Shown here piece after piece: positions 1 to 33,238 of a stretch of 33,238 nt of DNA. This stretch comes from Hyphomicrobiales bacterium. Lineage in GTDB: Bacteria; Pseudomonadota; Alphaproteobacteria; Rhizobiales; Beijerinckiaceae. Numbering within the stretch: the first letter of the stretch is position 1; each line of letters begins with the position of its first letter. The stretch is taken from positions 3,516 through 36,753 of the forward strand of contig QBLV01000015.1 in NCBI GenBank assembly GCA_003241815.1, written 5' to 3'. Below the pieces are notes generated by a model. That model saw nothing but the letters and a program-made list of their open reading frames with translations, was not told the DNA's origin and did no database searches. A program made the translations under genes and the position numbers.

Positions 1-318
1 GGTCTCGCCCTGCGCGTCGGTGAACCCGACGCCGCTGCCGGTCTTGCCGGGCAGGCTGATCAGCATCCTGGCGGGGAGGCCGGCCTTGGCGAGCGCGGGC
101 GCCGCGAAGGCGGCGGCGAGATCATCTCCGACCGCGAGCAGCCCATCGACCTCCGCGCCAAGGCGTCTTGACGCGACGGCGAGGTTCAGCCCTTTGCCTC
201 CGGGCTCGATTGTCACAATATCGGCGGCAAGCGATTCTCCGGGGCGCGGGAAACGCTGGACCTTTGCCGAACACGACACGACGAAGCTACCAAGAACGAA
301 AATCGATCCGTCGGCCAT
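1..318 (-). CDS. PfkB-family carbohydrate kinase (ribokinase-like), N-terminal part only
   Basis: This is the first 106 codons of a gene that runs off the left edge of the window. Reading from the ATG at 318, the product begins MADGSIFVLGSFVVS, the typical first beta-strand of the ribokinase fold. The segment EPGGKGLNLAVASRRLGA follows around residues 39-56 and matches the sugar-binding GGKG-N-AVA motif of PfkB kinases. A GDD segment near residue 72 and a GSGVGFTDAQGE strand at the edge fit the lid region. Family members phosphorylate a sugar or nucleoside with ATP in the cytoplasm. The ATP-binding C-terminal half lies outside the window, so the substrate cannot be judged. The gene is divergent from the GntR regulator, with about 50 bases between the two starts. 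This suggests that the regulator controls it, but that is inference. Confidence 0.85.
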   Translation of the reverse strand, partial: MADGSIFVLGSFVVSCSAKVQRFPRPGESLAADIVTIEPGGKGLNLAVASRRLGAEVDGLLAVGDDLAAAFAAPALAKAGLPARMLISLPGKTGSGVGFTDAQGET

Positions 319-371
319 TGCGTTCGATCCCTCTCATGTTTCCGGCACGTTGATGCCGCCACCCAGTGCTC

Positions 372-1154
372 ATGCCCCCACAAGCGCCACTATCGAACGC
401 CCCGTCTAAGCCGCCGTTCCAGGACCTGCTGGAACTGCGCGACGACACCGCCAAGCCGCTATACCAGCAGCTTGAAGATCAGCTGACGCGGCTGATCGGC
501 GACGGCACGCTGCCTCCGGGTACCACGCTGCCGGCCGAGCGTCAGCTTGCCGAGCGGCTGAAGATCAGCCGCGCCACGGTTCAGCGTGCCTACAATGCCC
601 TGCGCGAGCGCAAGCTGCTCAGCGCGCAAGGGCGCCTGGGCTCGATCGTTCAGGGGGCGGGGTCGCGCCTGCATCCGGGCATGGACCGCCTCAAGGGCTT
701 CACCGAAGAGATGCGGGATCTTGGACGCGTGGCATCCTCGCGCATCCTGGAGCAGGTCGTCGTGAGCGACCGCTCGATCGCCTCGATCTTCGGCCTGTCC
801 TCCCATGCCCGCTTTCTCAAGCTGGTCAGGGTGCGCAGCGGCGACGGCATGCCGCTGTCGCGCGAGGTCGGCTGGTACAATCTCGAACGTGCCCCGGAAC
901 TCAAGCATGCTGACCTGACACGGTCCGTCTATGCCGAACTGGCGCGGCTCGGCATGCCGCTGGAGCATTGCGAGCAGACGATCGAGGCGGCCGCGCCGAC
1001 CACGGAGGAATGCGCGATCTTCGGCTTCGCCGTGCCATCTCCCTGCCTGCTGATCAAGCGCCGCAGCTTCGGCCGCGACGGCGACATGCTCGAATATGTC
1101 GAGGGCCTGTTTCGCGGTGACGCCTACACCTACAAGCTATCGCTGCGGATTTGA
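372..1154 (+). CDS. GntR-family transcriptional regulator with UTRA domain (HutC type)
   Basis: The protein has about 260 residues. A winged helix-turn-helix lies near residues 18-85, with PLYQQLEDQLTRLI, LPAERQLAERLKISRATVQRA and a wing at about 75-85, all characteristic of GntR proteins. A UTRA ligand-binding domain follows (about 100-255), containing the conserved RVRSGDGMPLSREVGWYN type segment. HutC-type regulators usually bind a small metabolite or sugar phosphate and repress a neighbouring operon. I place the start at the ATG at 372. A GTG at 366 in the same frame is possible, and neither has a clear ribosome binding site. The regulator sits head to head with the PfkB kinase, so a sugar or sugar-phosphate effector is plausible but not shown. 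Confidence 0.9.
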   Translation: MPPQAPLSNAPSKPPFQDLLELRDDTAKPLYQQLEDQLTRLIGDGTLPPGTTLPAERQLAERLKISRATVQRAYNALRERKLLSAQGRLGSIVQGAGSRLHPGMDRLKGFTEEMRDLGRVASSRILEQVVVSDRSIASIFGLSSHARFLKLVRVRSGDGMPLSREVGWYNLERAPELKHADLTRSVYAELARLGMPLEHCEQTIEAAAPTTEECAIFGFAVPSPCLLIKRRSFGRDGDMLEYVEGLFRGDAYTYKLSLRI

Positions 1155-1214
1155 CGGCAGCAGCCCTGGCCGACGGCCGCTGATGGCGGCGTTCTGTTTC
1201 AGCCCACCGTCACG

Positions 1215-1243
1215 CCGACAGCAACACTCCCCACCCATATAAC
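1215..1243 (+). promoter_or_regulatory. Candidate sigma70 promoter for the LuxR-type gene
   Basis: CCGACA (1215-1220) and TATAAC (1238-1243) are separated by 17 bases. Each box matches the sigma70 consensus at four or five of six positions. A small hairpin, GGCGG-TTGAA-CCGCC, lies at 1250-1264, at the predicted start of the transcript. The reading frame of the LuxR protein stays open upstream to 1255. The AAGGA Shine-Dalgarno and ATG at 1354 argue that this stretch is leader rather than coding. Confidence 0.35.
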
Positions 1244-1353
1244 CCGCTCGGCGGTTGAACCGCCCTGCGCCATGCCGCGACCAAGAGAGGACGGCAAACG
1301 CGTCAGCGTGCCCTCGCCGGATCAAGCCCGCTGTTACGCAAGGAACCGCGACA

Positions 1354-1992
1354 ATGCTCGGAATCGGGGACACTCCTCGCATGTCAATGATCTTCACCAT
1401 GCCGCGCTCGACGGACATCGAGGCCCTTCCGCCCCGCCATTCCGGGGCGCATGATACAGGCCGCGCGGCCAAACCCCTGTTCATCATCGACGCCGATCTC
1501 CGGGTCCATTTCAGCAATCAGGGCGCCGCGGCCCTGGCCCGCGAGGGGCTCGGTGCGGGAGAACGCCTGGTCTGCGCTGACAAGCTGTTCGCGGCGAAGC
1601 TCCAGACCTGGCTCAAGCGCCGCTGCGCCGGCTCCGCGCCGGAAGAGATCCGCCTCTCGCTCTCGATGCGCTGCGGCCGCCAGACAGTGGTCGACGCCGT
1701 GCATCTCGGCGGAGCCGGCATGGACCTGTTCGTGCTGACGGTCGACGACCCACAGCGCATGATCGACCGAAATGTCGACGAGGTCGCCGAGGCCTGCGGG
1801 CTGACGCCGACGGAAGCGCGCATGCTCGGCCTGATCGTAAAGGGGCTCGACACCGTCGTCGCCGCCAAGAAGCTCGGCATCGCCCGCACCACGGCGCGCA
1901 CGCATCTTCAGCGCCTCTTCGCCAAGACCGGCACGGCCCGCCAGAGCGAGCTTGTCCGCTTCGTCGCGACCTTTATCGAGGAGGCAGCCTGA
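1354..1992 (+). CDS. LuxR-family transcriptional regulator
   Basis: The product has 212 residues from the ATG at 1354, which has AAGGA (1340-1344) nine bases upstream. The C-terminal 65 residues form a LuxR/FixJ helix-turn-helix. The sequence LTPTEARMLGLIVKGLDT is followed by AKKLGIARTTARTHLQRLFAK, with the usual final helix before the C-terminus. The N-terminal part (about 40-130) contains KPLFIIDADLRVHFSNQGA, which looks like the start of a PAS-like sensory domain, and no receiver-domain aspartate pattern. It is probably a one-component sensor regulator in the cytoplasm. It is convergent with pxpC, with 19 bases between the stops, so its target is not obvious from position. Confidence 0.85.
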   Translation: MLGIGDTPRMSMIFTMPRSTDIEALPPRHSGAHDTGRAAKPLFIIDADLRVHFSNQGAAALAREGLGAGERLVCADKLFAAKLQTWLKRRCAGSAPEEIRLSLSMRCGRQTVVDAVHLGGAGMDLFVLTVDDPQRMIDRNVDEVAEACGLTPTEARMLGLIVKGLDTVVAAKKLGIARTTARTHLQRLFAKTGTARQSELVRFVATFIEEAA

Positions 1993-2011
1993 GCCGTCGC
2001 GCCCGAGTTGG

Positions 2012-3034
2012 TCAGCCGCGCCCCTGTGCATCGATCCAGCCATCGACCAGATTGAGACCGAGCAGGAATTCTGAGCTGAACACGCTGCGTGTCAGCGGTT
2101 CGATGGCAATCCCGCTCGACAGAAAGGACTGCTCCTCCGCCCGAGCCCGCACAGCCTCGGTATGCGACACCGCGCGAAACGCGATGGTTGTACCGGGTCG
2201 TGCCTGGGCCAGGCGGCCGAGATCGACGCCGATCACGGTCGCGATCTTAGGATAGCCGCCGGTTGACTGCCGATCGGCCATCAGCACGATCGGCAGGCCT
2301 TCGCCGGGTACCTGGATCGCACCCATCGCAACGCCGTCGGACGGGATGTTGAAACCCAGCTTGTGGCTCAACCTGGGGCCTTCGAGGAAGCAGGCCATCC
2401 GGTCGCCCCGCATCGAGATCGTCCAGGGACCGGCGAGGAAGGCCGCGATCTGGTCCGGCGCGAAATAGTCATCCTGCGGGCCGAGCAGCACGCGGATGCT
2501 CTCGGCCGGCCGTTCGAGCAAGGGCGCGACGATCCGCCCAGTCGCGATCTCGCTCATCGCCATGCCCACCGGCAGGCGGTCGCCCGCCTGCAGCATCCGC
2601 CCGTCGAGCCCACCCATGCCAGTGCGTGCATGCGTCGCGCTGGAACCAAGCACCTGCGGCAGGTCGAGCCCGCCTGCGACGGCGAGATAGCTCCAGACCC
2701 CGGATGGTCCGGCCCGCACCCGCAAGCTGGCGCCGGGCTCCAGCCGCGCGGCGACGGCCGCAGGCAGTGTCTGGCCGTCGATCGTTACCTGAAAATCGCC
2801 ACCGGCTATGGCGACGGTAACGGGCCCACCCTCCACCGTGACGTCAATGCCGCCGAGTGAAACTTCGACGGCAGCGCAATCGGTGGGATTGCCGAGAGCC
2901 CGGTTCGCAACCGCATGCGCGAACGGGTCCATCGGCCCCGCGCCGGTGACGCCGTAGCGGAGGAAACCGTGCCGACCGCCATCCTGAACGGTGACGCCGG
3001 GGCCGACTGATCGCAGACTTAGCGCCGCCGTCAT
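2012..3034 (-). CDS. pxpC: 5-oxoprolinase subunit C (KipA / biotin-dependent carboxyltransferase family)
   Basis: The protein has 340 residues, the normal length for PxpC (also annotated KipA or YbgK). Family signatures include VTVQDGGRHGFLRYGV near residues 14-29, GPMDPFAH near 33-40, GSSATHARTGMGGLDGR near 130-146, and a YPKIATVIGVDLG segment near 261-273. PxpA, PxpB and PxpC together catalyse ATP-dependent ring opening of 5-oxoproline (pyroglutamate) to glutamate in the cytoplasm, which removes this damage product and recovers glutamate. The ATG at 3034 overlaps the pxpB stop by four bases (ATGA), which suggests translational coupling. It is the last gene of the pxpA-pxpB-pxpC operon. Confidence 0.93.
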   Translation of the reverse strand: MTAALSLRSVGPGVTVQDGGRHGFLRYGVTGAGPMDPFAHAVANRALGNPTDCAAVEVSLGGIDVTVEGGPVTVAIAGGDFQVTIDGQTLPAAVAARLEPGASLRVRAGPSGVWSYLAVAGGLDLPQVLGSSATHARTGMGGLDGRMLQAGDRLPVGMAMSEIATGRIVAPLLERPAESIRVLLGPQDDYFAPDQIAAFLAGPWTISMRGDRMACFLEGPRLSHKLGFNIPSDGVAMGAIQVPGEGLPIVLMADRQSTGGYPKIATVIGVDLGRLAQARPGTTIAFRAVSHTEAVRARAEEQSFLSSGIAIEPLTRSVFSSEFLLGLNLVDGWIDAQGRG

Positions 3035-3765
3035 GACGCCTGCCGCCGCGCCACGACCTCGCCGGCCTCTGCGCGAGCATCGAGTGCGGAGAATGTCGCG
3101 GCATCGATCGGCTCGAAGCGCAGGCTGTCGCCGGGCTCGAACAGGAAGGCGCTCGTGCGCTCCGGCGCATAGAGCCGCTCCGGCGTGCGGCCGACGACAT
3201 ACCAGCCGGTCGGCATCGCAAAGCTGGCGATGGCGCTCAAGCCTCCGCCGACCAAGACGGCCTTGCTCTCATGGGGCGGGCGGGGCTTGGTCCTGCGCGA
3301 GATCGCAATCGCCTCGGGCAGGCCGCCGAGATAGGTAAAACCCGGCGAGAAGCCGTACATATAGACTCGGTAAAGCGCCGAGGCGTGGATGCTGGCTGCC
3401 TCCGAAGCGGCGTGGCCCATCAGCGCGGCCATCTCGGCCAGATCCTCGCCATGTGGAGGCTCATAGCAGCAGGGTATCGTCCAGAGCGCCGCCGCCCGGC
3501 CGCGCGTCGCAGGTGCCACCAGCCGCTCTTCGACCAGCGCGATCAGTCGCGCCCGGTCGAGCCGCAGCGGGTCGTAATGGATCATCAGCGAGCGATAGGT
3601 CGGCACGAGCTCGCGCAGTCCATCGGGCGGGTCCGCTGCCAGCGCCGCGTCGAGCGCCAGCACCCGGTCGCTGATGGCAGGATCGACCGTTCGGCCGAAC
3701 TCGACCACCAGCGCAGCCTCCCCGGCGTCGAGAAAAAGGGGGGCAGCGGCCTGATCGTGGCTCAT
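3031..3765 (-). CDS. pxpB: 5-oxoprolinase subunit B (KipI / allophanate hydrolase subunit 1 family)
   Basis: The protein has 244 residues. It shows the KipI-family pattern: an N-terminal ALVVEFG strand, a central YRSLMIHYDPLRLD segment, the strongly conserved YGFSPGFTYLGGLP loop around residues 136-149, and a C-terminal GWYVVGRTPERLY motif. PxpB works with PxpC and PxpA in ATP-dependent 5-oxoproline hydrolysis. The Bacillus homologue KipI was first described as a histidine-kinase inhibitor, but the context with pxpA and pxpC supports the metabolic role. It overlaps pxpA by four bases upstream and pxpC by four bases downstream, so the three subunits are probably made in stoichiometric amounts. 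Confidence 0.93.
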   Translation of the reverse strand: MSHDQAAAPLFLDAGEAALVVEFGRTVDPAISDRVLALDAALAADPPDGLRELVPTYRSLMIHYDPLRLDRARLIALVEERLVAPATRGRAAALWTIPCCYEPPHGEDLAEMAALMGHAASEAASIHASALYRVYMYGFSPGFTYLGGLPEAIAISRRTKPRPPHESKAVLVGGGLSAIASFAMPTGWYVVGRTPERLYAPERTSAFLFEPGDSLRFEPIDAATFSALDARAEAGEVVARRQAS

Positions 3766-4520
3766 GCGAAGGCAGCGAGTCCGATGCCGGCCCCTTCCAG
3801 AGCCGCGCGCACCCGCCTGGCCGTGGCAACGGCGTGGCTGGAATCGCCATGCACGCAGACCGAACGAATCGGGGTCGGCAGGCGCTGCCCCGACAGCGTG
3901 ATGATGGCCCCTTCCGAGACCATCGCGACGACGCGCTCCGCTGCCTCGTGCGGGTCCGTGATCATCGCGCCGGGCAGGTTGCGCGCGACGAGAAGGCCAT
4001 CCTCGGTATAGCCTCGATCGGCGAAGATCTCCTGGTGAACCGTGAGGCCCGCCGCCTCGCCCGCCGCGACCTGCTCAGTGAGGGCCGTCGCCAGGAAGGA
4101 CAGGCCGGGATCGACTGCCTTGATCGCGCGCGCGATCGCATCCGCGACGGGGCGCTCTTCGCAGGAGATGTTGCCGAGCGCGCCATGCGGCTTGACATAT
4201 GTGATGCGGTGACCGGCATAGGCCGCCAGCGCGGCCGCCGCACCGACCTGATAGGCGACGAGGCGCTCGATCTCGCCGGTCGAGAACGGAATCCGCCGGC
4301 GGCCGAAACCCCATAGATCGGGAAAGCCCGGATGGGCGCCGACCGCCACGCCGCGCTCGCGCGCGACCGTGAAGGCATGCGCCATGATCTCGGGGTCGCC
4401 GGCATGCAGGCCGCAGGCGACATTCGCCGACGTGACGATGCCGAGCATCGCCTCGTCGTCGCCGCAGCGGTAGGCGCCGAAGCCCTCGGCGAGGTCCGAG
4501 TTCAGATCGATGGTCATCAT
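3762..4520 (-). CDS. pxpA: 5-oxoprolinase subunit A (LamB/YcsF family)
   Basis: The protein has 252 residues from the ATG at 4520, which is preceded by AGGGG eight bases upstream. A second ATG follows at 4517, and an upstream in-frame extension to 4580 lacks family similarity. Hallmarks of the LamB/YcsF fold are MTIDLNSDLAEGFG at the N-terminus, the VACGLHAGDP segment near 34-43, VGAHPGFPDLWGFGRR near 62-77, YVKPHGALGN near 108-117 and VHGDSSHAV near the C-terminus. It is the third component of the PxpABC 5-oxoprolinase and heads the operon. A GCCGCG-CGCCGA-CGCGGC hairpin (4537-4554) lies just upstream. The GH31 gene lies 103 bases upstream on the same strand, so the two units could be cotranscribed, though their functions do not obviously connect. 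Confidence 0.93.
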   Translation of the reverse strand: MMTIDLNSDLAEGFGAYRCGDDEAMLGIVTSANVACGLHAGDPEIMAHAFTVARERGVAVGAHPGFPDLWGFGRRRIPFSTGEIERLVAYQVGAAAALAAYAGHRITYVKPHGALGNISCEERPVADAIARAIKAVDPGLSFLATALTEQVAAGEAAGLTVHQEIFADRGYTEDGLLVARNLPGAMITDPHEAAERVVAMVSEGAIITLSGQRLPTPIRSVCVHGDSSHAVATARRVRAALEGAGIGLAAFA

Positions 4521-4623
4521 GCTGCGTGCCCCTGAAGCCGCGCGCCGACGCGGCCTCGTCATCCCGAGACAATAGGACAATAGGCGGAAGCCAAGGAAGA
4601 GCCTGCGTGGGTCGAGATCGGCG

Positions 4624-6900
4624 TCAATCGCCCATCTGCCGGACGGCGATTGTGTCGAAGAGCGGCAGCTTGCTGCCCTCCTGCATCATCTCGATTTCGC
4701 CGCCGCGTACCAGGAAGCGGATCACGGACGCACCCGCACCGCGCCAGTCGGCGGTGTCGCCGTCATCCTCGTAAAGCTCGCCGCTGGCGCCCTCGACCAG
4801 CCCGCAGACCAGAACCTCTCGCAGCTCGCTGATGCCAGCCGGGTCGCCGAGCGGGATCAGCGCGCCTGCCCTGACGAAGAGCGGCAGGCGCCCCAATGGC
4901 GCCGCGACGGTCGCGACTGCGCCGCCGGGATGGTGCTTCTTCTCATGCCAGTCATACCAGCCGCCGGGATGGGCCGGCAGATAGACGCTGCGCTGCGTCG
5001 CGCCCTCTTCCAGAACCGGCGCAACCAGCACGTCCGGACCCAGCATGAAGGCATCGTCCACCGTGACGGCCATGGCGTCCTGCGGGAAGTCGTAGAGGAG
5101 AGGGCGCACGGCGGGAGTGCCGTCACGGCTGGCGCGCCACATCTGCGTATAGAGATAGGGCATCAGCCGGTAGCGCAGCGAAATCGCCTCGCGCACCTGC
5201 GGTACCATCTCCGGATACATCCAGGGCAGGTTGACGACGCCGTCATCGTTCCACGAGTTCATCACCATGCGCGGCCAGAGCGCGCAGAACTCGTTGAAGC
5301 GGACGAAGAGCTCCGGCCCAGGTGTCGGCCCGTGGAAACCGCCGACGTCGTGGCCGATACTGAACATCCCCGACAGGCTCATGTTCAGCCCCTGCGTCAG
5401 GTTGTAGCGCAGCGTCTTCCAGGCTGTCTCGTTGTCGCCCGACCAGGTCTGCGCATAGCGCGAAATGCCGGCGCAGCCGCCGCGCGTGATGGAGTATTGC
5501 CGCTTGCCGGGCTCGCGCGCGGCTTGCGCCTCAAAGGAGAGCTTGGTCATCAGCAGGGCTTGGGCGGGGCGCGCCAGAGCCTGGCGGAAGGGCCGGCCGT
5601 CGCCGTCGCAAACCGCATCCTCGTCCCAGATCTCGTACTCGTTGTTGTCGTTCCAGACCGTGGTGAAACCGTAGTCGAGCAGCGCGGTCTCGATGCCGTC
5701 GCGCCACCAGGCGCGGCCCTTGGGGTTGGTGTAGTCGAGGTGGAAGCCCAACCCATCCCAGAACTGCGCGACGGCAGGTTCACCTGTCTGCCCGTCCTTG
5801 ACGAGGAAGCCGCCATCGAGCGTCTCCTGCAGACGCGGATGGTCGTCGAGCAGGCAGGGCTTGAGATTGGCGACCGTCTGGATGCCGGCCTCGTTCAGCC
5901 GCTGCATCGTCGCTTTCGGGTCCGGGAACTTGTCGCGGTTCCAGTTGAAGGCGTAGCGGCGATGGCCGATCTGGGTATAGCCCGAGCCGAAATGGAACGA
6001 GTCGCAGGGGATGCGATGGGTCGCGAGCTTGCCGATGAAGTTGCTGATGCGGGCATCGGCATCGGGCGCGTCGGCGATCGCCATCGATGTCACGCCGAAG
6101 CCGAAGGACCATAGCGGCGCGAAGGCCTGCCCGCCGGTCAGCCAGGAGAAGCGCTTGACCACGTCGGGCACGCTCGGGCCGGCCATGACATAGTAATCGA
6201 GATCGCCGTCATCGCCTTTCCAGGAGCGGAACAGGCCGTGGTAATTGTCGAGCGTGCAGCCGAAATCGACGCTGCCGGTCGAGAGGTTGTCGTAGAACAC
6301 GCCATGCGCGCCGGCGGGCCCATCGACGATGAAGAAGGGCAGCATCTTGTAGAGCGGGTCCGACAGCTCGGCATCGAAGCCGCAGGGATCGACGGCGTCG
6401 ATCGCAAAGCGCCGCCCGGTCCGGTCGAGCGGGCCGGCCTTGTCGCCCAGCCCGTAATGCCGCTCGGTATAGTCCCGCGCCATGAAATGCGCGAGCGCGC
6501 CGGTGCGCGGCGACATCAGATAGGCCTGCGTCGTGCGGTCCTGCAGGAAGGGCTTGTCGTCGCCGGCGCGCAACCAGGCTATGCCGAAGGGTGACAGTGT
6601 GACTTCGGCGGTCAGTCCGCCGGCCGAGAGGACGACCTTGGCGTCGCTTTCGGAGACGCTCGCCTTCGGGCAGGCGAAGCCGTCGAGGCTGTCGCGCGGC
6701 CGGCCTTCATAGGGCGGCTCCAGCCCGCCGGGCGCGATCGACCAGCCCCGGTCGAGCCGGTAGCCGTCGCGCGGCTTCAGGGTGACCCGGCCGATATCGC
6801 CGTCGAGGATGCGCACAGCGATCGTCGCGCCCAGCCCGACATCGAACAGGGCGGCTTCGCCGTCGCGGCCGAGATAGCGGCCTTGCGTGAGGGCTTTCAT
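4624..6900 (-). CDS. Glycoside hydrolase family 31 (alpha-glucosidase / alpha-xylosidase type)
   Basis: The protein has 758 residues and no signal peptide, so it probably acts on sugars after import. The catalytic (beta/alpha)8 barrel contains the GH31 nucleophile motif TVWNDNNEYE with Asp418, and the acid/base segment TWSGDNETAW with Asp489. Between and around these lie other family segments: PLWSFGFG near 267-274, FHFGSGYTQIG near 303-313, and GHDVGGFHGP near 515-524. The N-terminal beta-sandwich contains RHYGLGDKAGPLDRTGRR around 147-164. The ATG at 6900 has GGAGA about eight bases upstream. It is the last gene of a sugar ABC operon and probably cleaves the imported alpha-linked oligosaccharide. 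The substrate cannot be fixed from sequence. The nucleophile motif argues against sulfoquinovosidase. Confidence 0.9.
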   Translation of the reverse strand: MKALTQGRYLGRDGEAALFDVGLGATIAVRILDGDIGRVTLKPRDGYRLDRGWSIAPGGLEPPYEGRPRDSLDGFACPKASVSESDAKVVLSAGGLTAEVTLSPFGIAWLRAGDDKPFLQDRTTQAYLMSPRTGALAHFMARDYTERHYGLGDKAGPLDRTGRRFAIDAVDPCGFDAELSDPLYKMLPFFIVDGPAGAHGVFYDNLSTGSVDFGCTLDNYHGLFRSWKGDDGDLDYYVMAGPSVPDVVKRFSWLTGGQAFAPLWSFGFGVTSMAIADAPDADARISNFIGKLATHRIPCDSFHFGSGYTQIGHRRYAFNWNRDKFPDPKATMQRLNEAGIQTVANLKPCLLDDHPRLQETLDGGFLVKDGQTGEPAVAQFWDGLGFHLDYTNPKGRAWWRDGIETALLDYGFTTVWNDNNEYEIWDEDAVCDGDGRPFRQALARPAQALLMTKLSFEAQAAREPGKRQYSITRGGCAGISRYAQTWSGDNETAWKTLRYNLTQGLNMSLSGMFSIGHDVGGFHGPTPGPELFVRFNEFCALWPRMVMNSWNDDGVVNLPWMYPEMVPQVREAISLRYRLMPYLYTQMWRASRDGTPAVRPLLYDFPQDAMAVTVDDAFMLGPDVLVAPVLEEGATQRSVYLPAHPGGWYDWHEKKHHPGGAVATVAAPLGRLPLFVRAGALIPLGDPAGISELREVLVCGLVEGASGELYEDDGDTADWRGAGASVIRFLVRGGEIEMMQEGSKLPLFDTIAVRQMGD

Positions 6901-6956
6901 GGGGTTGTCTCCGGGATCGGATTATCGTTTTGGCTGTCGGGGCATGTTGGTTCCTT

Positions 6957-7092
6957 CGGAAACACCCCGTCATCCCGGGCGAGCGAAGCTCGGTCCGGGA
7001 TCCATCGTAAGGCAGCGGCGGTGCTCTATGATGGATCCCGGAGCTGCGCCGCTTCGCGGCTTGTCCGGGATGACCGTGCGGTTCCGAGAAAA
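6957..7092. repeat. Long palindromic intergenic repeat (REP-like) at the 3' end of the ABC ATPase gene
   Basis: Nested inverted repeats are visible. The outer arms are GTCATCCCGG (6969-6978) and CCGGGATGAC (7065-7074). The inner arms are TCCGGGATCCAT (6994-7005) and ATGGATCCCGGA (7031-7042). GAGCGAAGCTC-like and GCCGCTTCGCGGC-like minor stems lie between them. Imperfect symmetry extends outward to TTCGGAA (about 6955) and TTCCGAGAA (about 7082). The structure matches the general form of dispersed palindromic elements common in alphaproteobacterial genomes. It reaches into the ATPase gene and supplies its last codons and stop. It may also act as a terminator or mRNA-stabilising hairpin before the GH31 gene. 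Confidence 0.8.
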
Positions 7093-8048
7093 GCTGGGAT
7101 CTGCGGCAGGCCGGGCGAGGCGCCATAGAGATAGCTTTCGCCGCCGAGCCGCTCGACGAGTTCGATCGCCAGCGGCAGGCCCTGGCTCTCGGAGAGCGAC
7201 AGATGCTCGGGCCGGACGCCGAGCGTCACGGGGGCGCCCGAAGCAAGCGTGGCAGTCTCACAGGCGATCTCGTGGCCGCCATCTCCAACCGTCACGATGC
7301 CCGGCCGTGCCACCGTACCCGGCAGCAGGTTCATGCGCGGCGAGCCGATGAAGCCGGCGACGAACAGGTTGTCGGGGCGGTTGTAGAGTTCGAGCGGTGT
7401 CCCGACCTGTTCGATCTTGCCGGCCTGCAGCACGACGATGCGGTCCGCTAGCGTCATCGCCTCGACCTGGTCGTGGGTGACGTAGATCATCGTGCCGCCG
7501 AGCTCGGCATGCAGGCCCGCCAACTCCTTGCGGGTCGCGACGCGCAGCTCCGCATCGAGATTGGACAAGGGTTCATCGAACAGGAAGATTTTCGGGTCGC
7601 GTACGATCGCGCGGCCGATCGCGACGCGCTGGCGCTGGCCGCCCGAGAGCGCGCGGGGCTTGCGCTCGAGATAGTCGGTGAGCTGCAGCATCCCGGCTGC
7701 GCGCCGCACGCGCTTGTCGATTTCGTCGCGCGGCAGGCCCATGTTCTCCAGCGCGAAGGCCATGTTCTTGTAGACGCTCATATGCGGGTAGAGCGCATAG
7801 GACTGGAACACCATGGCGAGCCCGCGCTCGGAGGCCGGCAGGCCGGTGACGTCGGTGCCGTCGATCGCGACCGCGCCGTCCGTGACCTCTTCCAGCCCGG
7901 CGATGACCCGCAGCAAAGTGGATTTGCCGCAACCCGAGGGGCCGACGAAGACGACGAATTCGCCGTGCGCGACATGCAGGTCGATGCCGTGAAGGACATG
8001 CGTCGATCCGAAGGATTTGCGGACGCCGGTGAGGCTGAGTTCGCTCAT
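7026..8048 (-). CDS. Sugar ABC transporter ATPase (UgpC/MalK type), C-terminus replaced by repeat
   Basis: The protein has 340 residues from the ATG at 8048, which overlaps the upstream permease stop (ATGA). Walker A is GPSGCGKST (36-44), the Q-loop is in VFQSYALYPHMS, the signature is LSGGQRQR near 133-140, Walker B is IFLFDEPLSNLD near 153-164, and the switch histidine is in YVTHDQVEAMT near 187-197. A MalK/UgpC-type regulatory (TOBE/OB) domain follows. The family normally has several dozen more residues after the GGESYLYG segment. Here the frame runs into the palindromic repeat and stops, so the last roughly 25-30 residues are repeat-encoded. The ATPase domain is intact, so transport may be retained. 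It energises the two permeases encoded immediately upstream. Confidence 0.92.
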   Translation of the reverse strand: MSELSLTGVRKSFGSTHVLHGIDLHVAHGEFVVFVGPSGCGKSTLLRVIAGLEEVTDGAVAIDGTDVTGLPASERGLAMVFQSYALYPHMSVYKNMAFALENMGLPRDEIDKRVRRAAGMLQLTDYLERKPRALSGGQRQRVAIGRAIVRDPKIFLFDEPLSNLDAELRVATRKELAGLHAELGGTMIYVTHDQVEAMTLADRIVVLQAGKIEQVGTPLELYNRPDNLFVAGFIGSPRMNLLPGTVARPGIVTVGDGGHEIACETATLASGAPVTLGVRPEHLSLSESQGLPLAIELVERLGGESYLYGASPGLPQIPAFLGTARSSRTSREAAQLRDPS

Positions 8049-9097
8049 TTCATGCCCGTGTTGGCAATGCCCGTGGTGATGAAGCGCTGCAGGAAGACGA
8101 AGACGAGCGCCACCGGCAGCAGCGTCACCACCGTCATGGCGAGCAGGTAATGCCACTGCGTCTGCAACTCGCCCTGGAAGGCGTTGAGGCCGATCTGCAG
8201 CGTGTAGGACTCGGTCTTGGTCAGCACCGCTAGCGGCCAGAGGAACTCGTTCCAGCGCCACATCACCGAGAAGATCGCCAGCACAGCGAGTGCCGGCATG
8301 GCCAGCGGCATGACGATGCGCCAGTAGATCTGCCACTCCGAGGCCTTGTCCATGCGCGCGGCCTCGATCAGGTCACGCGGCAGGGTCAGCATGTATTGCC
8401 GCAGCAGGAAGACGCCGGTCGGCGTGGCCGCGCCGGGCAGGATCACCGCCCAGAGCGAGTTGACCAGCCCCAGTTCGGTGACAACCAGATAGACCGGCAC
8501 GAGGATGATGGTGATCGGGATCATCAGCGTGCCAATCACCATCAGCATCACCGTGTTCTTGCCGCGGAACTCGTAGATCGACAGGGCATAGGCCGCCATC
8601 GAGTTGATGATCAGCGTGATGATCGTCGCCACCACCGTGACGAAGACCGAATTCCACAGGAAGCGCATGAAGGCGAAGCGCTCCAGCGGCTCGGTGTAGT
8701 TCTCGGTTGCGAGCTTGAATTCCCGCACGAGCGTACGCTTGTCGATCGGCACGCGGATCACCTCGGCCGGATTGGCCGGGTCGACCATCTGCGCCTGGAT
8801 GCCGATGCGCCGGACCTGCGCCAGCACGCGCGTCGAGCCGTCGGGCATCGTGACCTCGAACAGCGGCAGCGGCTGAGCATGGCCCGCGACCACCACCTCC
8901 CGCTGCGACATCGGCAGCAGCGAGGGCGGGAATTCGAGCAGGCCGGCCTGCGTCTTGAAGGACGACATCGCCAGCCACGCCACCGGCCCGAACATCAGCA
9001 CGACGCCAAGTGCCAGATAGGCATAGGCCGCGACATCGGTCCAATGCCAGCGGCCGGGCTTGCGGCGGGCCGTGGCGAGCTTTGTGACGAGGCTCAT
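8045..9097 (-). CDS. Sugar ABC transporter permease (MalG type) with enlarged first periplasmic loop
   Basis: The protein has 350 residues, longer than the usual 270-290 for MalG-type permeases. The extra length lies between the first membrane helix (about 24-47) and the second (about 140-160). It contains a soluble segment with strands such as PLPLFEVTMPDGSTRVLAQV and VIRVPIDKRT. The EAA loop that docks on the ATPase is IEAARMDKASEWQIYWRIVMP near 236-256. Several further hydrophobic helices follow. It forms the membrane channel with the MalF-type partner, whose stop overlaps this ATG by four bases. An enlarged loop is also known in some alpha-glucoside permeases, which would fit the GH31 enzyme in the operon. 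The substrate remains inferred. Confidence 0.92.
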   Translation of the reverse strand: MSLVTKLATARRKPGRWHWTDVAAYAYLALGVVLMFGPVAWLAMSSFKTQAGLLEFPPSLLPMSQREVVVAGHAQPLPLFEVTMPDGSTRVLAQVRRIGIQAQMVDPANPAEVIRVPIDKRTLVREFKLATENYTEPLERFAFMRFLWNSVFVTVVATIITLIINSMAAYALSIYEFRGKNTVMLMVIGTLMIPITIILVPVYLVVTELGLVNSLWAVILPGAATPTGVFLLRQYMLTLPRDLIEAARMDKASEWQIYWRIVMPLAMPALAVLAIFSVMWRWNEFLWPLAVLTKTESYTLQIGLNAFQGELQTQWHYLLAMTVVTLLPVALVFVFLQRFITTGIANTGMK

Positions 9098-10119
9098 GCC
9101 GCCCCCTTGCGGTTGCTGGCCGCCAGTTGCGCCAGGGTCAGCGCGAAGAGCACGAGGCCGAGCACCACCGAGGCCGCAGCCGCCAGCCCGAAGTTCTGGA
9201 CCTGGTTCGAGAAGGCGGTCTCGTAAATGTAGTGGACGACCATCAGCGTTGCGGTGCCCGGCCCGCCGCCGGTCAGCACGAAGACCTCGTCGAAGGTCTG
9301 CACGCCCTTGATCAGCGCCAGCACGATCACGACGATCATATTGGGCCAGAGCAGCGGCAGGGTGATGCGCCAGAATACGCGCCAGCGCGGCGTCGCATCC
9401 ATCTCGGCGGCCTCATAAAGATCGGCGGGAATAGCCTGCAAGCCCGCGAGCAGGATCAGCGTGTAGAAGCCCATATGGGCCCAGACCGAGACGAAGACGA
9501 TCCAGAACATCGCCCAGCTCGGATCGACCAGGAACAGGATGCGCTCGCCGCCGAGCGCGGTGATCCCCGCGTTCAGAAGGCCGTCGCGCTGCAGGATCCA
9601 CTTCCAGGTCAGCGCCACCACGACGGGCGAGAGCAGAACCGGGAAGAAATAGACCGCGCGGAAGAAGCCGCGCGCTTTGATCTTCATGTTCAGGACCACT
9701 GCGGTCACCAGCGAGAACAGCACCATCGCGGTGACCTGGAAGACCGTAAAGCGGGCGGTGTTGGAAACGCCGCGCCAGAAATGGTCCTCGCGGCAGGAGT
9801 TCGGATCCAGAAAGGAGCCGCAATCGAACAGATAGGCATACTGCTCGCCGCCGACATAGGGCCGCTGCGAGGGAAACAGCGCGGTCCCCCCCGTCACCGA
9901 GAAGACCACGTTGATGATCAGCGGCAGGAAGACGAACAGGCCGAAGAAGACGATGTTGGGCAGCAGGAAGGCATAGGCCATCCGCCGCTCGCCGATGAGG
10001 CGCTGCAGCGCGCTCATCGGCCAGTCGATCATCCGCATCAGGAGAGAGAGCGGCGCGGCGAAGAGGCGCGCCGCGCCGCTGCTCTCGCCGCGCGGAGCGG
10101 CTGGTTCGGCGGAAGCCAT
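9094..10119 (-). CDS. Sugar ABC transporter permease (MalF type)
   Basis: The protein has 341 residues. A cytoplasmic N-terminal tail of about 45 residues precedes the first helix (AFLLPNIVFFGLFVFLPLI). A periplasmic loop with two cysteines (CGSFLDPNSC) follows, then five further helices. The EAA loop is YEAAEMDATPRWRVFWRITLP near 237-257. It pairs with the MalG-type permease to form the channel of a carbohydrate uptake transporter of the CUT1 type. The ATG at 10119 lies six bases after the stop of the binding-protein gene, and the stop overlaps the next permease. All four transporter genes are therefore on one tightly coupled transcript. Confidence 0.93.
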   Translation of the reverse strand: MASAEPAAPRGESSGAARLFAAPLSLLMRMIDWPMSALQRLIGERRMAYAFLLPNIVFFGLFVFLPLIINVVFSVTGGTALFPSQRPYVGGEQYAYLFDCGSFLDPNSCREDHFWRGVSNTARFTVFQVTAMVLFSLVTAVVLNMKIKARGFFRAVYFFPVLLSPVVVALTWKWILQRDGLLNAGITALGGERILFLVDPSWAMFWIVFVSVWAHMGFYTLILLAGLQAIPADLYEAAEMDATPRWRVFWRITLPLLWPNMIVVIVLALIKGVQTFDEVFVLTGGGPGTATLMVVHYIYETAFSNQVQNFGLAAAASVVLGLVLFALTLAQLAASNRKGAA

Positions 10120-10125
10120 GCGTCG

Positions 10126-11406
<1,281 letters not shown>

Positions 11407-11455
11407 CTGCGTTCTCCCCAAAATGTCTCCGGCGCTCATGGACGCCTTGGCCGGC

Positions 11456-11485
11456 ACTAAGGCAAACGTTTGCCCTCCTTGTCAA
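11456..11485 (-). promoter_or_regulatory. Promoter with perfect LacI-type operator for the sugar ABC operon
   Basis: GGCAAACGTTTGCC (11461-11474) is a perfect 14-base palindrome with the central CG typical of LacI/GalR operators. On the minus strand a consensus TTGACA -35 box (11485-11480) lies on one side. A weaker CTTAGT or CCTTAG -10-like box lies on the other at 17-18 bases spacing. The operator therefore fills the spacer, which would block RNA polymerase when the repressor is bound. The divergent LacI gene next to it is the obvious candidate binder. The -10 assignment is the weak part. Confidence 0.75.
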
Positions 11486-11541
11486 CGCATCCGTTCGCCT
11501 GCATTGCTGAGGTATACCGGCTTTTGCCGGAAGAGACGCCG

Positions 11542-12657
11542 ATGGGCCGGGGGAGACGTGAAGAGCCGATGACGGGCAAACCCGCCAAACCGGTGCCGGA
11601 AGGCGCGCGCAAGCACGCAGCCTCGCTGGCCACGGTCGCGCGTGACGCCGGCGTCTCGGTCGCGACGGTCTCGCGCATCGTCAACGGCAAGACCGGGCGC
11701 GCCTCCGCGCAGACCATCGCGCGCGTCGAGGAAGCGATCACCCGGCTGAGCTATCGGCCCAACTCGGTGGGACGGGCGCTACGCCACCGCACAAGCCGCG
11801 TCGTGGCGATGCTGGCGCCCAATCTCGACAATCCCGCCATGGCGGCGATCGCGGTCTCGACCGAATCGGCGCTGCGTGACGCCGGTTTCGTCATGATTCT
11901 CTGCGACACCCACGACCGCGCGGAGCTGCAGGACGATTATCTGCGGGCGATGCGCGACCAACTGGTGGCCGGCTATGTCATGGTCAGCGCGGTGCGCAGC
12001 AAGGGGCTGGAGGAGACGCTGAAGCGCGGCGATCCGACGGTCTTCGTCGCCAGGCGCAACCCGCTCGGCGGCGGCGCGTTCGTCGGCATCGACGACCGAA
12101 AGGCCGGCGCCGATGTCGCTGACTTCCTGCTGGCCTGCGGCGTCGATCGTCCCGCCGTGCTGATGGCCCAGCAGAATGCATCGAGTACATCGGAACGCGC
12201 GGCCGGCTTCATCGAGCGGCTGGTGGCGCGCGGCCTGCCCGACGACGCCATAAGGCGCGCGATCGGCCCGGGCCTGTCGCATATCGAGATCGGCTATGCT
12301 GCAGCTGGCATGCTCGTGCGCGAAGGTGGCTGGCCGCGCGGCGCGCTCTGCGTCAGCGACATGATCGCTTACGGCGCCTATCGGCTGGCCGTGCAGCATG
12401 GCGTGCAGATCCCGCAGCGTTGCCGGCTCGTCGGCGTCGACGGCAATGCGATCAACACCTGGATCGCGCCCTGGCTGACGTCGATCCGCATTCCCTATGA
12501 GAGCTTCGGCCGGCATGTCGTCGAGCAGCTCCAATCGCTTTGGAGCGGCGCCGCGACCAGCGAGATCCGTGTGCCCCATGAAGCCCCCTCGGCATGGAGC
12601 GAGTCGGACGCTCCCATGCGTCCTGCTGCGGGCGCGACCCAGATCGTCAAACGGTAG
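11542..12657 (+). CDS. LacI-family transcriptional regulator of the sugar ABC operon
   Basis: The protein has about 371 residues. The start is placed at the ATG at 11542, with GGAAGA seven bases upstream. An alternative is the ATG at 11569, directly before the DNA-binding domain. The helix-turn-helix with hinge is ASLATVARDAGVSVATVSRI, followed by VEEAITRLSYRPNSVGRALR. A periplasmic-binding-protein-like effector domain (about 85-345) contains VVAMLAPNLDNP, a CGVDRPAVL strand and RLVGVDGNAINTWIAPWLTSI. It is divergent from the binding-protein gene and shares the control region holding the palindromic operator. It most likely represses the operon until the sugar or a derivative binds. It may also repress itself. 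Confidence 0.92.
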   Translation: MGRGRREEPMTGKPAKPVPEGARKHAASLATVARDAGVSVATVSRIVNGKTGRASAQTIARVEEAITRLSYRPNSVGRALRHRTSRVVAMLAPNLDNPAMAAIAVSTESALRDAGFVMILCDTHDRAELQDDYLRAMRDQLVAGYVMVSAVRSKGLEETLKRGDPTVFVARRNPLGGGAFVGIDDRKAGADVADFLLACGVDRPAVLMAQQNASSTSERAAGFIERLVARGLPDDAIRRAIGPGLSHIEIGYAAAGMLVREGGWPRGALCVSDMIAYGAYRLAVQHGVQIPQRCRLVGVDGNAINTWIAPWLTSIRIPYESFGRHVVEQLQSLWSGAATSEIRVPHEAPSAWSESDAPMRPAAGATQIVKR

Positions 12658-13146
12658 AGCAGTCTGAGCGATGCTGTCTGATCGGCGATTAGACGCATGA
12701 GCCGTCACGGAAATCCCACTCCCGCGTGAGGCGGGGAGGGGCGAAGAGCCGGAGCAATGTCCTCAGCGGTTGGCCATACCGCTGTTGCCGGGCCGCCCAG
12801 GGGGCGGCCGCAGTGCCACACGACGCCGGTGCTGAGGGAGCATCCATCACGTTGCCGTGAACCAACCCCCGGCTTCAGGACTGCCTCTTGATGGGCCCAA
12901 TCGCGGCGCGAACGGGTGGCGACCCCGCAAAATCGGCCATTGCGGCCGGTCCGGGGAGAAAATCCCATCTCGCGCAGCCGATCACGCGACGTGATCGGCC
13001 CCGCATGGGCCGTTGGCTCATGTGCCTATCTGAGTTTCAATTGCTTCCAATGAAACACAACCGGCACGCTGCGCGGCGGGCTGGAGTTCCGGCGAGGCGC
13101 GTTGGCTCTCTCGTCGTCTGTCTCGATCCAGAGCGGGAGGTCTGCG
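12658..13146. other. Non-coding leader region with several inverted repeats upstream of the molybdenum hydroxylase genes
   Basis: No convincing gene is seen in these 489 bases. A C/G-rich stem-loop around 12719-12737 (CCCGC-gtgag-GCGGG) may terminate the LacI transcript. Further inverted repeats are GGCCGCCC-AGG-GGGCGGCC (12791-12809, perfect) and GCCGATCACG-CGA-CGTGATCGGC (12977-12999, perfect ten-base arms). GTTTCA-N11-TGAAAC (13034-13056) extends to GTTTCAATTG/CAATGAAAC with one bulge. These could be operator sites or a structured leader RNA for the downstream operon. I do not recognise a known riboswitch class. A 13102 ATG in frame with the next gene is also possible, but the GTG at 13147 has the far better ribosome binding site. 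Confidence 0.5.
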
Positions 13147-13614
13147 GTGGCGAAACTCAATGTGAACGGCAAGATGATCGACGTCGAAGCGGCCGGCGAC
13201 ACGCCGCTGCTCTGGGTCCTGCGCGAACAGATCGGCCTGACGGGAACCAAATACGGCTGCGGCGTCGCGCAATGCGGCGCCTGCACCGTGCATATCGACG
13301 GCGTCGCGACGCGCGCCTGCGCACTGCCGCTTGACGCGGTGACGGCGGAACAGAAGATCGTCACGATCGAGGGGCTTTCGCCTGACGGCTCGCATCCGGT
13401 CCAGCAGGCCTGGATCAAGCACGAGGTGCCGCAATGCGGCTTCTGCCAGAGCGGTATGATCATGGCGACCGCCGCCCTGCTGCAGGCCAATCCGAAGGCC
13501 ACCGAGGCCGACATCGCCAGCGAGATCACCAATATCTGCCGCTGCGGCACCTATGCACGAGTCAAGACGGCGATCCTCGATGTCGTCGCCGGCGGCACGC
13601 TCGGTCGCGGTTGA
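13147..13614 (+). CDS. (2Fe-2S)-binding subunit of a molybdenum hydroxylase (isoquinoline 1-oxidoreductase alpha-like)
   Basis: The protein has 155 residues from a GTG at 13147, with GGGAGG (13135-13140) six bases upstream. The N-terminal plant-ferredoxin domain binds one [2Fe-2S] cluster through Cys38, Cys43, Cys46 and Cys58 ([17 protein letters not shown]). The helical C-terminal domain binds the second through Cys97, Cys100, Cys131 and Cys133 (QCGFCQSG and ICRCGTY). This is the small subunit of xanthine-oxidase-family enzymes. The absence of an FAD-domain gene nearby fits the two-subunit IorAB type, in which electrons leave to a cytochrome. It has no signal peptide of its own, so export with the Tat-tagged large subunit is likely. 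It is the first gene of an operon that continues into sox genes. Confidence 0.93.
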
Positions 13615-13627
13615 GGGGGAAACGATC

Positions 13628-15820
13628 ATGAGCATCTCGACCGTCACCACGGGCTTTCGCCCCTCCCGCCGCAGCCTGCTCGCGGGCTCAGCCGCCGCAG
13701 CCGGCGCCTTCACCTTTGGCTTCACGATCCCGTTCGGGAGCGAGGCGCAGGCGCAGGCCGTCGTGCCTGAAATCAACGCCTGGGTCGTCATCCATCCCGA
13801 CGACAAGGTGGTGATCCGCATCGCCCGCTCGGAGATGGGGCAGGGCACGCTGACCGGCCTGGCCCAGCTCGTTGCCGAGGAGCTGAACTGCGACTGGGCC
13901 AAGGTCACGACCGAATATCCGACGCCGGGCCAGAACGTCGCCCGCAACCGCGTCTGGGGCAATTTCTCGACCGGCGGCAGCCGCGGCATTCGCGAGTCGC
14001 ACGACTATGTCCGCAAGGGCGGTGCGGCGGCCCGCACGATGCTGATCCAGGCGGCGGCGAACGAATGGAAGGTGCCCGCCTCCGAATGCGTTGCCGAGAA
14101 GAGCGTGATCACGCACAAGGCGTCGGGGCGCTCGCTGCGCTATGGCCAGGTCGCGGCGGCTGCCGCCAAGATCGAGGCGCCCAAGGACGTCGCGCTGAAG
14201 GATCCAAAGGACTGGACCATCGCCGGCAAGCCATTGGCGCGTCTGGACACGGCCCCCAAGACCGATGGCAGCAAGATCTACGGCATGGATCTGAAGATGC
14301 CGGGCATGCTCAACGCCGCGATCAAGGATTGCCCCGTCTTCGGCGGCAAGGTGAAGAGCTTCGATGCCGCCAAGATCAAGGACATGCCGGGCGTCAAGCA
14401 TGTGCTCCCCGTGGGCGACAGCGCCGTCACCGTCGTCGCCGATACCTGGTGGCAGGCCAAGACCGCTCTCGACGCGCTGCCGATCGTCTGGGACGAGGGG
14501 CAGCACGCCAAGGTCTCGAGCGCGAGCCTGGCCGAGTGGCTGAAGGAGGGGCTCGACGCCCCCAACGCCGTCGTGGGCAACCAGAACGGCGACGTGAAGG
14601 CCGCGATTTCGGGCGCCGCCCGCACCATCGAGGCCGTCTATTCCTATCCGTTCCAGAACCATGCCTGCATGGAGACGATGAACGCGACGGCGCTCTACAC
14701 GCCCGACAAATGCGAGGTCTGGACGCCGACGCAGAACGGCGAGGCCGCGTTGGCGGCAACGGCCGAGGCGTCGGGCCTGCCGATCGCCAAATGCGAAGCC
14801 TATAAGATCGATCTCGGCGGCGGCTTCGGCCGGCGCGGCGCGGTGCATGACTGGGTTCGCCAGGTCGTCGCCATCGCCAAGCAGATTCCCGGCACGCCTG
14901 TGAAGCTGATCTGGTCGCGCGAGGAGGACATGCTGCATGGCCGCTTCCACCCGCTGACCCAGTGCAAGATGACCGGCGCGCTCGACAAGGACGGCAATCT
15001 GACCGGGCTGCACATGCGCATCTCCGGCCAGTCGATCGTCGCGGGCATCTTCCCGCAGAACATCCAGAACGGACGCGATCCCGTCGTCTTCCAGGGGCTC
15101 AACGCGTCGGGGCCGGAGGCCTCGATCGGCTACACAATCCCCAATCTGCTGATCGACCACGCCATGCGTAACCCGCATGTGCCGCCGGGCTTCTGGCGCG
15201 GCGTCAACCTGAACCAGAACGCGATCTATCTCGAATCCTTCCTCGACGAACTGGCCCATGCCGCCGGCAAGGACCCGCTGGAGTTTCGTCGGGCGATGAT
15301 GAAAAACCACCCCAAGCACCTCGCCGTGCTCAATGCGGCCGCCGAAAAGGCGGAGTGGGGCAAGCCGCTGCCGGCCGGCATGTTCCGGGGCATCTGTCAG
15401 ACCATGGGCTTTGGCGCCTATGTCGCGGCAGTGGCCGAGGTCTCCGTCAGCGACGACGGCAAGCTCAAAATTCATCGCATCGTCGCGGCGACCGATCCGG
15501 GCCATGTCGTCAATCCCGCCCAGGTCGAGCGCCAGATTGAGGGCTCCTTCGTCTACGGTCTGTCGGCCGCGCTCTATGGCGAGATCACCATCAAGGACGG
15601 GCGCGTCGAGCAGGAGAACTTCGACACCTATGAGGTGATGCGGCTGGAGGCGATGCCGGCGGTCGAGACCGTGCTGGTGCCGTCTGGCGGTTTCTGGGGT
15701 GGCGTCGGCGAGCCGACGATCGCGGTCGCTGCACCCGCCGTGCTGAATGCGATCTTCGCCGCGACGGGCAAGCGCATCCGCAACCTGCCGCTCAAGAACG
15801 CCGATCTGAAGAAGGCGTGA
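13628..15820 (+). CDS. Molybdopterin-binding large subunit of a xanthine-oxidase-family enzyme (isoquinoline 1-oxidoreductase beta-like)
   Basis: The protein has 730 residues from the ATG at 13628, with a G-rich GAGGGGGAA upstream. A Tat signal is present (SRRSLLAG around 13-20, hydrophobic stretch, AQAQA cleavage site near 40-44), so the enzyme works in the periplasm. Molybdenum cofactor motifs include ARSEMGQGTLTGLAQLVAEE near 62-81 and GGGFGRRGAVHDWV in the middle. GGVGEPTIAVAAP near the C-terminus carries Glu695, the expected catalytic base of the family. The usual reaction is hydroxylation of an aldehyde or N-heterocycle carbon with water as oxygen source. The stop overlaps the soxX GTG by four bases, so this enzyme is translationally coupled to a Sox cytochrome, which is unusual. 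Substrate is unknown. Confidence 0.92.
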   Translation: MSISTVTTGFRPSRRSLLAGSAAAAGAFTFGFTIPFGSEAQAQAVVPEINAWVVIHPDDKVVIRIARSEMGQGTLTGLAQLVAEELNCDWAKVTTEYPTPGQNVARNRVWGNFSTGGSRGIRESHDYVRKGGAAARTMLIQAAANEWKVPASECVAEKSVITHKASGRSLRYGQVAAAAAKIEAPKDVALKDPKDWTIAGKPLARLDTAPKTDGSKIYGMDLKMPGMLNAAIKDCPVFGGKVKSFDAAKIKDMPGVKHVLPVGDSAVTVVADTWWQAKTALDALPIVWDEGQHAKVSSASLAEWLKEGLDAPNAVVGNQNGDVKAAISGAARTIEAVYSYPFQNHACMETMNATALYTPDKCEVWTPTQNGEAALAATAEASGLPIAKCEAYKIDLGGGFGRRGAVHDWVRQVVAIAKQIPGTPVKLIWSREEDMLHGRFHPLTQCKMTGALDKDGNLTGLHMRISGQSIVAGIFPQNIQNGRDPVVFQGLNASGPEASIGYTIPNLLIDHAMRNPHVPPGFWRGVNLNQNAIYLESFLDELAHAAGKDPLEFRRAMMKNHPKHLAVLNAAAEKAEWGKPLPAGMFRGICQTMGFGAYVAAVAEVSVSDDGKLKIHRIVAATDPGHVVNPAQVERQIEGSFVYGLSAALYGEITIKDGRVEQENFDTYEVMRLEAMPAVETVLVPSGGFWGGVGEPTIAVAAPAVLNAIFAATGKRIRNLPLKNADLKKA

Positions 15821-16281
15821 GGACGACGGCAGGAGTGCTATCGCGTCTGGCGCTCGCCGGGGCCGTTCTGGCATCTGGCGGCGCTTCGACTGCTTCGGCG
15901 CTGGAGCCCTATGCCATTGTCGGTGACGCGATCTCGGCGCCACTCGGTCGCCTGATCGGCAACGCGGCGCGCGGCGCGGCGCTGGTCAAGGATCGCGAAC
16001 GCGGCAACTGCCTGATCTGCCATCAGGGTGCCGACCCGTCCGAGCCCTTCCAAGGCAATATCGGGCCGCCTCTCGCGGGCGTCGGCGCGAGGCTCGACGC
16101 CGGCCAGATCCGGCTGCGGCTGGTCGATGCCTCGCTTGTGAACCCGCAGACCGTGATGCCGCCCTATTTCCGGACGGAAAACCTGCATGATGTCGCCTTG
16201 CCATTCCGGGGCAAGCCGGCCCTCTCGGCCCAGGAGATCGAGGATGTCGTCAGCTATCTCGCCACGCTCCAGACGCCCTGA
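15817..16281 (+). CDS. soxX: Sulfur-oxidation cytochrome c SoxX
   Basis: The protein has 154 residues from a GTG that overlaps the preceding stop (GTGA). Residues 1-28 form a Sec signal peptide (LALAGAVLASGGASTASA). One c-type heme site, CLICH, is at 65-69. A likely axial Met114 is in VNPQTVMPPYFR, and IGPPLAGVGARLD between them is a SoxX-type segment. SoxX pairs with SoxA in the periplasm. In the classical pathway SoxAX joins thiosulfate oxidatively to the cysteine of SoxY. The position directly behind a molybdenum hydroxylase raises the possibility that it also accepts electrons from that enzyme, which is inference. The last 38 bases overlap soxY in another frame. Confidence 0.9.
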   Translation: MRTTAGVLSRLALAGAVLASGGASTASALEPYAIVGDAISAPLGRLIGNAARGAALVKDRERGNCLICHQGADPSEPFQGNIGPPLAGVGARLDAGQIRLRLVDASLVNPQTVMPPYFRTENLHDVALPFRGKPALSAQEIEDVVSYLATLQTP

Positions 16282-16738
16282 AGGCGGGCTCGACCGCCGC
16301 AGCCTTGTCGCGGGTGCCGCAGTGGGTCTGGTGGTTGCGGGTTTGCCGGGCCGGGCTGCGAGCGAGACCGCGCCCGACCTTGCGCAACTGATCGCGCGCG
16401 TGACCGAAGGCGTGGCGCCCGAGCGCGGCCGCATCACGCTGTCGATCCCGGCGCTCGCCGAGAACGGCAATTCGGTTGACACCAAGATCGCCGTCGACAG
16501 CCCGATGACGGAGGCCGACCATGTCCGCTGGATTCATCTGATCGCGGAAAAGAACCCGTTTCCGGACATGGCGCGCTTCCATCTCGGCCCGCGCGCCGGC
16601 CGCGCCGAGGTCGCGACCACGCTGCGGATCGCGCAGTCGCAGAAGGTCGCGGTTGTCGCCGCTTTGAGCGACGGACGCTTCGTCATGACGGATGCCGACA
16701 TCGTGGTGACGCTGAGCGCCTGCATCGACGGCGGTTGA
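16244..16738 (+). CDS. soxY: Sulfur-carrier protein SoxY with atypical C-terminus
   Basis: The protein has 164 residues. I chose the ATG at 16244 because AGGAGA lies seven bases upstream and because a downstream start would lose the twin-arginine export signal. That signal is DRRSLVAGAAVG with Arg18-Arg19, followed by a cleavage site near GRAAS. The body shows the SoxY immunoglobulin-like fold, including ALAENGNSVDTKIAVDSPMTE and FPDMARFHLGPRAGRAEV. SoxY carries sulfur intermediates on a cysteine in a flexible C-terminal arm. The usual ending is GGCGG. Here it is SACIDGG, with Cys160 five residues from the end instead of three. It overlaps soxX by 38 bases and lies 11 bases before soxZ. Confidence 0.9.
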   Translation: MSSAISPRSRRPEGGLDRRSLVAGAAVGLVVAGLPGRAASETAPDLAQLIARVTEGVAPERGRITLSIPALAENGNSVDTKIAVDSPMTEADHVRWIHLIAEKNPFPDMARFHLGPRAGRAEVATTLRIAQSQKVAVVAALSDGRFVMTDADIVVTLSACIDGG

Positions 16739-16749
16739 GGAGAGACGCG

Positions 16750-17073
16750 ATGAGTTTCAACGCCCGCATCACCATGCCCGCGCAGGCGAAGGCCGGCGAA
16801 ATCGTCGAGATCAGGGTGCTGACCCGTCACGTCATGGATCGCGGCGGCCAGTCCGACGGCAAGGGCGGCACCGTGCCGCGCAAGATTCTGAACCGGCTGA
16901 CCGCGACCTATGCGGGCGAGCCGATCTTCCGCTTCGACATGCACACCGGCGTCTCCGCTAATCCCTTCGTCTCGTTCACGACACGGGCGGTCGCAACCGG
17001 CGACATCGTGTTCGAATGGCGCGAGGACGGCGGCGCGACCTACACGCGAACCGCCAGGCTGACGGTGACGTGA
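16750..17073 (+). CDS. soxZ: Sulfur-carrier partner protein SoxZ
   Basis: The protein has 107 residues from the ATG at 16750, with GAGGAG (16737-16742) seven bases upstream. It shows the SoxZ pattern: KAGEIVEIRVLTRHVMD near 16-32, TVPRKILNRLTATYAGE near 43-59, and FRFDMHTGVSANPFVSF near 62-78. It has no signal peptide. It is expected to cross the membrane folded together with Tat-tagged SoxY, as described for SoxYZ. It forms the carrier heterodimer that presents the SoxY cysteine arm to its partner enzymes. It is followed by a 140-base gap filled mostly by a palindromic repeat before soxA. Confidence 0.92.
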   Translation: MSFNARITMPAQAKAGEIVEIRVLTRHVMDRGGQSDGKGGTVPRKILNRLTATYAGEPIFRFDMHTGVSANPFVSFTTRAVATGDIVFEWREDGGATYTRTARLTVT

Positions 17074-17104
17074 GCCTCGTCGCATTCGGCCTGCGATCTT
17101 TCTC

Positions 17105-17211
17105 AGCCCTCATCCTGAGGAGCCGCGTCGGCGGCGTCTCGAAGGATGTTTCAAAGCGCGCTGGAGCATCCTTCGAGACGCAAGCTTTGCTGGCTCCTCA
17201 GGATAAGGGCT
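17105..17211. repeat. Long palindromic repeat (REP-like) between soxZ and soxA
   Basis: The outer arms run 17105-17124 (AGCCCTCATCCTGAGGAGCC) and 17192-17211, and pair at 19 of 20 positions. The inner arms, CGTCTCGAAGGATG (17135-17148) and CATCCTTCGAGACG (17067+100 to 17180, i.e. 17167-17180), pair perfectly. It resembles dispersed CCTGAGGAGCC/TTCGAGACGC palindromes common in Hyphomicrobiales genomes. It ends two bases before the soxA GTG, and its right edge contains the AAGGG that is the only visible soxA ribosome binding site. It differs in sequence from the repeat at 6957-7092. Confidence 0.88.
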
Positions 17212-17213
17212 GT

Positions 17214-17984
17214 GTGGCCAAGACCGGGATCGCGCTGATCCTTGCGCTCTCCGTCGTTGTCGTTCCAGCCGGATCGGCGCTGTCGGAGATCAAATCCGGC
17301 TCCGAATTCCTCTCGCCCGAACTGCGCCGTCAGCAGGCGGACGAGACCCGCAACCCGGCTTTCTTCTGGGTCGAGCAAGGTCGCGAACTGTTCAGCCGCA
17401 GGCCTGCCCCGGATGCGCAAGCCTGCATCGCTTGCCATGTCGATCCGCAGCAGAAGCTGCGCGGCGCCGCGACACGCTATCCGCAGGTCGATGCGGCGAC
17501 CGGAAAGCTGCTCAATCTCGAGGGCCGCATCGAGCAGTGCCGCGTCGAGCGCCAGAAGCAGCCGGCCTTTGGCTATGAGAGCCCCGAGCTTCTCTCGATG
17601 ACCGCCTATCTCGCCTCGCTGTCGCGCGGCCTGCCGATGCAGGTAAAGACCGATGGCGCTGCGAACCCCTTTTTCGAGGCGGGTAGGGCCTTCTTCGAGC
17701 GAAGGCAAGGCCAACTCAACCTGTCTTGCCAGCAATGCCATGACGGCCTCGTCGGCCAGAAGCTGCGTGGCGATACCATCAGCCATGGCGCGGGCACGGG
17801 CTATCCCGCCTACCGGCTCGAATGGAACGATGTCGGCTCGCTGCACCGGCGCCTGCGGGCCTGCTCGCTCGGCGTTCGCGCGACCCAGTTCGATTACGGT
17901 TCGGCGGAATACCTCGCGCTGGAACTCTACCTCGCAGGCCGCGCCAAGGGTCTCCCGGTCGAGACGCCGGGGCTACGGCGCTGA
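17214..17984 (+). CDS. soxA: Diheme sulfur-oxidation cytochrome c SoxA
   Basis: The protein has 256 residues from a GTG at 17214. AAGGG lies four bases upstream, inside the palindromic repeat. The frame is open further upstream but only through the repeat. A Sec signal peptide (about 1-22) precedes two c-type heme sites, CIACH (71-75) and CQQCH (172-176). The catalytic cysteine that serves as heme ligand in SoxA is Cys217 in RLRACSLGVRATQF. Cys109 (EQCRVER) matches the equivalent cysteine near heme 1 in diheme SoxA proteins. SoxA with SoxX loads thiosulfate onto SoxY in the periplasm. In most clusters soxB follows. Here the next gene is convergent and encodes a flavoprotein. Confidence 0.93.
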   Translation: MAKTGIALILALSVVVVPAGSALSEIKSGSEFLSPELRRQQADETRNPAFFWVEQGRELFSRRPAPDAQACIACHVDPQQKLRGAATRYPQVDAATGKLLNLEGRIEQCRVERQKQPAFGYESPELLSMTAYLASLSRGLPMQVKTDGAANPFFEAGRAFFERRQGQLNLSCQQCHDGLVGQKLRGDTISHGAGTGYPAYRLEWNDVGSLHRRLRACSLGVRATQFDYGSAEYLALELYLAGRAKGLPVETPGLRR

Positions 17985-18021
17985 GAGATGTCTGACCGCG
18001 TCGCCGCGGCTGGCGTGGCCA

Positions 18022-19299
18022 TCATGTAAACATGTCGGCGCAGATAGCGTCGTACCAGGCAAGGTTCTCGGCCTGGGTCTGCCTGCGGATTTCGGCGCTT
18101 TCGCCCGGCTGCGAGATGAAGGTCTCGACTGCGGCGATGCGCCCGTCCCTGGGCTCGTAGCGGCCGCCGACTTTGATGGCGTCGTCGGTATCGACCATGC
18201 TCCAGCAGGTGTTGATATAGCGCGCCGGAAAGGTCGGAGCGCCGACGAGTTCGCCGCGCAGGATCATGGCCGCGACCTTGGCCTGGCTGTTGGCGGAGAA
18301 AGCCGATTTCGGCATGTCGCCGGCTTGGCAGGCATCGCCGAGCACGACGATGGTGGGATCGACGACGGACTTCATCGTCGCCGGATCGATGGTGCAATAG
18401 CCGTCCGCCGGGGCGAGACCGGCATCGCGCGCAATCGCGCCCGCCATCTGCGCCGGGATGACGTTGACGAAGGCGCAATTCGCGTAGGTTTCGAAGCCGG
18501 TGACGACCGTGCCCGTTTTTGGATCAACCGATGTGATGCCGTCATGCACCTTCGGGCCGAGCCATTCGATCATCGCGCCATAGCGCCGTTCCCAATCCGG
18601 CATAAAAACGCCCTGCTTGGAGAAGCTCTCCTTGGGGTCGAGGATGATGATCCGGGCCTTGGCGCGGCCTGTCTCCTTCAGCACATGCGCGAACATCGAG
18701 GCGCGCTCATAGGGCCCAGGCGGGCAGCGATAGGGATTGGGCGGAGCGATCATCACGATGGTGCCGCCGTCTGGTACCGCGTCGAGCTTTTCCCGGATCA
18801 GTTGCGTCTGCCGGCCGGGCTTCCAGCCATGCGGCATCATCTCCTCGGCTGCTTGCGACCAGCCGGGCACGGAATCGTAGTTCAGGTCGATGCCGGGCGA
18901 GAGCACCAGCCGGTCGTAAGGCAGCCGTCGGCCATCGGACAGCACGACCTCGCTCTTGTCCCGGTCGACCTGCGTGGCACGGCTGCGCACGATCGCAATG
19001 CCGTAGGTCGAGGCCAGCGTGTCGTAGCGATGGACGATCTCGTCATAGCGCTTGAAGCCGCCGATATAGAGATTGGAGTGGAAGCAGGTCTGGTAGGTCT
19101 CGTTCTCCTCGACCAATGTCACCGAGATCCCGCCTTGACTGTCTCTGGCGAGGTATTTCGCCGCCGTCGCGCCGCCCGGCCCGCCGCCGACGACGACCAC
19201 CCGGGGCCGGGACTGGCCCAAAAGCGCGGGCACGGAGAGCGTGCTCGCGGCCAGCAGAGCGCCTGAGCCTGCCACCAGATCCCGTCGCGTCGGTTTCAT
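18022..19299 (-). CDS. soxF: Flavocytochrome c sulfide dehydrogenase flavoprotein (SoxF/FccB type)
   Basis: The protein has 425 residues, with AGAGGA eight bases before the ATG. A Tat signal starts TRRDLVAGSGALLAAS. The FAD-binding Rossmann motif is RVVVVGGGPGGATAAKYL near 33-50. YQTC with Cys72 matches the covalent FAD attachment cysteine of the family. Cys192 (YRCPPGPYERA) and Cys365 (YINTCWS) correspond to the redox-active pair that handles sulfide. A second nucleotide segment, TIVVLGDAC, lies near 316-324. With its cytochrome partner it oxidises sulfide to sulfur or polysulfide in the periplasm. It lies 32 bases behind the cytochrome gene and is convergent with soxA, 37 bases apart. Confidence 0.93.
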   Translation of the reverse strand: MKPTRRDLVAGSGALLAASTLSVPALLGQSRPRVVVVGGGPGGATAAKYLARDSQGGISVTLVEENETYQTCFHSNLYIGGFKRYDEIVHRYDTLASTYGIAIVRSRATQVDRDKSEVVLSDGRRLPYDRLVLSPGIDLNYDSVPGWSQAAEEMMPHGWKPGRQTQLIREKLDAVPDGGTIVMIAPPNPYRCPPGPYERASMFAHVLKETGRAKARIIILDPKESFSKQGVFMPDWERRYGAMIEWLGPKVHDGITSVDPKTGTVVTGFETYANCAFVNVIPAQMAGAIARDAGLAPADGYCTIDPATMKSVVDPTIVVLGDACQAGDMPKSAFSANSQAKVAAMILRGELVGAPTFPARYINTCWSMVDTDDAIKVGGRYEPRDGRIAAVETFISQPGESAEIRRQTQAENLAWYDAICADMFT

Positions 19300-19331
19300 C
19301 GGCCTGTCCTCTCAGCTTTCATCGCACGCGT

Positions 19332-19667
19332 TCATGGCTTGCTCGTCAGCGCGCCGAAATAGGCGGCGAGCGCTGCAATCTCGTCGCGGCTCAGACGGGC
19401 GGCGACGGCCTGCATCACCGGATTGTCGCGCTGTCGGCTGCGATAGGCGTCGAGCACGGCGACGAACTGATCCTCCGGCCAGCCGATGATCGGCGGGATG
19501 CCGCCGCGACTCCGGCCGGAGATCTGGTGGCAGGCGCTGCATTCAGCGGCGAGATACGCGCCCAGCGCCCGGTCCCCGGCGGCTTCTACCGGTGAGGCGA
19601 CGAGCAGCAATGCCGCAACGCCTCGCAGGGCGAACCCTGCGAAGCGCCGCGCATGTCGCCCTTTCAT
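19332..19667 (-). CDS. Small c-type cytochrome, probable electron-accepting subunit of the sulfide dehydrogenase (FccA/SoxE type)
   Basis: The protein has 111 residues from the ATG at 19667. A longer in-frame start at 19709 would put extra charged residues before the signal peptide. A Sec signal (FALRGVAALLLVASPVEA) is followed by a single heme site, CSACH (43-47). IPPIIGW follows, and a Met in RDNPVMQAVAARLS is a plausible axial ligand. The size and position directly before the flavoprotein fit the monoheme cytochrome subunit of flavocytochrome c sulfide dehydrogenase. It would pass electrons from the flavin to the periplasmic cytochrome pool. The label SoxE is by position only, since some SoxE proteins have two hemes. 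Confidence 0.85.
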   Translation of the reverse strand: MKGRHARRFAGFALRGVAALLLVASPVEAAGDRALGAYLAAECSACHQISGRSRGGIPPIIGWPEDQFVAVLDAYRSRQRDNPVMQAVAARLSRDEIAALAAYFGALTSKP

Positions 19668-20298
19668 TCTGTGCCTGCCCAAGCCGGGCTCCCTGTCGCA
19701 AGCATCCACCCGTTACCAATCTCCGCAGTGTAGAGCAGCAGATCTGCAAGGCAGGAGGATGGAGCCGGACTCCTTTCTGGAAGAGTTCTCAGGTTCCGTC
19801 TTTCACGATCCTGTCAGAGGCGCGCGAGCACTTTGGCTGCCGCGACGTGGCTCGGGCCGGCCGTGACCCGCCTCGGATCGAGCTCCGACGTCACACCCTG
19901 ATCGCTTCAAGGGAAGGCCCGGCTTTGGGGGCATTCAGAGGGCGACGTCATGGGCTGGCTTGCCGCTCCGGGCGATCCGCGGCAGCAGCGAACGCGCCGC
20001 ATGATCGCAATGATCTGGATTTCCAGCCGGAAAGGCTGGTGCTGCGAGAGAGGACTGAACTGGCTTATGGTTCAGCAAAATCAATATCTTATGAGATAGT
20101 GTGTAACAGCGTAACGAGCACAGAAATGTTACCGTCGCGGCTGCGGAGGCGAGGAGAATGTCCACAGTTGCCCCCGTTCTCCGATCAGACGAACCGCCTC
20201 CATCTCTAACTCACGCCCGAACTTCCGGCGCTGCATACGCGCGCCCGGCTCCATGAAACACCTAATCTCGATGTCCACGAAATCGGCAGCGGCCCTCG
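19668..20298. other. Non-coding region holding the sulfide dehydrogenase promoter side and a tRNA-Thr fragment
   Basis: Open frames in this region on either strand lack recognisable motifs and good ribosome binding sites, and I do not call them. The right part (about 20060-20150) is clearly richer in A and T than its surroundings. A fragment of tRNA-Thr lies at 20034-20061. Close to it, ACAGCGTAACG (about 20106-20116) echoes ACAGCGTTTGTAACG found near the intact tRNA at about 30372-30386. No integrase or transposase remnant is visible. Confidence 0.5.
20034..20061 (-). repeat. Duplicated 3' end of tRNA-Thr (att-like direct repeat, left copy)
   Basis: These 28 bases match 30442-30469, the 3' end of the tRNA-Thr gene plus three flanking bases, with a single mismatch (C/T at 20055 versus 30463). 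Both copies lie in the same orientation. The match covers the CCA end, the discriminator, the 3' acceptor strand, the 3' T-stem strand and part of the T-loop. That is the segment typically duplicated when an integrative element inserts at a tRNA gene. The rest of the tRNA is absent here. Confidence 0.75.
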
Positions 20299-22002
20299 CT
20301 AATTCTTGGATAGAGTGGCGTCGCCGTTCCCGTCGATAGCTCGCGTCTCTGCGTTCCCTTTTTGGGTCGCGCCCAGGATCGCATCGACGGGATCGCCGCC
20401 GTGGAAGCCGGCTTGCGCCAGGATCTCGTTGATGATCGGCTTCTGCGCGCCGAAGCTGAGCAGCTGGCTGCTGAGATCGGAGATCGGGCTCTGGCCGCCT
20501 TGTCCGGCCGAGCCGCCGTTCATCGCGCCGAGCAGGTTGCCGGCGCTGAAGATCCTGATGTCCGAGATCTTCTCGATCGGCTTCATCGCCTGCTCGAGCG
20601 CCTCGGGGATGATCGCGATGCGCTGCTTCGTCAGTTCGAAATCGACCATCTGCGGCGACAGCGCGTTGCGGGCCTCGTTCAGGGCGCGTTCGCGCTTCGC
20701 CTCGGCCTCGCCGAGTTCGATGATGCCGCTAGCCTTGATCTTGTTGGCGTCGGCCTCGGCAGTCGCCTGCGTGCGCAGGGCCTGAGCGAGGTTGTCGGCG
20801 GCTTCTCGCTCGGCCTGTGCGTTCACCGTGATGCGCGTGGCGTCGCGCTCGGCCTCGCGGCGGGCGTCAATCACCGCGATCTGCTTGGCGCGCTCGGCGA
20901 TCTCGACAGCTCGGGCCGTCTCGACCTGTTCCTCGGCCGTAACGGCGTCGGCCTTGGCGGATTCCGCCTTCGCCTTGGCCTGGGACTCGGCCTCGCTCTT
21001 CTCGGCGATGGCGATGGCCGCGTCGATCCTGGCGGTCTCGGTCGCCCGCTTCGCCAGCGCCTCGCTCTCGGCGATACCTTGCTCGGCCTCGATCCGGGCC
21101 GTCGCTGTGGCCTGCTTGGCCTCGGCCTCGCTCTTGGCGATGCCGCGTTCGGCATCGAGACGCGCGGTCTCCTCGGAGAGGCGGGCGGTCTGCTCGGCCC
21201 GCGCCTTCTCGGCCCTCGTCTCGGCGGTCTTGTTGGCGATGTCGCGCTCCTGGCTGAGCTCGGCGTCGCGCTGCTCGCGCTGGATCGTCAGGCGCTGGAG
21301 TGCAGCCTCGCGGTCCTTGGCCGCGATCGTGACCTCGGTCTCGCGCAGGACGTCGTTGCGTTCGCGCCGGCGCGTCTCGGTGATCCGCGTCAGCGCGGTC
21401 AGGCCTTCGGCATCGAAGGTATTGTGCTCGTTGAAATGCTTGATGTCGGTCTGGTCGAGCCGCGTCAGCGATACGGTTTCGAGCTCCAGCCCGTTTGATT
21501 GCAAGTCGGCGGCGACCGCCTCCTGCACCGATTTGACGAAGTCGGCGCGTTTCTCCTGGAGGTCCTTCAGCGTCATCGTGGCGGCGACTGAGCGGAGCGC
21601 ATCGACGAACTTGGCCTCGACGAGCTTGCGTAACAGATCGGCGTCATTGGTGCGATCGCCCAGCGTCTGGGCGGCCAGGGCGATATTCTCCTCGTCGGGT
21701 TTCACCCGCACATAGAACTCGGCCGTGATGTCGGCGCGCATGCGGTCTGCCGTGATCAGGGATTCGGCCTCCGAGCGCTGGACTTCGAGACGCAGCGTGC
21801 TGAGCTGGACCCAGGCATAGGAATGGAAGATCGGCAGGATCAGCGAGCCGCCGTCGAGAACCACGCGCTTGCCGCCGAGCCCGGTGCGGACATAGGCCTT
21901 GTCGCGGGTCGAGCGTCTGTAGAGCGCTGCCATCGCTACGCCGATGCCGACGATGAGGGCGACCGCGATACCTGCAATCGTGAGAATCGAGACGTAGTTC
22001 AT
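20299..22002 (-). CDS. yqiK: Flotillin-like SPFH-domain protein (YqiK type)
   Basis: The protein has 567 residues from the ATG at 22002, which overlaps the stop of the YqiJ-type gene (ATGA). The frame is open much further upstream, but that part is a shadow of the two preceding genes. One N-terminal membrane helix (about 4-26) is followed by an SPFH/band-7 domain (about 40-200) with GGSLILPIFHSYAWVQLSTL and ADITAEFYVRVKP. A long coiled coil, about 210-470, is rich in Ala, Glu and Arg with many AEAEA-type repeats. The tail is Gly-rich. Flotillins assemble at the inner membrane into large complexes that organise membrane microdomains. Coupling to YqiJ and PspA suggests a role in membrane integrity or envelope stress. 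Confidence 0.92.
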   Translation of the reverse strand: MNYVSILTIAGIAVALIVGIGVAMAALYRRSTRDKAYVRTGLGGKRVVLDGGSLILPIFHSYAWVQLSTLRLEVQRSEAESLITADRMRADITAEFYVRVKPDEENIALAAQTLGDRTNDADLLRKLVEAKFVDALRSVAATMTLKDLQEKRADFVKSVQEAVAADLQSNGLELETVSLTRLDQTDIKHFNEHNTFDAEGLTALTRITETRRRERNDVLRETEVTIAAKDREAALQRLTIQREQRDAELSQERDIANKTAETRAEKARAEQTARLSEETARLDAERGIAKSEAEAKQATATARIEAEQGIAESEALAKRATETARIDAAIAIAEKSEAESQAKAKAESAKADAVTAEEQVETARAVEIAERAKQIAVIDARREAERDATRITVNAQAEREAADNLAQALRTQATAEADANKIKASGIIELGEAEAKRERALNEARNALSPQMVDFELTKQRIAIIPEALEQAMKPIEKISDIRIFSAGNLLGAMNGGSAGQGGQSPISDLSSQLLSFGAQKPIINEILAQAGFHGGDPVDAILGATQKGNAETRAIDGNGDATLSKN

Positions 22003-22667
22003 GGCCGTGTCGCCCCCCGCCCAGATGAATGATCCGCGCCCAGCTCGGCCGGTGCGGGAATGGCTTCGAAGACACCGTTCGCTCGATCGACGATCAGTAC
22101 GGTGCCACCCTGCGCGATGACGTGATCGCCCGCGCCCTTCGTTTGAAGGACATGGATGTTGCCGTGGCGATCCCGGATGCGGACTCGCCCCGGCTTGCCC
22201 TGATCGAGCGGACCGAGCGTCACCGTCCCGGTCAGCCCGATGAAATCGGCCTGGCTGACGACCGACGTCTCCTCGCGGGGGATGATACGCGCCGTCCAGC
22301 GTGACAGCGTCCGCGTCGTGGGCGCGGCTACGACCAGCGCGCCGACGCTGGCGATGATCGTGGGCAGCGTTCCGGCGATCGATTGGGCGACGCCCTGGAT
22401 CGCGAAGCCCGCAACGGCGAAGCAGGCCAGCCAGATCATGATCAACACCAGCAGTGGCACGCCGCCGGCATTGAGCCAGGACATCCAGGCGCCGAGCACG
22501 CCATGGTCGGCATGCCCCTCGACCGCATGGCCCGGAAGCCCGTGGTCCACAAACGCCGATACCGACATCCCGATCAGCATCGCCACGAGTTCGACGACGA
22601 CGAGGCCGACGAGGACCAGCGCGGCGATCGCGAAGGGGTAGCTGCCGGCTCCGGCGATGGCGTCCAT
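21999..22667 (-). CDS. yqiJ: YqiJ-like membrane protein with OB-fold domain (flotillin partner)
   Basis: The protein has 222 residues. Hydrophobic helices are seen at about 9-35 (FAIAALVLVGLVVVELVAMLI), about 68-90 (VPLLVLIMIWLACFAVAGF) and about 92-115. A soluble C-terminal NfeD/YqiJ-like OB domain (about 140-205) contains FIGLTGTVTLGPLDQGKPGRV and GGTVLIVDR. Proteins of this type stand next to flotillins in many bacteria and are thought to work with them in the membrane. A histidine-rich stretch (HGLPGHAVEGHADHGV, about 42-57) in the loop after helix 1 is notable and could bind metal, which is speculation. The ATG overlaps the PspA stop and the stop overlaps the flotillin ATG, so three genes are coupled. 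Confidence 0.88.
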   Translation of the reverse strand: MDAIAGAGSYPFAIAALVLVGLVVVELVAMLIGMSVSAFVDHGLPGHAVEGHADHGVLGAWMSWLNAGGVPLLVLIMIWLACFAVAGFAIQGVAQSIAGTLPTIIASVGALVVAAPTTRTLSRWTARIIPREETSVVSQADFIGLTGTVTLGPLDQGKPGRVRIRDRHGNIHVLQTKGAGDHVIAQGGTVLIVDRANGVFEAIPAPAELGADHSSGRGATRP

Positions 22668-23794
22668 CAGCCACGGTTTCCCTTATAGCTGTCCAAACGG
22701 TCCTGTATCGCCTTCTCGCGTTGCAGGCGAGCCAGTTCCTCGACCTCGGAGGCTCCTGTCGCCGGGCGACCCGGCACCCCCGTGACCCGCTCGATCGCGC
22801 CCAGCGAGCGGGCAAGCCTGTTCTCGTTGCGGACGGAGGCGCTTTCGCCCTCGGCGCCGTCCTGTGCACCCTTGCTCTTCTTCAACGCGTTGAGGCGCGC
22901 GACGGCGTCCTGTCGCGCCGAGGCGACGGCCTGGAGCGCCTTGCCGGCCTCCTCGATCCGGTCGGAGACCTCGGCCAGCGCGGTTTCCAGCGCCGAACGC
23001 TGCGCTTCCAGGTCGATCTGCAAGCCGACGACCGGCTTGACCAGATCCTCGCGGCCGCTGGCGAGCCCGGTTTCGATCTTGCCGGCGAGGTCGTCGATCT
23101 CGTCGTTGATCTCGGCGATCTTGGCCTTGATGCGATGTTCTTCGGCGCGCGCCTTGCCGGCGCTAGCCCGGGCTTCGTCCGCGACGGCGTCGATCTCGCG
23201 GATCGACTGTTCGACGGTGGCTGTGGCGTTTGCGCCTTCGAGCGTGTCGGCCGCGCCATGGGCGAGGCCGGCGATGACGCGTCCGATGCGCGACAGGATT
23301 CCTTCGGTGGCCATGCTGGTCTCCTTGGGTTTGGTGACGGCGGCGATGCCGACGAGGATCAGGGTCTCGCCATCTCTGAGAACGAGCCTGGCCTCGGCGT
23401 GGTCGAACCAGCCAGGATCGTAGCCGGTTACGGCATAGGGGATGAGCCTGCGGCCCTCGACGGTGGCGAGGCTAAGATGCGTCGGGCTCTTGATCGCGTA
23501 GAGGCGTCCGTCCAGCGGCAGGTCGTCGATCGCGGCGCCGGATCCTTGGCGATTGGCATGGTCGCGCAGGCCCAGCGTGACCAGCCGCGCCGGCAGACGG
23601 GTCTTCTCCCGGATCGGCGCGTAGGCCTGATCGTGAAGGGCGACGAGATTGGAGCTTGCCCCGCGTTCGCGCCCGAGCTCGTCGAGCACGCCCATCATCA
23701 CGCCATAGTCGTCGAGCGTCGCCCGGATCGCGCCGTCGTCCTCGGGCGAGGGCGACAGCGTGTAGCTCATGGTCGACTGGAAGCGCTCGCTCAT
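22667..23794 (-). CDS. Fusion of an unidentified N-terminal domain with a PspA/IM30 (YjfJ-type) protein
   Basis: The frame is open for 375 residues from the ATG at 23794. Residues 1 to about 158 form a domain I cannot place, with ARLVTLGLRDHANR, LYAIKSPTHLSLATVEG and a strand-rich end LRDGETLILVGIAAV. From Met161 the sequence is a typical PspA/IM30 protein: ATEGILSRIGRVIAGLAHGAAD, then EQSIREIDAVADEARASAG and long coiled-coil helices to about 320. PspA proteins are ESCRT-III-like and bind the inner membrane to preserve its integrity. An ATG at 23314 with an ideal AAGGAG six bases upstream could give PspA alone (215 residues). The start of the long form is uncertain: 23770 (ATG) is an alternative, and 23812 (GTG) lies inside the operator-like palindrome. 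Confidence 0.8.
   Translation of the reverse strand: MSERFQSTMSYTLSPSPEDDGAIRATLDDYGVMMGVLDELGRERGASSNLVALHDQAYAPIREKTRLPARLVTLGLRDHANRQGSGAAIDDLPLDGRLYAIKSPTHLSLATVEGRRLIPYAVTGYDPGWFDHAEARLVLRDGETLILVGIAAVTKPKETSMATEGILSRIGRVIAGLAHGAADTLEGANATATVEQSIREIDAVADEARASAGKARAEEHRIKAKIAEINDEIDDLAGKIETGLASGREDLVKPVVGLQIDLEAQRSALETALAEVSDRIEEAGKALQAVASARQDAVARLNALKKSKGAQDGAEGESASVRNENRLARSLGAIERVTGVPGRPATGASEVEELARLQREKAIQDRLDSYKGNRG
23312..23326 (-). promoter_or_regulatory. Internal ribosome binding site and ATG for a stand-alone PspA
   Basis: AAGGAG (minus strand, 23326-23321) is followed by six bases and ATG at 23314-23312, in frame within the fusion gene. The site lies exactly at the border between the unidentified domain and the PspA domain. 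This suggests either that PspA is made both fused and alone, or that the fusion is recent and the old start survives. Confidence 0.7.
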
Positions 23795-23800
23795 ACCAAA

Positions 23801-23829
23801 GACATAAAGCACATCATTTGTGCTTTCAA
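23801..23829 (-). promoter_or_regulatory. Promoter with 7-7-7 palindromic operator for the pspA-yqiJ-yqiK operon
   Basis: AAAGCAC (23806-23812) and GTGCTTT (23820-23826) are perfect inverted arms separated by seven bases. On the minus strand a TTGAAA -35-like box (23829-23824) and a TATGTC -10-like box (23806-23801) stand 17 bases apart, so the palindrome fills the spacer. The predicted transcript would begin near 23794, at or just before the first ATG. The regulator that would bind is not encoded next to it. Confidence 0.5.
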
Positions 23830-24161
23830 GGGCTGCCGCCCGAATGCCCCCTTTTCGGTCAGATTATGCGATAGGGGCTCTGGCGATGACGCAGGGAGCT
23901 TGGAAAAGGCGCGACCTACATAGCTGCATCGACCTAGGAGGAAAGGGTGGGTCGGTGGATCCCGCGCTCTTGCGCGTTCCTGCCCGCTGACGCCCGGGCG
24001 CCTCGTCGACGAGATCCCATCGAGCTGCCGCGCCGCGCCCGGCCCATCTCGGCGACTACCCCAGCTTCAATACCTATTCTGACCGTATTCACGACGCTTT
24101 CCGGCGCTTCGGCGTGATCAGATGCTGAGGCTTTCACTTGCCCGGGGTAGGGCGGGGCACC
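23830..24161. other. Non-coding region between the dehydratase and the pspA operon
   Basis: I see no convincing gene here. A 67-codon open frame on the minus strand (23934-24137) is arginine- and glycine-rich and has no recognisable motif. The region holds the end of the dehydratase operon and the upstream side of the pspA promoter. No clear terminator with a U tract is visible. Confidence 0.45.
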
Positions 24162-25103
24162 TCAAGACATGCCGTCCGTGCCGGCTCCGCACACCAGGGC
24201 ACAGACACGAGTTCCTTGCTCTATGTTCAACCGTCCCGAATTCAGGGCTGCGAGGGAGGCCGCCCCTGAAAGGTCGGCACCGATGCCGAACTCAAACCAG
24301 AGCAAGCGGGCTGCGCTTTCCATCTCCTCGTCGCTGACGAGAACAATCTCATCGACCTTGTCGCGCACGACCTCGAAGATCGCCTGGTCCGTCTGCCGGC
24401 ACGACATCGTCGCGACGCGCGTCTCCAGCCGGTCCAGCGCCACCAGCCTGCCGGCCTGGAGGCAGGCATGCAGCGTCGGCGATCCCAACGGCTCGATGCC
24501 GATGATGCGCGTGGCGGGCCGCATGGCCTTCACAGCCGTCGAGAGACCGCTGATGAGCCCGCCACCGCCGATGGCGACGAGAATGACGTCCACATCCGGC
24601 ATGTCGTCGAGAACGTCGAGGCCAAGCGTGCCTTGTCCAGCCACCACGATGGGGTCACTGAAGGGATGCGCATAGGTCGCGCCGGTCCTTTCCGCAAAAG
24701 CCAGGGCGGCCGCATTGGCGTCGTCCCAGACATCGCCGACAATCTCAACCGAAGCACCCCATTGCTTCAGCTTCGTCACCTTGTCGGGAACGACGTTCGA
24801 CGGCAGGAAGATCTGTGCCTGAGCGCCAAGAACATGCGCCGAGCGGGCGATGGCGAGCCCGTGATTGCCGCCTGAGGCGGTGACGATGCCGCGCCGACGC
24901 TGGGTGTCGCTCATGGTCAGAAGGCGGTTCATCGCTCCGCGCGCCTTGAAAGATCCGGCCGCCTGCAGCAGCTCGAGCTTCAGGGTCACCCAGACGCCCG
25001 CTGCGCTACCGTCCTTCAGCTGCGTATAGGCCAGCGTCGGCGTCTTGCGGATATAGGGCGCGATCCGCTGGCGTGCAGCTTCGATGTCGGCGAGGTCGAT
25101 CAC
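24162..25103 (-). CDS. PLP-dependent threonine/serine dehydratase family protein
   Basis: The protein has 313 residues from a GTG that overlaps the preceding stop (GTGA). It shows the fold-type II PLP pattern. Lys53 in AAGSFKARGAMNRLL would bind PLP, TASGGNHGLAIA near 75-86 holds the substrate loop, and GGGGLISGLSTAV near 174-186 binds the PLP phosphate. It is shorter than biosynthetic IlvA and lacks the C-terminal ACT-like regulatory domain, so it is probably catabolic. The usual reaction is deamination of threonine or serine to a 2-oxo acid and ammonia, although EutB of hydroxyectoine use belongs to the same superfamily. It is the last gene of the operon with the amino-acid ABC transporter and a deacylase, which suggests breakdown of an imported, N-acylated or hydroxylated amino acid. 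Confidence 0.88.
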   Translation of the reverse strand: MIDLADIEAARQRIAPYIRKTPTLAYTQLKDGSAAGVWVTLKLELLQAAGSFKARGAMNRLLTMSDTQRRRGIVTASGGNHGLAIARSAHVLGAQAQIFLPSNVVPDKVTKLKQWGASVEIVGDVWDDANAAALAFAERTGATYAHPFSDPIVVAGQGTLGLDVLDDMPDVDVILVAIGGGGLISGLSTAVKAMRPATRIIGIEPLGSPTLHACLQAGRLVALDRLETRVATMSCRQTDQAIFEVVRDKVDEIVLVSDEEMESAARLLWFEFGIGADLSGAASLAALNSGRLNIEQGTRVCALVCGAGTDGMS

Positions 25104-26140
25104 GACAGGTCTCCGCGATAGGGGGCTGCCACGATCAGGCAGCAGTTGCCCGGCCTGACCCGGCCGGGTTGCCGACGGCCGTAGAGGATGCCGTCGGCGG
25201 CGTAATGCAGCAGATCGGGCGGGCGGGTCGGATCCCAGGTGCAGTGGATGCGGCCAGCGGGCTGGCCCGCGCTGACCGTGACGCCATTGGCATGGAAGGG
25301 CTCGAAGATGCCGTCCGCAGAGGCATAGACATAGGCCGCTGTGCTAGGCAGTTCGAGGACGGCGCCTTCCCCGCGCCGCGGCTCCGGCGCGTCGCGCGAA
25401 ACGATCCCGAGATGATCGAGCACATTGGCGACCCCGCGCCGGCAAACCCTCAGGGCTTCGAGCGAGACCGTGCCCCCACCGGCCATCTCGGTGCCGACCG
25501 TAACGAGCCCCGCACGGCACGCGGCGGCCGTCGCCGTTCGTGGTTCGCCGAGATTGCTGATCACCACGGTCATGGGCGCGTCGAACGCTTGCACCGCAGC
25601 GACATTGCGCTTGTGCAGCGCCGGATCGTCGGTCGGCTCGACGATCGCGCTCGGGATGATGTCGAGCGAGGAGCCGCCGGAATGCAGATCGAGGAAAGCG
25701 TCGCCGAGCGGCAGGATGTGGTCGCTGACAAACGCCGAGATCTGCTGCGTGATGGTGCCGCGCGGATCGCCCGGGAAGGTACGGTTGAAATTCAGCCCAT
25801 CGATCGGCGAGGTGCGCTTTCCGGCGATGACGGCATGGACGTTGTTGGCCGGCATCAGGATCAACCGGCCCTGAACGCGGCCGGGATCGAGATCGCGGAT
25901 CATGTCGCAGATCGTGATCGGCCCCTCATACTCGTCGCCATGGTTGCCGCCTTCGAGGATCGCGGTCGGCCCCGAGCCGTTCTTGATGATCGCGATCGGG
26001 ACACGCGTCGCGCCCCAGGCATCGTCGTCGGGTGAATGCGGGATCATCAGGAAGCCGGTCTGCTTGCCCTCGCGCTCCGGGTCCACCGTCAGGAAGGCGC
26101 TGGAGGGTCGCGGGATGGGCTTCGGGCGTTTGCTGCTCAT
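25100..26140 (-). CDS. Zinc-dependent deacylase, AstE/aspartoacylase family, DoeB-like
   Basis: The protein has 346 residues from the ATG at 26140. An open extension to 26176 would need a TTG start. Predicted zinc ligands are His67 and Glu70 in GGNHGDEYEGP, and His153 in FLDLHSGGSS. The substrate-binding segment RTSPIDGLNFNRTFPGDPRG lies at 109-128. Overall the N-terminal half (GFLMIPHSPDDDAWGATRVP, then IIKNGSGPTA) strongly recalls DoeB/EutE, the N-alpha-acetyl-diaminobutyrate deacetylase of ectoine breakdown. The other ectoine genes (DoeA hydrolase, aminotransferase, semialdehyde dehydrogenase, EutC) are not in this window, so I leave the substrate open: an N-acylated amino acid is likely. 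It overlaps the dehydratase start and follows the transporter. Confidence 0.88.
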   Translation of the reverse strand: MSSKRPKPIPRPSSAFLTVDPEREGKQTGFLMIPHSPDDDAWGATRVPIAIIKNGSGPTAILEGGNHGDEYEGPITICDMIRDLDPGRVQGRLILMPANNVHAVIAGKRTSPIDGLNFNRTFPGDPRGTITQQISAFVSDHILPLGDAFLDLHSGGSSLDIIPSAIVEPTDDPALHKRNVAAVQAFDAPMTVVISNLGEPRTATAAACRAGLVTVGTEMAGGGTVSLEALRVCRRGVANVLDHLGIVSRDAPEPRRGEGAVLELPSTAAYVYASADGIFEPFHANGVTVSAGQPAGRIHCTWDPTRPPDLLHYAADGILYGRRQPGRVRPGNCCLIVAAPYRGDLS

Positions 26141-26208
26141 GGCTGGCTCGCGGACATAACAAAGGCTTCGGAGCAAAGGCTCCGGCCGCCGGGGTTTGAG
26201 AGGGAAGG

Positions 26209-26230
26209 GCCGGGCGTTTTCACGCCCGGC
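26209..26230 (-). terminator. Strong hairpin between the binding-protein and deacylase genes
   Basis: GCCGGGCG (26209-26216) and CGCCCGGC (26223-26230) are perfect eight-base arms with a six-base loop. No U tract follows on the minus strand, so full termination is doubtful. Partial termination or protection of the upstream mRNA end is more likely, which would keep the binding protein in excess over the downstream enzymes. Confidence 0.6.
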
Positions 26231-26245
26231 TGGCTTTGGGTCAGC

Positions 26246-27028
26246 TCAGAGCGTGGGCAGCGGGTCCATCGGCATGTCGAGATACGTCCGATGGAGCCGG
26301 TCGAGTTCGCCGTTCATCGTGTTGAAGAAGATGAAGCCGTCGAGCCAGCGCACGAGGTTATGCTGGTCCATCTGCACGCCCATATGGGCGGGGCTGCGCC
26401 GAATGGTGAACTTGCGCTCGAACTCCTTGCCCGGGTTCTGCTTGGCAAGCGCCTGCGCGACGATGCTGTTGGTGGCGAGAAGATCGGCCTGGCCGGTGAT
26501 GTAGGCGGCTGCAGCGGTCGCGTCGTCCTCGGTGCGCATCAGGCTCGCCTTCGGCGCGGAAGCGCTGATTGCAAGCTCCTGGGTCGTGCCTTTGGCGGCA
26601 GCGACCCGGGCCGAACCGATAGTCTCCGGGCTGCTCACGGTCGATGATTTCGCCCCATAGACGGCAAGGAAGGTGTTGGCGTAGGGCGCGGTGAACTGAA
26701 TCTGCTTGGCCCGTTCTGGAGTCAGCCCCATCACCGAGATGACGATATCGACCTTGTCGGTGAGCAGGAACGGGATGCGGTTGGCGCCGGTGATCTGCTG
26801 CATCTCCAGCTTCACGCCGAGGCCCTTGGCAACCATCTCCGCCATCTCGATGTCGAAGCCGATCGCCTTGCGGTTCGCGTCCTGCGAGCCGAAGGGCGGC
26901 GCGTCGAGCGGCACGCCGATGCGGACGACACCCTTGGACAGGATGTCCTGGAGCTTGTCGGCCCTGGCTTCCACCGAGCCGATAACGGCGATGGCCAGCG
27001 CGGCCAGGCCCGTGAAGAATGAACGCAT
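26246..27028 (-). CDS. Amino-acid-type ABC transporter substrate-binding protein
   Basis: The protein has 260 residues with GGGGAG seven bases before the ATG. The Sec signal peptide (1-23) likely ends at EARA. The mature protein is a family 3 solute-binding protein. It begins DKLQDILSKGVVRIGVPLDAPPFG, then AIGFDIEMAEMVAKGLGVKL, the DIVISVMGLTPERAKQIQFT motif and the AKGTTQE hinge. It binds a small polar solute in the periplasm for the HisM/GlnP-type permeases encoded upstream. The deacylase and dehydratase downstream suggest an amino acid derivative. The binding protein comes after the ATPase in the operon, with 42 bases between them and a good ribosome binding site. Confidence 0.93.
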   Translation of the reverse strand: MRSFFTGLAALAIAVIGSVEARADKLQDILSKGVVRIGVPLDAPPFGSQDANRKAIGFDIEMAEMVAKGLGVKLEMQQITGANRIPFLLTDKVDIVISVMGLTPERAKQIQFTAPYANTFLAVYGAKSSTVSSPETIGSARVAAAKGTTQELAISASAPKASLMRTEDDATAAAAYITGQADLLATNSIVAQALAKQNPGKEFERKFTIRRSPAHMGVQMDQHNLVRWLDGFIFFNTMNGELDRLHRTYLDMPMDPLPTL

Positions 27029-27070
27029 GTTTGTCTCCCCTCGTTGAGCAACAGATCGTTTTTGGCTTCC

Positions 27071-27802
27071 TCAGTGCAGGACCGCGCTGAGGAAGGTCTG
27101 CAGTTCGGGTGTCTTCGGCTCGGCGAGGACCGCCGCGGCCTGACCCTCTTCGTGAATTCGGCCTTCGTGCATGAAGACGACGCGCGAGCCGAAACGACGC
27201 GCGAAGCCCATCTCGTGGGTTACGAGGATCATGGTCATGCCCTCCTGCGCCACAGATTCGAGCACTTTCAGGACCTCGCCGGTCAGCTCGGGGTCGAGCG
27301 CGGAGGTGACCTCGTCGAACAGCATGAGCTTGGGCCGCATCGCCAGCGAGCGCGCGATCGCAACGCGTTGCTGCTGACCGCCCGAAAGCTGCGAAGGGAA
27401 GGCGTCGAGCTTCTCCTCGAGGCCGACACGCCGCAACACTTCACGCGCCAGTTCACGGGCTTCCTCGGGCGGCTGCTTCTTCACGACGCGCGGTGCCAGT
27501 GTGATGTTTTCGCTGACGGACAGATGCGGAAACAGATTGAAGCTCTGGAAGACGATGCCGACCTCCTGCCGGAGCTTGCGCAGATTGGTCCCCGGGTCGT
27601 TGACCCGCACCCCGTCGACGCTGATGCTGCCGGCCTGGATCGGTTCAAGCCCGTTGATGCAGCGCAGCAGCGTGCTTTTGCCCGAGCCCGATCGACCGAT
27701 GACGGCCACGACCTCGCCCTTGGCGATGTCGAGCGAGACATCCTTGAGCACAGGCACCGTGCCGTAGCTCTTGTTGATCCCCTGGATTTCAACGAGCGAC
27801 AT
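27071..27802 (-). CDS. Amino-acid-type ABC transporter ATPase (GlnQ/HisP type)
   Basis: The protein has 243 residues, the usual length. Walker A is GRSGSGKST near 36-44, the Q-loop is in VFQSFNLFPHLSV, the signature is LSGGQQQRVAIARSLA near 140-155, Walker B is LMLFDEVTSALDPE near 161-174, and the switch histidine is in LVTHEMGFA. The Walker B follow-up residue is Val where Pro is common, a known variation. The ATG at 27802 lies inside the end of the permease gene (14-base overlap), with GGAAG close upstream. It drives uptake through the two HisM/GlnP-type permeases. Confidence 0.94.
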   Translation of the reverse strand: MSLVEIQGINKSYGTVPVLKDVSLDIAKGEVVAVIGRSGSGKSTLLRCINGLEPIQAGSISVDGVRVNDPGTNLRKLRQEVGIVFQSFNLFPHLSVSENITLAPRVVKKQPPEEARELAREVLRRVGLEEKLDAFPSQLSGGQQQRVAIARSLAMRPKLMLFDEVTSALDPELTGEVLKVLESVAQEGMTMILVTHEMGFARRFGSRVVFMHEGRIHEEGQAAAVLAEPKTPELQTFLSAVLH

Positions 27803-28439
27803 CGAGCTTCCGCTCGAGTGAGCGGCTCCATTGGGTCAGAGGGAAGCAGAGGGCGAAATAGATGCAGGCGACGGTGATGAAGACTGCGAAAGGTTGGTAG
27901 GTGCCGGCTGCGGTGAGCTGGCCTTCGCGCGTGAGCTCCACCAGCCCGATCGTCGCAGCCAGCGAGGTGTTCTTGATGAGCTGAACCAGGAAGCCGACCG
28001 TCGGCGGGATGGCGATCCGGATCGACTGGGGCACGATCACGTAGCGCAGCTGCTGGGCCGTCGAGAGGCCAAGCGAAGCTCCAGCCTCCCATTGCGTCTT
28101 GGCGATCGAGACCAACGCACCTCGCCAGATCTCGCCGAGGAAGGCGCTGCCATAGATCGAGAAGGCGACGGCCGCGGCGAGCCAGGGGTTTACCGAGATG
28201 CCGATCAGCGGCAGGCCGAAGAAAATCAGGAAGAGCCAGACCAGCAGCGGCGTGCCCTGCACGATCCAGATATAGGTCGCGACCAGCCAGCGCAGCGGCG
28301 CGATCGGCGAGATGCGGGCGATGGCGAGGATCAGGCCGAGCAGGGCCGAACCGGCGAAGGCCGTTGCGGTCAGGGCCAGCGTCCAGCGTGCCGCGGCGAC
28401 CAGATACATGACGTCGATATAGGAGAAGGTCCGGATCAT
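27789..28439 (-). CDS. Amino-acid-type ABC transporter permease (second)
   Basis: The protein has 216 residues from the ATG at 28439, which overlaps the stop of the first permease (ATGA). Membrane helices are seen at about 15-40, 48-75, 82-105 and 175-205. The conserved IVQGTPLLVWLFLIFFGLP segment lies near 59-77, and the EAA-type ATPase contact is EAGASLGLSTAQQLRYVIVPQ near 124-144. It forms a heterodimeric channel with the first permease of the HisMQ/GlnP type in the inner membrane. Confidence 0.93.
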   Translation of the reverse strand: MIRTFSYIDVMYLVAAARWTLALTATAFAGSALLGLILAIARISPIAPLRWLVATYIWIVQGTPLLVWLFLIFFGLPLIGISVNPWLAAAVAFSIYGSAFLGEIWRGALVSIAKTQWEAGASLGLSTAQQLRYVIVPQSIRIAIPPTVGFLVQLIKNTSLAATIGLVELTREGQLTAAGTYQPFAVFITVACIYFALCFPLTQWSRSLERKLDVAR

Positions 28440-29098
28440 CGCCTGACGAACGCCCAGTAATAGATGCCCGCGAACAGGCCGCGGAAGGCGAAGGCGAGCC
28501 CGAGATAGAGCACGCCGATCACGGTATAGACCTCGAAATCGCGGAACGTGCGCGACTGCACGATAGAGGCTGCGTGGAACAGATCCTCCACCGAAATCTG
28601 CGAGACGACACTCGTCGCCAGCATCAGCAGAACAAACTGACTGGCGAGCGCTGGAAACATCGCCTTGAGCGCCGGGAACACCACGACATAGCGAAAGACC
28701 TGCAGCCCCGAGAGACCGAGCGAATGACCGGCCTCGACCTGCGCTTTGGGCACGGCCTCGAAGCCGGCGCGGACGATCTCGGTCGTGTAAGCGCCAAGGT
28801 TGATCACCAGCGCGATGATCGCCGCCGTCAGGCCGTCGAGCCGGATGCCAAAGCTGGGCAGACCGAAGAAGATCAGGAAGAGCTGGACCAGCAGCGGTGT
28901 GTTGCGGATGACCTCGACATAAGCGGTCACGATACGCTTCAACCAGCCCGGCCCGTAGACACGCGCTGCCGCACAGGAGACGCCGATGACCAGGCCGCCG
29001 AGCATGGTGCAGGCCGAGAGCAGCAGCGTGATCCAAACGCCGTCGAGAAGGGACTCCCAGGCCGCAAAGACGTCGCGAAACTGGAGCCCATACTTCAT
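28436..29098 (-). CDS. Amino-acid-type ABC transporter permease (first)
   Basis: The protein has 220 residues from the ATG at 29098. The pattern is that of HisQ/GlnP-type permeases: EVIRNTPLLVQLFLIFFGLP near 62-81, NLGAYTTEIVRAGFEAVPKAQ near 100-120, and the EAA loop EAGHSLGLSGLQVFRYVVFP-like segment near 122-142. There are about five membrane helices. It is the first gene of the operon of six genes (permease, permease, ATPase, binding protein, deacylase, dehydratase), and its promoter side faces the IclR regulator. Confidence 0.93.
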   Translation of the reverse strand: MKYGLQFRDVFAAWESLLDGVWITLLLSACTMLGGLVIGVSCAAARVYGPGWLKRIVTAYVEVIRNTPLLVQLFLIFFGLPSFGIRLDGLTAAIIALVINLGAYTTEIVRAGFEAVPKAQVEAGHSLGLSGLQVFRYVVVFPALKAMFPALASQFVLLMLATSVVSQISVEDLFHAASIVQSRTFRDFEVYTVIGVLYLGLAFAFRGLFAGIYYWAFVRR

Positions 29099-29197
29099 CG
29101 CGCTCGGCCCCGACGGAACCGGAGATGCGCGGCGGGCTGCCTGAGACGGCTGGACTGAATGGGTAGAAGCAGTGCCATTTACCCCTCTTTACGGTGA

Positions 29198-29226
29198 GGC
29201 TAGGTTAGCTTCTTATTTGATGTCAA
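29198..29226 (-). promoter_or_regulatory. Candidate promoter of the amino-acid transporter operon
   Basis: A consensus TTGACA box (minus strand, 29226-29221) lies in the 137-base gap between the IclR gene and the first permease. At 17 bases spacing the -10 position reads CTAGCC, which is poor, so an activator may be needed. The box is ten bases from the IclR start codon, so IclR binding here could control both directions. Confidence 0.35.
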
Positions 29227-29235
29227 GCTTCACAT

Positions 29236-30033
29236 ATGAAACAGGGCGACATGGCCGAGTTCTCTGAACATGCTGGCGACGACAAAACCTCCTACGCCGC
29301 GCCGGCGCTGGAGAAGGGACTCGATATTCTCGAGCTGTTGGCCGAGGTCGGCGAACCTCTGTCGACTCGTGCCATCGCCGAGCGGCTGGAGCGCTCGAAA
29401 AGTGAGATCTTCCGCATGGTTTTCGTCCTGCAGCAGCGCGGCTATCTCGTGCGCGAGGCGGGCACGGACCGGCTGGCGCTGTCGCGCCGCCTCTTCGATC
29501 TCGGCATCAGGACGCCGGGCGGGCGGCAACTGACCTCGATCGTGCTGCCTCTGATGGAACGCTTCAGTGAGGAAAGCGGCCAGGCGGCCCATCTGGTCGT
29601 ATTGAGTCGGGGGCAGACAGTCGTCATCGCCACGACTTCGGGCCATCTCGATGCGACGGTGGCCGTCCGACCGGGCTATGGCCGCCCCGCTCTGGAAGCC
29701 AATTCCGGCGTGCTCATCCTCGCCTTCCAGTCCGAACCCCGCCGACGGGCGCTGATGCGCGACGGCAGCCCCACCGACCAGGAGCGGCTCGACGATCCCG
29801 CGCTGGTGCAAGTCCTGGCCGATATCAGATCACTCGGTCACCGCATCGCCCCAAGCCGTGACATCATGGCGGTCACCGACATCGCCTGCCCGGTCATCGG
29901 GCCGGCCGGGTATGCCGAAGCAGCGATCCTGGTGCCCTCGCTGCAGCGGCACGGCTGGGTGACGGATGAAACAGCGATCCTCGAAACGCTGAAAGCGGTT
30001 TGCAAGGAGGCGGGCGCGCAGCTTGCCTTCTGA
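29236..30033 (+). CDS. IclR-family transcriptional regulator
   Basis: The protein has 265 residues from the ATG at 29236. An ATG at 29251 has a slightly better AGGG upstream and is an alternative. The N-terminal winged helix (about 20-85) has ALEKGLDILELLAEVGEPLS, AIAERLERSKSEIFRMVFVL and RGYLVRE. The C-terminal IclR effector domain (about 90-260) contains ERFSEESGQAAHLVVLSRGQ and ITDIACPVIGP-like segments. IclR proteins sense small organic acids or amino acid derivatives. Its head-to-head position with the six-gene transporter-deacylase-dehydratase operon makes that operon the probable target. Confidence 0.92.
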   Translation: MKQGDMAEFSEHAGDDKTSYAAPALEKGLDILELLAEVGEPLSTRAIAERLERSKSEIFRMVFVLQQRGYLVREAGTDRLALSRRLFDLGIRTPGGRQLTSIVLPLMERFSEESGQAAHLVVLSRGQTVVIATTSGHLDATVAVRPGYGRPALEANSGVLILAFQSEPRRRALMRDGSPTDQERLDDPALVQVLADIRSLGHRIAPSRDIMAVTDIACPVIGPAGYAEAAILVPSLQRHGWVTDETAILETLKAVCKEAGAQLAF

Positions 30034-30444
30034 TGGCATTGTCATGCCCTCAGCACAGAAAAACGCCCGGTTCTGCTTGGTGCATTCGGACTTTTCGCGA
30101 TCTGCAAGCGCCATCGCTCAAGCCCGACCCGAACTGGTTTCGAGGCGGATCTTTCTGCTGCTGGGGCTGCAGATGCGCGGGCTGATCAAAGTGTGCGGAT
30201 CTGCTCTCGAATTCTTCCGGATTCATACCGTGCCGCGCCAACACGGCGAGCGCGCTGACCCTGTAAACGGTCGGAGCTCCCTGAGGATGACCATTGGGGC
30301 GAAGGAGCCGCCATCTCGGTTGAGCAGATATCGGTGGGCCTTCCGGGGCATTGAAGTCCGTCTGATTTGTTACAGCGTTTGTAACGTCAGAATGGACAGA
30401 AGCCCTGTGCCGTCAAGAGTCTCAGCCACATCAAGGAGATGGGC
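30034..30444. other. Non-coding region between the IclR gene and tRNA-Thr
   Basis: A plus-strand open frame across this stretch (30023-30466) runs into the tRNA and has no recognisable motif, so I do not call it. A perfect inverted repeat GTTACA-GCGTT-TGTAAC lies at 30369-30385, in a locally A/T-richer stretch about 60 bases from the tRNA 3' end. No integrase gene is present, although this is the side where one would be expected for an island inserted at this tRNA. Confidence 0.5.
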
Positions 30445-30469
30445 TGGTGCTGCGAGAGAGGATTGAACT
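30442..30469 (-). repeat. att-like direct repeat, right copy (within tRNA-Thr 3' end)
   Basis: This is the partner of 20034-20061, identical at 27 of 28 positions and in the same orientation. It covers the last bases of the tRNA gene and three bases beyond its CCA end. It would be the intact-tRNA end of an element lying to the left. Confidence 0.75.
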
Positions 30470-30519
30470 CTCGACCTCACCATTACCAATGGTGTGCTCT
30501 ACCACTGAGCTACCGCAGC
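30445..30519 (-). tRNA. tRNA-Thr (anticodon GGT)
   Basis: Reading the minus strand from 30519, the acceptor stem GCTGCGG pairs with TCGCAGC (last pair G-U). A D-arm GCTC-AGTGGTA-GAGC, anticodon stem CACCA/TGGTG and loop TTGGTAA follow. The anticodon is GGT. The variable loop is AGGTC and the T-arm is GAGAG-TTCAATC-CTCTC. Discriminator A and an encoded CCA (30447-30445) complete it, 75 bases in all. It reads the ACC threonine codon. Confidence 0.96.
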
Positions 30520-30698
30520 AGGATCGTCGGCCGGGGCGTCTGGCCGTCGCCGGGGCGAGGGGCAGTGCTGGCGTCGTTCCGAAGCGGCGTCCTGATGCCA
30601 CAACCCCCCGGCAGACGCAACCCGTCTTGTGATGGCCCCACAACGGCAGGGCGAGGGCCGATATCGTTGTGCTGAGGCGGAAGAGCCGGCCGGCGGGC

Positions 30699-31394
30699 TC
30701 AATCGGGCAGCAGGAGACGTGGGTCAATGCGAAACAGCCTGGCATCGCCGAGCAGATGCGCGCTGAAGCCCTCGCCCAGCAGCGGGCGGAACGCGGCGTC
30801 GCGCAGGTTCAGACCGCCGGCATAGGCGCCCATCGCCGGCATGACGCAGCGCTTCTGCGACAGGGCAAAGCAGCGCCGCCGCAGCGCCCGTCCGCGCATT
30901 CTCACTTTGCCGGCCGGATGAAGATGCCCTGCGATTTCGAACCCGGTCTCGCGTGCATCCGGCTCGTGCCGAAGGGTCACGCCGGCGAGGCTGATCGTCT
31001 CGGCCGTGTCGCCACCCATCGCGGCGCCGATCTGCGGATCGTGGTTTCCGGTCACCCAGATCCACTCGCGGCCGGTCTGCAGGTGGCGCAGCGCGGCGAG
31101 ATTCGTGGCACTGATGCGCGCCTGCGCCTCCCGGTCATGGAAGCTGTCGCCGAGCGCTATCACCCTGGCGGGGGCATGGCGCAGGATCGCCGCCGTCAAT
31201 GCGGCCAGCGTCGCGGCCGAATCATAGGGGGGCAGGAAGACGCCGCGCGCGGCGTAGGCCGAGCCCTTCTCGAGATGCAGATCCGCGACGACGAGCGTGC
31301 GCTCGTCGGGCAGCCATAGCGCGCCCGAGAGATCGGGCACGAGCGCCAGCCGACCCAGCATGAAGGCCGGAATCGCCATCGCGCTTGCCGTCAC
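30699..31394 (-). CDS. pdeM: Ligase-associated DNA damage response endonuclease PdeM
   Basis: The protein has 231 residues from a GTG that overlaps the helicase stop (GTGA). An ATG at 31379 is an alternative. It is a calcineurin-like metallophosphoesterase with all metal-binding motifs: Asp38-x-His40 (VADLHLEKG), Asp83 (GDSFHDRE), Asn117-His118 (GNHDP) and His157-x-His159 (GHLHP). Family proteins are encoded with an Lhr-like helicase, an ATP-dependent DNA ligase and an exonuclease, and are thought to act in DNA repair. Here the helicase lies directly upstream and coupled. The ligase and exonuclease, if present, lie outside the window. Confidence 0.92.
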   Translation of the reverse strand: MTASAMAIPAFMLGRLALVPDLSGALWLPDERTLVVADLHLEKGSAYAARGVFLPPYDSAATLAALTAAILRHAPARVIALGDSFHDREAQARISATNLAALRHLQTGREWIWVTGNHDPQIGAAMGGDTAETISLAGVTLRHEPDARETGFEIAGHLHPAGKVRMRGRALRRRCFALSQKRCVMPAMGAYAGGLNLRDAAFRPLLGEGFSAHLLGDARLFRIDPRLLLPD

Positions 31395-33238
31395 GCCATC
31401 GCCTCCTCTGTCAGCATCGCCTCCGCCTCCGCCAGAATTTCGTCTGCCGCCTCGCCATAGACCGTCTCGCGCCCGATCTCGAGCATGACGGAGACGCCAA
31501 GCGGCGACACATGGTCCAGCGGCTGATGCACGATTCGTCCGCTGATTCGTGTCAGCATCTGGCCCAGGCGCTGGATATCGAGCAAGCCTGTGGCGGCGTC
31601 CGCGCGTGCGGCCTTGAGCAGCACATGGTCGGGCTCGTGGCGGCGCAGCACGTCGTAGACCAGGTCGGTCGACATGGTGACCTGCCGGCCGTTCTTTTCC
31701 TGGCCGGGGAAGCGCCGCTCGATCAGCCCCGCGATGACGGCGCATTGCCGGAAGGTGCGCTTCATCAGTGCCGATTCGGCCAGCCATTCCTCGAGATCGT
31801 CGCCGAGCATGTCCTGCGCGAACAAATCGTCGAGGCTCAAGCGTGCGCCCGCGATTGCCGCGCTCATGTCGCCGAGGCACCAGCAGCCGATGCCATAATC
31901 GTTGCAGACGAAGCCGAGCGGCCGCATCTTCGCTCGTTCCAGCCGCCGGGTCAGCAGCATGCCGAGCGTCTGGTGCGCGAGGCGGCCCTCGAAGGGATAG
32001 GCGATGAGATAAAAACGCCCGCCCCGCGGAAAGGTCTCGACCAGCAATTCGCCTGGCTTCGGCAGGCGCGATTTCAGGCGCTGCGCATGCAGCCAGGAGG
32101 AAACCTCGTCGGGCAGGCTGTCCCACTCTTCGGGGCTCGCCAGCATGGTCCGCACGCGGGCAGCCAGAAAGGTCGAGAGTGGGAACTTGCCGCCGGCATA
32201 GGAGGGAATCTTGGGATCTGTGCCGGGCGGGGCGCGGGAGCAGACCGCCTCGTTCTCGGTGATGCCCTCGAAGCGAAGCACCTGGCCCGCGAAGACGAAG
32301 GTGTCGCCCGGCGTCATCGTCTCGGCGAAATACTCCTCCACCTCGCCGAGCACGCGCCCGCCGCGTGTGACCTGGGATGGTTGGCCGGGTTTGCCCGCGC
32401 GTGCCCGGCCGAGCCGGACCTTGAGCATGGTCGCCTCGACGATGGTGCCGACATTCATGCGGTATTGCTGGATGATTCGGGCGTTGCTGGCGCGCCAATG
32501 CCCAACCTTGTCCTGCCGGAGCTTGGCGAAGCGTTCATAGGAGCGCAGCGCATAGCCGCCGGTCGCGACGAAGTTCACGACCGCGTCGAAATCTGCCCGC
32601 TCCAGCCAGGCATAGGGCGAGGCGGTGCGGACCTCCTCGAACAGCCCATCCGCATCGAAACCATCGGAGCAGGCGACCCCCAATACATGCTGGGCGAGCA
32701 CGTCGAGCGCGCCGATGCGAGCATCCGCCGTGTCCTGAGCGGCTTCCGCCACGGCATCGAGCGCAGCCCGGCATTCGAGCAGTTCGAAGCGGTTGGAGGG
32801 CACCAGCAATGCCTGAGAGGGCTCGTCCATGCGGTGGTTCGAGCGGCCGATCCGCTGCATCAGCCGGCTTGCGCCCTTGGGCGCGCCGATATTGACGACG
32901 AGATCGACATCGCCCCAGTCGATGCCGAGATCGAGCGTCGCCGTGCAGACGACCGCCTTCAGCCGGCCGTCGGCCATCGCGGCCTCGACCTTGCGGCGCT
33001 GGGACACATCGAGCGAGCCGTGATGCAGCGCGATCGGCAGATTGTCATCATTGATCGTCCACAGCGCCTGGAAGGCGAACTCCGCCTGCATGCGCGTATT
33101 GACGAAGACCAGCGTCAGCTTATGCGCCTTGATGGCCTCATAGATCGCACCCATCGCATGGCCGGTGGTATGGCCGGCCATGGGCAGGCGGGTCTGGGTC
33201 TGCAGGATGCCGATGCGCGCGGCCGCCCCGCCCGTCAC
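31391..33238 (-). CDS. Ligase-associated Lhr-like DNA helicase, C-terminal part
   Basis: 615 residues up to the stop are visible. The N-terminal part with the ATP-binding DEAD/H domain is cut off by the window edge, and the frame is open to the last base. The second RecA domain contains LVFVNTRMQAEFAFQAL, the HHGSLDVSQRR segment, CTATLDLGIDWGDVDLV and the arginine-finger motif LMQRIGRSNHR. Winged-helix and Lhr-core domains follow (for example FVATGGYALRSYERFAKL and GGRFYLIAYPFEGRLAHQ). The protein is a 3'-5' superfamily 2 helicase predicted to function with PdeM and a ligase in DNA repair. The coupled GTGA junction with pdeM is typical for this pair. Confidence 0.93.
   Translation of the reverse strand: MTGGAAARIGILQTQTRLPMAGHTTGHAMGAIYEAIKAHKLTLVFVNTRMQAEFAFQALWTINDDNLPIALHHGSLDVSQRRKVEAAMADGRLKAVVCTATLDLGIDWGDVDLVVNIGAPKGASRLMQRIGRSNHRMDEPSQALLVPSNRFELLECRAALDAVAEAAQDTADARIGALDVLAQHVLGVACSDGFDADGLFEEVRTASPYAWLERADFDAVVNFVATGGYALRSYERFAKLRQDKVGHWRASNARIIQQYRMNVGTIVEATMLKVRLGRARAGKPGQPSQVTRGGRVLGEVEEYFAETMTPGDTFVFAGQVLRFEGITENEAVCSRAPPGTDPKIPSYAGGKFPLSTFLAARVRTMLASPEEWDSLPDEVSSWLHAQRLKSRLPKPGELLVETFPRGGRFYLIAYPFEGRLAHQTLGMLLTRRLERAKMRPLGFVCNDYGIGCWCLGDMSAAIAGARLSLDDLFAQDMLGDDLEEWLAESALMKRTFRQCAVIAGLIERRFPGQEKNGRQVTMSTDLVYDVLRRHEPDHVLLKAARADAATGLLDIQRLGQMLTRISGRIVHQPLDHVSPLGVSVMLEIGRETVYGEAADEILAEAEAMLTEEAMA

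Follow-up and report, generated by a model that had tools for sequence, protein, structure and literature searches.

The presence of soxX, soxY, soxZ and soxA is commonly taken to mean thiosulfate oxidation. Three-subunit aldehyde dehydrogenases of the 8gy3 type have a dedicated cytochrome c subunit that receives their electrons. NCBI curators have already named a family of off-type carriers, TIGR04487 ('SoxY-related AACIE arm protein'), with a name that is silent on the IorAB enzyme described below and on function, and NCBIfam also holds TIGR04557, a quinoprotein dehydrogenase-associated SoxYZ-like carrier. In PMC11237559, the divergent carriers SoxYZ-S2 and SoxYZ-S4 adjoin alcohol, methanol and formate dehydrogenases and are proposed to act in carbon metabolism; that study excluded sequences lacking the GGC motif, so AACIE carriers fall outside its set.

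Here we analyse a unit in a window of Bosea DNA (the whole stretch, 33,238 nucleotides) that joins a molybdenum enzyme to Sox genes. Our results point to a cluster, present in many Proteobacteria, of a molybdenum enzyme and modified Sox carrier machinery that serves an undescribed oxidation route for sulfur-containing compounds. A search of the open-licence literature, outside which most subscription journals lie, found no paper on the iorAB–sox gene pair.

Gene content of the unit

The genes run iorA-iorB-soxX-soxY-soxZ-soxA, all on the plus strand, with soxF and a c-type cytochrome gene on the opposite strand:

13147–13614, plus strand: iorA, [2Fe-2S] small subunit of the xanthine-oxidase family; GTG start; 155 aa; Pfam Fer2_2 and Fer2
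13628–15820, plus strand: iorB, molybdenum-binding large subunit with Tat signal and GVGEP glutamate; 730 aa; Pfam MoCoBD_1/MoCoBD_2
15817–16281, plus strand: soxX, c-type cytochrome; GTG start overlapping the iorB stop; TIGR04485
16244–16738, plus strand: soxY-like carrier of the AACIE-arm type; Tat-like signal; start codon inferred, frame open from 16187; Pfam SoxY
16715–16735, plus strand: carrier-arm codons S-A-C-I-D-G-G, replacing GGCGG; Cys codon at 16721–16723
16750–17073, plus strand: soxZ-like carrier partner; Pfam SoxZ, 79.9 bits; TIGR04490
17102–17213, no strand: REP-like long palindrome in the soxZ/soxA gap, from fold energy, with its arms located
17214–17984, plus strand: soxA, dihaem c-type cytochrome with Cys haem ligand; GTG start inferred, frame open from 17016; TIGR04484
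18022–19299, minus strand: soxF, flavoprotein of the flavocytochrome c sulfide dehydrogenase family; Pfam FCSD_central and FCSD-flav_bind
19332–19709, minus strand: soxE-like monohaem c-type cytochrome, downstream of soxF in window coordinates and on the same strand; Pfam Cytochrom_C

Profile matches recovered all six plus-strand genes of the first-pass annotation, and its other structural observations held: the GTGA junction between the molybdenum gene and soxX is real (15817–15820), the iorB product has the twin-arginine start of a Tat-exported subunit, and soxF is convergent at 18022–19299. Its description of the genes as packed fits all but soxA, whose probable start lies about 140 bases beyond soxZ. 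The gap between them holds a very stable hairpin (−84.6 kcal/mol, z −12.2), a REP-like palindrome found here in some Bosea only, with copies at other Bosea loci. The soxY start is likely to be 16244, and soxY would therefore overlap soxX. A scan of the locus for sigma-70-type promoters found none.

IorAB is a predicted xanthine-oxidase-family enzyme of the aldehyde-oxidase type. Pfam, motif and fold evidence places in that family its MoCoBD domains (118.7 bits for MoCoBD_1 and 117.4 for MoCoBD_2), its [2Fe-2S] subunit (Fer2_2, 93.9 bits) and its base glutamate near the C-terminus, and the GVGEP motif is kept in IorB of 115/115 loci. In both sequence and fold IorB is nearest to the Gluconobacter aldehyde dehydrogenase 8gy3 (chain 8gy3_C, E 4.9e-72; Foldseek TM 0.82), and the nearest solved relative of IorA is the small subunit of the same enzyme (8gy3_B, E 3.6e-48). 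Searches of the PDB for a substrate of IorAB returned the aldehyde dehydrogenase/oxidase class and no substrate.

SoxX and SoxA both exceed their curated cut-offs. SoxX scores 79.9 bits for TIGR04485 (cut-off 61) and SoxA 209.8 bits for TIGR04484 (cut-off 110), and alignment of SoxA to the solved structures 1h31 and 2c1d shows both CxxCH motifs and the ligand cysteine; all three features are kept in 103/103 readable SoxA proteins. SoxF keeps the CPPGPYE motif and a second cysteine in 56/58. We take these SoxA and SoxF motifs to be machinery for S–S chemistry. In many relatives soxF lies inside the operon or directly after it, and the soxE-like cytochrome of the window is weakly similar to the one adjoining soxF there.

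The first-pass annotation had remarked that the unit carries neither SoxB nor SoxCD, and the genome of the window (90.3% complete, 261 contigs) likewise has no SoxB above its cut-off (best 124.6 bits against 550) and no SoxC (71.7 against 420), the SoxCD result resting on the SoxC search. Among 24 Bosea genomes with the unit, 12 have no SoxB above cut-off and 11 of those 12 also no SoxC; three genomes with partial SoxY matches (G017, G031 and G034) are in neither count. Incomplete assembly could explain a missing soxB for the window's genome alone, as the other 11 soxB-less Bosea genomes with the unit are 99–100% complete. By tblastn, SoxB is absent from 127 iorB-bearing loci spanning 1.99 Mb.

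Conservation of the neighbourhood and the altered carrier arm

We found the unit in Bosea, Bradyrhizobium, Methylobacterium, Duganella and others. Selection by IorB similarity gave 80 named loci. Downstream sequence of 4.5 kb or more is available in 69 of these, and 68 of the 69 contain soxXYZA; conversely, loci picked by SoxY score have iorB in 35/35 and iorA in 34 within the sequence covered. These counts treat as complete the loci (12/69 and 5/35) in which the HMM step missed soxX, since tblastn found it in all. Across 398 Pseudomonadota genomes, in which the two best IorB candidates per genome were scored, all 20 SoxY-AACIE matches of at least 156.8 bits adjoin an IorB with 60% identity or more. 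With the same scoring, a clear gap sets the Sox-linked clade apart: its IorB identities reach down to 56%, and those of all others stay at or below 45%. The adjacency of iorAB and soxXYZA is thus clearly conserved across Alpha- and Betaproteobacteria, which rules out chance adjacency and strongly supports the functional tie between IorAB and SoxXYZA that had been proposed from the window alone. No further gene cluster, whether for cofactor maturation, a thioredoxin or a regulator, recurred in more than 19 of 116 loci, in a survey that used a crude gene caller and whose clusters include some antisense frames.

IorB is the best-conserved part of the unit, at a mean identity of 74% against 50–53% for the Sox proteins in loci picked by IorB, a choice that biases the figure towards IorB; in SoxY-picked loci its identity to the window is 67–75% against 36–62% for the four Sox proteins. 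Covariation is stronger among the Sox proteins (soxA–soxY, r 0.84) than between them and IorB (0.50–0.58), as expected of two sub-modules.

The best clue to mechanism is the changed arm of SoxY, which the first-pass annotation had overlooked. Its soxY and soxZ do belong to those families by Pfam, and both are off-type by NCBIfam: SoxY scores 156.5 bits for TIGR04487 (cut-off 172) and 91.3 for the true SoxY profile TIGR04488 (cut-off 125), and SoxZ falls slightly short for TIGR04490 (73.8 against 76). The 172-bit cut-off of TIGR04487 was passed by 0/61 genomes in one sample and by 25/397 order genomes in another. The SoxY arm of the window ends SACIDGG, where the canonical arm has GGCGG. In the iorAB loci retained by the HMM step, the arm is xAC in 86/86 (56 named IorB loci and 30 SoxY-picked loci), against GGCGG in 18/18 scored soxB loci with SoxY in the flank; the latter come from the best 27 of 30 soxB loci (25 above cut-off and 2 partial matches), 9 of which have no SoxY. 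Two carriers, with arms AACVI and AACLI, have no acidic arm residue. Three loci gave no readable arm: L106, whose SoxY does not run into a normal arm; L153, which lacks a genuine SoxY; and L158, truncated by a contig end. A further 26 loci have an xAC arm and an incomplete IorB because their sequence ends before or inside iorB; 23 of these were re-read with longer flanks, the contig of L198 ends inside iorB, and the 3′ end of iorB is seen in L010 and L021. In a tree in which Bosea rows L094, L095 and L098 stand in for the window, 38 iorAB-linked SoxY proteins separate from 25 canonical ones with a support of 100/100, even with the arm removed.

The coupling is not absolute. IorAB relatives without Sox genes are nested in the clade (Sinorhizobium meliloti, R. 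gallicum, M. trichosporium, A. tumefaciens plasmids and others), so the molybdenum enzyme can do without SoxYZ, and these relatives are the main evidence against the mechanism favoured below. In the phylum sample 5/25 IorB matches have no adjoining SoxY, which together with the plasmid-borne relatives rules out that IorAB always accompanies Sox. One genome, G553, carries iorAB-soxX-soxA with no soxYZ and no SoxY match anywhere. Of ten Sox-less loci, six, three of which are close relatives, show a same-strand cytochrome-c-like frame no more than 4 kb away; some such frames are annotated as cytochromes, and that of S. meliloti has no meaningful similarity to soxE.

Proposed mechanism and alternatives

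We tentatively favour a reading in which the unit is a periplasmic Sox variant independent of SoxB and SoxCD: SoxXA would load an organosulfur or other sulfur group, IorAB would oxidise its carbon, and electrons would pass to c-type cytochromes. The components would be IorAB, SoxXA and an AACxE-armed SoxYZ, often with SoxEF. With its Cys-ligated haem, SoxXA would attach a sulfur group of thiol type to the arm cysteine through a disulfide, the likeliest cargo being an organic thiol or a thiol/aldehyde adduct. The bulkier, acidic arm would be ill suited to SoxB and would present the loaded group to IorAB, which may hydroxylate or dehydrogenate its carbon, C–H to C–OH at the molybdenum centre with the conserved glutamate as base. 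Electrons would leave through the IorAB [2Fe-2S] clusters to SoxX, SoxA or SoxE, and SoxEF would strip the remaining sulfane or sulfide and free the carrier. From genes and motifs we infer both the substrate and the carrier-bound chemistry, including the action of IorAB on a SoxYZ-bound group and the uptake of electrons by SoxX or SoxA. More speculative still is the general form of the idea, a second kind of Sox cycle in which a SoxYZ arm rebuilt as AACxE offers covalently held organosulfur to a xanthine-oxidase-type hydroxylase for oxidation of its carbon; many Alpha- and Betaproteobacteria would use this cycle to turn over organic thiols or their adducts, with neither SoxB nor SoxCD.

Several other readings have to be weighed against this one. 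IorAB might instead be an autonomous periplasmic aldehyde dehydrogenase that uses SoxXA or SoxE as its electron outlet, SoxYZ, SoxXA and SoxEF handling a separate, co-occurring sulfur compound and the two sharing electron transfer and regulation only. The aldehyde dehydrogenase nearest to IorB among solved structures, the cytochrome-c-like frames beside 6/10 Sox-less loci and the arrangement in G553 all speak for such a division of labour, which nevertheless leaves unexplained why the arm is altered in every scored iorAB-linked operon and why soxYZ is retained in 68/69 named loci; we regard it as a serious but doubtful alternative. It is improbable that the arm cysteine carries an aldehyde as a hemithioacetal, which IorAB would oxidise to a thioester or acid with no oxidation of sulfur and with SoxXA and SoxEF maintaining the state of the carrier thiol. 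The aldehyde dehydrogenase type of IorB would suit that chemistry, as would the carbon-metabolism role proposed for other divergent SoxYZ in PMC11237559; the retained S–S machinery of SoxA (103/103) and SoxF (56/58) does not, and no conserved hydrolase adjoins the unit.

The unit may nonetheless be tied to ordinary thiosulfate oxidation, given that SoxB occurs elsewhere in 15/20 phylum genomes with the unit, against 59/398 overall. This over-representation, in a set where 14 of the 20 genomes come from two groups, could favour IorAB standing in for SoxCD, also a periplasmic molybdenum enzyme adjoining SoxXA and SoxYZ, and oxidising carrier-bound sulfane sulfur; the route would then be an inorganic one, for thiosulfate or sulfide, built on another molybdenum family. 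We consider this very unlikely: IorB keeps the family's base glutamate (115/115) and resembles enzymes that hydroxylate C–H bonds, half of the Bosea genomes (12/24) have no SoxB for sulfate release, and we know of no xanthine-oxidase-family enzyme that oxidises sulfane sulfur. Least credible of all is the milder reading offered at first pass, in which an ordinary, independent aldehyde oxidase adjoins an incomplete sox cluster by chance and that cluster relies on soxB and soxCD at other sites in the genome. SoxB is indeed found elsewhere in those 15/20 phylum genomes and in 12/24 Bosea genomes; the neighbourhood is conserved across classes, however, the arm differs from that of soxB loci, and the window's own genome has neither SoxB nor SoxC above cut-off. 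Conservation largely refutes this reading, and the Bosea genomes without SoxB, 11 of 12 without SoxC as well, weaken it further.

Wherever the unit occurs, calls of thiosulfate oxidation from soxXYZA may mislead, because all four genes are present with another arm type and without the enzymes that complete the pathway. At six to eight genes the unit is also a compact setting for asking whether SoxYZ carries cargo other than inorganic sulfur, a question that PMC11237559 raises for other divergent SoxY proteins. If a second Sox cycle does exist, the carrier of inorganic sulfur oxidation would also drive the oxidation of organic thiols or their adducts.

Comparison with known systems

With the canonical Sox pathway (Paracoccus type) the unit shares SoxXA with its Cys-ligand motif, SoxYZ with its arm cysteine, and SoxEF. 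It differs in having no SoxB (none in 127 loci, and none above cut-off in the window's genome) or SoxCD, in an xACx(E/D) arm where the canonical arm is GGCGG, and in a molybdenum enzyme of the xanthine-oxidase family where SoxCD belongs to the sulfite-oxidase family. By sequence, by their AACIE-like arm and in the tree, the window's SoxY and its relatives belong with TIGR04487, the window's protein remaining below the curated cut-off. Among solved structures, IorB and IorA are closest to the large and small subunits of 8gy3, at 27% identity in the fold comparison; unlike that three-subunit enzyme, iorAB of the window has no cytochrome subunit gene of its own, and the next gene is soxX. The remaining IorB-like enzymes, none above 45% identity, have a xanthine-oxidase-family molybdenum subunit of similar length and lie outside the Sox-linked clade. 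SoxYZ-S2 and SoxYZ-S4 of PMC11237559, and TIGR04557, resemble the unit in tying a SoxYZ-like carrier to a dehydrogenase and not to SoxB, and differ from it in being fused SoxYZ proteins with other partners.

Gene content of the window

The first-pass annotation had claimed a packed unit of six plus-strand genes in the window, and all six were found with open frames.

Features of the unit, by window position
13147-13614, plus strand: iorA, [2Fe-2S] subunit
13628-15820, plus strand: iorB, Mo subunit with Tat signal
GTG start overlapping the iorB stop, plus strand: soxX, read from the sequence of the junction
start probably 16244, plus strand: soxY, start placed from its signal peptide
start probably 16750, plus strand: soxZ
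17102-17213: palindrome of 112 bases between soxZ and soxA
start probably 17214, plus strand: soxA, start placed from its signal peptide
3' of soxA, convergent: soxF and a monohaem cytochrome gene

The palindrome between soxZ and soxA is near-perfect (-84.6 kcal/mol, z -12.2). Several other Bosea loci (L012, L015, L021 and L098) also have its 16-base end in the soxZ-soxA gap, and an exact match to that end is absent from 265 of the 276 loci examined. The element resembles mobile palindromes of the REP type and may alter the level of the soxA message. On the 5' side of the unit, the intervals 2012-4580 and 4624-12657 hold a CT_A_B, CT_C_D and LamB/YcsF trio, presumably of the 5-oxoprolinase type, together with a GH31 glycosidase, an ABC transporter with a solute-binding protein and a LacI-type regulator (11470-12657); these genes are probably unrelated to the unit.

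Linkage of iorAB with soxXYZA

Scanning named genomes with the IorB alignment gave at least 569 confirmed relatives, of which the best 80 were examined. Twelve named relatives share 84-94% identity with the IorB of the window (seven Bosea, one Boseaceae, three Hyphomicrobiales/Rhizobiales and one Methylobacterium bin). Among the best 80, soxX, soxY, soxZ and soxA are all present in 68 of the 69 loci with at least 4.5 kb of downstream sequence; in the remaining 11 the DNA ends too early, with sox genes already visible in four (L150, L154, L158 and L162). The sole exception, L159, is the only named IorB locus with room yet without sox genes. It comes from a metagenome bin titled Bordetella parapertussis, a name that seems doubtful because the IorB clusters with the Pseudorhodoferax protein.

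Starting from the carrier gave the same neighbourhood: in 35 SoxY-chosen loci with longer flanks (the 27 best-scoring matches and 8 whose match reaches the profile end), iorB is present in all 35 and iorA in 34, L198 ending within iorB. Across 398 Pseudomonadota genomes, all 20 SoxY matches of at least 156.8 bits adjoin an IorB match with 60% identity or more. The SoxY match that follows in score (144 bits, G445) has no such IorB beside it and adjoins SoxB. Conversely, 20 of the 25 IorB matches of at least 56% identity adjoin such a SoxY, the next IorB match falling to 45%. The neighbourhood seen in the window is conserved beyond it. Of the 86 loci in which the HMM step detected soxX, soxY, soxZ and soxA together, 47 have soxF within the operon or 3' of it in the same orientation. 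As an example, Methylobacterium plasmid pNMS14P1 is annotated with a (2Fe-2S) gene, Mo gene, cytochrome C, FAD oxidoreductase, soxX, "SoxY-related AACIE arm protein", soxZ and soxA. Four small genomes of about 2 Mb, tentatively Polynucleobacter-like (G770, G563, G606 and G687; L262-L265), retain the unit but have no soxEF separating iorB from soxX; G687 and G770 carry a second, Sox-less IorAB as well.

The sequence motifs that we take to be catalytic residues are retained. GVGEP is kept in the IorB of 115/115 loci, CPPGPYE and the second cysteine in 56/58 SoxF sequences, and both CxxCH motifs and the RxRxC ligand motif in 103/103 readable SoxA sequences (no SoxA could be read in 12 of 115 loci); the SoxA ligand cysteine aligns with a cysteine of solved SoxA. 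An AlphaFold model of IorB (mean pLDDT 82) matches Gluconobacter aldehyde dehydrogenase (8gy3_C, TM 0.82) and next the E. coli periplasmic aldehyde oxidase (0.61).

The carrier arm and the occurrence of SoxB

The SoxY of the window scores 156.5 bits against TIGR04487, the "SoxY-related AACIE arm protein" (NCBIfam cut-off 172), and 91.3 bits against the true-SoxY profile (cut-off 125); its arm ends in SACIDGG. Judged by its sequence, this carrier is not a true SoxY. Among iorAB-linked loci passing the HMM step, an xAC arm occurs in 56/56 named and 30/30 unnamed loci, with E or D two residues after the cysteine in all 86; two exceptions outside these 86 read AACVI and AACLI. For comparison we took the best 27 soxB matches of the same-genus genomes, taken to be Bosea (25 above cut-off), where a GGCGG arm is found in all 18 SoxY within the 1.5-kb flank, nine loci having no SoxY in that flank. 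The glycines of the canonical arm would fit a narrow channel in SoxB. With the arm removed, a tree of 63 SoxY sequences still separates 38 iorAB-linked from 25 canonical members (support 100/100). For SoxA, two changes are required on the free tree, and a topology that unites all 39 iorAB-linked rows apart from the 12 canonical ones is not rejected (p-AU 0.689). One Bosea bin (L106) has a SoxY without a readable normal arm, either an assembly frame error or a broken gene.

In the genome of the window neither SoxB nor SoxC scores above its curated cut-off, and tblastn detected no SoxB in 127 iorB-bearing loci totalling 1.99 Mb (seven of which are known to lack soxYZ). A unit-type SoxY (SACID) with iorB directly 5' occurs in 24 of 37 same-genus genomes; SoxB is above cut-off in 12 of these and below it in the other 12, and SoxC above cut-off is missing from 11 of the 12 SoxB-less genomes and present in G013. 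Two genomes carry SoxB and a single SoxY match of the other type, with no unit-type SoxY (G018, whose arm is GGCGG, and G027, typed by its SoxY match only). Eight of the 37 have neither SoxB nor a SoxY match, one (G030) with SoxC at a contig end, and three with partial SoxY matches (G017, G031 and G034) were counted in neither group. In the Pseudomonadota sample at least 20 of 398 genomes have the unit, and 14 of them are tentatively named as Bradyrhizobium-like or Polynucleobacter-like; 15 of the 20 also have SoxB, against 59 of 398 overall, so the unit is commoner in the SoxB genomes of this sample. The unit does not depend on SoxB. Collectively, a distinct xanthine-oxidase-family enzyme and a distinct SoxXYZA set are linked specifically and widely, with active-site motifs kept and the arm changed.

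Readings of the linkage and comparison with known Sox systems

In the route we propose, SoxXA would still form a disulfide on the arm cysteine, the AACIE-type arm would suit some partner that is not SoxB, and IorAB may be that partner or share the partner's electron acceptor. That IorAB acts on a group held by SoxYZ is a reading we put forward tentatively, at somewhat below even chances; it explains the match of arm type with iorAB. Sox-less relatives and genome G553 point to an IorAB able to work by itself. Shared electron transfer between IorAB and the Sox proteins, with no carrier-bound substrate, strikes us as somewhat less likely than the carrier-bound reading. A quick tree of 68 IorB sequences gives the Sox-linked clade 99% SH-aLRT support against four outgroup rows, which, like L261, sit on long branches. 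Ten members of this clade lack sox genes and branch among the Sox-linked ones, which requires about six changes. They include plasmid copies from S. meliloti, Sinorhizobium sp., R. gallicum, M. trichosporium and A. tumefaciens, and in 6 of the 10 loci a CxxCH frame in the same orientation lies no more than 4 kb away. G553 (one contig, 100% completeness) carries iorA-iorB-soxX-soxA without soxYZ (L257, G553:C1:2349500-2364500) and yielded no SoxY match in the whole genome; here SoxXA could pair with IorAB without a carrier. On M. trichosporium OB3b pOB3b1 (L271), a close Sox-less IorAB adjoins an eight-CxxCH cytochrome and an annotated arylsulfatase gene, with XdhC and nucleotidyltransferase genes also nearby.

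Mean pairwise identity over 66 named loci is 74% for IorB, 69% for IorA, 53% for SoxX and SoxA, 52% for SoxZ and 50% for SoxY; these loci were chosen by IorB, which favours IorB identity, and SoxY-chosen loci also show IorB best conserved. Distance matrices of IorB and the Sox proteins correlate at r 0.50-0.58 (0 of 2,000 permutations as high, for each), below IorB with IorA (0.73) and SoxA with SoxY (0.84), and part of the IorB-Sox correlation would arise from species descent alone.

The SoxY subfamily is already named in a database; we recognized no account of the iorAB-soxXYZA pair, and found the operon undescribed as a system, in the literature searched. According to excerpts of PMC5894208, which do not mention the unit, several Bosea carry a complete canonical sox set, and B. 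vestrisii, B. eneae and B. massiliensis do not oxidize thiosulfate to sulfate. Portions of PMC11237559 tie divergent SoxY proteins to alcohol, methanol and formate dehydrogenases, sequences without GGC having been excluded there. Complete or truncated Sox sets described in parts of PMC2907700, PMC10708946, PMC2864759 and PMC11582611 include SoxB. The unit is confirmed as a Sox variant free of SoxB and SoxCD, with an aldehyde-dehydrogenase-like Mo enzyme, that is widespread beyond the window.
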